Source: Ignavibacteria bacterium
GTDB lineage: Bacteria; Bacteroidota; Ignavibacteria; Ch128b
Assembly: GCA_026415235.1 (NCBI GenBank)
Contig: JAOAHM010000044.1
Coordinates: 1 to 49,692, forward strand
Direction of reading: 5' to 3'
Length of the DNA stretch: 49,692 nt
Part shown: in pieces, positions 1 to 49,692 of the stretch
How positions within the stretch are numbered: the stretch's first letter is position 1
Layout of the letters: every line of letters begins with the position of its first letter
Notes under the pieces: model-generated
Told to the model about the DNA's origin: nothing
The model's database searches: none
The model's input: the letters and a program-made list of their open reading frames with translations, nothing else
Made by a program: the position numbers and the translations under genes

Positions 1-560
1 TGGAACAAGTTGGAGTGAAAACAGAAAAATCTTTTATCGTAGTTGATAAAAAAACATATCAGACTTCGGTTCCTAATATTTATGCAATTGGTGATGTTAA
101 TGGTCCACCTTGGCTTGCTCATGTTGCCTCAGCTGAAGGAATTGCATGTGTTGAACAAATTGCAGGACTTCATCATCCTGGTGTAGATTATTCGTCCATT
201 CCTGGTTGTACTTATTGTCATCCTCAAGTTGCAAGTATTGGTTTGACAGAGAAAAAAGCAAAGGAGCTTGGTTACGAAATTAAAGTCGGAAAGTATCCTT
301 TCAGAAGTCATGGTAAATCACTCGCAGTTGGTGATAATGTTGGATTTGTGAAATTAATTTTTGATGCAAAGTATGGTGAGCTTTTAGGGGCTCACATTAT
401 TGGTGATAATGCAACTGAACTAATTGCAGAACTTGGACTTGCAAAATCACTCGAAGCTGTTGGTGAAAGTATATTCAAAACTGTTCATGCTCATCCAACA
501 CTTTCAGAAGCAATTATGGAAGCTGCAGCAGATGCTTATGGCGAAGCTATTCATCTTTAA
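1..560 (+). CDS. lpdA: Dihydrolipoyl dehydrogenase (E3), C-terminal part, cut by the window start
   Basis: C-terminal part of the FAD-dependent E3 that reoxidises dihydrolipoyl groups with NAD+. The frame is already open at base 3 (EQVGVKTEK), so the GTG at 15 is internal and the true start lies outside the window. Visible are the second FAD-contact region (YAIGDV, near base 85) and the dimerisation domain, ending with the catalytic His-Glu segment HAHPTLSEAIMEA, where His activates the disulfide of the partner subunit. It lies upstream of lipB, E1, E2 and lipA on the same strand, which suggests it is the E3 of this complex. The 86 bases before lipB hold no clear terminator. The identification is firm. 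Confidence 0.95.
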   Translation, partial: EQVGVKTEKSFIVVDKKTYQTSVPNIYAIGDVNGPPWLAHVASAEGIACVEQIAGLHHPGVDYSSIPGCTYCHPQVASIGLTEKKAKELGYEIKVGKYPFRSHGKSLAVGDNVGFVKLIFDAKYGELLGAHIIGDNATELIAELGLAKSLEAVGESIFKTVHAHPTLSEAIMEAAADAYGEAIHL

Positions 561-645
561 TTAAATAACATTTTTTACTGAACTATTTGACCTTAAAGTT
601 TGTTTGAACTTATTCGCAAAAATATTGATTTAGCTAAAATTATTG

Positions 646-1359
646 ATGAAAGATAGAGAGTTAAAAGTTATAAATCTGAAAATAGAACCATACAAAAAAA
701 TCTGGGACTATCAATATCAAATACAGAATCTCAGATTAAATGGTAAGATTTCGGATGTATTGATTTTGCTTGAGCATTCACATGTTTATACTCTTGGTAA
801 AGTTGCAAAACGAGAGCATTTACTCATAAATCCTCAAAAATTAACTGAAGAAAAAATTGATTTGTTTGAGATTGATCGTGGCGGTGATATAACTTATCAC
901 GGACCTGGTCAAATAGTCGGTTATCCAATTATCAAATTAGACGATTTGTATCAGGATTTACATCGTTATCTTCGTGAACTTGAAGAAGTTATTATCCTAA
1001 CTCTAAAAGAATATGGTGTTGATGCTTATCGAATTCCAGGTTTAACAGGTGTTTGGGTGAAGGATGAAAAAATTGCTGCTATTGGAATTAAGATTACTCG
1101 ATGGGTTACAATGCATGGATTTGCTTTTAATATCAACACCGATTTGAGTTATTTTCATAAGATTATTCCATGTGGAATTAAAGATAAGGGAGTTACTTCT
1201 CTACAAAAAATTTTAGGTAGAGAGATTGATATTGAAGAAGTGAAAAAAATTTTGGTAAAGAATTTCGTTTTGATTTTTAAGTATGATGAAATTGAGACTC
1301 TTTACTCATTAGAAGAAATTTTATCTCACACAACTGAAAAAATATCGGAGGGCATCTGA
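646..1359 (+). CDS. lipB: Octanoyl-[ACP]:protein N-octanoyltransferase
   Basis: LipB moves octanoate from acyl carrier protein to the lipoyl-domain lysine of E2 and H proteins, the first step of de novo lipoylation. Family signatures are RGGDITYHGPGQIVGYPI, the catalytic lysine region around GIKITRWVTMHGFAFN, and the catalytic cysteine in IIPCGI. The 237 residues are normal length. I start at ATG 646; a TTG lies directly before it at 643 and neither has a clear ribosome site. The stop overlaps the E1 start by one base (TGATG), and an SD for E1 (cggaggg) lies inside the end of lipB, so the two are probably translationally coupled. Its targets lie next to it: E2 at 3436 and GcvH at 34745. Confidence 0.95.
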   Translation: MKDRELKVINLKIEPYKKIWDYQYQIQNLRLNGKISDVLILLEHSHVYTLGKVAKREHLLINPQKLTEEKIDLFEIDRGGDITYHGPGQIVGYPIIKLDDLYQDLHRYLRELEEVIILTLKEYGVDAYRIPGLTGVWVKDEKIAAIGIKITRWVTMHGFAFNINTDLSYFHKIIPCGIKDKGVTSLQKILGREIDIEEVKKILVKNFVLIFKYDEIETLYSLEEILSHTTEKISEGI

Positions 1360-3425
1360 TGGCTTCAAGCAAAGAAGAAAAAGTACTGAATAAAAAACCA
1401 ACAGGCAGAAAAGAAGTTGCTGGTGGAATGACCAAGGAAGAGTTAATCTCAGTTTTGCGTTATATGATGCTTTCAAGAGCAATTGATGAAAAGCTTTTAA
1501 GAATGTTGAAGCAAGGCAAAATTTTCTTCCATATTGGTTGTGCTGGTCACGAAGCAATTCAAGTAGCAATGGCTCGAGCATTAAAGCCAGGATACGATTG
1601 GGCTTTTCCATATTATCGTGGACTCGCATTTTCATTAACACTTGGTATTAAACCAGAAGAAGTTTTTTTACATTCACTTGGTAAAGCAGATGACCCTTTC
1701 ACTGGTGGAAGGCAGATGCCTGGTCATTATGGTTCAAAAAGTTTGAATATTCCAACTCAATCATCACCAACTGGTTCGCAGTATTTACAAGCTGTTGGAT
1801 GTGCATTAGCATCAAGAAAACTTGGAAGAGATGAGGTGACAGTGGTATCATCAGGTGAAGGTGCAACAAGCGAAGGCGAATTTCACGAAGCAGTAAACTG
1901 GGCAAGCAGAGAAAAACTTCCTGTTATATTTTTAATTGAGAATAATCGTTGGGCAATTTCAGTTCCTGTTGAATGTCAAGTTGGTGGTGAAGGTGGTTCC
2001 GTTTATGAAATGACAAAAGGTTACAAAAATCTTTTACGCTTAAAAGTTGATGGAACAAATTTCCTTGAGTCAAATGTAGCTGCAGTTTCGGCAGTTAAAT
2101 ATGCACGAACTGGTCAAGGACCAGTTTTAATTGAAGCTGATGTTGTTCGTTTACTTCCGCATTCATCCTCGGACGACCACAGAAAATATCGTTCGCCTGA
2201 AGAACTTGAGTTGGATCGTCAGAAAGATCCAATCCTTCGCTTTAAAAATCTTCTTATTGAAAAAGAAGTATTAACTGAACTTGCGTATAAAGAATTAGAA
2301 AAAGAGGTTCATGATAGAGTAGAAGAAGCTGCTGCTTGGGCTGAAACAGCTCCTGATCCAAAACCTGAAACTGCATTACTTCATGTCTTCTCTGATGCAA
2401 TCACTCGAAAAGATATTATTTACGAGAAAAATGATAATCCAGGAAAACCAATTGTAATGGTTGATGCAATTAATCATGCTTTGAAAGAGGAGATGGAACG
2501 ACATCCAAACATGTACATCTTTGGTGAAGATATAGCGGATGATAAAGGTGGTGTTTTTACTGCAACAAAAGGATTATCAACTCGATTTGGTAACGAAAGA
2601 GTTTTCAATTCACCACTTGCTGAGGCAAGTATTGTTGGTGTTGCAATTGGAATGGCTTTGCGTGGTTTAAAACCAGTTGTCGAAATTCAATTTGCTGATT
2701 ATATCTGGCCCGCAATGCAACAAATTCGTGATGAGCTTGCAACTATTCGATATCGCTCGAATGGTGTTTGGGCAGCTCCTGTGGTAATTCGAACTGCTTG
2801 TGGTGGATTTATTCACGGTGGACTTTATCATAGTCAGAATATTGAAGGATTCTTTGCACATTGTCCTGGACTTTACATTGCATATCCTTCTAATGCTGCT
2901 GATGCAAAAGGACTTTTGAAAACGGCTATTCATTTAGATGATCCAGTTTTGTTTTTAGAACATAAAGGACTTTATCGTCAAACTTTTGCAATGTCTCCCG
3001 AACCAGATGTTGATTACATGATTCCTTTTGGTAAAGCTTCAATCAAACAAGAAGGAAATGATTTGACCATTGTAACTTGGGGAATGATGGTTCACGAAAG
3101 CATTAAAGCTGCAAACGAGTTGAAAGATTATTCCATTGAAATTATTGATATCAGAACAATCATACCATTAGATAAAGAAACAATCTTCAATAGTGTCAAG
3201 AAAACAGGAAAAGTTTTGATTGTTCATGAAGATACTTTGACTGCTGGATTTGGTGCCGAGATTGCAGCATTGATTTCAGATAATTGTTTTCAATATCTTG
3301 ATGGTCCAGTAAAGAGACTTGCTGCTCACGATACTCACATTCCTTATCATCCAAATCTTGAGAATTTTATTTTACCTAACAAAGAAAAAATCAAAAAAGC
3401 GATTAAAGAAATAATTGAATTTTAA
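1359..3425 (+). CDS. Fused E1 alpha-beta component of a 2-oxoacid dehydrogenase (branched-chain type)
   Basis: Thiamine-diphosphate E1 enzyme of 688 residues that decarboxylates a 2-oxoacid and reductively acylates the lipoyl group of E2. Residues of about 25-335 are the alpha chain, with the ThDP/Mg motif GEGATSEGEF...ENN; the first motif position reads GEG rather than the textbook GDG. Residues of about 360-688 are the beta chain, with IFGEDIADDKGGVF, VFNSPLAEASIVG and a normal C-terminal transketolase domain. The two chains are separate genes in many bacteria; the single-chain form occurs in Bacteroidota-like lineages. The sequence looks most like branched-chain (2-oxoisovalerate) enzymes, but pyruvate cannot be excluded. 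SD cggaggg precedes ATG 1359. It is followed by E2 after 10 bases. Confidence 0.9.
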   Translation: MASSKEEKVLNKKPTGRKEVAGGMTKEELISVLRYMMLSRAIDEKLLRMLKQGKIFFHIGCAGHEAIQVAMARALKPGYDWAFPYYRGLAFSLTLGIKPEEVFLHSLGKADDPFTGGRQMPGHYGSKSLNIPTQSSPTGSQYLQAVGCALASRKLGRDEVTVVSSGEGATSEGEFHEAVNWASREKLPVIFLIENNRWAISVPVECQVGGEGGSVYEMTKGYKNLLRLKVDGTNFLESNVAAVSAVKYARTGQGPVLIEADVVRLLPHSSSDDHRKYRSPEELELDRQKDPILRFKNLLIEKEVLTELAYKELEKEVHDRVEEAAAWAETAPDPKPETALLHVFSDAITRKDIIYEKNDNPGKPIVMVDAINHALKEEMERHPNMYIFGEDIADDKGGVFTATKGLSTRFGNERVFNSPLAEASIVGVAIGMALRGLKPVVEIQFADYIWPAMQQIRDELATIRYRSNGVWAAPVVIRTACGGFIHGGLYHSQNIEGFFAHCPGLYIAYPSNAADAKGLLKTAIHLDDPVLFLEHKGLYRQTFAMSPEPDVDYMIPFGKASIKQEGNDLTIVTWGMMVHESIKAANELKDYSIEIIDIRTIIPLDKETIFNSVKKTGKVLIVHEDTLTAGFGAEIAALISDNCFQYLDGPVKRLAAHDTHIPYHPNLENFILPNKEKIKKAIKEIIEF

Positions 3426-3435
3426 TGGAGGAAAA

Positions 3436-5037
3436 ATGAAAGTTGAAGTTGTTATGCCTAAAATGGGCGAAAGTGTAAACGAAGGAACTATTATTAAATG
3501 GCATAAAAAAGTCGGTGATAAAGTTGATAAAGACGAAATCATTTTTGAAATAAGTACCGATAAAGTTGATACTGAAATACCTTCTCCTGCTTCTGGAATT
3601 TTAGCAGAGATAAAAGTTTTTGAACAAGAGACAGTTCCTGTTGGGACAGTTGTCGCTTTGATTGAAACCGATGCAACTCAAGAAATCAAACCTCAAGAAC
3701 CGTCTCCAGAAACAACTCAAGAAAAAAGTACATCTGCATCTCAATCACAAGAATTGATTGATGTTGTTATGCCAAAGATGGGCGAAAGTGTAACTCAAGG
3801 AACAATAATCAAATGGCATAAGAATGTTGGCGATAAAGTTGCTAAAGACGAGACATTATTTGAAATAAGCACGGATAAGGTAGATACAGAAGTTCCATCA
3901 CCAGCTGAAGGTGTGCTTGCGGAAATTTTGGTTAAAGAACAAGAGACAGTTGATGTTGGTGTTGTTGTTGCAAGAATTTCTCCCACAGGATATGTTCTGA
4001 AAGTTTCAAGAGAAGAAACTAAACCAGTGGAAATGGAACAACAAGTTACTACACAAAAAACTGAAATAATTGAAAAGAAAGAGAAAACTGAAAAATCAAG
4101 ATTTTATTCTCCACTTGTTCTAAAGATTGCTCAAGAAGAAAAAGTTTCGATGGAAGAACTTGAAATGATTGAAGGTACTGGTCTTGGTGGAAGAGTTACA
4201 AAGAAAGATATCTTAAATTACATTGAGCAAAGAAAAGCTGGTAAAGTAGCTCCACCAAAACCTGTTGAACCAAAAGTTACTCAACCCGAAAGAAAAGTTG
4301 TTGAAGAAGTTGTTGAACGAGTTCAATTTGCTCCAGGTGAAAAGGTTAAGATTGAACCGATGGATCATATGCGTCAATTGATTATGGAACACATGGTTAA
4401 GAGTCGTGATACTTCAGTTCATGTTGTCGGTATTCAAGAAGTTGATATGACTAAAATTCATAATTACATTCAGAAGAATAAAGATGCATTCTTTGAAAGA
4501 GAAGGTGTTAAATTAACTTATTTGCCATTCATTGTAGATGCAGTTGTAAAAGCATTGAAAGAATATCCTTATGTAAATGCATCAATTGATGGTAAAAATA
4601 TTGTTTTGAAAAATTACATAAACATTGGAATAGCAGTTGCCCTTGAACCAATGGGATTGATTGTACCAGTAATTAAAAATGCAGATGAAAAAAATATTAC
4701 TGGACTTGCAAAGTCAATTTATGATTTAGCAACTCGAGCACGAAGTAAAAAACTTTTACCTGATGAAGTGAAAGACAGTACATTTACAATTACGAATTAC
4801 GGTCTCTATGGAACACTCTTTGGCAATCCAATTATAAATCAACCAGAAGTTGCAATACTTGGAGTTGGTGCTGTAACCAAAAAGCCAGTTGTTGTTGAAG
4901 TTGATGGTCAAGATACAATCGCTATTCGACACATGATGTATATTTCCCTTTGCCATGATCATCGTTTAATTGATGGTGCATTAGCTGGTAAATTTATGCG
5001 AAGAGTAAAAGAATTGTTAGAAAATTTTGAAGGATAA
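3436..5037 (+). CDS. Dihydrolipoamide acyltransferase (E2) with two lipoyl domains
   Basis: Core acyltransferase of the dehydrogenase complex, 533 residues. In order: lipoyl domain 1 (about 1-80, lipoyl Lys43 in STDKVDTE), a Pro/Gln/Ser/Thr-rich linker, a nearly identical lipoyl domain 2 (about 105-185, Lys148 in STDKVDTE), a second linker, a peripheral-subunit-binding domain (from about 220, SPLVLKIAQEEKV...GRVTKKDIL), an Ala/Pro/Val linker, and the CoA-dependent catalytic domain ending in H509-RLI-D513-G, the active-site His/Asp. I chose ATG 3436 because the SD tggagga sits just upstream; an earlier in-frame ATG at 3415 lies within E1 and adds only seven residues. The acyl group is not certain, but the neighbour E1 points to branched-chain acyl-CoA. 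Confidence 0.92.
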   Translation: MKVEVVMPKMGESVNEGTIIKWHKKVGDKVDKDEIIFEISTDKVDTEIPSPASGILAEIKVFEQETVPVGTVVALIETDATQEIKPQEPSPETTQEKSTSASQSQELIDVVMPKMGESVTQGTIIKWHKNVGDKVAKDETLFEISTDKVDTEVPSPAEGVLAEILVKEQETVDVGVVVARISPTGYVLKVSREETKPVEMEQQVTTQKTEIIEKKEKTEKSRFYSPLVLKIAQEEKVSMEELEMIEGTGLGGRVTKKDILNYIEQRKAGKVAPPKPVEPKVTQPERKVVEEVVERVQFAPGEKVKIEPMDHMRQLIMEHMVKSRDTSVHVVGIQEVDMTKIHNYIQKNKDAFFEREGVKLTYLPFIVDAVVKALKEYPYVNASIDGKNIVLKNYINIGIAVALEPMGLIVPVIKNADEKNITGLAKSIYDLATRARSKKLLPDEVKDSTFTITNYGLYGTLFGNPIINQPEVAILGVGAVTKKPVVVEVDGQDTIAIRHMMYISLCHDHRLIDGALAGKFMRRVKELLENFEG

Positions 5038-5042
5038 TAGAA

Positions 5043-5948
5043 TTGAAAATCAATTCATTTCAAAGAAGATATAAAGAAGAAACTGAGAAACAGGGAGTTT
5101 TGACACATCGTCCACCATGGCTTAAAGTCAAACTCCCTGTTGGTGAAAATTATAGCGATGTTCACCGTTTAATGCGTGAGCATAACTTAAATACAGTTTG
5201 TGAAGAAGCTCGATGCCCAAATATTTCTGAATGTTGGAATCATCGCACTGCGACATTCATGATTTTGGGAGATATATGCACAAGGAGCTGTGGTTTTTGT
5301 GCGGTTAAAATGGGAATGCCAACAACTCTTGATTGGGACGAGCCAAGAAGAGTTGCTGAAGCTGTAATTAAACTTGGTTTGCGTCATTGTGTAATTACAT
5401 CTGTTAATCGTGATGAATTGAAAGATGGTGGAGCTTCCATATTTGCAGAAACTGTAAGATTAATCAATGAATATTCACCCGAAACTACAGTCGAAATTTT
5501 AATTCCAGATTTCAAAGGTGATGAAGAAGCCTTTGAAATTATCATGAAACATCCACCGCATATTCTCAATCACAATGTTGAGACAGTTCCACGACTTTAC
5601 CCAGTTGTACGTCCACAAGCAAAATATAAAAGAAGTTTGGAGTTGATACGTTGGTTCAAAAATCGTGGATTAAAAACTAAATCAGGTTTAATGGTTGGTA
5701 TTGGTGAAACAAATGAAGAAGTTATTGAAGTAATGCGAGATTTATACGAACATGGTTGTGATATTGTAACAATTGGTCAATATTTACAACCAACAAGAGA
5801 ACATCTACCAGTTCATCGCTTTGTTTCGCTTGAAGAATTTGAGTATTTTCGCATAGAAGGATTAAAAATAGGACTGAAAATTGTTGAATCTGCACCACTT
5901 GTGCGCTCTTCATACCACGCCGATAAACATGCAAGGGAAAATTTATGA
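5043..5948 (+). CDS. lipA: Lipoyl synthase (radical SAM)
   Basis: Radical SAM enzyme that inserts two sulfur atoms into protein-bound octanoyl groups made by LipB. Both cluster motifs are present: the auxiliary cluster CEEARCPNISEC (C-x4-C-x5-C) and the SAM cluster CTRSCGFC (C-x3-C-x2-C). The C-terminal RSSYHAD contains the conserved serine that ligates the auxiliary cluster. At 301 residues it has the usual length. The start is TTG at 5043, five bases after the E2 stop, with a weak SD (gaagga); no in-frame ATG lies before the first cysteine motif, so the TTG start is well supported. It closes the operon-like run lpdA-lipB-E1-E2-lipA. The 134 bases after it hold no gene and no clear terminator. 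Confidence 0.96.
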   Translation: MKINSFQRRYKEETEKQGVLTHRPPWLKVKLPVGENYSDVHRLMREHNLNTVCEEARCPNISECWNHRTATFMILGDICTRSCGFCAVKMGMPTTLDWDEPRRVAEAVIKLGLRHCVITSVNRDELKDGGASIFAETVRLINEYSPETTVEILIPDFKGDEEAFEIIMKHPPHILNHNVETVPRLYPVVRPQAKYKRSLELIRWFKNRGLKTKSGLMVGIGETNEEVIEVMRDLYEHGCDIVTIGQYLQPTREHLPVHRFVSLEEFEYFRIEGLKIGLKIVESAPLVRSSYHADKHARENL

Positions 5949-6082
5949 TGGGGTAATTGGTTTTTCTAATTCGCTATCTTCTTTTCTATCCCTTTCATAT
6001 CTAATCCTTCGATTAAAATCTATTTTATTAAAAGTTCTTCACAAATTAAAAACCTTCCATTAACAATCAATGAGGTAATAAA

Positions 6083-6367
6083 ATGGCAAAAGTAAAAGGT
6101 GATATTGTAGTTGATATAGAAAAGTGCAAAGGATGTGAACTCTGTGTGGTTGCTTGTCCGCAGGACACAATTGCATTGAGTGATAAAATTAACAAAAAAG
6201 GTTATCACTACATGGTTAAAATAAAGGATAACTGCACAGGTTGCGAAAATTGTGCGCTTGTCTGTCCTGATGCAGTAATCACAGTTTATAGAAAAACAGG
6301 CAAGAAGAAAGAAAAAGTTGCAACAATTACAAATGTTCAAAAAGATATGACATTGGAGGTTAATTGA
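6083..6367 (+). CDS. 2x[4Fe-4S] ferredoxin-like subunit of a 2-oxoacid:ferredoxin oxidoreductase (delta)
   Basis: Small 94-residue protein with two classical 4Fe-4S motifs, CKGCELCVVACP near residues 13-24 and CTGCENCALVCP near 52-63, each C-x2-C-x2-C-x3-C-P. This matches the delta subunit of VOR/KOR-type oxidoreductases, which carries electrons from the ThDP centre to ferredoxin. SD gaggt lies before ATG 6083. It is first in the order delta-alpha-beta-gamma, and its stop lies just before the alpha-subunit start with an SD inside its own last codons, so co-translation is likely. Cytoplasmic. The Lys-rich C-terminus (GKKKEKV) is not informative. Confidence 0.9.
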   Translation: MAKVKGDIVVDIEKCKGCELCVVACPQDTIALSDKINKKGYHYMVKIKDNCTGCENCALVCPDAVITVYRKTGKKKEKVATITNVQKDMTLEVN

Positions 6368-6369
6368 AA

Positions 6370-7440
6370 ATGGGTGAGCTCCGGTTAATGAAAGGAAATG
6401 AAGCCTTAGCCGAAGCAGCAATTCGTGCTGGCTGTGATGCATACTTTGGTTACCCAATAACTCCTCAATCAGAAGTCCTTGAGTATCTCTCAAGAGAAGC
6501 TGAAGCAAGAACTGGCATGGTTGTACTTCAAGCAGAAAGTGAAATTGCATCAATTAATATGATTTATGGTGCTGCTGGTGCAGGAAAGAGAGCGATGACA
6601 AGTTCATCTGGTCCTGGATTAAGTTTGATGCAAGAAGGTATATCATACATTGCTGCAGCTGAACTACCTTGTTTAATTGTAAATGTAAGTCGTGGTGGTC
6701 CGGGTCTTGGAACGATTCAACCTTCACAAGGAGATTACTTTCAAGCTGTGAAGGGCGGTGGTCACGGTGATTATAAGTTAATAGTTTTAGCTCCTTCGAG
6801 TGTTCAAGAAATGGCAGATTTTGTCCGACTCGGTTTTGATTTAGCTGATAAGTATAGAAATCCTGTGTTGATTTTAACTGATGGTGCAATTGGTCAGATG
6901 ATTGAAAAAGTTGAGCTCTTCGAACAACTTCCAAAAGGAGGAACATACCAAAAGCCATGGGCAACGACTGGTAAAACAAAAAATAGAGAAAGAAATATTA
7001 TTACTTCCTTGCATATTGATCCAAAGGAAATGGAAAAAATTAATTTGAGACTTCAAGCGAAATACAGAGAAATTGAAGAAAAAGAAGTTCGATATGAAAC
7101 TGTAAAACTTGAAGATGCTGAATATGTTTTAACTGCTTTTGGACTCGGTGCAAGAATTTGTAAAAAAGTGGTTGAACTTGGACGAGAAAAAGGATATAAA
7201 ATAGGATTAATTAGACCAATCACACTCTTTCCATTTCCAAAAAAATTATTTGCAGATATTGCACCCAAAATCAAAGGAATTCTTGATGTAGAATTAAATG
7301 CAGGTCAGATGGTTGAAGATGTTAAGCTTAGTGTTGAAGGAAAAACTCGTGTTGAATTTTATGGAAGAATGGGAGGAATAATCCCAACTCCTGAAGAAAT
7401 CTTAGAACATTTTGAAAAAATATTCTTGAAAGGAGAATGA
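6370..7440 (+). CDS. vorB: 2-oxoacid:ferredoxin oxidoreductase alpha subunit (VorB/KorA type)
   Basis: Alpha chain (356 residues) of a CoA-dependent, ferredoxin-linked 2-oxoacid oxidoreductase. It shows the N-terminal pyrimidine-binding domain (GNEALAEAAIRAGCDAYFGY, PITPQSE, then QAESEIASINMIYGAAGAGKRAMTSSSGPG) and a C-terminal transketolase-C-like domain near residues 245-340. Length and motif spacing fit the VorB (3-methyl-2-oxobutanoate) group better than pyruvate enzymes, but 2-oxoglutarate is also possible. ATG 6370 is nine bases after SD ggaggt; a TTG at 6364 is too close to that SD. Electrons would pass to the ferredoxin subunit upstream. The enzyme can in principle run in either direction, oxidation or reductive carboxylation. 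Confidence 0.88.
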   Translation: MGELRLMKGNEALAEAAIRAGCDAYFGYPITPQSEVLEYLSREAEARTGMVVLQAESEIASINMIYGAAGAGKRAMTSSSGPGLSLMQEGISYIAAAELPCLIVNVSRGGPGLGTIQPSQGDYFQAVKGGGHGDYKLIVLAPSSVQEMADFVRLGFDLADKYRNPVLILTDGAIGQMIEKVELFEQLPKGGTYQKPWATTGKTKNRERNIITSLHIDPKEMEKINLRLQAKYREIEEKEVRYETVKLEDAEYVLTAFGLGARICKKVVELGREKGYKIGLIRPITLFPFPKKLFADIAPKIKGILDVELNAGQMVEDVKLSVEGKTRVEFYGRMGGIIPTPEEILEHFEKIFLKGE

Positions 7441-7442
7441 AA

Positions 7443-8255
7443 ATGGACGAGACGATTGTGAAAACCGAAGAACAAGAATTTCTCGAAGAAGAAATTTGTG
7501 TTGCTGAAAATTTAGTATATCGAAGACCTAAAACTTTAACAGATTTAGATTTACATTACTGTCCTGGTTGTGGTCATGGTGTTGTTCATCGACTCTTGAT
7601 GGAAGTGATTGAAGAAATGGATATTCAAGATAAAGTCATTGGAGTTGCACCAGTTGGTTGCGCTGTATTTGCTTATAATTACATGAACATTGACATGCAA
7701 GAAGCTGCACACGGTAGAGCTACTGCAGTTGCAACAGGGATTGTGCGAGTTCTTCCAGATAAACTTGTATTTACTTATCAAGGTGATGGCGATTTAGCAG
7801 CAATTGGAACTGCCGAAACTTTACATACATGCAATCGTGGCGAAAATATTTTAATTGTGTTTATTAATAATGCTGTTTATGGAATGACAAGTGGTCAAAT
7901 GGCACCGACAACATTACCAGGTATGGTTACAACAACCTCACCATTTGGTCGTGATGTAAATAAAATGGGTTATCCATTGAAAATGACTGATTTGGTGGCT
8001 CAATTACCAGGAACTTATTATGTAACTCGTCAAGCTGTTAACAACGCTGGTAATGTTCGAAAGACAAAAAAAGCAATTCAAAAAGCTTTTCAATATCTGC
8101 AACAGAAAAAAGGAACTTGCTTCATTGAAGTTGTCTCGAATTGTCCTTCAAATTGGAAAATGACCCCAGTTGAATCAAATAAATTTGTTGAAGAAAAACT
8201 TATTCCATTTTATCCACTTGGTGATTTGAAATCTCCTAAGGAGGAAACAAAATGA
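7443..8255 (+). CDS. 2-oxoacid:ferredoxin oxidoreductase beta subunit (ThDP-binding)
   Basis: Beta chain, 270 residues, which holds the thiamine diphosphate. Signatures are HYCPGCGHG near residue 36, GCAVFAYNY, AHGRATAVATG, and the ThDP/Mg motif GDGDLAAIGTAE...FINNAVYGMT. The FxxxxxGMTGGQxxPTT-like segment reads YGMTSGQMAPTTLPG, typical of KOR/VOR beta chains. Start ATG 7443 has SD aggag at a seven-base spacing; the ATG at 7437 overlaps the alpha stop and sits too near the SD. The stop overlaps the next gene by four bases (ATGA), as expected for subunits made in equal amounts. Confidence 0.9.
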   Translation: MDETIVKTEEQEFLEEEICVAENLVYRRPKTLTDLDLHYCPGCGHGVVHRLLMEVIEEMDIQDKVIGVAPVGCAVFAYNYMNIDMQEAAHGRATAVATGIVRVLPDKLVFTYQGDGDLAAIGTAETLHTCNRGENILIVFINNAVYGMTSGQMAPTTLPGMVTTTSPFGRDVNKMGYPLKMTDLVAQLPGTYYVTRQAVNNAGNVRKTKKAIQKAFQYLQQKKGTCFIEVVSNCPSNWKMTPVESNKFVEEKLIPFYPLGDLKSPKEETK

Positions 8256-8806
8256 AACACGAAGCTATCTTTGCAGGTTTTGGTGGACAAGGTGTTTTAA
8301 CTATGGGAATGATATTATGTTATGCTGGAATGAAAGAAAGCAAAGAAGTATGTTGGATGCCTTCTTACGGTCCTGAAATGCGTGGTGGAACAGCAAATTG
8401 TATTACAATTATTTCTGACTCTGAAATTAGTTCACCAATAATTTCAAAATTTGATTCAGTTGTTGCACTTAACCAACCTTCAGTTGATAAATTCGAATCA
8501 GCTGTTAAACCTGGTGGAAATTTATTTTATGACTCTACCAACATCATTAATCCACCAACCAGAACAGATATTAACATCTTTCCAATTCCAGCATCGGAAG
8601 AAGCAAATCGTCTCAACAACATGAAAGTGATGAACATGTTGATGCTTGGAGCTTTCGTTGAGGTGGTTAAAGTGGTAGAGGATGATTCAATTGTTTATGG
8701 ATTGCAACAAGTCTTACCCGAGAGATATCATCATTTAATACCATTAAATAACGAAGCATACATTATCGGGAAAAAGCTTGCTGAAAGTATTCTTGCAAAA
8801 ATTTAA
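8252..8806 (+). CDS. 2-oxoacid:ferredoxin oxidoreductase gamma subunit
   Basis: Gamma chain, 184 residues, of the pyruvate/2-oxoacid ferredoxin oxidoreductase catalytic domain family. It has the N-terminal nucleotide/CoA-side motif GFGGQGVLTMG near residue 8 and the conserved SYGPEMRGGTANC near residue 45. A strong SD (aaggagg) precedes ATG 8252, which overlaps the beta-subunit stop. A strong hairpin terminator follows at 8829, so this is the last gene of the delta-alpha-beta-gamma operon. Confidence 0.9.
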   Translation: MKHEAIFAGFGGQGVLTMGMILCYAGMKESKEVCWMPSYGPEMRGGTANCITIISDSEISSPIISKFDSVVALNQPSVDKFESAVKPGGNLFYDSTNIINPPTRTDINIFPIPASEEANRLNNMKVMNMLMLGAFVEVVKVVEDDSIVYGLQQVLPERYHHLIPLNNEAYIIGKKLAESILAKI

Positions 8807-8828
8807 TTGAATAAAAATTTAAATGATA

Positions 8829-8865
8829 AAAAAAGGATCACCTTTCAAATTGGTGATCCTTTTTT
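8829..8865. terminator. Bidirectional rho-independent terminator
   Basis: A perfect stem pairs aaggatcacc (8833-8842) with ggtgatcctt (8852-8861) around a nine-base loop, flanked by an A run on the left and a T run on the right. It lies between the convergent gamma-subunit gene (+) and the T9SS protein gene (-) and can serve both. Confidence 0.85.
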
Positions 8866-8873
8866 GTTTTAAA

Positions 8874-9833
8874 TCATTTAATCAAAATCATTTTCTTGCT
8901 AATCGTACCATAATTTGTCTTTAATCTATAAATATAAATTCCACTTGATAAACCAGAACCATCAAAACTTATTTCATAGTAACCAGATTTATAAAAGCCA
9001 TGAAGTATTGTTTTAATTTTAGTTCCAATTAAATTATAAACGGATAGCTCAACATCAGTGTCTTTGTTCAAATTGAATGCAATGATAGTAGATGGATTGA
9101 AAGGATTAGGATAATTGTTAAACAATTCAAAATCTTTTAATAAGAATTGATTCTTTTCAACATTAGTTTGTGTACCTCTTAAACTATTGATAAACAACGC
9201 ATTTGTTTGATTGTTTGGTTGACCGAGTATTAGAGTTGAACTTGTATCTGCATCTAAACCATTGAAGTCAGTTAGTTGAGAATTAGAGTTTTTTGCAAAA
9301 GCAAATTTCCCAGTTCCAGTTGTTCCACTACTTCTTAATTTTGGTTCTGGTGCTTGATTAAAATAGGTTCCTGCTGCACCTGAACCAAAAGCATGAATAC
9401 AACCAGATACACCAGCTGGTTCACTTCCTGCAGCTTTTATCATAACTAATTCAGTTGAAGCGATATCAAAAGTGCCTGAACCAAGCTGCTGAAAATACAA
9501 AGTATCCCTCAACCCAACATCAATTAAATAATCCGATGTATCTACATCATTTGTTTGGTTACTGACTCGAATAACTATCAAAGTTCCTTTTGGTAATTTA
9601 CTCCATAAATCAATATCTCTAAATTGATACCTTCCTCCATTATCACCACCCATGCTGCTTGAAAAATCTTTTAAAATCATTCCACGAAGATTTAGGTTAT
9701 TCTCTATTACTAAAAGTTCAACTGCGTCATTCAATCCGTTTGACTGACCACTGTTAAAAAATTTATTAATTACAACACTTTGAGCAAACATTAAGTTTGT
9801 AATGAACAAAATTGTAAAAATAAAGTTTTTCAT
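8874..9833 (-). CDS. Secreted lamin-tail-like protein with type IX secretion C-terminal sorting domain
   Basis: 319 residues. An N-terminal signal peptide (MKNFIFTILFITNLMFAQS) is followed by a beta-rich region resembling a lamin-tail domain (VVINKFFNSG...NDAVELLVIENNLNLRGMILKD). The last about 85 residues are a Por/T9SS sorting domain: FELFNNYPNPFNPSTIIAFNL, VELSVYNLIGTKIKTI, the Gly/Ser-rich turn SGIYIYRLK and a short charged end KKMILIK. Known T9SS cargo crosses the inner membrane by Sec and the outer membrane by T9SS, after which the tail is cleaved and the protein released or anchored. No catalytic motif is visible, so function is unknown; adhesion or surface binding is a guess. ATG 9833 has SD agaggtg. 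It is alone on its strand and divergent from the response regulator. Confidence 0.85.
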   Translation of the reverse strand: MKNFIFTILFITNLMFAQSVVINKFFNSGQSNGLNDAVELLVIENNLNLRGMILKDFSSSMGGDNGGRYQFRDIDLWSKLPKGTLIVIRVSNQTNDVDTSDYLIDVGLRDTLYFQQLGSGTFDIASTELVMIKAAGSEPAGVSGCIHAFGSGAAGTYFNQAPEPKLRSSGTTGTGKFAFAKNSNSQLTDFNGLDADTSSTLILGQPNNQTNALFINSLRGTQTNVEKNQFLLKDFELFNNYPNPFNPSTIIAFNLNKDTDVELSVYNLIGTKIKTILHGFYKSGYYEISFDGSGLSSGIYIYRLKTNYGTISKKMILIK

Positions 9834-9942
9834 AATTTCACCTCTGAATTTAGTTTAACAATAAAACAAAATAAAAAAATTGTAATAAAAAAATAATTTT
9901 ATTAAAATTACAACGGAAAAAAAATAATTGAGAGTTAAAGGC

Positions 9943-10329
9943 ATGGAAAAACCAAAAATTTTATATGTAGAAGATCATTTAGAATCTGCTTTACTTGTTA
10001 GAACACTTCTCAAAGGGAAGTGCGAAGTTCACTTCACTGAGACTTATGAAGAAACAATGGATTATCTTAAAGACAACGAAGTGGATTTAATATTGCTTGA
10101 TATTAACTTACCAGGAAAGCGAGATGGTGTTGATTTAGTAAAAGATTTAAGAAATAATGAAAAATTTAAAAATCTTCCAATTATTGCTTTAACAGCTTAT
10201 GCACTTGCTGGTGATAGGGAGAGACTTTTGGAAGCTGGTTGTGATGAATATATCTCAAAACCAATGTCCAAGAAAGAACTATTCGATAAAATTCAAAAAT
10301 TCATTAAGCTCCCAGAAGAAGTAAAATAA
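9943..10329 (+). CDS. Receiver-only (CheY-like) response regulator
   Basis: 128 residues, a single receiver domain without an output domain. Phospho-acceptor Asp53 (LILLDINLPG), acidic pocket E10/D11 (YVEDHLES), Thr84 (ALTAYA) and Lys106 (ISKPMSK) are all present, so it should be phosphorylatable. I start at ATG 9943; TTG 9928 would add five residues, and neither has a strong SD. No histidine kinase is in the window, so the partner is unknown. Proteins of this type can act in chemotaxis, phosphorelays or by binding other enzymes. It ends 151 bases before the tRNA cluster. Confidence 0.88.
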   Translation: MEKPKILYVEDHLESALLVRTLLKGKCEVHFTETYEETMDYLKDNEVDLILLDINLPGKRDGVDLVKDLRNNEKFKNLPIIALTAYALAGDRERLLEAGCDEYISKPMSKKELFDKIQKFIKLPEEVK

Positions 10330-10331
10330 TT

Positions 10332-10362
10332 TTTGTCATATTTAATAAATTTCTTAAATTTG
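10332..10362 (+). promoter_or_regulatory. Putative Bacteroidota-type promoter for the tRNA cluster
   Basis: TTTG at 10332-10335 and TAAATTTG at 10355-10362, separated by 19 bases, match the -33/-7 consensus TTTG / TAnnTTTG described for Bacteroides and Flavobacterium housekeeping promoters. It lies about 120 bases before tRNA-Arg in the gap after the response regulator. The same TAAATTTG octamer occurs just upstream of tRNA-Leu at 31182-31175. Inference from motif and position only. Confidence 0.5.
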
Positions 10363-10480
10363 CATCGCTTTGAATTTTAATTCGTTCTTTACGCTATTGA
10401 AACTAAAAATATTTTAATTAGTTTTATTAAAGGCAAGTAATTCTGTTGAGTAAATAGGAAGTTCTCTAAAAATTTGAATT

Positions 10481-10554
<74 letters not shown>

Positions 10555-10568
10555 CTGACCAACAAAAT

Positions 10569-10642
10569 GGTGAGCTTAGCTCAGTTGGTAGAGCGCCAGA
10601 TTGTGGCTCTGGTGGTCACGGGTTCGAGTCCCGTAGCTCACC
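10569..10642 (+). tRNA. tRNA-His (anticodon GTG)
   Basis: 74 nt counting the encoded extra G at position -1 (10569), which faces the discriminator C at 10642, the identity feature of tRNA-His. Acceptor gtgagct pairs with agctcac; anticodon stem ccaga/tctgg with loop ttgtggc gives anticodon GTG. CCA is not encoded. Confidence 0.96.
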
Positions 10643-10651
10643 CTTTGTAAT

Positions 10652-10723
10652 GGCCCCATCGTCTAACGGTTAGGACATCACTCTTTCAAGGTGAAAATAC
10701 GGGTTCGATTCCCGTTGGGGTCA
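10652..10723 (+). tRNA. tRNA-Glu (anticodon TTC)
   Basis: 72 nt: acceptor ggcccca pairs with tggggtc (one G-U), anticodon loop ctttcaa gives TTC, T arm cgggttcgattcccg. CCA is not encoded. It ends 58 bases before the PqqD-like gene, with no T-run terminator between, so read-through into that operon is possible. Confidence 0.96.
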
Positions 10724-10741
10724 CTAAGTTATTCGGAGATA

Positions 10742-10779
10742 GGGGCTAAAAAATCTAACCTAAAATTTGCAGGTGCCCC
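10742..10779 (+). promoter_or_regulatory. Possible RBS-occluding hairpin ahead of the PqqD-like gene
   Basis: ggggc at 10742-10746 can pair with gcccc at 10775-10779 across a 28-base loop. The right arm touches the SD-like aggtg (10771-10775) and lies just before ATG 10782. Such a stem could mask the ribosome site or mark the boundary after tRNA processing. The stem is only five G-C pairs, so this is tentative. Confidence 0.3.
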
Positions 10780-10781
10780 AA

Positions 10782-11027
10782 ATGAAATTAAATAAAAATC
10801 TTGCTTTAAGTGAAAGTGGTTTTGCCTTCAACGGCTCCACAGGTGATTCCTTTATCTTAAATGAAACCGCACTTTTTATCCTTTCAAAAATTAAATCCAA
10901 CCTATCAAAAGAAGAAATTCTAAATTCTTTAATTGAAGAATATGATGTTAATCCAATAACAGCTGAAAAAGATTTGTTAGATTTTTTTAATCAATTGAAA
11001 ATTTTCGACTTACTTGAGGATGAATAA
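10782..11027 (+). CDS. PqqD-like (RRE-type) small protein
   Basis: 81 residues with the PqqD/coenzyme-PQQ-synthesis-D pattern: GFAFNGSTGDSFILNETALFIL, then a helix LSKEEILNSLIEEYDVNPITAEKDLLDFFNQLKIFDLL. Known PqqD-like proteins bind a leader peptide and present it to a modifying enzyme, often a radical SAM protein. No radical SAM partner lies nearby; the partner here is an ATP-grasp ligase whose start overlaps this stop by one base (TAATG). ATG 10782 follows an SD-like aggtg; a TTG at 10767 would add five residues. No precursor-peptide gene is visible next to it. It may be a peptide- or acyl-carrier-like adaptor, which is inference. It is first in the coupled run 10782-17981. Confidence 0.8.
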   Translation: MKLNKNLALSESGFAFNGSTGDSFILNETALFILSKIKSNLSKEEILNSLIEEYDVNPITAEKDLLDFFNQLKIFDLLEDE

Positions 11028-12061
11028 TGAAAATAGCTGTTACTGGATTAAACAATACTGATAATCCTGGACCTGGTGTACCATTCATTCGTTCTTTATT
11101 AAGCCATCCTGATTTTGATGGTGAGATAATAGGTCTACATTATGAAAATCTTGAACCAGGGATTTACATGGAAGGTATCAAATCAAAATCTTATATGATA
11201 CCTTATCCATCTCAAGGTCCAGAGAGTTTGCTCGAACGACTTAGATATATTCACTCAAAAGAAAACCTGAATGTCATCATACCAACTTTAGATTCAGAAT
11301 TGTATAACTTCATCCACATTTCTGATGAATTGAATTCTCTCGGAATAAAAACATTCTTACCAACAATTGACAATCTCGAAAAAAGATCAAAAGATAAATT
11401 GTTCGAATTTTGTCAGGAAAATGAAATTAATTCACCAAAAACTTTTGTAATCAATTCTCTAAATCAAGTTAATGAGATACTTAAAGAACTGAAATTTCCA
11501 ATTGTTGTAAAAGGAATTTTTTACGAAGCTTATGTTTGTCATACTCTTGATGAGGTATCTAACAATTTCTACAAACTTGCTTCAAAGTGGGGTTTACCAA
11601 TTATCATTCAAGAGTATTTGAGTGGTGATGAAGTTAATGTTGCAGCAGTTGGTGATGGTGAAGGGAATACAATTGGCGCTGTTGCAATGCGAAAACTTTT
11701 TATTACTGATAAAGGTAAGGGTTGGGCTGGTGTAACTATAGGAGATGAAAACTTAATTAATTTAACTCATAAAGTTATTTCAGCACTGAAGTGGCGCGGT
11801 GGACTTGAACTTGAAATCTTAAAATCTCGAAAAGACAATAAATATTATCTTCTTGAAATAAATTCCCGATTGCCAGCATGGGTTTATTTGACTCAAGCAG
11901 CAGGACAAAACTTATCGTATTTTCTTTTTCAACTTGCTCTTGGTGAAAAAGTCGAGCCTGTGCGTGATTATGAAATTGGAAAGATGTTTGTGCGTTGTTC
12001 GATTGATTTAATTTCTGATATAAAAACTTATGAAAAAATTGCAGTCTACGGAGAATTATAA
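11027..12061 (+). CDS. ATP-grasp ligase (CarB/PylC-like)
   Basis: 344 residues. An N-terminal pre-ATP-grasp domain (KIAVTGLNNTDNPGPGVPFI, then the NVIIPTLDSELY strand) precedes the ATP-grasp fold. ATP-binding Lys lies in FPIVVKGIF, the hinge in IIIQEYLSGDEVNVAAVGD, and the metal-binding Glu/Asn pair in LLEINSRLP. Members of this fold join a carboxylate, through acyl phosphate, to an amine or thiol. It is coupled to the PqqD-like gene before and the decarboxylase after by one-base overlaps, so it probably acts with them, for example by loading an amino acid onto a carrier or peptide. The substrate cannot be read from the sequence. It is not a D-Ala-D-Ala ligase or a full CarB. Confidence 0.82.
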   Translation: MKIAVTGLNNTDNPGPGVPFIRSLLSHPDFDGEIIGLHYENLEPGIYMEGIKSKSYMIPYPSQGPESLLERLRYIHSKENLNVIIPTLDSELYNFIHISDELNSLGIKTFLPTIDNLEKRSKDKLFEFCQENEINSPKTFVINSLNQVNEILKELKFPIVVKGIFYEAYVCHTLDEVSNNFYKLASKWGLPIIIQEYLSGDEVNVAAVGDGEGNTIGAVAMRKLFITDKGKGWAGVTIGDENLINLTHKVISALKWRGGLELEILKSRKDNKYYLLEINSRLPAWVYLTQAAGQNLSYFLFQLALGEKVEPVRDYEIGKMFVRCSIDLISDIKTYEKIAVYGEL

Positions 12062-13419
12062 TGGAAAAACAAAAAAAGGTCTATGTTAAACCAATCATAA
12101 CAAAACAAAAAACTGGATTTGTTGGAAAATTTGGCAAAGCAGGATTGCATTCAGTCTTGGAAAAAATTGATGGAGTTGATATTGAAGAACTTGTTGAAAA
12201 ATTTGGTTCACCTTTGTTTGTAATTTCAGAGAAAACAATTAGAGCAACTCAAAGAAAAGCACTTAGAATTTTTAAGACAAGATACCCAAAAGTTCAATTT
12301 GCATGGTCTTATAAAACTAATTATCTAAATGCAGTGTGCTTAGTTTTTCACGAAGAAGGTTCGTGGGCAGAAGTTGTCTCAGAATTTGAATATGATAAAG
12401 CTAAATTGTTAGGTGTTCCAGGAAATAAGATTATTTACAACGGACCACACAAATCAAAATCATCTTTAATTAAAGCGATTAATGACGAAGCATTTATTCA
12501 TATTGACCACTTCGACGAGTTGTTTAGTTTAATTGAGTTAACAGAGGAAATTAAGAAAACAGCTAAGGTTGCTGTGCGTGTGAATATGGATACAGGAATC
12601 TATCCTAAATGGGATAGATTTGGATTGAATTATGAAAATGGTGAAGCCTATGAAGCAATTCGTAGAATTATGTTAAGTGATAAATTGAACTTGGTAGGTT
12701 TGCATTGTCATATTGGCACTTACATCTTATCAACCGATGCTTTCAAAATAGCTGCTTACAAATTAACCGACTTATACAAACGAGTTAAATACGAATTCAA
12801 TCATCAACTTGATTACATCGATATTGGTGGTGGTATTCCAAGTAAAAACACATTGTACTCTTATTATCTGGATGCGAGTGTGAGCATTCCATCTCTTGAA
12901 GATTATGCAGATGCAATTACATCAGGAATAATTGAACATGGTTTGAAATCAGATGAATTACCACTTTTAATTCTTGAATCAGGCAGAGCATTGATTGATG
13001 AAGCTGGTTATTTAATAACAACTGTAGTTGCAAATAAAAGACTCAGCAATGGAAAACAAGCAATCATAGTTGATGCTGGTGTTAATCTACTCTTTACAAG
13101 TTTTTGGTATAAACACAAAATTTCAACGACTGAATTTTATGGTGAAGTAAGGGATGAGTCGGTAATTTATGGTAATCTTTGCATGAACATTGATGTATTG
13201 CGAGATGGAGTTTTTCTTCCGCCAGTTCCAGTAGGTAAACAGATTATCTTTCATAATGTTGGTGCTTACAATATGACTCAGTGGATGCAGTTCATAAATT
13301 TAAGACCAAATGTTGTAATGATTATGGAAGATGGTTCAGTTGAAGTAATTAGAAAAGCTGAAACCTTAAATACAATTAATGAACTTGAGCGAATTCCCGA
13401 AAAATTATTGAAGAAATGA
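12061..13419 (+). CDS. PLP-dependent decarboxylase of the DapDC/ODC fold, divergent active site
   Basis: 452 residues, fold type III: alanine-racemase-like barrel with Schiff-base lysine K85 (AWSYKTNY), phosphate/glycine loops HCHIGT and DIGGGIPSKN, ESGRALIDEAG, then the C-terminal sheet domain with C374-MNI-D378 and GAYNMTQWMQF. In diaminopimelate decarboxylase the motif is C-E-S-x-D and in ornithine decarboxylase the residue after Cys is Asp; the acidic residue there binds the distal amino group. Here it is Met, so the substrate probably differs from DAP, ornithine or lysine. About 45 extra N-terminal residues are Lys-rich. It is coupled by one base to the ATP-grasp gene and by ATGA to the transporter fusion. 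A conventional LysA role looks unlikely but is not excluded. Confidence 0.8.
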   Translation: MEKQKKVYVKPIITKQKTGFVGKFGKAGLHSVLEKIDGVDIEELVEKFGSPLFVISEKTIRATQRKALRIFKTRYPKVQFAWSYKTNYLNAVCLVFHEEGSWAEVVSEFEYDKAKLLGVPGNKIIYNGPHKSKSSLIKAINDEAFIHIDHFDELFSLIELTEEIKKTAKVAVRVNMDTGIYPKWDRFGLNYENGEAYEAIRRIMLSDKLNLVGLHCHIGTYILSTDAFKIAAYKLTDLYKRVKYEFNHQLDYIDIGGGIPSKNTLYSYYLDASVSIPSLEDYADAITSGIIEHGLKSDELPLLILESGRALIDEAGYLITTVVANKRLSNGKQAIIVDAGVNLLFTSFWYKHKISTTEFYGEVRDESVIYGNLCMNIDVLRDGVFLPPVPVGKQIIFHNVGAYNMTQWMQFINLRPNVVMIMEDGSVEVIRKAETLNTINELERIPEKLLKK

Positions 13420-15563
13420 GTTTATCTATTATTATTATTGATTCGGTACTTTTCAGTTACTCACAAATCTTTTTTTCCAATCGAAGATGGTTTGGATTAT
13501 TAGTTTTACTTGCAACATTTATCTCGCCAGTTCATGGCTCAATAATTTTGTTTTCTAATTTAATTACAAACATCATTGCACTTCTTTTGAAATATGAACA
13601 GAAAAAAATTAGAGAAGGTTTTTACGGCTTTAATGGATTATTATTAGGTGGGGCAATAAGTTTCTTTTATAAACCAAATGAATATTTCTTTCCTATTCTT
13701 TTAATTTTTTTAATCATAAATTTTTTCATCAATGCTGCAATTGAAAATTATTTCGCCTTTGCTTTTAACTTACCAGGACTGAGTTTTCCATTTTTACTTT
13801 CGTTCTATTTATTCGCTATTTTTAATAGCGCTCTTCATCTTTTCGATTTTAATACCGAAATGTTTTTTCAAAGCACATTTCACTTAATTTCTGTTTCAAC
13901 TGAAATAAATTTATTCTTACAAAATTTGGGATTTTTAGTCTTACAAAATTCAATCATATCGGGATTAATCGTATTAATTGCAATCCTATTTTTTTCGAGA
14001 ATTATGTTTTTGCTTTCGATTGTAGGATATTTATTTGCATTATTTTATTTGCACTTTTTTAGGATACCGATTGACTCTCAGCTTGGCATTTTAATCAGTT
14101 TGAATTCCATAATTGTCTCAATTGCACTTGGTGGTTCTTTGATTATTCCTTCGAATAGGTCATTCGTCTTGAGTTTTTTAGGAGTATCGGTTGTCACAAT
14201 CTTTACAATAGTTTTAAGCACATTACTTCAAAAAGTAAACTTAAGTGTTTTTGTATTGCCATTTAATTTTACTGTCTTTTTGATAATCTATGCTTTAAAA
14301 TTCCGAGAGAGTAGTGGTGAAGTTGTTTTACTTTATTTCAAACCAGGTTCACCTGAAGAAAATTATTACTATCATAAGAACCAAAAGGCGAGATTTGAGA
14401 AATATAAATTTATAAATGTCGGATTACCATTTAATGGTGAATGGACTGTATCTCAAGGTTTTGATGGTGAATTTACTCACAAAGAAGATTGGCGATATGC
14501 TTTCGATTTTGTAGTAACAGATGAAAAAGGTAAAACATATGATAATACGGGTACAAAGTTAGAAGATTATCATTGTTATGGTTTACCAGTTTGTGCGACT
14601 TACAAAGGAAAGGTCATAAAAGTTATTGATGGAATTGATGAGAATGAAGTAGGTAAAGTTAACATCAAACAAAATTGGGGGAATACAGTTATCATTGACC
14701 ATGGACAAGGACTTTTCTCAGCGGTTTCGCATCTGAAAAAAAATACTATTCGAGTGAAGGAAGGTGATGAAGTTGAGAAAGGAGATGTCTTAGGAAATTG
14801 TGGAAATAGTGGTCGTTCTCCAGAACCTCATATTCACTTTCAATTTCAAAAAAATGATAAGCTCGGTGCAGCGACAATTAAATTCCCATTCGGACATTAT
14901 CTCGTTAATCGTGGTGAATTTTTAGAATTAAAATCATACGATTATCCACTTAAAGATGAAAAAATTCAAAAACTTGAGATTAATTCAAAGATTAAACAAG
15001 CATTTAATTTTGAATACGGAGATAAATTTGAAGTTCAATTCAAAAAAGACGAAAAAGTAGTAAAGGAAATTTGGGAAGTGAAAGTTGATCCGTATAACAT
15101 CCCTTACATCGAAGCTTCAACGGGTTCTTACGCAACATTTTTTGCTGATGAGGAAGTGTTCTACTTTACAAGTTATGTTGGCAAAAAGAAAGATGCCCTT
15201 TATCATTTTTATCTTGCTGCAATTCAAATTCCTTTCACTTCGATGAATAAAGTTCGATGGAATGATACTTATCCCATCTCTATCTTCACTAATAAACTTA
15301 TCATGATTTTAAGCGATGCCTTGATTTTGATTTATAATCCTTTCAAAGCAGAAGGTAATTTTACAATAAGTGAAGAGGAAAATGGTGATTATCTCTTTTT
15401 GAATAGAATTGAATTTTTTGGAAATGGAATTTTTAGTTCAATAAATTGGAGTAGAGATTATAAAGTTATTGTTGATAAAAATGGATTTTTGAAATCATTT
15501 TATTTTATTGATAGAAAAAATATTAAAAACGAATTTACATTTATAATGGAGGAAGAAAGATGA
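13416..15563 (+). CDS. Urea-transporter-like membrane domain fused to an M23 metallopeptidase domain
   Basis: 715 residues. Residues of about 1-300 are hydrophobic with many membrane segments and carry urea-transporter (SLC14/UT) hallmarks: IREGFYGFNGLLLGGAISFF near residue 65 and LPGLSFPFLLSFYL near 125, with a diverged second repeat. Residues of about 335-480 are an M23 (LytM-like) domain: H355 and D364 (THKEDWRYAFDF), the SHL histidine and H472-I-H474 (EPHIHF), giving a full zinc site. A further about 240 residues have no family I recognise. M23 enzymes cut peptidoglycan cross-bridges, so the domain should face the periplasm. The start ATG overlaps the decarboxylase stop and the stop overlaps the TPR gene, both as ATGA. 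The transported molecule is unknown. Confidence 0.82.
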   Translation: MSLSIIIIDSVLFSYSQIFFSNRRWFGLLVLLATFISPVHGSIILFSNLITNIIALLLKYEQKKIREGFYGFNGLLLGGAISFFYKPNEYFFPILLIFLIINFFINAAIENYFAFAFNLPGLSFPFLLSFYLFAIFNSALHLFDFNTEMFFQSTFHLISVSTEINLFLQNLGFLVLQNSIISGLIVLIAILFFSRIMFLLSIVGYLFALFYLHFFRIPIDSQLGILISLNSIIVSIALGGSLIIPSNRSFVLSFLGVSVVTIFTIVLSTLLQKVNLSVFVLPFNFTVFLIIYALKFRESSGEVVLLYFKPGSPEENYYYHKNQKARFEKYKFINVGLPFNGEWTVSQGFDGEFTHKEDWRYAFDFVVTDEKGKTYDNTGTKLEDYHCYGLPVCATYKGKVIKVIDGIDENEVGKVNIKQNWGNTVIIDHGQGLFSAVSHLKKNTIRVKEGDEVEKGDVLGNCGNSGRSPEPHIHFQFQKNDKLGAATIKFPFGHYLVNRGEFLELKSYDYPLKDEKIQKLEINSKIKQAFNFEYGDKFEVQFKKDEKVVKEIWEVKVDPYNIPYIEASTGSYATFFADEEVFYFTSYVGKKKDALYHFYLAAIQIPFTSMNKVRWNDTYPISIFTNKLIMILSDALILIYNPFKAEGNFTISEEENGDYLFLNRIEFFGNGIFSSINWSRDYKVIVDKNGFLKSFYFIDRKNIKNEFTFIMEEER

Positions 15564-16201
15564 AAAAATGGTTCTATCTCTTGAGTACTATTTTGATTTT
15601 AATTGGCAGTGTTGTTTTAAATCGAGTTTTGTTCTCACAAGAATATGACTCGAAAATTAAAGCATTCAATAACTCTATCAACTTAGCAGAAAAAGGAAAT
15701 TATCAAAAAGCAATTGATGAATTATTGAATGTTTATTCGAAAAATTCAGATGATTATCTAATAAACCTCAGACTTGGTTATTTGTATTATCTACAAAAGA
15801 AATATGACCAATCAATAAACTATTACAAAAAAGCATTTGATTTGAGTAAAGAAAATTCCATAGAAGCACTTTTGGGTTTAACACTTCCACTTGCAGGTCA
15901 AGAAAAATGGACAGAAGTTGAAAAAATATATCACAAAATTTTGGGTTATGATAAAAACAACTACACTGCAAATTTGAGATTGGGTCAGATTTATTTTAAT
16001 CGAAAAGAATACTCAAAAGCAGAGAATTATCTTAAAAATGTTTACAATTTCTATCCGAGCGATTACGAAACAAATCTTTATCTCGGATGGACATATTTTT
16101 ATCTCAACAAAAAAGATGAAGCAAGAAAGCATTTCATAAATACTTTAATGGTGAGTGAGAATGATAAATCAGCTTTGGAAGGATTAAAGCTTGTCAAGTA
16201 A
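15560..16201 (+). CDS. TPR protein, exported or membrane-anchored
   Basis: 213 residues. An N-terminal hydrophobic segment (about residues 5-26) ends in LFSQEY, a possible signal-peptidase I site. Four to five tetratricopeptide repeats follow, for example NYQKAIDELLNVYSKNSDDY, KYDQSINYYKKAFDL and EYSKAENYLKNVYNFYPSDY. TPR proteins are protein-binding scaffolds; here, in the periplasm, it probably links the M23/transporter protein and the outer-membrane barrel encoded on either side. The start overlaps the upstream stop by four bases, and its end contains the TTG start of the barrel gene. Confidence 0.82.
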   Translation: MKKWFYLLSTILILIGSVVLNRVLFSQEYDSKIKAFNNSINLAEKGNYQKAIDELLNVYSKNSDDYLINLRLGYLYYLQKKYDQSINYYKKAFDLSKENSIEALLGLTLPLAGQEKWTEVEKIYHKILGYDKNNYTANLRLGQIYFNRKEYSKAENYLKNVYNFYPSDYETNLYLGWTYFYLNKKDEARKHFINTLMVSENDKSALEGLKLVK

Positions 16202-17021
16202 AATTTTTATTCTTTTTATTATTTCTTTTTCAAAAATTTTTTCACAAATAAATTTACACTTCCAACCTTCGGCTTACTTCACTTATGGAAGTTATTCAAA
16301 TAAAACTATTTCGACTCAATATTCTCTATTTACGAGTTTAAGTCCTAATCAAATAGATTATTTTGTTTTTGGTTATGATGGAATTAATCTTAAACACGAT
16401 TTTTGGAAGTATAATCAAAATAATTTATCAGTAGGTTTGCATTACTGGATTCCCGATTTGAATTTGAAACTCAAGCTTGATTATGTTTATCTAAAAGGAA
16501 AATATTCAGACGACTTAACAACTCAACCTTTAATTGACAACGCTTCACTTATCTCACCTGAAATAATCTATGGTTACTATCCATCGTTTTACGGAATAGG
16601 TTATGCTCGTTTCAATCAAAAAGGAAATAACAAAATTCAATCAAATCAATTTTATGTAAGATTAGGTTACTATCCTCATTATAAATTGCTGATTAGTCTT
16701 TTACCATCTTTTCATCTGACTGAAAATCTTTCATCAAATCAATCAAAATATTTATCACTTCAAACTGCAATTTTTTATTCACCTATTTATGAACTTTCAA
16801 TTGGAACAACATTCACAATTGGTTCAAGAAAATTTTTTTATAATCCTGATTTGATGGTTTTATATAATCAATTGGAAACACAAACTGGTAATTACTCAAT
16901 TCAATTGAATTATAATTTCTTCAAAAATTTTGTTGCTTCTTTGAACTACCAGAAGTCAAGATTTGCAGGTTATGAAATTGATTATTTTGTAATTGGGATT
17001 AAATCATCATTCTATTTTTAA
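16191..17021 (+). CDS. Outer-membrane beta-barrel protein (YaiO-like)
   Basis: 276 residues with a signal peptide (MSSKIFILFIISFSKIFSQ) followed by alternating aromatic beta-strands typical of an outer-membrane barrel, ending in the terminal-aromatic pattern IGIKSSFYF. The arrangement of a TPR protein followed by such a barrel resembles YaiO-family proteins; the match is by style, not by a firm motif. The start is TTG 16191, inside the TPR gene, with SD aagga eight bases before; it is the only start that gives a signal peptide. It may be the outer-membrane part of the 10782-17981 module. The LD-carboxypeptidase follows after 18 bases. Confidence 0.7.
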   Translation: MSSKIFILFIISFSKIFSQINLHFQPSAYFTYGSYSNKTISTQYSLFTSLSPNQIDYFVFGYDGINLKHDFWKYNQNNLSVGLHYWIPDLNLKLKLDYVYLKGKYSDDLTTQPLIDNASLISPEIIYGYYPSFYGIGYARFNQKGNNKIQSNQFYVRLGYYPHYKLLISLLPSFHLTENLSSNQSKYLSLQTAIFYSPIYELSIGTTFTIGSRKFFYNPDLMVLYNQLETQTGNYSIQLNYNFFKNFVASLNYQKSRFAGYEIDYFVIGIKSSFYF

Positions 17022-17039
17022 TTAAATAGGAGAACAAAA

Positions 17040-17981
17040 GTGAAAATCATAAAACCACCACATCTCAAAAAAGGAGATTTAATCGGATTAATTTCACCTG
17101 CCTCAACTCCTGATAATCTCGAACGAATAAATGAAGGTGTGAAGTATTTCGAAAGACTTGGATATCGTGTAATCGTTGGAAAGAATGTTGGGAGGTATCG
17201 TGGATATTTAGCTGGTACCGATGAGGAAAGACTTGAAGATTTGCATTCAATGTTTAGCAACAAAGAAGTGAAAGCTATTTTTTGTGTTCGAGGTGGTTAT
17301 GGTTCAATCAGATTGTTAGATAAAATTGACTACAATTTGATAAAAAGAAATCCAAAAATTTTTGTCGGTTATAGTGATATAACATCGTTGCAACTTGCAA
17401 TTTTTCATAAGACTGGGCTTGTATCTTTTTCTGGTCCAATGGCAGCAGTTGACTTTGCAGGTGAAGTAAATTCATTCACAGAAGAAGTTTTTTGGCGAAT
17501 GGTCACTTCAACTAAACCTTTTGGAAAATTAAAAAATCCTGAAAGTGATAGAATTTGTTGTCTTACCAGTGGTGAAGCAAAAGGAATCTTACTTGGCGGA
17601 AATTTATCATTAGTTGTTTCTTTGTTAGGAACACCTTTCTTACCTAAGTTTGATAAAGCAATTCTTTTCTTGGAAGAAATAGAAGAAAAGCCTTATCGAA
17701 TTGATAGATTTTTTGCTCAGATGAAACTTGCAAAAATTTTTGATAAAGTGTCTGGAATTATTTTGTGTTCATTCACTGATTGTGAAGAGACAGATCCAAA
17801 CAAGAAATCACTTTCACTTAATGATGTGGTGGGCGATTACTTCGAAAAATTGAAAAAGCCTGTTTTTTATAATCTAATCTATGGTCATGTTAATCCAAAA
17901 AATACAATCCCGATTGGAATTCGTGCTGCAATTGATTGTAAAAAATGTAGTGTTGAAATAACAGAAGCTTGCGTCACTTAG
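17040..17981 (+). CDS. L,D-carboxypeptidase family protein (S66, LdcA/MccF-like)
   Basis: 313 residues of serine peptidase family S66. Catalytic Ser112 lies in FVGYSDITSLQ, the Glu in AILFLEEIEEKPYRIDR, and the His in IYGHVNPKNTIPIGI near residue 286. LdcA removes the terminal D-Ala from murein tetrapeptides in the cytoplasm; the related MccF hydrolyses peptide-nucleotide antibiotics as self-immunity. There is no signal peptide, so it is cytoplasmic. Start GTG 17040 follows SD aggaga. Its place at the end of the PqqD/ATP-grasp/decarboxylase run suggests either muropeptide recycling linked to the M23 protein or removal of a residue from the product of the cluster. Confidence 0.88.
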   Translation: MKIIKPPHLKKGDLIGLISPASTPDNLERINEGVKYFERLGYRVIVGKNVGRYRGYLAGTDEERLEDLHSMFSNKEVKAIFCVRGGYGSIRLLDKIDYNLIKRNPKIFVGYSDITSLQLAIFHKTGLVSFSGPMAAVDFAGEVNSFTEEVFWRMVTSTKPFGKLKNPESDRICCLTSGEAKGILLGGNLSLVVSLLGTPFLPKFDKAILFLEEIEEKPYRIDRFFAQMKLAKIFDKVSGIILCSFTDCEETDPNKKSLSLNDVVGDYFEKLKKPVFYNLIYGHVNPKNTIPIGIRAAIDCKKCSVEITEACVT

Positions 17982-18020
17982 AAATCATTGGTATTTAAGA
18001 GTAAAAATAGGAGGTAAAAT

Positions 18021-18245
18021 ATGAGCGAGATTTTTGTAACCTGTTCTGAATGTGGAACCCAATTCTACATGTATGATTACGAAGCAAAAGCATGTCCACA
18101 CTGTGGTAAAGTAGCTCGTGGTCCAAAATCATCAAGTGATATTTATGTAACTTGTAATAATTGCGGAGAGAAGTTTTATATCTATAGCTGGGAAAGTAAA
18201 CCATGTCCACATTGTGGAAAAGTTGTAAGGGGACCTCAAGCTTAA
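18021..18245 (+). CDS. Small protein with two tandem zinc ribbons
   Basis: 74 residues made of two near-copies of a 35-residue unit, IFVTCSECGTQFYMYDYEAKACPHCGKVARGP and IYVTCNNCGEKFYIYSWESKPCPHCGKVVRGP read in blocks, each with two CxxC knuckles (eight cysteines in all). This should bind two zinc ions. An excellent SD (ggaggt) precedes ATG 18021. It lies 39 bases after the LD-carboxypeptidase on the same strand and ends directly against the convergent amidase stop. No known name fits; a zinc-ribbon adaptor for nucleic acid or protein binding is possible. Confidence 0.8.
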   Translation: MSEIFVTCSECGTQFYMYDYEAKACPHCGKVARGPKSSSDIYVTCNNCGEKFYIYSWESKPCPHCGKVVRGPQA

Positions 18246-18848
18246 TTAGTTATTACAATCTCTTAGTTGATTTTTAATTTTATTTGAAATTATCAATTCG
18301 TAGATATTATCACCAGGACAATCAGTCTCGCCTGGTTTACAATAATCTCTGTGCCCACGAATTTCATCGCATTTTATTTCAAATCTTTTACGAAGGTATT
18401 CAATTAATTTAATTAGTGATTTGTATTGTGCTTCGTTTAATTTTTGCTTTTTATGATATTCACCAATAATTGAAATTAAGATATGACCAGTTGGGTCGTA
18501 AGATGTATTTGTCTCGCCAACGGTAAAAATATCTCTACCTTCGATAATGTTACCAAAACCATCAATAAAGAAATGATATGGAACATCAGCCCATTTTCGC
18601 TCACGCATTCCCCATATTTGAATATTTTTTATGTGACGAAATGCTAAACTATCTTGTGGAAAATATGTGCCTTCGTGATGAATTGTGATTTTGTTTGGTT
18701 TGTGTTTTTTGTATTCTTTTGGTTCGATTGCATTCCAACTTTCTCTTGGTAATATGATAATTGTATCATTATCTAAAATTCCTTTTTTAATGCAACCAAT
18801 AAAAGCAAAAGCTATTATTGCAGTAGTTATGAATAACAATTTTTTCAA
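18246..18848 (-). CDS. N-acetylmuramoyl-L-alanine amidase-like lipoprotein (PGRP/Amidase_2 fold)
   Basis: 200 residues. The lipoprotein signal ends in a lipobox (AFIGC, Cys near residue 19), so it is anchored to a membrane on the periplasmic side. The amidase/PGRP zinc ligands are visible: first His in KITIHHEG near residue 55, and later RGHRDYCKPGETDCPG with the second His and the Cys. VPYHFFIDGFGNIIEGRD is the conserved core strand. The enzyme should cleave the bond between MurNAc and L-Ala or bind such ligands. The start is TTG 18848, overlapping the ispE stop. It is last in the GT9-hmt-ispE-amidase run and abuts the convergent zinc-ribbon gene with no spacer. Confidence 0.88.
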   Translation of the reverse strand: MKKLLFITTAIIAFAFIGCIKKGILDNDTIIILPRESWNAIEPKEYKKHKPNKITIHHEGTYFPQDSLAFRHIKNIQIWGMRERKWADVPYHFFIDGFGNIIEGRDIFTVGETNTSYDPTGHILISIIGEYHKKQKLNEAQYKSLIKLIEYLRKRFEIKCDEIRGHRDYCKPGETDCPGDNIYELIISNKIKNQLRDCNN

Positions 18849-19660
18849 TATTCAAATACCTTGTAGTTTGTGAAATGAGTTTTAATTTCCATTAAATCAA
18901 AATTTTCTGGAAAGAAACCATAAACTGCCGAACCACTACCAGAGAGTAACGAGAAAATTGCACCAAATTTGATTAATTGATCTTTAATCATTTTGATTTG
19001 TGGAAATTCTGAAAAGACGATTGTTTCAAAATCATTTGTGATTAAATCTTTGTAATGTTCAAAATCATCTTTTGTCTGAATTAATCTCAAATCAATTTTT
19101 TTATTTGACTTTTTGAAATTTGAGTATGCCCAAGCTGTTGAAACTTTTACTTCTGGTACAATTACTAAAATTTTATAATTCAATTTTAATTTAGGTAAGG
19201 GAGTGAGAATTTCTCCACGACCTTCTGCGAATGCTGGTTGATTTAAGATGAAAAACGGAACATCACTCCCAATTTTTGATGCAAGTTCAAGTAAATCGAA
19301 CTGAGTTAATTTCAAATCAAAAATTTCATTCAATGCAATCAAAGTAGTTGCTGCATTAGAACTACCACCACCTAAACCAGCAAATGACGGAATGTTTTTT
19401 TCAAGAGCAACTTTCACATTCAATTCTTTTCCGATAAAATCAGACAAAATATTTCTCGCCTTGTATATTAAATTTTTTTCATCGGTTGGTATTGACAAAT
19501 CATTACACTGAATTGAGAAATTATCGGTGATAGTAAACTCAAGCACATCATTAAGTTCAATTGGGTAGAAAATAGTTTCAATGTTATGATAACCATCTTC
19601 TCGTTTTGAAATGATATTTAATCCAAGATTAATCTTCGCATGAGAGATAAATTTTTTCAT
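18845..19660 (-). CDS. ispE: 4-(cytidine 5'-diphospho)-2-C-methyl-D-erythritol kinase
   Basis: GHMP kinase of the MEP isoprenoid pathway, 271 residues. N-terminal SHAKINLGLNIISKREDGYH is the IspE signature with the substrate-binding residues, and PSFAGLGGGSSNAATTL near residue 90 is the GHMP phosphate loop. The ATG overlaps the stop of the upstream methyltransferase gene (ATGA) and its own stop overlaps the amidase start. Cytoplasmic. The neighbours share no pathway with it, so the linkage is probably transcriptional only. Confidence 0.95.
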   Translation of the reverse strand: MKKFISHAKINLGLNIISKREDGYHNIETIFYPIELNDVLEFTITDNFSIQCNDLSIPTDEKNLIYKARNILSDFIGKELNVKVALEKNIPSFAGLGGGSSNAATTLIALNEIFDLKLTQFDLLELASKIGSDVPFFILNQPAFAEGRGEILTPLPKLKLNYKILVIVPEVKVSTAWAYSNFKKSNKKIDLRLIQTKDDFEHYKDLITNDFETIVFSEFPQIKMIKDQLIKFGAIFSLLSGSGSAVYGFFPENFDLMEIKTHFTNYKVFEY

Positions 19661-20538
19661 AACTCATCAACAATTTTTCTAATTAACTTTATATCTTTTG
19701 GATTACCTCCACAACATACTCCAATCACTTTTACATTTCGTTTGATTAGTTCTTCTACAAAAATTTTTAATTCATCACTTCGAAAATCACGAACCAACTT
19801 TCCAGTTGAAAAACTTTCAATTGAACCAAGATTAGGATAAACACCAAATGGACCAAAATCTTGCAATACATCTAAAGCTTTGAGTATTAACTCAGGTCTT
19901 GAACAATTTAAGGAAACAAAAAGTGGATTGTGCTTCTCAATTAATTCAAATGTCTTGATTAAATCTTGATTGAAGAAAGTTTTTAATTCTGAATTGATAA
20001 GAACACTAACAGCGAAGGGAAATTTCATCTCTAAACAAATCCGACAAACAATCTCAATTTCTTTAGCATCTCCAAAAGTTTCGTTAAGAATAAAATCCAC
20101 TTTATTCTCGATAAGATTTTGAATATGCTCCGAGTGATTATTATAAAGTTCACTTTCAGAAATTAATCTTTGGGTCAAATAACAATCATCTGCGGGAGCA
20201 TTTGAGCCAGCGATTAAAACTTTTTTATTAGTAGTAGAGATTGATTTCTTAGCTAAATTTACAGCAATTTTTACTAATTCTTTGGAATTAACATTCACAC
20301 CAGAAAGTTTAATTGCGTAGGGATTTGTTCTGAAAGTGTTTGTTGTGATTATATCTGCTCCAGATGAAATATAATCTTTGTGAATTTCTAAAACTTTATC
20401 AGGAGCATTTAGCAATGCCAAGGCAGACCAAAGCTTCGAACCCAAATCTACTCCACGATCTATTAGCAATGTACCCATTGGTCCATCTAATACAAGTGGC
20501 TTCTTCAATTGAAGTAATAAATTTCTGTCAAGTTGCAT
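19657..20538 (-). CDS. Homocysteine S-methyltransferase family protein
   Basis: 293 residues, a zinc-dependent barrel like the N-terminal part of MetH or MmuM. It has LDGPMGTLLIDRG near residue 18, TNTFRTNPYA, the first zinc Cys in SLNCSRPE and the Cys pair in IGVCCGGNP. The methyl donor could be S-methylmethionine or a methylated corrinoid, which sequence alone does not show. It overlaps the GT9 stop by 11 bases and ispE by four. The full set of three zinc cysteines indicates an active enzyme. Confidence 0.88.
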   Translation of the reverse strand: MQLDRNLLLQLKKPLVLDGPMGTLLIDRGVDLGSKLWSALALLNAPDKVLEIHKDYISSGADIITTNTFRTNPYAIKLSGVNVNSKELVKIAVNLAKKSISTTNKKVLIAGSNAPADDCYLTQRLISESELYNNHSEHIQNLIENKVDFILNETFGDAKEIEIVCRICLEMKFPFAVSVLINSELKTFFNQDLIKTFELIEKHNPLFVSLNCSRPELILKALDVLQDFGPFGVYPNLGSIESFSTGKLVRDFRSDELKIFVEELIKRNVKVIGVCCGGNPKDIKLIRKIVDEL

Positions 20539-21673
20539 TTTTTATTTCTCGATGAAAGCGATGAACTTCTTTAATCATTCCATCTAAATCAATTCGTTGG
20601 ATACATTCTAAATTATATGGACAGACTTTTTTCCAACACGGAGAACATTCCAAATCTTCTTGATAAAATTTTTTTCCATAATCATACAAATCAATTTCGG
20701 TCCAACAACTTACACCAAACCAAACCAAAACATATTTGCCGAGTCCAATTGATGCATGCATTCCAAAAGAGTCGCCAGTAATGATTAAATCACAAACATC
20801 AATGTAACATAATCCTCTTCTCAAACCTTCAGTAGTTGGAGTAAGAACTGCTTTGTCGCCAACTGCATCTTTGATTTTTTGATTTCGTTCTGTATCCTCT
20901 GGTCCACCAAGCAAGACTAACTTGTATTCGGGAAATTTGGAAAGTTCGTTAATTAAATAAATGTGTTGTTCAACTGTCATTTTTTTGTTTGGATAAAGAT
21001 TTGAACAACCAGTATTGAAACCAACGATTGTTTGAGAAGGATGGTCTAAAATTTTTTGACGAAATTCATGAACGAATTTTTTTTCTTCTTCAGTAAGATT
21101 GAGAATGTATCTATCTCTTTGATAATCATTGTTCCAAGTTTCTGCTAAAATTTCTTGTCCAGTTTTTTGATTAACTCTGAATTTTAAGTAATCATCAACG
21201 CCAAGAAGATAGTTGTAATCTGCAAATGCATTTTCAGGTATGATTTTTCCATCTTCGTTTAGAGTAAAACCATATTTTTCTTTTGCATTAATTGATTTGT
21301 GAAGAGCGCACGAACGCTGAGACTTATCTGCATTCAAAACAAAATCAAATTCCATTTGCTGAAGCAATAGTATGTTTTCAAAATTCCATTCGAGTGGAAC
21401 ATCAATAAATGGATTGTTAAGGAGTAAAGGATAAGCATTCTTCAATGTTATCCAGTAAATTGTTGATTCAGGATATTTCCTTTTCAAACCGTGCAATTGA
21501 GCAGTTGTCATAATTACATCGCCCATTGCATCTAAATTTATGATTAAAATTTTTTTCCCAATTGGATTATTTTCTTTGCATCCTTTTTCAAGACAATTGT
21601 AATAAGGAAAACAAGGTTTGTATCCTGAAAAATTTTTACACTTAGGAATTTCGAAACGAGATTTTTCAATCAT
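20528..21673 (-). CDS. Glycosyltransferase family 9 (heptosyltransferase-like), third of three
   Basis: 381 residues, GT-B fold. The N-terminal motif KKILIINLDAMGDVIMTTAQL is the GT9 acceptor-side loop, with Asp in the catalytic position; the donor-site region reads VCDLIITGDSFGMHASIGLGKYVLVWFG. A Cys-rich stretch (CSPCWKKVCPYNLEC) lies near the end and another (CKNFSGYKPCFPYYNC) near the start, which is less usual. Such enzymes add heptose or similar sugars to lipopolysaccharide core. I start at ATG 21673, seven bases after SD aaggtgg; the ATG at 21682 is too close. It overlaps the preceding GT9 stop by four bases. Confidence 0.9.
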   Translation of the reverse strand: MIEKSRFEIPKCKNFSGYKPCFPYYNCLEKGCKENNPIGKKILIINLDAMGDVIMTTAQLHGLKRKYPESTIYWITLKNAYPLLLNNPFIDVPLEWNFENILLLQQMEFDFVLNADKSQRSCALHKSINAKEKYGFTLNEDGKIIPENAFADYNYLLGVDDYLKFRVNQKTGQEILAETWNNDYQRDRYILNLTEEEKKFVHEFRQKILDHPSQTIVGFNTGCSNLYPNKKMTVEQHIYLINELSKFPEYKLVLLGGPEDTERNQKIKDAVGDKAVLTPTTEGLRRGLCYIDVCDLIITGDSFGMHASIGLGKYVLVWFGVSCWTEIDLYDYGKKFYQEDLECSPCWKKVCPYNLECIQRIDLDGMIKEVHRFHREIKNAT

Positions 21674-22683
21674 ACATTCCACCTTAATTCTTTTATTATG
21701 TCTTCAAATTCATGAATAATTTTTTCAACTGATATATTTTTTATTTCTTCTGTATCGGAAAGAATTGAACGATTAATTGTTTTGTAAGGTGCAAAACTAA
21801 CAAAATTCCATTTTACATTTGGATAGAGTGCAATCACTGGAACTTGAAACGCAGAGCAAATGTGAACAGCTGAAGTATCGGGAGTAATCAACAAATCAAC
21901 ATTCTTAATCTTTGCAGCAAAATGCTGAAAACTTTCACCTGAATGTGAAACAATGAAACGATTATCTACATTCTCTAAAATTCGCTCAGCTATTTTTTTC
22001 TCAGGTAAATTGTAAAGAACAAGAAATCTTATGAATGAAAATTTGTTAGTTAATTTATTTATTAATTCAATCCATTTCTCAACTGGATAAAGACGAATAT
22101 CCGCACCTGAAGAAATATTCAGTCCAACTAACTTAAATTCCTTTTTGAATTTATTTAGCTCGTTAGCAATTGAATTCTCGATGTTATTATCTAAATACAA
22201 AATTGGTTTTACTAATTCGTCAGAAATTTTTAATCCACTTTCTCTAAGTAGATGGGCATATCGTTCAACTAAATGTGTTTCCTCTTTGTTGGGTTGTTCA
22301 ACCTTTATGGTTAGATGTCTACTTTGATATTTGAAATTAAAACCAAGTTTTTCTTTTCCTCTTAATATTTGTAAAAGTAATTTTGAAGTCTTTGAAGGAT
22401 TATCATTCAAATCAATTATCAAGTCAAAAGATTCAGAGGTAAAATTCAACGATAGAATTTTTGGAAGTGATGTGATGTTGTTTTTAATGAATACTATTTC
22501 ATCAATGTCGGGATTTGCACATAAGACATCTTTGTTCTTATCAAGTGTGATTAAATAGATTTTTGTCTTTGGATTATTTTTTTTTATCGCAGTAAAAACA
22601 AAAGAGGAAATAATTATATCACCAATTTTTCCAATTCTTAAGATTAAAATTTTTTTTGTGTTGCTGTAATCAATCTTTTTCAT
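21670..22683 (-). CDS. Glycosyltransferase family 9 (heptosyltransferase-like), second of three
   Basis: 337 residues. The N-terminal motif KKILILRIGKIGDIIISSFVF and the C-terminal VDLLITPDTSAVHICSAFQVPVIALYPN identify GT9. Unlike its two neighbours it lacks the Cys-rich C-terminal motif. It is predicted to transfer a sugar during lipopolysaccharide core or related glycan assembly on the cytoplasmic face. Its ATG lies 14 bases inside the end of the upstream GT9 gene. The substrate is unknown. Confidence 0.9.
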   Translation of the reverse strand: MKKIDYSNTKKILILRIGKIGDIIISSFVFTAIKKNNPKTKIYLITLDKNKDVLCANPDIDEIVFIKNNITSLPKILSLNFTSESFDLIIDLNDNPSKTSKLLLQILRGKEKLGFNFKYQSRHLTIKVEQPNKEETHLVERYAHLLRESGLKISDELVKPILYLDNNIENSIANELNKFKKEFKLVGLNISSGADIRLYPVEKWIELINKLTNKFSFIRFLVLYNLPEKKIAERILENVDNRFIVSHSGESFQHFAAKIKNVDLLITPDTSAVHICSAFQVPVIALYPNVKWNFVSFAPYKTINRSILSDTEEIKNISVEKIIHEFEDIIKELRWNV

Positions 22684-23695
22684 TTTCTTGATTTAGAATT
22701 ATCTCTAATTTTTCGATTACAAGTTTTGGATTTAATTCAATCATACATTCATGTTTTTTGGGGCACTCACGCAAATTACACTGAATACATTCCAATTCAT
22801 CTTTTCTTATCCAAAAACAATTCTTACCGAAAGGTCCGTGAGCGTAAGGATTAGTTGGACCAAAGATTCCAATAGTAGGAATTCCAATTGCAGCAGAAAG
22901 ATGCATTGGTCCAGAATCATTTGCAATAACAGCACGACAATTTGAGATTAGAGCAACCATTTGTCTTAATGTTGTTTCAGGTGCAAGGATTGAAATATCA
23001 GAAGTTAACTGATAAATTTTTTCTGCATCATCAAAATCTTCAGGTCCATAAAGTATTAGAAAATTTAATTTCCATATCTTATAAATTTCTCTGATAATTT
23101 CAGCAAATTTTTCTGGTTCACATTTTTTTGAACTCCAACCTCCACCAGGAATAATTCCAATGGAATTTTTACTGATATTATTTTCAATAAAAAAATTATT
23201 CGCATAATTTTTTTCTTCGTTACTAATGAAGTAAAGAATTTCTTGATGTTCAGTTGTGATGCCAATAACTTTGAGAAATTCCAAGTGAGCAAGAGCTGAA
23301 TGAAGATTTGGATTATCAATTTTTATTTTCAAATCATAAGCATAATTTCTTCCACGCTTGTGATAACCAATTTTCAATTTTGCTTTAGTGAGAAAAGTAA
23401 ATTGAGCAGTTCTTGGATTTGAATAAAAATCAAAAATAATATCAAATTTCTCTTTACGAAGATCTAAAATTAAAGACAAATTATCTTTTAGTGTTTTTCC
23501 GAAAGTCCAAATTTTTGTTATGAATGGATTATTTTCCAGAATAGGCGAAGCAAATTTTTCTGTTAAATAATGAACTTCACAATCATTAAGTTGTGATTTA
23601 ATATTTTTGAGTACGATAGTTGATAAAATTAAATCACCAATTCCGCGTGGTTTGATTAATAAAATCTTTCTGACAGACTTTTGATTTATTATCAT
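22670..23695 (-). CDS. Glycosyltransferase family 9 (heptosyltransferase-like), first of three
   Basis: 341 residues. The N-terminal motif RKILLIKPRGIGDLILSTIVL and the donor-site motif CRAVIANDSGPMHLSAAIGIPTIGIFGPT are standard for ADP-heptose transferases; the C-terminal CIQCNLRECPKKHEC is the Cys motif common in this family. It is the first gene of a six-gene overlapping run to 18246. The 44 bases shared with divergent prmC must hold both promoters; on this strand TAATTTAG there is close to the TAnnTTTG consensus. Confidence 0.9.
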   Translation of the reverse strand: MIINQKSVRKILLIKPRGIGDLILSTIVLKNIKSQLNDCEVHYLTEKFASPILENNPFITKIWTFGKTLKDNLSLILDLRKEKFDIIFDFYSNPRTAQFTFLTKAKLKIGYHKRGRNYAYDLKIKIDNPNLHSALAHLEFLKVIGITTEHQEILYFISNEEKNYANNFFIENNISKNSIGIIPGGGWSSKKCEPEKFAEIIREIYKIWKLNFLILYGPEDFDDAEKIYQLTSDISILAPETTLRQMVALISNCRAVIANDSGPMHLSAAIGIPTIGIFGPTNPYAHGPFGKNCFWIRKDELECIQCNLRECPKKHECMIELNPKLVIEKLEIILNQENEKD

Positions 23696-23739
23696 ATCAT
23701 TTTTAACTAAATTAAAAAAAATGGTTTTGTTACTGAAAT

Positions 23740-24585
23740 ATGACCGTTATCGAAACTCTTAAACTTGCTGCACAGTACTTAGAAAAACATGAAATTGAAA
23801 ATGCAAGATTAAATGCGGAACTACTTCTTGCTGACATTTTGAATTGCAAAAGATTAGAACTTTACACGAATTTTGATAAGCCCTTGAAAGAAGAGGAACT
23901 TCAAAAATATCGTGAATTTCTCTTGAGAAGAGCAAAGGGTGAGCCTCTTCAATACATAACAGGTAAAGCAAATTTTTATGGAATAGAATTCTTAGTTACA
24001 CCAGATGTTTTAATACCAAGACCTGAAACTGAACTTTTGGTCGAAGAAATTTTGAAAAAATATGATAAGTCATCACACTTGAAAATTCTGGATGTTTGTT
24101 CTGGTAGTGGAAATATTGGAATTACTTTGGCAATTAAATTTCCAAATTCAAAAGTTTTATGTGTTGATGTTTCAGAAAAGGCAATTTCAATTGCAATAGA
24201 GAACGCAACAAGACTAAATGTAAGAAACATTAGTTTTATGCAACTCGATATTTTGAAAGAAACAATTCAAGAAAAAAATTTTGATGTTATTGTTTCAAAT
24301 CCACCTTACATTTCAGTAAATAAAAAAGAAACTACTCAACGAGAAGTGAGACTCTACGAACCTCAAATTGCTCTCTTTGTTGATGACGAATTAAAATTTT
24401 ATAAAAGAATTATTGATCTATCAGACGATTTATTGAAAGAAAATGGAAGTTTATTTTTCGAAATTGACCATGAATTAGCTCAACCAATTTCAACTATCAT
24501 GGATTCAAAAAATTTCAAGCAAATAAAAATTAAAAAGGATTATGCGGACTTAAACAGAATTATTTCGGGAGTTAAAACAAAATGA
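23740..24585 (+). CDS. prmC: Release factor glutamine methyltransferase
   Basis: PrmC methylates the glutamine of the GGQ loop in release factors RF1 and RF2. 281 residues: an N-terminal helical domain (ETLKLAAQYLEKHEIENARLNAELLLADIL), the RRAKGEPLQYITG linker, SAM-binding ILDVCSGSGNIGI near residue 120, and the catalytic NPPYIS motif near 187. prfA, its usual neighbour, is not in the window. ATG 23740 has no clear SD. Its stop overlaps dtd by four bases, giving the coupled run prmC-dtd-phosphatase-comEC. Confidence 0.95.
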   Translation: MTVIETLKLAAQYLEKHEIENARLNAELLLADILNCKRLELYTNFDKPLKEEELQKYREFLLRRAKGEPLQYITGKANFYGIEFLVTPDVLIPRPETELLVEEILKKYDKSSHLKILDVCSGSGNIGITLAIKFPNSKVLCVDVSEKAISIAIENATRLNVRNISFMQLDILKETIQEKNFDVIVSNPPYISVNKKETTQREVRLYEPQIALFVDDELKFYKRIIDLSDDLLKENGSLFFEIDHELAQPISTIMDSKNFKQIKIKKDYADLNRIISGVKTK

Positions 24586-25052
24586 GAGCAGTAATTCAAA
24601 GAGTTAGTCGAGGTAGTGTTAAGATTGGAAGTGATTACTTTCGTGAAATTGGAGCTGGACTTGTTGTTTTACTTGGAGTTCATAAAGATGATACAGAACA
24701 AGATGCAACCAAGTTAGCTGAAAAAATTTGTAACCTTAGAATTTTTAACGATGAAAACGAAAAACTAAATCTTTCAATTCAAGATGTGAATGGTGAGATG
24801 TTAATAATCTCGCAGTTCACATTGTATGGTGATTGCAAGCGTGGAAATCGTCCAAGTTTTACCGACTCAGCCAATGCTGAAAAAGGAAATCAACTTTATG
24901 AATTTTTTGTGAAGGAATGCAAAAGAATTTTAGGTGAAGATAGAATTAAAACTGGAATTTTTGGTGCAATGATGACGGTAGAAATCATTAACGAAGGTCC
25001 TGTCACAATTATTGCTCACACCGATTACAATAAAACTTTATCGGAAAAATGA
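24582..25052 (+). CDS. dtd: D-aminoacyl-tRNA deacylase
   Basis: 156 residues. DTD hydrolyses D-amino acids (and glycine on tRNA-Ala) from mischarged tRNAs. The two conserved motifs are present: SQFTLYGDCKRGNRPSF near residue 78 and the Gly-cisPro motif NEGPVTI near 138. N-terminal MRAVIQRVSRGSV is standard. It overlaps genes on both sides by ATGA, so translation of the three is linked. Confidence 0.96.
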   Translation: MRAVIQRVSRGSVKIGSDYFREIGAGLVVLLGVHKDDTEQDATKLAEKICNLRIFNDENEKLNLSIQDVNGEMLIISQFTLYGDCKRGNRPSFTDSANAEKGNQLYEFFVKECKRILGEDRIKTGIFGAMMTVEIINEGPVTIIAHTDYNKTLSEK

Positions 25053-25960
25053 AAAATAAAGTAATGATGATTTTTGTGGATGGACTTGGAATTGGGAAAA
25101 ACAATCCTGAAATAAATCCACTTGTACGATTTAAATTCAACTTCTTCAATTCATTCTTTGGTTCATTTCCAACTCTGAGAAAATCTTTCTTATCAAATAA
25201 AGTTTTTACAATTAGACCCATTAATGCAACAATGGGAGTTTCAGGACTACCTCAAAGTGGAACAGGACAAACAGCAATATTTTGTGGTTTCAACGCTTCA
25301 AAATTTATAGGAAAACATTTTGGACCATATCCATATTCAACCTTAAAACCATTAATCAAAGAAAAAAACATTTTCACTGAATTAGAGAAGAAAAATTTCA
25401 AAACTTATTTCTCAAATGCTTATCCACAAAAATTTTTTGATTACCTTAATAATGGCAGAAGAACACTTAGCGTAACTACATTTTCATATTTATCAGCAGG
25501 AAAAAGATTAAACAACATCAATGATTTGTTGGACAACAGGGCAATCACTGCTGAGATTACAAACGAAATTTGGAATTCAAAACTTGGTTACAATCTTAGT
25601 TTGAGAACTCCGCAAGAAGCAGGAAAAATTTTTTATGAGATTAGTCAAAATTTTCACTTTAATCTCTTCGAATATTTTTTGACCGATTATGCTGGTCATA
25701 GTCGTGATTTTAATTATGCTTACGAAGTTTTGAATAAACTTGATGGTTTTCTCGAGGGAGTTATCACAAAAATGAATTTTAAGAAAGATTTATTAATTAT
25801 TATTTCTGATCACGGAAATATTGAAGATTTATCTGTTAAGGGTCACACGAGAAATCCAGCAATTGGAATTTTTGTTGGAAGAGCTCACGAAAAATTTTCA
25901 GAAGAAGTAAAAATCCTTTATCAACTCAAAAAAAGAATCATAGATTATCTTGAAAGTTAA
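25049..25960 (+). CDS. Alkaline-phosphatase-superfamily metalloenzyme
   Basis: 303 residues with the metal-binding layout of the phosphoglycerate-mutase/phosphopentomutase/phosphatase superfamily: first Asp in IFVDGLGIG, nucleophile region SGLPQSGTGQTA near residue 72, LTDYAGHSRD near 213, ISDHGNIED near 250 and KGHTRNPAIG. Both expected metal sites can be formed. It is shorter than phosphoglycerate mutase and lacks that enzyme's inserted domain, so a phosphatase or phosphodiesterase on a small substrate is more likely. The substrate is unknown. The start overlaps dtd, and the comEC start lies within its last codons. Confidence 0.82.
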   Translation: MKNKVMMIFVDGLGIGKNNPEINPLVRFKFNFFNSFFGSFPTLRKSFLSNKVFTIRPINATMGVSGLPQSGTGQTAIFCGFNASKFIGKHFGPYPYSTLKPLIKEKNIFTELEKKNFKTYFSNAYPQKFFDYLNNGRRTLSVTTFSYLSAGKRLNNINDLLDNRAITAEITNEIWNSKLGYNLSLRTPQEAGKIFYEISQNFHFNLFEYFLTDYAGHSRDFNYAYEVLNKLDGFLEGVITKMNFKKDLLIIISDHGNIEDLSVKGHTRNPAIGIFVGRAHEKFSEEVKILYQLKKRIIDYLES

Positions 25961-28154
25961 AGACTATCCAATAATCAAAACAATAGTCTTAATCTCAATT
26001 GGATTTTTTCTTGCATATCATTTGAAGATTGAACTTTCTCTAGTACTAATTTTTATCGTAATATCTTTTTTAATAACAATCCTTATATACAGAAATAAAC
26101 AATTTCTAAGTTCGATTAGCGTCGCATTGCTTTTAATTTCGTTTGGTTATTTGATTTTTTATTTGAGTTATTATGACAATGAGAAAGAAAGAAAATTATT
26201 CGAAGCATTAAACAACAAAAAAATATTAATGTATGGTAGAGTAAAAAAAGTTGATTACTTTGATGAAGATAAAATTCAATTCACATTTAACGCAGAAAAA
26301 ATTGTTTTTGAAAGAAAATGGGCATCTGTTAATCAAAATTTTTTAGTTAATCTTTCTTTAAAAGATAACTCGCTCTCTCTAAATTATTTTGATAAACTAA
26401 TTTCACCAGGAAATGAAATTAGAATTAGTGGTAATATTTCAATACCAACAGAACCAAAATTCCCAGGTGAATTTAACAATAAACTTTATCTAAAATCGAA
26501 AGGCATCAATTTTATTCTCAATTCGACAATCTACGATGAACTGAATTTGATTAATGAAAATAAATCTCTGTTAAATTTTAGTAGGTATCTAAATAAGCTC
26601 AGACAAAAAATAAAATTTCAAATTGAAGAAAATTTCGAACCACTAACTGCTGCTTACATCAAAGGTCTATTTATTGCTGAAAGAAGTGATATACCAGAAG
26701 AGATTAAAGAAGATTTTGTTCATTCTGGTGTAATTCATGTGCTTGCAGTTTCGGGATTGCATACGGGTTACATCGCATTAATTTTAATTGCATTAACGGG
26801 TAGATTTAGAAAATGGCTTAGAGTTATACTTGTGGCGTTAGGGCTTTATGTTTTTGCACATCTTGCTAATCTTTCTCCATCTGTGATTCGTGCAAGTATT
26901 ATGAGTGTTGTCGTTTTGATAAGTTTAATGGTAGAAAGGAAAAGTCAAATTTTAAATTCAATTGCACTTGCAGCGTTGCTAATACTTTTATTCAATCCAC
27001 TTGATGTATTCAATCCAGGTTTTCAATTATCTTTCTCAGCTGTGATTTCGATCGCATTAATCTATCCAACTCTTACGAAAACTTTTGGCTTAACAAATTT
27101 AGTTGGTATGAAGAAATATATTGTTGATTTATTATTCATTTCTATTGCAGTTTCGATTGGCACTTTTCCTTTTGTCGCATCTTATTATCAAAAATTTTCT
27201 TTCATAGCTTTGATTGCAAATTTGTTTATCATCCCACTGACAGGAATAATCCTTGGAGGAATAATTCTAAATTTATTAATACTTAACATTTTTCCATTCG
27301 TTTTTCCACTATATAAAGTTGCTTTGACTGAAGTTATCAATTTCAATTTCATGGTAGTAAAATTTTTTGCTAATCTTCCTTTCGCTTATACTTCCATTAA
27401 AAATTTTTCTACTGCAAATGCAATTGTTTATTTCTTAATGATTGGATTGATATTAATTTTTTTGAACAAAAATTTTAGACCGCTAACCAAAATTGTTATC
27501 GTTAGCTTACTTGTATTTAATTATTCATTTTACTTTAAAATTCTTAGCAACGATTTAATTAATTCAAACAATGGAAACTTGTTGCTTCTAAAATTAAATG
27601 GTGCAAATTCTATATTCATTGGTGATTTACATAATAATTTCATTAAGATATTTGGAAAGTCAAGTATTCAAAAGACAAATGAAGACATGAAAAAAATTGA
27701 TAAAATACTCTGGTCACTTAACTATGAAAATGTGAAACTTGGAAGTATTACTACACCATCAATTTGGATTAATCACGATTTAAGAAATAGGTTGAATAAG
27801 ACTTCTGTTTCACAGATTAGCGATGGAATTTGGATTTTCTCTGAGAAAAAATTTAACGATATAAATAAATTTATTGCACGTGATTCTGATTACATATTTT
27901 TGAAAAATTCTTATACGGAAGTTTTTAACTACAATGGATGGTTATTGATTGTCTCTCCCGTTGAATTTGAAAAAGTAAAAGCTAAGTTAGTCAGTCGAGT
28001 CAAAAATTTTATTTATGTGAAACCAGATTTAGATACAATTAGAGTGAACACTAATTCTAATAAAATTCAAACATTTTTATTCAATAACGATTTGATAAAA
28101 ATATTCGAACTAAAAACTGATTCATTATCAGAGATAAGTTGGCGCAACAAATGA
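25950..28154 (+). CDS. comEC: ComEC/Rec2-family DNA-uptake channel, without a recognisable metallo-beta-lactamase domain
   Basis: 734 residues. An N-terminal membrane part and an OB-like domain (about 75-190) precede the competence domain with HSGVIHVLAVSGLHTGYIALIL near residue 265, PSVIRASIMS and FNPGFQLSFSAV. ComEC moves single-stranded DNA across the inner membrane. About 200 soluble C-terminal residues replace the metallo-beta-lactamase domain; the DVGQGD and HxHxDH motifs are missing, so no nuclease activity is expected there. Start TTG 25950 overlaps the upstream gene by 11 bases. No other competence genes are in the window. Confidence 0.88.
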   Translation: MKVKDYPIIKTIVLISIGFFLAYHLKIELSLVLIFIVISFLITILIYRNKQFLSSISVALLLISFGYLIFYLSYYDNEKERKLFEALNNKKILMYGRVKKVDYFDEDKIQFTFNAEKIVFERKWASVNQNFLVNLSLKDNSLSLNYFDKLISPGNEIRISGNISIPTEPKFPGEFNNKLYLKSKGINFILNSTIYDELNLINENKSLLNFSRYLNKLRQKIKFQIEENFEPLTAAYIKGLFIAERSDIPEEIKEDFVHSGVIHVLAVSGLHTGYIALILIALTGRFRKWLRVILVALGLYVFAHLANLSPSVIRASIMSVVVLISLMVERKSQILNSIALAALLILLFNPLDVFNPGFQLSFSAVISIALIYPTLTKTFGLTNLVGMKKYIVDLLFISIAVSIGTFPFVASYYQKFSFIALIANLFIIPLTGIILGGIILNLLILNIFPFVFPLYKVALTEVINFNFMVVKFFANLPFAYTSIKNFSTANAIVYFLMIGLILIFLNKNFRPLTKIVIVSLLVFNYSFYFKILSNDLINSNNGNLLLLKLNGANSIFIGDLHNNFIKIFGKSSIQKTNEDMKKIDKILWSLNYENVKLGSITTPSIWINHDLRNRLNKTSVSQISDGIWIFSEKKFNDINKFIARDSDYIFLKNSYTEVFNYNGWLLIVSPVEFEKVKAKLVSRVKNFIYVKPDLDTIRVNTNSNKIQTFLFNNDLIKIFELKTDSLSEISWRNK

Positions 28155-28984
28155 TTGAAATAAACAATTTTAATACAAAAAGAATAACCGATTTTATCGC
28201 TTATTCAGTTTTATATTACTACGAAAATTTTAAAACGATTTTTTTCGAAATCACCTTAGTTAATTATTTAATTATGGGTTTTCTCTATTTAATATTTATC
28301 AGTTTGGGTGGGGAATTTAATCTGACTTTCTTTTTATCTAATGAAGGGAAAACATTTTTAATTTTAGTTGTGATTTCATTTTTAATAATCAACTACAACT
28401 TAATTTATAAATCTTTCCGTCTAATTTGTCTCAATAATCTTGAATTGAAAAACGCAAAAACTAAACTTAAAATTTTTCTCATTAGTTTTTTAAGAAATAC
28501 ACTTTTAATACTTACTATACTTGCTTTCTTCTTCGAGTCAAATTATTTGATGTTCGTTTTGGCTTTTATGATTGTAAATACAATTTCATACAGAATTATT
28601 TTTTATCAAAAGTATAATTCTTTTAATCTTACCAAACCAGAAATTTCGTTGAAAGAAATTCTATCACTCGATTTTGATGCAACTAAGTTAATAATTCTAA
28701 ATCGCTTGTTGCTTTTATTCGTTCCAACGTTTCTTACGATTTCAATTTTTTTAGTAATAGATTTTTTTAGAATACTTTTAAGTGGAAAATTATTTTTCTT
28801 TGTTTACGATAGATTAACAGAGTTATTAATTTTTGGAATATTCGGATTGGTTATTTATTTATTGATTATTCCTTTTCAATTCATAAGTCTTATGATTTTT
28901 TACAATCACCATTATGAAAAAAATTTTGATAGGGGAATAAATTCAAATTTGAATACAAACCAAATTGAACAAAACCACTCTTAA
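28151..28984 (+). CDS. Hypothetical integral membrane protein
   Basis: 277 residues, with about five to six hydrophobic segments (near 35-55, 70-90, 112-140, 185-215 and 230-255), rich in Phe, Ile and Leu, with short polar loops. No family motif recognised. ATG 28151 overlaps the comEC stop (ATGA), so it probably belongs to the prmC-dtd-comEC transcript. The layout resembles generic DUF-type membrane proteins with an N-terminal cytoplasmic stretch. The C-terminus is polar and Asn-rich (NSNLNTNQIEQNHS). Confidence 0.65.
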   Translation: MIEINNFNTKRITDFIAYSVLYYYENFKTIFFEITLVNYLIMGFLYLIFISLGGEFNLTFFLSNEGKTFLILVVISFLIINYNLIYKSFRLICLNNLELKNAKTKLKIFLISFLRNTLLILTILAFFFESNYLMFVLAFMIVNTISYRIIFYQKYNSFNLTKPEISLKEILSLDFDATKLIILNRLLLLFVPTFLTISIFLVIDFFRILLSGKLFFFVYDRLTELLIFGIFGLVIYLLIIPFQFISLMIFYNHHYEKNFDRGINSNLNTNQIEQNHS

Positions 28985-29105
28985 AAATCTTTTCATCTAA
29001 AATTTCTACATCAGTTTAATAAGAAAAACAAATGATTTACTCACTAAACGACTTTTTACTTTTTTTATTAAGAAATACTTTGCGTGACATTTGATTTAAA
29101 ACAAA

Positions 29106-29131
29106 AAAGCCATCCTAAAAAGGATGGCTTT
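29106..29131. terminator. Rho-independent terminator between convergent genes
   Basis: A perfect 11-bp stem pairs aaagccatcct (29106-29116) with aggatggcttt (29121-29131) around a four-base aaaa loop. The T run is better in the leftward direction, so it mainly ends the tRNA-Leu/tig/clpP transcript, though it may also stop the comEC operon. Confidence 0.85.
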
Positions 29132-29152
29132 AGTTTTGAAAATTACTGCTTA

Positions 29153-29767
29153 TTATTTTTTCTTATCTTTTCTTACAAGAATATTATCAATCAAACCATA
29201 TTCAAGAGCTTCTTCGGGACTGAAGAAACGGTCACGATCAGTATCTTTTTCAATTTGAAGAATATCTTTACCAGTATGATAAGCTAAAATTTCATTTAGT
29301 TTTTTTCTAAGCTTCAAAATCTCTTCAGCATGGATTGAAATATCTGTTGCCGTTCCACGAACTCCACCCCAAGGTTGATGAATCATAATTCTTGAATTTG
29401 GGAGAGCAGTGCGTTTCCCCTTTGTTCCACCGGCGAGTAGAACAGCTCCCATACTTGCTGCCATTCCTAAACAAATTGTTGCAACATCACATTTGACATA
29501 TTGCATAGTATCGTAAATGGCAAGTCCTGCATAAACATCACCACCAGGAGTGTTAATGTACAAATTGATATCTTTATCAGGATCTTCAGATTCGAGGAAA
29601 ATTAATTGGGCGATAACAAGACTCGCGATATGGTCATCAATTGGTGTAGAAATCATGACAATCCGTTCTCTCAACAATCGTGAAAAGATATCCATGCCTC
29701 GTTCACCGCGACCAGTCTGCTCAATCACATAAGGCACAAGTTGATTATAAATTTCTTTCTTATCCAT
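29153..29767 (-). CDS. clpP: ATP-dependent Clp protease proteolytic subunit
   Basis: 204 residues. Catalytic triad Ser105 (GMAASMGA), His130 (IMIHQPWGG) and Asp179 (TDRDRFF). ClpP forms a tetradecamer that degrades proteins fed by ClpX or ClpA-type ATPases. SD aaggaga precedes the ATG. It follows tig by 12 bases; the usual next gene clpX is absent and a strong terminator lies directly downstream, so the ATPase must be encoded elsewhere. The Lys-rich C-terminus (VRKDKKK) is ordinary. Confidence 0.97.
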
Positions 29768-29779
29768 AAAATCTCCTTT

Positions 29780-31039
29780 TTAGATATTTACTTTTTTAAT
29801 GTTCACTTTTACTTTACTAAGTATGAAATTCATAAATTTTTCATTTTCCAATTCATCAAGCAATGCCGAGCGTCTTGAAGTCAAGAATCGTCTCATTTCT
29901 TCTTTATCTTTTTGATACTTCTCACTTAATTCTTCAGCATATTTCTCAATCTCTTCTGGAGTTAATCTAAGATTGTATTTAGAAATAATTTCCTGTTTAA
30001 TTAAAAACCACTTTGTGTCTTCTTCAGCAATCTTGCTAATAGTTTCTAAACTGTTTTGGTCAAGATTATTAGCTTTAGTTTGTTTCTTTAAATAATCGAT
30101 AAGATATTGTTTCTGTCTTTCAACTAAAGTTGGTGGAGGAGTAAAATCAAATTTTTTAACAAATGCATCTCTTATTGAGTCAACCAACTTATTTTTTGCA
30201 TTTCTTTGATAGTACTTTAACTCATCTTCTGCCAGAGTTTTCTTCAATTCTTCCAAGGTTTGGATTTTGCCATTCGAGGATTTTTGTGCGAATTCATCGT
30301 TTAATTCAGGGAGAATGACTTTTTTAATTTCAATTATTTTGTAATGATAATTAGTTGACTTTTTCTCTTGATTTTCTTCTGAAGATGAGTTCTCAGCTGA
30401 AAGAGGAATGGAACTATCAAATTCATCATTTAAATTTTTTCCCAACAGAAGATTTGCAAATTCAGGATTTAAATTTTCATTTTTTAGATAGACTAAAATT
30501 TTCTCACTCGGTTTAGAAGTATCTTCACGGTCACTAACTTCGAGATTAACGATGTAATCCATGGACTCAACTTTTTCTGCAGGTTCTTCAGTTCGACTCA
30601 TAAATCTTAAATACTCTAATGCTTTCTCTATGAATGTATCGGATAGTTCATATTCTTCTTGCTCAATTTCGATGTCTTCAAGATTTTCAATCTTAATTTC
30701 TGGAATTATTTCGAATTGAATTTGAAAATTAAGTCCACCTTCTTCAGTTAAATCCAAATGAGTGAGTTTTGGGATACCAATTACTTCAAGTCCTGTAGTT
30801 TGAATCTCATCCCAAAATTTATTCTCTGCAATTTTATCTAATTTATCGTAGAAGATTGCATCTCCATACATTTTTTTGATTAATGATATAGGAGCTTTAC
30901 CTTTTCTAAAGCCAGGAAGTGAAATTTTTTTTGCCTCTTCTTTTAAAATTTCTTCAAAATAAGATTGAGTTTCTTCCTTTGGCATTTCAATTTTTATAGT
31001 TCGTTCGGAGTCGTTAATATTTTGAATTTCTACGCTCAA
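29780..31039 (-). CDS. tig: Trigger factor (ribosome-associated chaperone/PPIase)
   Basis: 419 residues. The N-terminal ribosome-binding signature SLPGFRKGKAPISLI near residue 40 is intact. The middle segment (about 150-240) takes the FKBP-like position but is Ser/Glu-rich and diverged (ENSSSEENQEKKS), so prolyl-isomerase activity is doubtful. The rest is helical chaperone domain. The start is TTG 31039, with SD gagga upstream. It lies 41 bases after tRNA-Leu on the same strand and upstream of clpP, the common tig-clpP order. Confidence 0.93.
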   Translation of the reverse strand: MSVEIQNINDSERTIKIEMPKEETQSYFEEILKEEAKKISLPGFRKGKAPISLIKKMYGDAIFYDKLDKIAENKFWDEIQTTGLEVIGIPKLTHLDLTEEGGLNFQIQFEIIPEIKIENLEDIEIEQEEYELSDTFIEKALEYLRFMSRTEEPAEKVESMDYIVNLEVSDREDTSKPSEKILVYLKNENLNPEFANLLLGKNLNDEFDSSIPLSAENSSSEENQEKKSTNYHYKIIEIKKVILPELNDEFAQKSSNGKIQTLEELKKTLAEDELKYYQRNAKNKLVDSIRDAFVKKFDFTPPPTLVERQKQYLIDYLKKQTKANNLDQNSLETISKIAEEDTKWFLIKQEIISKYNLRLTPEEIEKYAEELSEKYQKDKEEMRRFLTSRRSALLDELENEKFMNFILSKVKVNIKKVNI

Positions 31040-31080
31040 TTTTGTTTCCTCAATTTTGTTAACGATTGGTTAAAAAGTGG

Positions 31081-31162
31081 TGCGGAAGGGGGGACTCGAA
31101 CCCCCACGAGTTGCCTCACTAGATCCTAAGTCTAGCGCGTCTGCCAATTCCGCCACTTCCGC
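31081..31162 (-). tRNA. tRNA-Leu (anticodon TAG)
   Basis: 82 nt on the minus strand, class II with a long variable arm. Acceptor gcggaag pairs with cttccgc, the discriminator is A, the anticodon stem tcta-gactt...region gives loop cttagga with anticodon TAG, and the T arm is gggggttcgagtccccc. CCA is not encoded. A promoter-like TAAATTTG lies 12 bases upstream. Confidence 0.95.
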
Positions 31163-31174
31163 TCAAAAGCATTG

Positions 31175-31182
31175 CAAATTTA
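31175..31182 (-). promoter_or_regulatory. Putative -7 element (TAAATTTG) for tRNA-Leu/tig/clpP
   Basis: On the minus strand TAAATTTG reads from 31182 to 31175, ending 12 bases before the tRNA-Leu 5' end. The octamer is identical to that upstream of the tRNA-Arg cluster and fits the Bacteroidota TAnnTTTG consensus. About 20 bases upstream only a T run, not an exact TTTG, is present. Confidence 0.5.
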
Positions 31183-31481
31183 TGAAAAATTAAACCCTTT
31201 AAAAAATTTGTGTTTATTTTACTTTATCATAAAAAAATTTTAGCAATATCATTTCGAAGTTTAACCAAGTTCAAATTTTCGAGCAATATTGATTTTATTA
31301 GTTCGTTAAAATTTAATTTAAGTTTAAACAGTTTTTACTCGTCTAAATTTTAATTCGTAGTTCATTTCATAAAGTTTCATTTATTATTTAATTAAAACCA
31401 AAATCGTCATTTTTCTCAATTCATCAATTATTTTTTTGATTTCATTGAAAAATATCTTTCCATAATTTTTAACCAAAATTT

Positions 31482-31509
31482 TTTGTTAGCTATTGAATTT
31501 TTAACTTTG
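31482..31509 (+). promoter_or_regulatory. Putative TAnnTTTG promoter for the phosphatidyltransferase gene
   Basis: TTTG at 31482-31485 and TAACTTTG at 31502-31509, separated by 16 bases (a little shorter than the usual spacing), with the ATG 22 bases after the -7 element. If used, ATG 31531 is the start and upstream in-frame codons are leader. Confidence 0.4.
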
Positions 31510-31530
31510 AAAGTTAATTATCAATTGATT

Positions 31531-32217
31531 ATGACAACAAATCAACATCAAAGAGAAACTACAACAATTTTAAGTTTCGTTGAAAAACCAATTCTGAATT
31601 GGTTAGCAAAAACATTACCAAATTTTGTAACCCCTGATGTTTTAACTTTTTTCGGTATGATTGGTTCTATATTGACAGGAGTAGGATATTCTTTAACAAC
31701 ATACAGTTCATACTACTTATGGCTGGCAAATTTTGGTTTACTCTTGAATTGGTTTGGTGATTCTTTGGATGGAACAGTTGCACGATTTCGTCACATTGAA
31801 CGACCAAAGTATGGATTTTTTATTGATCATACGCTTGATTCAGTGAGTATGGTTTTGATTGGCATTGGTGTCGGATTATCTCCTTATGCTCGATTTGATT
31901 TTGTCTTACTTGCCCTTGTGGGATATTTGTTGATGTCTATTTTAGTTTATATTAAAACATTTGTTTATAATGTTTTCAAAATTTCATATTTCGGTTTTGG
32001 ACCAACCGAAGCAAGACTTTTCATAGTTATAGTTAACATTCTTGTTTTCTACTTTGGAGTTGGTTCTTATAAGATTTTTAATTTCGATTTAACTTTTATT
32101 GATATTGCTGCAGTATTCTTTGCGATGGTTTTATTTCTCTTCTTTATAATTTCTGTTTTTCAAGAGGGAATGGAATTAAAAAGAGCTGACGAAGCATCAC
32201 TTCAAATGAAAAAATAA
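31531..32217 (+). CDS. CDP-alcohol phosphatidyltransferase family membrane protein
   Basis: 228 residues with about six membrane segments. The full family motif D-x2-D-G-x2-A-R-x8-G-x3-D-x3-D is present (GDSLDGTVARF, then G, and IDHTLD near residue 93), with the two aspartate pairs that bind the metal and CDP-lipid. It should transfer a phosphatidyl or similar group from a CDP-alcohol to an alcohol acceptor in phospholipid synthesis; the acceptor (inositol, glycerol phosphate or another) cannot be told. I start at ATG 31531, as a TAnnTTTG promoter lies just upstream; a TTG at 31483 would add 16 residues through that motif. Confidence 0.88.
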   Translation: MTTNQHQRETTTILSFVEKPILNWLAKTLPNFVTPDVLTFFGMIGSILTGVGYSLTTYSSYYLWLANFGLLLNWFGDSLDGTVARFRHIERPKYGFFIDHTLDSVSMVLIGIGVGLSPYARFDFVLLALVGYLLMSILVYIKTFVYNVFKISYFGFGPTEARLFIVIVNILVFYFGVGSYKIFNFDLTFIDIAAVFFAMVLFLFFIISVFQEGMELKRADEASLQMKK

Positions 32218-32282
32218 TTCTTGTATTTATAAAAGCTAAAATTTAAATTGTCTAACCAAAGTCAAACAAAAAGAGAGAGAGT

Positions 32283-32849
32283 ATGGGTTCAACACAAGAT
32301 TTTAGACCAGGATTAATAATTAGATTCAATAACGAACTTTATCAAATAGTAGAATTTCAACATGTAAATCCAGGAAACTGGCGTGCATTTGTAAGAACAA
32401 AACTAAAAAACATCAAAACTGGAAGAGTTATTGAGAACAGATTTAGAGCTGGTGAAAGCGTTGATATTGTACGAGTCGAAAGACATCAATTCCAATATCT
32501 TTACAAAGATGGTGATATGTTAGTATTAATGAACACAGAAAATTTTGATCAAATCAATGTTCCAGAAGAAATTCTCGGAGAGGGTACAAAATTCCTGAAA
32601 GAAGGAATCACAATAGATCTTTTAATGGATGGTTCTACAATTGTTTCTGCTGAGTTACCAATTTTTGTAGAGTTAGAAGTAACTCAAACCGAACCTGGTA
32701 TCAAAGGTGATACCGCAACTGGTGGTTCGAAACCAGCAACACTTGAAACAGGAGCCGTAGTTAGTGTACCTTTGTTCATTGATGAAGGTGATATCATTAA
32801 AGTTGATACCAGAACAGGTGAATATGTTGAACGAGTTAAAGAGAGGTAA
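32283..32849 (+). CDS. efp: Elongation factor P
   Basis: 188 residues, three beta-barrel domains. EF-P rescues ribosomes stalled on proline stretches. The tip of the domain I loop reads NPGNWRAF: the residue usually modified (Lys34 in E. coli PGKG, Arg32 in Pseudomonas) is Asn32 here. The C-terminal signature [17 protein letters not shown] and [12 protein letters not shown] is canonical. The SD-like gagagagag is weak. The stop region carries the SD for accB two bases downstream, the common efp-accB-accC order. Confidence 0.96.
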
Positions 32850-32851
32850 AA

Positions 32852-33364
32852 ATGGACTTAAATTATCTTAAAAAACTTATCAAAATAGTAGACGAAAGTG
32901 GAGTGGATGAGGTTGAAATTGAAGAAGAAGGTTCAAAAATAAGAATTAAAAAATCTTCAAGTGGAAAGGAAAATCTTCAAACAGTATTTCCATACACAAT
33001 ACCACAGAATTTTCAAATTCCAATTCAACCACAGGTGATTCAACAGCAAGCATCAGTTGGTGCTGCATCAACTCAAGTAATTGAAGAGAAGAAAGTAACT
33101 GAAGAGAAGAAACCAGAAAAGAAATATCACGAGATAAAATCACCAATTGTTGGTACTTTTTATCGTGCGCCATCTCCCGATGCGGATCCATATGTCAAAG
33201 TGGGTGATGTTGTTAGTGTCGGGCAGGTTTTGTGTATTGTGGAAGCAATGAAGTTAATGAATGAAATTGAAAGTGATGTTAATGGTAAGATAGTTCAGAT
33301 ACTTGTAGAAAATGCACAGCCAGTGGAATATGGGCAAACTTTATTTTTAATTGAACCATTGTGA
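32852..33364 (+). CDS. accB: Biotin carboxyl carrier protein of acetyl-CoA carboxylase
   Basis: 170 residues. The N-terminal helix region ([24 protein letters not shown]) is followed by a Gln/Pro/Val-rich flexible linker (about 55-92) and the biotinyl domain, with biotin-accepting Lys134 in VEAMKLMNE. It carries CO2 from biotin carboxylase to the carboxyltransferase in fatty acid synthesis. ATG 32852 follows SD gaggt, overlapping the end of efp. accC follows after 27 bases; accA and accD are not in the window. Confidence 0.96.
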
Positions 33365-33391
33365 AATTTTTAACCAATCGGGAAGTAACAA

Positions 33392-34744
33392 GTGTTTAAA
33401 AAAGTTTTAGTTGCGAATCGTGGAGAAATCGCATTAAGGGTAATACGAGCTTGCAAAGAACTTGGAATTAAAACTGTTGCAATTTATTCTGAAGCAGATC
33501 GTGACTCACTCCATGTTCGATTTGCTGATGAAGCAGTTTGTATTGGTCCACCACCAAGCAAAGAAAGTTATCTAAACATTCCAAGAATTATTGCTGCTGC
33601 TGAAATTACAGGTGCAGATGCAATTCATCCAGGTTATGGTTTTTTATCTGAAAATGAAGACTTTGCTGAGATATGCGAATCATCAGGTATAAAATTTATT
33701 GGACCTTCAGCAGAAAGTATTCGTTTGATGGGAGATAAAGCAACAGCAAAAGATACAATGAAAAAAGCAGGTGTCCCAGTTGTGCCAGGCAGCGATGGTA
33801 CAATTAGCGAACTAAATGAAGCAGTGCAGGTTGCGAAAAAAATTGGTTTTCCAGTTATCATTAAAGCAACTGCAGGTGGTGGTGGAAAGGGAATGAGAGT
33901 TGCAAAATCTGCTGAGGAATTTGAGAGATTGTTTGTTCTTGCAAGAAATGAAGCAGAAGCTGCTTTTGGCAATCCTGAAGTTTACATTGAAAAATATATT
34001 GAAGAACCACATCATGTTGAAATACAAGTTTTAGGTGATCAATATGGAAATGTGATTCATCTTGGTGAGAGGGATTGTTCAATTCAACGAAGGCATCAGA
34101 AATTAATTGAAGAATCACCATCACCGATTGTTGACGAAGAACTTCGTGAAGCTATGGGTGCAGCAGCTGTTGCAGGTGCAAAAAGTGTTAATTACGAAGG
34201 TGCTGGTACAATTGAATTTTTAGTTGATAACAAAAAGAATTTTTATTTCATGGAGATGAATACAAGAATTCAAGTAGAGCATCCTGTAACGGAAGAACTT
34301 TACGGTGTAGATTTGGTGAAAGAACAAATTAGAATTGCTGCTGGTGGAAGAGTAAAGAAGATTAAAATAAAACCAAAAAATTGGGTAATTGAATGTAGAA
34401 TTAATGCAGAAGATCCAGAAAAAGATTTCAGACCATCGCCAGGAAAAATTACAGTATTTCATCAACCTGGTGGAATTGGAGTAAGAACAGATACTCATGT
34501 CTATGCGGGATATTCTGTCCCACCATATTATGACTCACTAATTGCAAAATTGATTGTGAAAGGTTCAGATAGATTAGATGCGATCAAAAAAATGGAAAGA
34601 GCTTTGGAAGAATTCATCATCGAAGGAGTTAAGACCACAATTCCATTTCACTTAAAAGTTATGCGTGATGAAAATTATAGAAATGGAAAATTTGATACTC
34701 ATTTTCTCGAAAATTTTAATTATAAAAATTCGGAGGATAAATAA
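33392..34744 (+). CDS. accC: Biotin carboxylase subunit of acetyl-CoA carboxylase
   Basis: 450 residues, standard length. N-terminal [26 protein letters not shown]-grasp glycine loop GGGGKGMRV near residue 163, [16 protein letters not shown] and the metal/ATP site IEFLVD...[18 protein letters not shown] are all intact. It carboxylates AccB biotin with bicarbonate and ATP. The start is GTG 33392. Its last codons (NSEDK) encode the SD (cggagga) of gcvH, which starts directly after the stop. Confidence 0.97.
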
Positions 34745-35125
34745 ATGAATATTCCTGTTGAACTAAAGTATACCAAAGAACACGAATGGATTCGTGTTGA
34801 AGGTAATATCGGGATTGTCGGGATTACCGATTTTGCCCAGAGTGAACTTGGTGACATTGTTTTTGTTGATTTACATAAAAATAAAAAAGAAGTAAAACAG
34901 GGAGAGGTCTTTGGTACAATAGAAGCAGTTAAAACTGTATCTGACCTCTATGCACCAGTTTCGGGAAAAATAGTAGAGTTCAATTCAAAATTAGAATCAA
35001 CTCCAGAAGTTGTTAATAAAGATCCTTACGGTGAAGGTTGGTTAATTAAAATTGAACTTTCTAATTCTGAAGAATTAAACTCTTTATTGGATGCCGAAGC
35101 TTACAAATCTCTCATTGGAAAATAG
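34745..35125 (+). CDS. gcvH: Glycine cleavage system H protein
   Basis: 126 residues. It shuttles the aminomethyl group on lipoyl-Lys63 ([18 protein letters not shown]) between the glycine cleavage enzymes. N-terminal [12 protein letters not shown] and the C-terminal [11 protein letters not shown] are typical. It is a client of LipB and LipA encoded at 646-5948. Its place after accC with no gap is unusual, as gcvP and gcvT are absent from the window; the H protein may also help spread lipoyl groups. A terminator follows at 35155. Confidence 0.96.
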
Positions 35126-35154
35126 TTTTAATATTGAAGTTGTTAATAAATCTT

Positions 35155-35186
35155 AAGAGACGGAGTTATTCCGTCTCTTTATTTTT
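35155..35186 (+). terminator. Rho-independent terminator after gcvH
   Basis: A 10-bp stem pairs aagagacgga (35155-35164) with tccgtctctt (35170-35179) around a gttat loop, followed by a T-rich run (tatttttaaat). It ends the efp-accB-accC-gcvH transcript; guaA begins 18 bases later. Confidence 0.85.
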
Positions 35187-35203
35187 AAATAAATATTGCA
35201 AAT

Positions 35204-36742
35204 ATGAAAGTAGATAAGATAATTGTAGTTGATTTTGGTTCTCAATACACTCAATTGATTGTTCGTAAAATCAGAGAAAATAAAGTTTACTCTGTAATCA
35301 AATCGAATAATTTAAAGGTTGAAGAAATAATTGATGAAAAGCCGAAAGGAATAATTCTTTCAGGTGGACCTTCATCTGTTTATGATGAAAATTCTCCAAA
35401 GATAAGTCGAGAAATTTTTGAACTTGGAATTCCAATTCTTGGTATTTGTTATGGTTTTCAATTGACTTCATTCATGTTAGGAGGAGTGGTTGAAAAATCT
35501 TCGAAAAGGGAATTTGGTTCAGCAAATATTAAAATCATATATGAAGAAAAATTATTTAAAAACCTTCCATCAAGTTTTAGTGTGTGGATGAGTCATTCTG
35601 ACAAAGTAACAAGGCTTCCAGAAAATTTTATATCACTTGCTTCGACTTCTAACACTGAATATGCAGCAGCTTGCCTTCCTGAAAAAAATATTTATGGAGT
35701 TCAATTTCATCCTGAAGTAGTTCACACTGAATTTGGAAATGAAATTTTAAAAAATTTTTTATTTGAAATTTGTAATTGTTCGCAAAATTGGGAAATGTCG
35801 AATTTCATCATTGATAAAATCATTGAAATAAAATCATTAGTTGGAAGAGAAAAAGTTGTATGTGCTTTAAGTGGAGGTGTAGACTCAACAGTTGCTGCGG
35901 TTTTAGTTCAAAAAGCAATTGGGAATGATTTACACTGTATTCATGTGAACACGGGATTGATGCGAAAAAATGAAAGCGAAGAAGTAATTGAATTCTTCAA
36001 AAAGAATTTGAATTTGAATTTACATTATGTTGATGCATCTGAATTATTTCTTGAAAGATTAAAAGGTATTACTGATCCTGAAGAAAAACGCAAAATAATA
36101 GGTAGGACATTTATTCATGTATTTCAAGATGAAGTAAAAAGAATTGGTGATGTAAAATTTTTAGTTCAAGGTACTCTTTATCCCGATGTAGTTGAGTCTG
36201 GAGCGTTTTCAAAAAATTCAAGTGTAATCAAAACTCATCACAATGTTGGTGGTTTGCCTAAAGATTTGAATTTCATCTTAATTGAACCATTAAAAGAGCT
36301 TTTCAAAGATGAAGTGAGAGAACTTGGTAAGGAATTGAAAATTCCAGAAAGTTTTTTGATGCGTCACCCATTCCCTGGACCAGGTTTAGCTGTTCGAATA
36401 ATTGGTGAAGTAACAAAAGATAAGCTTGATATACTTCGTGAAGCTGATTTTATTTTCATTGATGAGCTTAAGAAGAATAATTTGTACGATAAAGTTTGGC
36501 AAGCATTTGCCGTTTTGCTTCCAGTTAAAAGTGTGGGTGTGATGGGCGATGAACGAAGTTATGAATTCACAATTGTTCTGCGTGCTGTTACAAGTTTAGA
36601 TGGAATGACAGCTGATTGGGCAAAATTGGATTATGAATTCTTAAATCTTGTTTCTAACAGAATCATTAACGAAATTAAAGGTGTTAATAGAGTTGTTTAT
36701 GACATTACTTCAAAACCACCAGCGACTATTGAATGGGAGTAA
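35204..36742 (+). CDS. guaA: GMP synthase (glutamine-hydrolysing)
   Basis: 512 residues. The class I glutaminase domain has Cys82 (LGICYGFQL) and the His/Glu pair in [11 protein letters not shown]; the ATP-pyrophosphatase domain has the PP-loop LSGGVDST near residue 225; the C-terminal dimerisation domain ends [10 protein letters not shown], the usual GuaA terminus. It converts XMP to GMP. ATG 35204 sits close to the upstream terminator with no clear SD. The downstream gene starts 14 bases inside its end. Confidence 0.97.
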
Positions 36743-38597
36743 GTTTTTTCTAATCTTCTTATCAATTTTTTCTCAAAGTTTACTTGCACAGAATTTGAAA
36801 GATTTTGAAAATGGTATTGAGAGTTTTAATAATAAAAATTATCCCCAAGCAATTTTATATTTACAAAAATTTATCCAGAAACCTTCAGCAAACTCAGAAA
36901 CAGCAACTCTCCTTTTAATTCTTAGTTACTTCTATTCGCAAGATTATCTAAACGCAAAAAATTTGATTCAAAAATTTGAAAGTGATTATCCGAATTCACA
37001 TTCATTGCAAGCAGTTTTAGAAACAAAGATTTCTATTGCGGTTTTCGAACAAGATTTTGAAAGCATAAAATCGTCGCTTATATCTTTAAATAAACTGAAT
37101 ATTGGTCGAGATAAATTACAAGAATACATTAATCTTTTCAGAAAGATTTTTTCTTTTGCTAAGGATGATAAAATTTTTGAAATAGGTACTTTTTTATCAA
37201 ATCCTGTGTTAAGATTTGCTTATTTGAGAGTTTATTTTGAATCAATTATTACGAATAAAAATACAACTCAAATTAAAAATGTCTATCGAGAACTTTATCA
37301 ATTAGGAAGCCGAAATGGTTTTCTAAATACAAACAAAATTGGTGTTTTGATACCTTCTAATTTTCAATCAAACTCTCCAGAAAGTATAATCATAGAAGGA
37401 TTGAAATTTGCAATTCACAAATTCAATGAAGAAAATGACAAAAATTTGGAATTAAAAATTTTCAAGGGCGATAAAAAACAACTTGAAAAATCACTCATTG
37501 AATTAGCAAAAAATCCAGAAGTTATATGCGTTATTGGTCCATTATATTCTGACCAATTCAGACAACTTTCAATATTAGCAGATAAATTATGTATTCCCTT
37601 CATAAGTCCAACAGCAACAGCAACAGACATCTCAATCAAATCAAAATACATATTTCAATTCAATCCTACGCTTGATGTTCGAGGCTACGCTATGTCTGCT
37701 TATGCAATCGATAAATTGAAACTTAAACGATTTGCAATTTTGAATTCTGAAGAGCAAAATTTTAAAGCAATTGGGAAAGTAATTAAAGATAAAATCATCA
37801 ATTCAAAATGTGAGTTAATTGCAGAGGTTAATTGGAAAGAAGATAAAAATAATTTGGTCAATAAAATTAGAGAAATAAGAAAAGCAGGACTGAATAAAGA
37901 TTTAGTAATTCGTTTTAATTCATTAATGGATTTCGAAACTGAACAGAAATTAATTTCCTATGGATTAACTCAAGCTGGAATAGATTCGTTTAAGAGTCAA
38001 GAGGCAGAAGTAAGTATTTTTGAAATATTTGGAAGAGATGCAGAAAAAATTTGTCAATTAAATCGAATTCATTACTATAAGCGAACTAAATCGGTGTTGA
38101 ATGATTTTAGCGTTCCTGTTTACACAATTGATGCAGTCTTTATTCCAATCTCAAACAACAATTTAATTTCAGAAATTGTGAATGAAATCAACAGACAAAA
38201 CATCATAACTCAAATCATTGGCAATGATATTTGGAATTCAAAAGATGATTTGAACAAAGCATATCCAGCATCAAACGGTGTTGTCTTCACATCAGATTTT
38301 TATTTGGACACAGATGATGAAACAGTCAAAGCATTATCAACTGAAATATATGAATACACTGGAATACAACTGAGCAGAACATTCTTCTATGGCTTTGAAA
38401 CAGGAAATAAAATTTTAGTCAACTGGTTTGATGGAATAAATCGAGAAAATTTTTATGATGTGTTAGTAAGTGATGTAGATTATGAAGGAATTGGTTCAGA
38501 AATCATTCTTAACAAAAATGGAGTTAACTCAGCAGTTTACATTCTTGAATATAGAAACAGGAAAATCAGAAAGATTGATAAAATAATTACGAATTAA
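36729..38597 (+). CDS. Exported TPR-like plus type I periplasmic-binding-fold protein (LpoA-like layout)
   Basis: 622 residues. The signal peptide ([17 protein letters not shown]) is reached only if translation starts at TTG 36729, overlapping guaA by 14 bases. Residues of about 20-190 are helical repeats ([16 protein letters not shown] and similar TPR-like units). Residues of about 215-600 form a Leu/Ile/Val-binding-type fold: [40 protein letters not shown] read in parts, SPTATATD and a later [14 protein letters not shown]. coli LpoA, the activator of PBP1A, has the same order of TPR then binding-protein fold. There is no lipobox, so it would be soluble in the periplasm. An amino-acid transport receptor is the main alternative. 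Confidence 0.75.
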
Positions 38598-38599
38598 GT

Positions 38600-39304
38600 T
38601 TGGAGGGCAAAATTAAAGTCAAAGATTTACCACTTGATGATAGACCAAGAGAAAAACTCGAGCTTAGAGGTCCTCGAGCTTTAACTGATGCAGAATTACT
38701 TGCAATAATTCTTCGGACAGGAAAGAAGAGTAAATCGGCACTTGAAGTAGCTGCAGAAATTATCAACGAATACAAAAGTTTGAGAGAATTAGCGAAAAGA
38801 AATCATCATGAAATCTTAGAAGCATTCAAAGGTGAGGGCATTGGAAAAACGAAAGCTATAACTCTACTTGCAGCTATAGAACTTGGAAGAAGAACAACTC
38901 AACTTGATATAAATAACGAAGAAATTCAAGTTACTGAACCACGAGTAATTTTCGATTTAATGAATCCAAAACTATCTCATCTTACAGTTGAAGAATTTCA
39001 TATTGTTCTCCTAAATCGAAAAAATGTAATCCTTAAAACTGAACTTGTAACTCGTGGAACACTTGATTCGAGTTTAGTTTCACCACGAGAAGTATTCAAA
39101 ATTGCAATTGATAATAGAGCTTCGAGTATTATTTTGGTTCATAATCATCCGAGTGGAAATCTTGAACCAAGTCGAGAAGATATTAAAGTGACCGAACAAT
39201 TTTTTGAAGCAGGTAAAATTCTTGAAATTCCAGTTCTTGATCATATCATAATCGCAAATAATTATTATACAAGTTTTTTAGAGAGAAATTTGGTTTTTAA
39301 GTGA
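38600..39304 (+). CDS. radC: RadC/JAB-domain protein
   Basis: RadC-family protein: an N-terminal UPF0758 helix-hairpin-helix part (DLPLDDRPREKLELRGPRAL, FKGEGIGKTKA) and a JAB1/MPN-like metal-binding domain with VHNHPSGNLEPSREDI near residue 185. The biochemical role is unsettled; despite its name it is not firmly a DNA repair protein. The coordinates use TTG 38600, but this codon overlaps the SD ggaggg (38602-38607). ATT 38612, five bases after the GGAGG core, aligns with the usual N-terminus (IKVKDLP) and may be the real, rare start. It begins two bases after the preceding gene. Confidence 0.9.
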   Translation: MEGKIKVKDLPLDDRPREKLELRGPRALTDAELLAIILRTGKKSKSALEVAAEIINEYKSLRELAKRNHHEILEAFKGEGIGKTKAITLLAAIELGRRTTQLDINNEEIQVTEPRVIFDLMNPKLSHLTVEEFHIVLLNRKNVILKTELVTRGTLDSSLVSPREVFKIAIDNRASSIILVHNHPSGNLEPSREDIKVTEQFFEAGKILEIPVLDHIIIANNYYTSFLERNLVFK

Positions 39305-39570
39305 AGAATTTGAACATGACTAAATCTGTTTATACACTGACTTTGAGTTTAATAATTTTTGTAATTTTCAATTGCTCACCTTATGCATCTGAAGAAGAAA
39401 TTCAGCAATTAAAAGAAAAGCGAAATCAAATCAGAATTCTTGAGAAAGAAGTCAAGGAATTGAAGCAAAAACAACTTGAATTAATGAAAGAAAAATTTAC
39501 TCTTCTTCGAGAAATTGAAAATTGTAAAAAAGAATCGAAACAGATAGATACTACAAGTTACTCGCAATGA
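39301..39570 (+). CDS. Small lipoprotein with a coiled coil
   Basis: 89 residues. A hydrophobic signal ends in a lipobox-like VIFNC (Cys near residue 25), followed by a charged heptad-type helix, EEIQQLKEKRNQIRILEKEV and on to about residue 78. No known family. GTG 39301 overlaps the radC stop (GTGA), in keeping with the coupling seen elsewhere; ATG 39316 is an alternative. Its size and layout (lipid anchor plus helix) recall Lpp-type lipoproteins, but that is only a resemblance. It is coupled by ATGA to a second secreted coiled-coil gene. Confidence 0.65.
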   Translation: MKNLNMTKSVYTLTLSLIIFVIFNCSPYASEEEIQQLKEKRNQIRILEKEVKELKQKQLELMKEKFTLLREIENCKKESKQIDTTSYSQ

Positions 39571-39923
39571 AAAGTAAATTCAGATCCAGAATTAATTTTG
39601 TCGTTTTAATTATTATCTTTTTTTTATCTCTATATGAAATATCTTGGTCTCAGGAAATTAAACTCAAAAAAAGTGAGTGGAAGGAGACTATTGAAAATTT
39701 AAGATTAAGAGAGCAGAGCTTGATTAGGGAAAAGGAATATCTTGAAAAATTCATTTTAGAAAACAAAAATTTGGATTCCCTTTATAAGTTATTGGAAGAA
39801 TGTAAGAGGGATACATCGAGGAAAGAAATGAATGATACAATAGGTTACAAATTGAAAAAACTTAATGGAAATTTATCAAATATTGAAGGTAGGAGGGTCG
39901 GAAATATTTTTTGGAATGATTAA
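39567..39923 (+). CDS. Small exported coiled-coil protein
   Basis: 118 residues. A signal peptide (NFVVLIIIFFLSLYEISWSQ) is followed by a helix rich in Lys, Glu and Leu (KKSEWKETIENLRLREQSLI, then REKEYLEKFILENKNL). The last about 30 residues are polar with RRVGNIFWND. It shares the layout, not clear sequence identity, with the lipoprotein upstream, whose stop it overlaps by four bases; the two may pair in the periplasm. No recognised family. Confidence 0.6.
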   Translation: MKSKFRSRINFVVLIIIFFLSLYEISWSQEIKLKKSEWKETIENLRLREQSLIREKEYLEKFILENKNLDSLYKLLEECKRDTSRKEMNDTIGYKLKKLNGNLSNIEGRRVGNIFWND

Positions 39924-40049
39924 CTTGCATCTGAAAAGTTAGATTATTCAAACTGAACTTAATCAATCTTTTTTAGTTAAATTACAAAAACAAAAGGAGC
40001 TGAGCCAAAAGTTGAGAATGAAAATAAATCAGATTCGAAATTTTAAGTT

Positions 40050-40078
40050 GCCCCATAAATTATTAGTGGGGTTTTTTT
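40050..40078 (+). terminator. Rho-independent terminator before phoH
   Basis: cccca (40051-40055) pairs with tgggg (40067-40071), with possible G-U extension, around an 11-base loop and followed by seven Ts (40072-40078). It ends the guaA-radC-coiled-coil transcript 14 bases before phoH, so the phoH promoter would have to overlap it, or expression is attenuated. Confidence 0.7.
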
Positions 40079-40091
40079 GTATTAATAAAGA

Positions 40092-41096
40092 ATGGAGGAT
40101 GATGGAAAAGTGACAGCAATTGAGAAAAAAATTAAGCTAACCAATGTTGACATGATGACTCTACTGGGAGTCAACGATCAAAATATTTCTTTAATCGAAT
40201 CTTATTTCACAACCACAATTTCAGTTAGAGGTGAAAACATTTTGTTAAAAGGTACACCTGAAGAAATTGAAATTTTAGAGAAAGTATTCAACGAACTGGC
40301 ATTTCTTGTCAATAAAAATCGACAGTTAACTCAACAAGATATAGAGCTTGTAATTCAACTTGCTAAGAATGGTAAAGAAGTAGTTTCAGACAATGACATT
40401 GATTCGGCTGTACTTTTCACTAAAAATGATGTGATTAAAGCAAAAACACCAGGTCAATTTGAATTCATAAAAGTTGCACGAAAGAACGATATAGTTTTTG
40501 CAATTGGTCCTGCAGGAACAGGCAAAACATATCTTTCTGTTGCTTTAGCAGTTGCTGCCTTTAAAAATCATTTGGTTAACAAAATAGTTTTATGCAGACC
40601 AGCAGTCGAAGCAGGAGAAAGTCTTGGTTTTTTGCCAGGAGATTTTCGAGAAAAAATTGATCCATATCTTCGCCCACTTTACGATGCACTTGAAGATATG
40701 ATGCCATATGAAAAATTAAAATACTATCTCGAAAGAAATCAAATTGAGATTGTTCCACTTGCTTATATGCGTGGTCGTACTCTTAACAATTCATTTGTGA
40801 TTTTAGACGAAGCTCAAAACGCTACAGCTTTGCAAATGAAAATGTTCTTAACTCGACTTGGTGCAAATTCGAAAGCAATCATCACTGGAGATGTTACTCA
40901 AATCGATTTGCCGAATAAGAAAGACAGTGGTTTGGTTCAGGCGCAGTCTATTTTAGCTGGAATTGATGGAGTTGCATTTGTTTATTTCACTAAACAAGAT
41001 GTGGTGCGACATAAATTAGTAAAAGATATTCTTAACGCTTATGAAAAATATCATAACGGTAATCTGGAAAACCAAAATTCGGAGGATAAAAAGTGA
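40092..41096 (+). CDS. PhoH-family ATPase
   Basis: 334 residues. An N-terminal about 110-residue domain (KH-like, with TLLGVNDQNISLIESYF) precedes the PhoH P-loop ATPase: Walker A GPAGTGKTYLS near residue 143, Walker B FVILDEAQNATALQMKMFLTRLG read in parts, and TGDVTQIDLP. This matches the PhoH/YbeZ group, which in other bacteria works with the RNase YbeY; ybeY is not in the window. The start is ATG 40092, or GTG 40110, which has a better SD (ggagg) spacing. The last codons, NSEDKK, encode the SD for the next gene. Confidence 0.93.
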   Translation: MEDDGKVTAIEKKIKLTNVDMMTLLGVNDQNISLIESYFTTTISVRGENILLKGTPEEIEILEKVFNELAFLVNKNRQLTQQDIELVIQLAKNGKEVVSDNDIDSAVLFTKNDVIKAKTPGQFEFIKVARKNDIVFAIGPAGTGKTYLSVALAVAAFKNHLVNKIVLCRPAVEAGESLGFLPGDFREKIDPYLRPLYDALEDMMPYEKLKYYLERNQIEIVPLAYMRGRTLNNSFVILDEAQNATALQMKMFLTRLGANSKAIITGDVTQIDLPNKKDSGLVQAQSILAGIDGVAFVYFTKQDVVRHKLVKDILNAYEKYHNGNLENQNSEDKK

Positions 41097-41971
41097 AATT
41101 TCTGAACATTTTTCTTCTTTCAACACTCTTGATGTTCAACATTTCTATTGCTCAAGAAGATTACTCAGAAGAAACGGCTGATACTGTTGAAGTTTACTTA
41201 ATTGATAATTACATAAAAAGCGAAACTGATCGAACTTTAATTTTGAGTTGGATGACTAATGTTCCTGTGAAGTCAAAAGTAGAAATCTTAAACATTGGTG
41301 AATTCGCTGTTAGTGATACTTTAGCTGATTTTCATCAAGCAAAAATTGATTTGAATAATTTCAACTTCACAAAGGAAGAAAATTATTTCAGAATTATTTC
41401 TGAACTTGAAGATGGAACTAAATTTTTAAGTGATAACTATTCTTTTACAATTCCTCTCGAATCAACTTCAAAAATAGAAACTAAACAAACAAGCACTTCG
41501 AGTTCATACTACATGTATAACTTTTTAATGGGAATTTCACTTTGGTTGCTTCCATCACCAGGAGTTGCATTTGAAAATAATTCAGCAAGATTTGCAATCA
41601 TAAAAGACTTACCAATCATAAGTATAGGTTCATCATCTGCTTACAAAACTTTTCCTTATGTTTATTTCTATGGTGGTTATTCTCACATAGTTGATGGACA
41701 GTTGAAAAATTCTTTCAGAGTTGGTGGTAAATACCTTTATGAAATTAATCAGCTTAAGCATTTTGTAAGTCTTGGATTTGGTGGAATGACAAACTTCAAA
41801 GGAAATTATGCTTTATATGGCGATATCGGATTTAGTTTTCTTAAAATCTTAAATACATTCGAATTGTTTTCATCTTATTCATATAACTACATTCCTAATA
41901 CGAAAAATAAATTTCATTTAATAACACTTGGATTATTCACATCATCATTCTCAATAAATTTGAATTACTAA
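41093..41971 (+). CDS. Exported protein: FN3/PAP-N-like domain plus a beta-rich barrel-like part
   Basis: 292 residues. The signal peptide (MKFLNIFLLSTLLMFNISIAQ) is followed by an about 90-residue domain like the N-terminal Ig/FN3 fold of purple acid phosphatases (RTLILSWMTNVPVKSKVEIL), a short linker, and about 150 residues of alternating aromatic strands (FLMGISLWLLPSPGVAFENN, YFYGGYSHIVDG, IGFSFLKIL) ending SFSINLNY, as in small outer-membrane barrels. No catalytic residues are seen. The start is GTG 41093, overlapping the phoH stop and preceded by SD cggagga. Function unknown. Confidence 0.65.
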   Translation: MKFLNIFLLSTLLMFNISIAQEDYSEETADTVEVYLIDNYIKSETDRTLILSWMTNVPVKSKVEILNIGEFAVSDTLADFHQAKIDLNNFNFTKEENYFRIISELEDGTKFLSDNYSFTIPLESTSKIETKQTSTSSSYYMYNFLMGISLWLLPSPGVAFENNSARFAIIKDLPIISIGSSSAYKTFPYVYFYGGYSHIVDGQLKNSFRVGGKYLYEINQLKHFVSLGFGGMTNFKGNYALYGDIGFSFLKILNTFELFSSYSYNYIPNTKNKFHLITLGLFTSSFSINLNY

Positions 41972-41972
41972 A

Positions 41973-42875
41973 ATGAAGATAGAACAATTAACAATTGCTG
42001 ATTTACCAGAAGCGGCTAAATTTTGTCGAATTAATATGAAATTCGATATCATGCCAGATTTTCTTTTCAAAGAAAAGACTTTTGATGATCCTGATTTCAA
42101 TCCTGAACTCGCTTTGGTTGCAAGAAATGAAAATGAAATTATTGGTTTGATGGTTGGCGTGATTAGAACTCACAAAAAACTTGGAAAGATTGGTTATATA
42201 AAATTGATGGCTGTTAAATCTTCAGAACGACGCAAAGGAATTGCATCTCAACTTTATGAAATTATTCATGAAAAATTTGTCAAAGAAGGTTGTGAGCGAG
42301 AAAGAATTTATGAATCACACCCAAATTATTTTCAACCTGGAATTGACCCGCTTTACACCGAAGCAATTTGTTTTGTTGAGAGAAAGGGATTCAAAAAGTT
42401 TAACGATACTGCAAATATGATTTGCAGTCTTGTAGATAAAAACTTCGATACATCAAAAGATGAAGAAAGACTTTTGAGCGATGGCATAATCATTAAAAGA
42501 GCAGACAAAGATGATTACGATAAAACGATGAAATTTATTCTAAATGAATTCGAATTGTGGGAAGATGAAGTCAAATTTGCTTTCAAGAACAATCCAATAT
42601 CACTTCACATTGCAATTTATAATGATGAAGTTGTTGGTTTCTCTGCTTACGATACAAACAATTTGAATACTGGTTGGTTCGGTCCAATGGGAACAAGTCC
42701 AAAGATGCGAGGCAAAAATATCGGTGGTGTTTTATTAAAAAGATGTTTGAAAGATCAACAATCACAAGGACACCCATTTGCAATTATTCCGTGGGTAGGA
42801 CCAATCCCGTTTTATTCGCATCATTGTGGTGCAAAAGTTCAGAGAGTCTTTTGGAGATATGAAAAACTTATTTAG
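41973..42875 (+). CDS. Protein with two tandem GNAT acetyltransferase domains
   Basis: 300 residues. The first GNAT domain (about 1-150) has the acetyl-CoA loop VKSSERRKGIASQLYE near residue 76; the second (about 165-300) has TSPKMRGKNIGGVLLKRCL near residue 240. Double GNAT proteins often use one half for catalysis; here both pyrophosphate loops keep the R/K-G-x-G/A core. The acceptor is unknown. It starts one base after the preceding stop. It is followed by a 318-base spacer with a bidirectional terminator. Confidence 0.85.
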   Translation: MKIEQLTIADLPEAAKFCRINMKFDIMPDFLFKEKTFDDPDFNPELALVARNENEIIGLMVGVIRTHKKLGKIGYIKLMAVKSSERRKGIASQLYEIIHEKFVKEGCERERIYESHPNYFQPGIDPLYTEAICFVERKGFKKFNDTANMICSLVDKNFDTSKDEERLLSDGIIIKRADKDDYDKTMKFILNEFELWEDEVKFAFKNNPISLHIAIYNDEVVGFSAYDTNNLNTGWFGPMGTSPKMRGKNIGGVLLKRCLKDQQSQGHPFAIIPWVGPIPFYSHHCGAKVQRVFWRYEKLI

Positions 42876-43193
42876 TTGAATATGACTTAGTTGATTCTTT
42901 CAAAAAAATTATTGTGTTTATTCAATTTTATTTATGTGAAATTTAATTTAAGTGGATAGTGAATTTTTAAATTGATTTGGAAATTTTTATAAAGTTTAAT
43001 TTGAAAATCATTTTAGAAAAAATAAAAAAGGACAAGTAAAACTTGTCCTTTTTTTATAAACACAATACAATATAGCAGTTATAAAAGAAATTAGATGTTT
43101 GGTCTTGAAATAATGTTGTAATTAAAATTATTCCAAAAAATCTTACTCTTTTGCTTCATTTTTTAAGCTCGAAAATTCAAAGTACTTCAATTA
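42876..43193. other. Non-coding spacer between convergent operons
   Basis: 318 bases between the GNAT gene (+) and the lipoprotein gene (-), very AT-rich. It holds the terminator at 43024-43055. I see no ORF, RNA gene or repeat on either side of that hairpin. Confidence 0.6.
43024..43055. terminator. Bidirectional rho-independent terminator
   Basis: A 14-bp stem pairs aaaaaaggacaagt (43024-43037) with acttgtcctttttt (43041-43054) around an aaa loop, with A and T runs on the two sides. It can end both the phoH-GNAT transcript and the purQ-to-lipoprotein operon. Confidence 0.88.
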
Positions 43194-44222
43194 TCAATTC
43201 AAAAGTAAGATTGAGTTTTTGGAGCGAATTGTTTCGGTTCGTTTAAAGATTTTTGGATTTCCTTTTTGTTGCATATCTACTACAACTTCAAAAGTTACAT
43301 CAGCAGTGGATGAACGAAAACATTTTTTATCCAAATCAAAATATGATTTGCTTATACCAGAAACTTTAGGTTTGTGGAACTTGTAATTAACATTCCCTTC
43401 AGAGTAATCTTGTTTACCTTTTGAATTGACTTTAAGAGTACCTTCGATTTCAACAAGACGATTTCCGTTTGACTCAAAAATCTTTGTTACTTTATAAGTT
43501 GCAGTGTTTTCGATTTCAAAAACTGAAAGTTGAGTTGGATACGATTGAGTCCAAACTGAATCCACATTTAATTTTTTATCGGTAACGGTTCTGAAAATTT
43601 GTTGGATTAATGGTCTAAGTAATCCTTGGGAAACATCATTGGTTATTTGAAATCTTTCTTCGGTTGATGGTTTGCGAGGTGCATCGGAAATAAGTTTATC
43701 AATTATTGAATCAGTTCGGAAGATATCTAAAATATCTCCAGTTGGTGAAATTCTTGCAGAGAAATTTGCCTTTGCAATGACATCAAAAGTTTTGGTTTGT
43801 AACTTTTTTACACTATCTGTTGGTGGATTATCAGAATTGTAAGTCAAACTTTCTCCAGTTGAAGATTTTAAGTTTGCAACAACTTTATCAACATTGAAAT
43901 CAACAGTCAAATTTCCATTTGATTCTTTTTCTTTAACCGATGCTGTTACATAGTAATCAACATTTTGTTCTACATAACCCGAAACAAGTGAATCGAGTTG
44001 CAAAGTTTGAGTACTTTTTTGATAAGTGGTGAGTTTAAATTTAAGAGTTGTGTTTTTGTTCAAGTCATAAGTAATTGAAATGTTTTCTTGAACCTTAATT
44101 GGTTTGATGTTAGTAGTATCAATTGATTTGGTTTCACTAACTGGTTCTTTTGTTTCGGTTTCTTTTTTGCATCCAAATGCAAAAAGTGAAATTACTACTA
44201 CGAATGTGATTAGTTTTTTCAT
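43194..44222 (-). CDS. Lipoprotein of unknown function
   Basis: 342 residues with a lipoprotein signal (MKKLITFVVVISLFAFGC) and a Ser/Thr/Glu-rich tether. The rest is predicted mainly beta: an N-terminal half (ISITYDLNKNTTLKFKLTTY) and a C-terminal half with FEIENTATYKVTKIFESNG and EGTLKVNSKGK. It resembles DUF6263-type lipoproteins, but I cannot confirm that. I start at ATG 44222; ATG 44234, overlapping the namZ stop, adds four residues. It is last in the operon after namZ, with a terminator 139 bases downstream. Confidence 0.7.
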   Translation of the reverse strand: MKKLITFVVVISLFAFGCKKETETKEPVSETKSIDTTNIKPIKVQENISITYDLNKNTTLKFKLTTYQKSTQTLQLDSLVSGYVEQNVDYYVTASVKEKESNGNLTVDFNVDKVVANLKSSTGESLTYNSDNPPTDSVKKLQTKTFDVIAKANFSARISPTGDILDIFRTDSIIDKLISDAPRKPSTEERFQITNDVSQGLLRPLIQQIFRTVTDKKLNVDSVWTQSYPTQLSVFEIENTATYKVTKIFESNGNRLVEIEGTLKVNSKGKQDYSEGNVNYKFHKPKVSGISKSYFDLDKKCFRSSTADVTFEVVVDMQQKGNPKIFKRTETIRSKNSILLLN

Positions 44223-44230
44223 AAGTCCTC

Positions 44231-45472
44231 TCATTTATATAAAAGATATTTTGTTCTTAATTTTTTGAATTGGTTTAATTCTTTCTCATAATACTTTACT
44301 ATTTTTCTATAATCAACTGCTCTTTCTAACATATCAGTTATCTTATCATCTCCTAACAATCTATTCATACGAGCTTTGTTAATCTCAAAATCTTTCGGAT
44401 AAAGTTTTTTAAGTAACGATACTAATGCAATTCCAAATTGAACTGGATAAAAATATTGAGTTGCTTCAACTTGTATTTTTACTCCATTACAAGATTGATT
44501 ATTGAATTTCGGATTTTTTGCCATTCCTTCAATTTCAATTGGAGTAAAGCTGATTGGTGAAAAATTAAGTGAAGTGAAATTTAATTTTTCTAATTCACGA
44601 ATTAATTCATCACTGTTTATGAATGGTGCACCAATAACTTGAAATGGTCTACTTGTACCTCTTCCTTCAGAAACATTTGTAGCTTCAATCAAACATATTC
44701 CTGGATAAAGTATAGCTGACCAAAAATTAACAATGTTTGGTGATGGACTAATCCAATCCAAACCTGTTTCTGGGAAAATCATATTTCGAGACCATCCATC
44801 CATTGTCAGAATAGTTAGCTTTACTTCTTTGTTTAACTTTTGTTTTATCAAATCCTTGAAATACAAAGCAAGTTCACCAATAGTCATTCCATGTTGAATT
44901 GGAAGAGGTGCAATTCCAACGAATGATTGAAAATCCTTTTTCAAAATAGGTCCATCAACAATTTCCCCACCGATTGGATTAGGACGGTCACATACAACAA
45001 ATTCAATATCATTCTCAGCTGCAGCTTCGAGACATAAATATAAAGTTGAAATGTATGTGTAAAATCTTGCACCAACATCTTGAATATCAAAAATCAAAAC
45101 CTGAATATCTTTTAAAATTTCAGGAGTAGGTTTATTTGTTTTACCATAAAGGGAATAAATTGTGATGCCAGTTTTTTCGTCTTTCGTATTGTCAATTTTA
45201 ATTCCATCTGGTGCATTTCCACGGAAACCATGTTCAGGACCAAAGACAGCTACTATTTCTACTTTATTCGTTTCATGTAAGTAATCAACCAGATGTTGCT
45301 TACGGTCATAGAGAATGCTTGTGTGATTTGCAATTATTCCAATCTTTTTCCCTTCGATGAGATGAAAATAATCGTTGATTAATTTTTCATTGCCCAGTTT
45401 AACTTTACCAAATGTATTAATATGAAGTACGATTAAAACAATTATAGAAAGTTTGAGCGATAAATTTTTCAT
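44231..45472 (-). CDS. namZ: Exo-beta-N-acetylmuramidase (NamZ, DUF1343)
   Basis: 413 residues of the DUF1343/GH171 family, whose Bacillus member NamZ (YbbC) releases MurNAc from the non-reducing end of peptidoglycan fragments. Conserved segments: GIIANHTSI, VFGPEHGFRG near residue 80, FDIQDVGARFYTYISTL near 128, DRPNPIGG, HGMTIGELALYF and EATNVSEGRGTSRPFQ. An N-terminal signal peptide (KLSIIVLIVLHINTFG) puts it in the periplasm. It overlaps the NUDIX gene by four bases. No nagZ or murQ is in the window, so the recycling route is not complete here. Confidence 0.9.
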   Translation of the reverse strand: MKNLSLKLSIIVLIVLHINTFGKVKLGNEKLINDYFHLIEGKKIGIIANHTSILYDRKQHLVDYLHETNKVEIVAVFGPEHGFRGNAPDGIKIDNTKDEKTGITIYSLYGKTNKPTPEILKDIQVLIFDIQDVGARFYTYISTLYLCLEAAAENDIEFVVCDRPNPIGGEIVDGPILKKDFQSFVGIAPLPIQHGMTIGELALYFKDLIKQKLNKEVKLTILTMDGWSRNMIFPETGLDWISPSPNIVNFWSAILYPGICLIEATNVSEGRGTSRPFQVIGAPFINSDELIRELEKLNFTSLNFSPISFTPIEIEGMAKNPKFNNQSCNGVKIQVEATQYFYPVQFGIALVSLLKKLYPKDFEINKARMNRLLGDDKITDMLERAVDYRKIVKYYEKELNQFKKLRTKYLLYK

Positions 45473-46005
45473 CGTTCTTTGGACCAGTTAATAAAAATTT
45501 TCCAAGCAGCTATTGTCATTCCATCCCAAATTATGTTTTCAGTTATTAATTTTTCGATTTCTTCTTCGGTTAAGAAATGAATGAGAAACTCTTCAGTTTC
45601 ATCAGGTTGAGTGATTTTTTTGAAAAGATTATCTGTAAAATAGATGTGACAAATTTCATCTGCCACGCCATTGTAAGGAGAAAAGAAACCGATTTTGGTT
45701 AAGCTATCTGTACCAAAACCGGTTTCTTCCTCAAGTTCTTTTTTTGCATTGGAAATTTCGTCAAGACCTTTTTCTATTGAACCACAGGGAAATTCAATAC
45801 TTGTAGTTTGATGAAGATAACGAAATTGTTCTACAAGAATAAATTTATCTCTAAGTTTTGGAATTATGAGTGTCGAACCTTCTGTATGAACATAATGATA
45901 TTCACCAATCTTTCCATCACCAAAATCAAAAGTATCGAGCAAGTAAGACCAATATTTGTTATCAAAAATTTTTATTGACGAAATTTTCTTCCAATGCTTT
46001 AACAA
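45469..46005 (-). CDS. NUDIX hydrolase (ADP-ribose pyrophosphatase-like)
   Basis: 178 residues. The NUDIX box reads CGSIEKGLDEISNAKKELEEETGF: the metal-binding ELEEE core is kept, while the consensus first Glu is Leu and the Arg is Lys. The flanks (VEQFRYLHQTTSIEFPCG, and GFFSPYNGVADE) fit ADP-ribose/nucleoside-diphosphate-sugar hydrolases. It is likely active, with an unknown nucleotide substrate. The start is TTG 46005, two bases after ndk. It overlaps namZ downstream. Confidence 0.85.
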   Translation of the reverse strand: MLKHWKKISSIKIFDNKYWSYLLDTFDFGDGKIGEYHYVHTEGSTLIIPKLRDKFILVEQFRYLHQTTSIEFPCGSIEKGLDEISNAKKELEEETGFGTDSLTKIGFFSPYNGVADEICHIYFTDNLFKKITQPDETEEFLIHFLTEEEIEKLITENIIWDGMTIAAWKIFINWSKER

Positions 46006-46007
46006 GG

Positions 46008-46424
46008 TTAACCTAAAAGTTCGTGTCTCGAGAAAAAGTGATTTATTTCTTTAATTGCATTTTCTGGTGAATCACTTCCATGGACAATATTTTCTTGAAC
46101 AGAAGTTGCGTAAAGTTTTCTAATTGTTCCTTCTTCAGCTTTAGCTGGATCTGTTGCACCGATTAATTTTCGGAAATCTTCCACAGCATTTTCTTTTTCT
46201 AAAACCATCGGTACACAAAAACCTGAAGTCATGTATTCAATTAAATCATTGAAAAATGGTCTTTCTTTGTGTACTTCATAAAATCCTTTCGCACTTTCTT
46301 TCGAAAGTCGAATCATTTTCATTGCAACAATTTTGAACCCAGCTGCTTCAATTTTCTCAATAACTTTACCAATTAAGTTTCTTTGAACACAATCTGGTTT
46401 AAGAATGGCTAATGTTCTTTCCAA
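46008..46424 (-). CDS. ndk: Nucleoside diphosphate kinase
   Basis: 138 residues. The phospho-histidine is His115 in [13 protein letters not shown]-terminal [18 protein letters not shown] and the RPFF segment are typical. It balances NTP and NDP pools. The start is TTG 46424, preceded by SD gaggag. It sits next to sucD, whose enzyme makes the GTP or ATP that Ndk redistributes, a pairing seen in several bacteria. Confidence 0.97.
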
Positions 46425-46434
46425 TTTTCACTCC

Positions 46435-47409
46435 TCACTTTTTTGTTTTTGATTTACTGTTAGTTTTTTTTAATGATTTCTTTTGTGATTTAGACACAGT
46501 TTTAGTCTTAAGAGTTTTTGCCTTTTCTTTTGACTTAATTTTTTCTAAAACTTTTTTAACTGTAATACCAATTTCAGCAGGACTTTCAACTACATATATT
46601 CCAGCTTTTCGCATAGCTTCCATTTTTTCAGCAGCAGTACCTTTACCACCAGAGATAATTGCGCCAGCATGTCCCATTCTTCTTCCAGGTGGTGCAGTTC
46701 TTCCTGCGATAAATCCAATCACAGGTTTCTTTACATATTTTTTAATGTAAGCAGCAGCTTCTTCTTCGGCGGTTCCACCAATTTCACCAATCATCACAAT
46801 TGCTTCAGTGTTTTTGTCTTCATTAAATAATTTTATGATATCAGTAAATCTTGAGCCAATTACAGGGTCACCACCAATTCCAACACAAGTTGATTGTCCA
46901 ATTCCTAAATCAGTTAATTGTTTGACAGCTTCGTAAGTCAAGGTTCCACTTCGGGAGACAATTCCAACTTTACCTTTTTTATGTATGAAACCAGGCATTA
47001 TTCCAACTTTACATTCACCAGGTGAAATTACTCCTGGACAATTTGGACCAATTAAGCGAACATCCATGTCTTTAATTACATCGTAAACTTTTATCATATC
47101 TTTTGCAGGAATTCCCTCTGTAATACAAACAATAACTTTAATTCCAGCAAAAGCAGCTTCCAGAATTGCATCAGGAGCAAATTGTGGTGGAACAAAAATT
47201 ACTGAAGTATCTGCTTTAGTTTGTTTAACTGCTTCTTCAACAGTATTAAAAATTGGAACACCATTGAAATTCTGTCCACCTTTACCAGGGACTACGCCAG
47301 CAACCACATTCGTTCCATACTCTATCATTTGTTGAGTATGAAACGAGCCTTCACTTCCAGTAATTCCCTGGACAAGAACTCGTGATTTTTTATTTACTAA
47401 AATGCTCAT
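46435..47409 (-). CDS. sucD: Succinyl-CoA synthetase alpha subunit, with a Lys-rich tail
   Basis: 324 residues. The CoA-binding domain ([17 protein letters not shown]), [10 protein letters not shown] and the active-site histidine in [13 protein letters not shown] near residue 247 are intact. It interconverts succinyl-CoA with succinate and NTP in the TCA cycle. The core ends near residue 288; the last about 36 residues contain 16 lysines ([19 protein letters not shown] and on), longer than the roughly 290-residue norm. sucC is not adjacent. SD aagga precedes the ATG, and ndk follows after 10 bases. Confidence 0.96.
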
Positions 47410-47424
47410 AGATATTTCCTTCTA

Positions 47425-48810
47425 TTAATTCGAATTAAATTTTTTTTCGATGAAATAACTCATTTTTAATAAAATATCTTCTCTGAAAAAGTTTGACATA
47501 AATTGAATGCCAATTGGAAGATTTTTGGAATCAAAACCAATAGGAATACTGATGGCAGGAATACCAGCCAAATTTGCAGAAGTTGTATAAATATCACTTA
47601 AATACATAGCAAGAGGATTATCAGTTTTTTCACCAATTTTGAATGCAGTAGTTGGAGTAGTTGGTGAAATGATTACATCAATTTCGTTGAATGCTTTAAT
47701 AAAATCATTTTGGATTAATCGTCTAACTTTTTGTGCTTTAAGATAGTATGCATCATAATAACCTGCAGAGAGAACAAAGGTGCCGAGCATAATTCGTCTC
47801 TTAACTTCAGTTCCGAAATATTCATCACGAGTTTTAGTGTATAAGTCTTTGATAGATAATGGTTCGTGAACTCTACTTCCATACTTCACACCATCGTAAC
47901 GAGAGAGATTTGATGATGCTTCGGCTGTTGTTAGTAAATAGTAATCAGCAATTGAGTATTCAAGATATGGTAATGAGATTTCCTTAACCTCAAAAGAATT
48001 TGATTTCAAGAATTCAATGACATCAAAAATTTTTGATTTAATTTCTTCGTCTAATCCTTCGTTAAAAAATTCTTTCGGAATACCAAATTTCAATTTCACT
48101 GGTGTTTCTTTAATCAATTCTGAATATTTGGGAATAGGTTGATTAGAACTTGTACTATCATTTTCATCATAACCTGAGATAACTTCTAAAATTCTTGCGG
48201 TTGTTTCAGTATCTTTTGCGATTGGACCAATGCAATCGAATGAAGATGCAAAAGCAACAAGACCAAATCGGGAAACTCTACCATAAGTTGGTTTCAAACC
48301 ATAAACACCGCAAAATGCTGCGGGTTGTCTAATTGAACCACCAGTATCAGAACCTAATGCTGCATCACACATGTTTGCAGCAACTGCCACTGCTGAACCT
48401 CCACTGGAACCACCTGGAACTCGCTCTTCGTCAAATGGATTTTTTACAACACCAAAAGCGGAATTTTCATTTGAAGAGCCCATTGCAAATTCATCAAGGT
48501 TCGTTTTGCCTATTATAATTGCATCTTCGTTTAACAGTTTTTCAACTGCAGTGGCATTGTACAAAGAAATAAAATTCTCCAATATTTTAGATGCGCAGGT
48601 TAGTCTTTTACCTTTGATTGAAATATTATCTTTAACAGCAATAATAAGTCCTGCTAATTTGCCTGTAGGTTCGCCAATCTGGAATTTTTTATCTAATTCA
48701 TGTGCTTTTTGAAGTGCTTCATCAGTAAAGATTTCCAGAAAAGCGTTGAGATGTTTTTTCTCGCTAATTGTTTGTAGGTAGCTTTCAACTTTTTTGGTTA
48801 TCACACTCAA
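47425..48810 (-). CDS. gatA: Glu-tRNA(Gln)/Asp-tRNA(Asn) amidotransferase subunit A
   Basis: 461 residues of the amidase signature family. The Ser-cisSer-Lys triad is visible: Lys in IAVKDNISIKG near residue 57, PGGSSGGSAVAVAA and the nucleophile region GSDTGGSIRQPAAF. With GatB and GatC it converts Glu-tRNA(Gln) to Gln-tRNA(Gln) using ammonia from Gln. gatB and gatC are not in the window. The start is TTG 48810 or GTG 48804, with no clear SD. It is 14 bases from tatA upstream and 15 from sucD downstream. Confidence 0.96.
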   Translation of the reverse strand: MSVITKKVESYLQTISEKKHLNAFLEIFTDEALQKAHELDKKFQIGEPTGKLAGLIIAVKDNISIKGKRLTCASKILENFISLYNATAVEKLLNEDAIIIGKTNLDEFAMGSSNENSAFGVVKNPFDEERVPGGSSGGSAVAVAANMCDAALGSDTGGSIRQPAAFCGVYGLKPTYGRVSRFGLVAFASSFDCIGPIAKDTETTARILEVISGYDENDSTSSNQPIPKYSELIKETPVKLKFGIPKEFFNEGLDEEIKSKIFDVIEFLKSNSFEVKEISLPYLEYSIADYYLLTTAEASSNLSRYDGVKYGSRVHEPLSIKDLYTKTRDEYFGTEVKRRIMLGTFVLSAGYYDAYYLKAQKVRRLIQNDFIKAFNEIDVIISPTTPTTAFKIGEKTDNPLAMYLSDIYTTSANLAGIPAISIPIGFDSKNLPIGIQFMSNFFREDILLKMSYFIEKKFNSN

Positions 48811-48824
48811 TCCGCAGCAATAAA

Positions 48825-49031
48825 TTAATTCTGTTTGGATTCGTCTTTTTTCGATTCAATCTTATCAGGTTCTTGCTTAATTTCTTCTTCAACATCTCGC
48901 ATTGCTTTTTTGAATTCCCGAATTCCTTTTCCAAGACCTTGTGCAAGTTCTGGAATTTTCTTTGCACCAAAAAGAATTAAAACGACAAGTAAGATTAGAA
49001 TTATTTCGCCTGTGCCTAAACTTCCAAACAT
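48825..49031 (-). CDS. tatA: Twin-arginine translocase TatA/E subunit
   Basis: 68 residues: a short N-terminal membrane helix ([15 protein letters not shown]), the [14 protein letters not shown] hinge, an amphipathic helix ([18 protein letters not shown]) and a charged tail. TatA oligomerises with TatC to export folded proteins. tatC is not nearby, so this may be a solo TatA as common in this lineage. A good SD (aaggagc) precedes the ATG. It is the second gene visible in the purQ-to-lipoprotein run. Confidence 0.95.
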
Positions 49032-49043
49032 GTTTTAGCTCCT

Positions 49044-49692
49044 TTAATTATTTAAAATTGATTGAAAAATTTTTATTCCGTCAGTATTTCCTAAAATTTC
49101 TTCTCCAGCTCTTTCTGGATGTGGCATTAATCCAAATACATTTCCTTCGACATTACAAATACCTGCAATGTTATCTACTGAACCATTTGGATTTGCATCT
49201 TGAGTAATGTTACCATTTTCATCGCAGTATTTCAAAACAACTTGATTATTATCGTAGAGCTTTTTCAGACCATCTTCATCAATGAAATAATTTCCCTCAC
49301 CATGTGCTATAGGCAATGAAATCACTTCTGCTTGAGAGTATCTATTTGTAAATCGAGTTTTGTTGTTCACAACTTTCAAAGATTGATTAAAGCATTCGAA
49401 CTTTAGGGAAAGATTTTTTGTCAAAACACCAGGCAATAAATCACATTCGCAAAGAATTTGAAAACCGTTGCAAATACCGATAACAATTCCACCTTTGTTT
49501 GCAAAAGCAATTACTTCTTTCATGATAGGTGAAAATTTTGCAATTGCTCCAGTTCGTAAGTAATCACCATAAGAAAATCCACCTGGCAAGATTATCACAT
49601 CACAATTCTGTAATGAACTTTCTTTGTGAAATAAAAATGTTGTCTCTACCCCAAGTACAAATTTTAACAAATAATAAGTATCGTAATCACAA
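49044..49692 (-). CDS. purQ: Phosphoribosylformylglycinamidine synthase glutaminase subunit, N-terminus cut by the window end
   Basis: Class I glutamine amidotransferase subunit of FGAM synthase, fourth step of purine synthesis. The frame stays open to the window edge (CDYDTYYLLKFVLGV, part of the usual N-terminal PGSNCDxDTY motif), so the TTG at 49670 is internal. The catalytic Cys lies in GIVIGICNGFQIL, oxyanion loop ILPGGFSYGDYLR, and the His/Glu pair in GLMPHPERA. As a separate small PurQ it would act with PurL and PurS, which are not in the window. tatA follows after 12 bases. Confidence 0.95.
   Translation of the reverse strand, partial: CDYDTYYLLKFVLGVETTFLFHKESSLQNCDVIILPGGFSYGDYLRTGAIAKFSPIMKEVIAFANKGGIVIGICNGFQILCECDLLPGVLTKNLSLKFECFNQSLKVVNNKTRFTNRYSQAEVISLPIAHGEGNYFIDEDGLKKLYDNNQVVLKYCDENGNITQDANPNGSVDNIAGICNVEGNVFGLMPHPERAGEEILGNTDGIKIFQSILNN

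Follow-up and report, generated by a model that had tools for sequence, protein, structure and literature searches.

Positions 10782 to 17021 of the 49,692-nucleotide stretch analyzed here (the window) contain six genes on the forward strand that constitute a real operon conserved in Bacteroidota. A literature search found no description of this six-gene operon, in keeping with an earlier note on the DNA that knew of no described system with this gene set. The role proposed for the operon, at somewhat less than even confidence, is to make and export a small decarboxylated amide.

The genes are tightly packed. The first encodes a PqqD/RRE-like small protein of 81 residues (10782..11027) that starts at an ATG; an in-frame TTG at 10767 is an alternative, but homologues begin near the ATG. 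An ATP-grasp ligase of 344 residues (11027..12061) and an FslC/FigC-like PLP decarboxylase of the alanine racemase fold (452 residues, 12061..13419) follow, each gene joined to the preceding one by a TAATG overlap. ATGA overlaps connect the decarboxylase gene to that of UT-M23 (715 residues, 13416..15563), and the latter to the gene of a TPR protein (213 residues, 15560..16201) that matches TPR families of Pfam and has an N-terminal signal-like segment. In UT-M23, a channel of the urea-transporter fold is fused to an M23 metallohydrolase domain, and a beta domain forms the C-terminus. The sixth gene (16191..17021) starts at a TTG within an 11-base overlap with the TPR gene and encodes a protein of 276 residues, a putative outer-membrane beta-barrel judging by its sequence and conserved position; it matches no family in Pfam or NCBIfam. 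After a gap of 18 bases comes an S66 LD-carboxypeptidase-like protein on the same strand (313 residues, 17040..17981; PF02016 and PF17676, Peptidase_S66 148 bits), a neighbor outside the conserved unit. The reading frames and junctions are those given in the earlier note.

Conservation of gene order defines the unit. The succession of PqqD-like, ATP-grasp, and decarboxylase genes is kept in 83 of 85 usable loci, and the decarboxylase gene precedes that of UT-M23 in 66 of 66; the TPR gene comes after UT-M23 in 63 of 66 loci, and the barrel gene is present in 60 of 66. Among 248 Bacteroidota genomes, every carrier of the full UT-M23 fusion also has the decarboxylase (23/23). The operon occurs in 27 of 297 sampled Bacteroidota species, about one in ten, and its order is shared by Ignavibacteria and Bacteroidia at decarboxylase identities of 45–87%, a conservation far beyond chance. 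Across the five core proteins, pairwise distances show correlations of 0.85–0.92. In the Bacteroidia arrangement, a TPR-barrel gene sits between the UT-M23 and TPR genes, in the barrel's stead.

The earlier note had proposed checking whether the seven families co-occur in this order, and the first six genes do. The S66 gene lies next to the operon in the window's own family alone (the window and loci L035, L124, L125, and L126) and is rejected as a member of the system. The zinc-ribbon reading frame downstream was considered as a carrier and dismissed, having no relatives among the 80 loci compared. Searched with all seven proteins, PADLOC matched 0 defence-system families, and an anti-phage defence system is rejected on that basis. 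At some loci a T9SS-secreted protein adjoins the operon, and it recurs in Ignavibacteria. It is not counted as a core member, since the HMM cross-matches may reflect only the common C-terminal sorting domain.

The active site of the decarboxylase makes the substrate class directly testable. The enzyme matches Orn_Arg_deC_N (96.9 bits) and the C-terminal domain (49.8 bits) of Pfam, and its best solved relative is FigC (7kh2, 282 bits), followed by LysA (204) and BtrK (141). It reaches the NCBIfam cut-off neither of NF041039, for N-citrylornithine decarboxylase (244.7 bits against 500), nor of TIGR01048, for LysA (222 against 297.9). Its motif is GPLCMNID, reading GNLCMNID in the window's copy, with CM at the catalytic cysteine where LysA-type enzymes have CE. 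An ordinary LysA, the case that the earlier note named against itself, is rejected because the specificity residues differ and a separate candidate LysA, with the motif GPACETGD, lies elsewhere in the same genome. Plasmid searches for informative contexts returned only LysA-like or distant matches.

Counterparts of FigC residues K63, H198, E287, R290, C354, M355, T327, Y331, and Y383 do not vary among the 30 aligned sequences, and those of the PLP site, K63, H198, E287, R290, and C354, are K85, H217, E306, R309, and C374 in 30/30. In FigC, M355 replaces the acid that binds the free side-chain amine, R290 and Y331 are modelled as contacting the amide oxygen, and H357 and R387 are the predicted citrate contacts (PMC7857480). 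The FigC-type replacements kept in the operon's enzyme fit a side-chain-amidated substrate, while I377 and Q407 stand in place of the two citrate contacts in every one of the 30 members aligned. Together, the replacements kept and the contacts lost point to ligate-then-decarboxylate chemistry on a non-citryl conjugate. A citrate-based siderophore like rhizoferrin would suit the closeness to FslC/FigC; it is nevertheless extremely improbable given the 30/30 substitutions, and neither an NIS synthetase nor a TonB receptor is found among the operon proteins by Pfam. Rhizoferrin-like citryl chemistry is rejected with the loss of the citrate contacts.

The UT domain of the UT-M23 fusion scores above the PF03253 threshold (148 against 25 bits) and, in a model with a pLDDT of 90.8, adopts the full urea-channel fold (Foldseek to 3k3f, TMt 0.84), though it does not reach TIGR03441 (103.4 bits, cut-off 274.6). 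At the So site the Glu/Gln is absent in 30/30 sequences, and at the Sm site Thr is changed to Ser or Val. Score and fold would accord with this domain taking up urea, or an amide resembling it, for assimilation by the operon enzymes. Such a role is very unlikely, since the So-site residue is lost, the enzymes look biosynthetic, and a convincing urease is present in only one of 29 operon-bearing genomes, other matches being weak and short; uptake for urease in particular is disfavored. Only small neutral molecules would be expected to fit through a channel of the urea type.

The M23 domain (PF01551, 65.1 bits) retains H355, D364, H439, H472, and H474 in 30/30 sequences; its active-site residues are conserved, and the domain may act as a hydrolase. 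H355 lies nine residues before D364, compared with the classical M23 spacing of four, and is assumed to be a zinc ligand. The membrane orientation of UT-A2 and dvUT has been described (PMC4357013). With loops assigned by the published helix order, K+R is 9.5 in cytosolic and 1.7 in periplasmic loops, a bias that is positive in every sequence. Homology and charge bias thus predict the M23 domain to be in the cytosol. M23 enzymes are not known to act inside the cytosol, and signal-like N-termini are found in most of the closest stand-alone homologues examined; the fusion could be flipped, or the M23 domain could act otherwise. The role proposed for UT-M23 is hydrolytic release and export.

The predicted topology also bears on cell-envelope remodelling, in which a peptidoglycan- or surface-linked amine would be made and the M23 domain would work as a periplasmic endopeptidase with S66. 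Both M23 and S66 belong to families that act on wall peptides, the TPR and barrel proteins are of the envelope, and the T9SS-secreted protein is found next to the operon at some loci. We regard this as quite unlikely, because S66 is confined to the window's family, the M23 domain is placed in the cytosol, and the decarboxylase is without the LysA substrate residues. The earlier suggestion of a cell-wall link rested largely on S66 and an assumed periplasmic M23; it is not supported, the M23 domain being predicted cytosolic.

The ATP-grasp ligase (ATPgrasp_Ter, 43.5 bits) represents a distinct CPS-like branch. Its residues E263, E277, N279, and R281 are invariant in the alignment, and its model (pLDDT 89.1) finds generic ATP-grasp matches in Foldseek that are uninformative about substrate. 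The PqqD-like protein exceeds the gathering score of PF05402 (43.0 against 23.4 bits) and falls below the NCBIfam equivalog/exception cut-offs of the named types (17.7 against 46, 27.8 against 70, and 23.3 against 80). Alignments give the motif SxSGFxFxPxTG(D/E)SFxxN and a variable C-terminus, which rules against a LysW-like carrier role. As its best solved relative is the lasso RRE protein TbiB1 (E=1.6e-13), leader binding, proposed in the earlier note, is reasonable; a precursor is another matter, as the only conserved small reading frames near the operon are antisense shadows of larger genes.

Known RiPP pathways include ATP-grasp enzymes. The operon might then belong to a RiPP-type pathway with its precursor encoded elsewhere, the PqqD-like protein binding the leader, the ATP-grasp enzyme and decarboxylase modifying the core, M23 cleaving off the leader, and export going through UT or by some other path. 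The nearness to TbiB1 and the joining of a peptidase to a membrane channel favor such a pathway. It is unlikely, though the foremost of the alternatives, given that no conserved precursor lies nearby, a peptide is too wide to fit through a urea-type pore, and a decarboxylase of the alanine racemase fold needs a free alpha-amino acid group.

For the preferred decarboxylated amide, the ATP-grasp enzyme would form an amide in the cytosol through the side chain of an amino acid, and the PqqD-like protein would deliver or hold a peptide partner. The PLP enzyme would then strip the alpha-carboxylate from the side-chain-linked amino acid to leave an amine, an order of steps that parallels FigA followed by FigC, or BtrJ followed by BtrK. 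Hydrolysis of the conjugate would fall to the M23 domain at the cytosolic side of UT-M23, and the urea-channel-like pore would let the small product into the periplasm, from which the TPR protein and barrel may hand it on to the outer membrane or across it. A more specific and doubtful version has the amino acid loaded onto an RRE-recognized peptide, decarboxylated there, and cut off by the cytosolic M23 domain of the urea-channel exporter, which would make it a novel type of scaffold-based assembly of small molecules, with a single protein as the release-and-export device.

If the preferred reading holds, the operon is an undescribed small-molecule pathway, decarboxylases acting on conjugates form a larger family, the urea-channel fold is used for something besides urea, and an M23 hydrolase works in the cytosol joined to a channel. 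Several known systems share parts of this design. In rhizoferrin synthesis of Francisella by FigA/FigC (FslA/FslC), ligation likewise precedes decarboxylation of the conjugated amino acid, and FigC and the operon's enzyme are homologous, with the M355-type change and the amide-contacting R290/Y331 in both. The operon differs in having an ATP-grasp enzyme for the NIS synthetase, in lacking the citrate contacts, and in its extra PqqD, UT-M23, TPR, and barrel genes. Butirosin synthesis by BtrI/BtrJ/BtrK also places an ATP-grasp ligase before a decarboxylase of the alanine racemase fold whose substrate is a tethered amino acid. The close parallel drawn in the earlier note does not extend further, since the operon has no acyl-carrier protein domain by Pfam and BtrK scores half as high as FigC; of that note's decarboxylated amino-acyl product, the active-site evidence favors decarboxylation of an amino acid held in an amide. 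Lasso RRE proteins (TbiB1 and relatives) and PqqD share their small fold family with the operon's PqqD-like protein, whereas the operon is without a lasso protease, cyclase, or nearby precursor. The urea transporters dvUT, UT-A, and UT-B have the full fold (TM-score 0.84 to 3k3f) and a predicted orientation in common with the UT domain, which differs in the lost So-site acid/amide, the altered Sm site, and the fused M23 domain. C39 PCATs (peptidase-containing ABC transporters) also join a cytosolic peptidase to a membrane exporter. The likeness to the predicted arrangement of UT-M23 is an analogy only: the families are unrelated, UT-M23 has no ATPase domain, and wide peptide transport is not expected of it.

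The operon, in which PqqD-like, ATP-grasp, decarboxylase, UT-M23, TPR, and barrel genes follow one another (window 10782-17021, forward strand), is real and phylum-wide. An ORF check of the window bears out the seven genes that the earlier note described, with their coordinates and overlaps, the seventh being an S66 peptidase gene (17040-17981). Pfam searches of the seven proteins return PqqD, ATP-grasp, a two-domain alanine-racemase-fold decarboxylase, UT with Peptidase_M23, TPR, and Peptidase_S66, and no family for the barrel protein. In a decarboxylase scan of the genome collection, 575 candidates encode a relative, and the 80 loci listed all bear organism titles of Bacteroidota or of groups such as Ignavibacteria and 'Chlorobi'.

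Gene order was counted by profile searches of 98 loci, 18 of them fetched at chosen places. The PqqD-like, ATP-grasp, and decarboxylase genes stand in that order in 83 of the 85 loci with room upstream. Where there is room downstream, UT-M23 follows the decarboxylase without exception (66/66), and past it lie a TPR gene in 63 and a barrel gene in 60 of the 66 loci. The first six genes thus co-occur as claimed, but S66 does not, adjoining the operon solely in the window and in loci L035, L124, L125, and L126. Ignavibacteria have UT-M23 followed by TPR and then the barrel; Bacteroidia place a TPR-barrel gene ahead of the TPR gene, and in L036 and L037 the sole barrel match sits upstream. Members as low as 45-55% identity (L129-L134) keep the arrangement. 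The decarboxylase is found in 27 of 297 genomes of a phylum sample; a second draw of 248 genomes contains 23 with the UT-M23 fusion, all 23 of them decarboxylase-positive. Across 55 loci the five core proteins show correlated pairwise distances (0.85-0.92), as expected of a jointly inherited unit, though shared species history contributes to this. One decarboxylase match recurs near the two termini of contig C1 of genome G112 (2577-3923 and 3733993-3735339) and scores the same there, which probably reflects a circular overlap left untrimmed.

Directly upstream of the operon in the window, on its strand, are genes for tRNA-Arg (TCT), tRNA-His (GTG), and tRNA-Glu (TTC) (10481-10724), the last 57 bases from the ATG of the PqqD-like gene. 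A promoter and terminator scan at the operon gave nothing credible exceeding shuffles. Past S66 is a small protein with two tandem zinc ribbons (18021-18245), which has no relatives among the 80 listed loci. Three successive glycosyltransferase family 9 (heptosyltransferase-like) genes occupy 20528-23692 on the reverse strand.

Other upstream neighbours vary from group to group and are lineage additions, not core. In 18 loci, of which many belong to Chitinophagaceae, a GNAT acetyltransferase gene lies ~100 bases ahead of PqqD (L067:7012-7512 and relatives); the enzyme may act on the presumed amine product. A LytS-type kinase, usually with a LytTR regulator, is upstream in 20. T9SS-sorted secreted proteins adjoin the operon in the window (8874-9833, reverse strand) and at L041:5461-6312, L093:2839-3663, and L036:4792-6462; they are upstream in many Ignavibacteria, in several 13-32 bases ahead of PqqD, and in some Bacteroidales one lies between PqqD and ATP-grasp.

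UT-M23 is an unusual channel-hydrolase fusion. Its model (pLDDT 90.8) matches the urea transporter dvUT (3k3f, TMt 0.84) in Foldseek, and also M23 domains such as 6smk (TMt 0.79). The filter residues of urea transporters are described, as is the location of the T5a-Pb loop on the periplasmic side (PMC4357013). All 30 UT-M23 sequences carry a hydrophobic or small residue at the So site (dvUT E187; UT-A2 Q); the position of dvUT T130 is mostly Ser, and Val or Ser stands at that of T294. Among 29 operon-bearing genomes, just 1 gave a convincing match to urease alpha. In the published orientation, predicted cytosolic loops carry a mean of 9.5 K+R versus 1.7 for periplasmic loops, with a positive bias in every sequence; the protein past residue 295, M23 included, is therefore predicted to be cytosolic. 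This placement would be unusual, since, of the closest stand-alone M23 homologues that were fetched, the majority have signal-like N-termini. L155 (G384:C120), a stand-alone M23-domain relative, has N-terminal membrane helices, unlike the others fetched. Five M23 residues are invariant, although H355 stands nine residues ahead of D364. Not every member has the C-terminal beta domain, because the divergent proteins L129:1813-3417 (535 aa) and L130:5929-7515 (529 aa open frame) end soon past the M23 domain. At L138:8923-11195 the UT and M23 halves occupy two overlapping ORFs, either a frameshift or a natural split.

The ATP-grasp residues E263, E277, N279, and R281 are invariant in the alignment, and presumably have the roles known generally from ATP-grasp enzymes. 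Foldseek matches of the model (pLDDT 89.1) span the whole superfamily, and so the fold does not indicate a substrate. The PqqD-like protein is nearest to the lasso RRE TbiB1 and scores under the cut-offs of all named NCBIfam types. Conserved small ORFs around the 80 listed loci are only antisense shadows of larger genes. A full-text search of openly licensed literature found no paper on the operon, which is apparently undescribed, though a description may exist elsewhere. Its chemical logic, to ligate and then decarboxylate, is well supported.

That the decarboxylase is not an ordinary LysA holds true: the genome's top match to PF02784 comes from another gene, on contig C68, which bears the typical LysA motif GPACETGD. 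NCBIfam scores (FslC 244.7 bits, LysA 222, DokD 138) are all far under their cut-offs. Among solved structures, profile searches favour FigC (7kh2, 282 bits) over M. jannaschii LysA (204) and BtrK (141). Catalytic, specificity-helix, and citrate-contact residues were taken from the FigC structure paper (PMC7857480), and the correspondence, counted along the profile-search alignment, is inferential; FigC C354, M355, H357, Y383, and R387 nevertheless all land on residues that the paper names. The catalytic residues of FigC, K63, H198, E287, R290, and C354, correspond to K85, H217, E306, R309, and C374, none of which varies across 30 sequences. M355, which in FigC stands in for the acidic residue binding a side-chain amine that is free (PMC7857480), is M375 in 30 of 30 operon decarboxylases. 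In the specificity helix, T327 and Y331 are kept as T346 and Y350, and W349 takes the place of T330; at the two predicted citrate contacts, I377 stands for H357 and Q407 for R387. From sequence, we infer a conjugate decarboxylase in which the amino acid would be held via a side-chain amide, the substrate being neither citryl, DAP, nor a free basic amino acid. The FigC paper gives as a rule that clade members other than DAPDC and D-ODC more likely have a role in specialised metabolism (PMC7857480).
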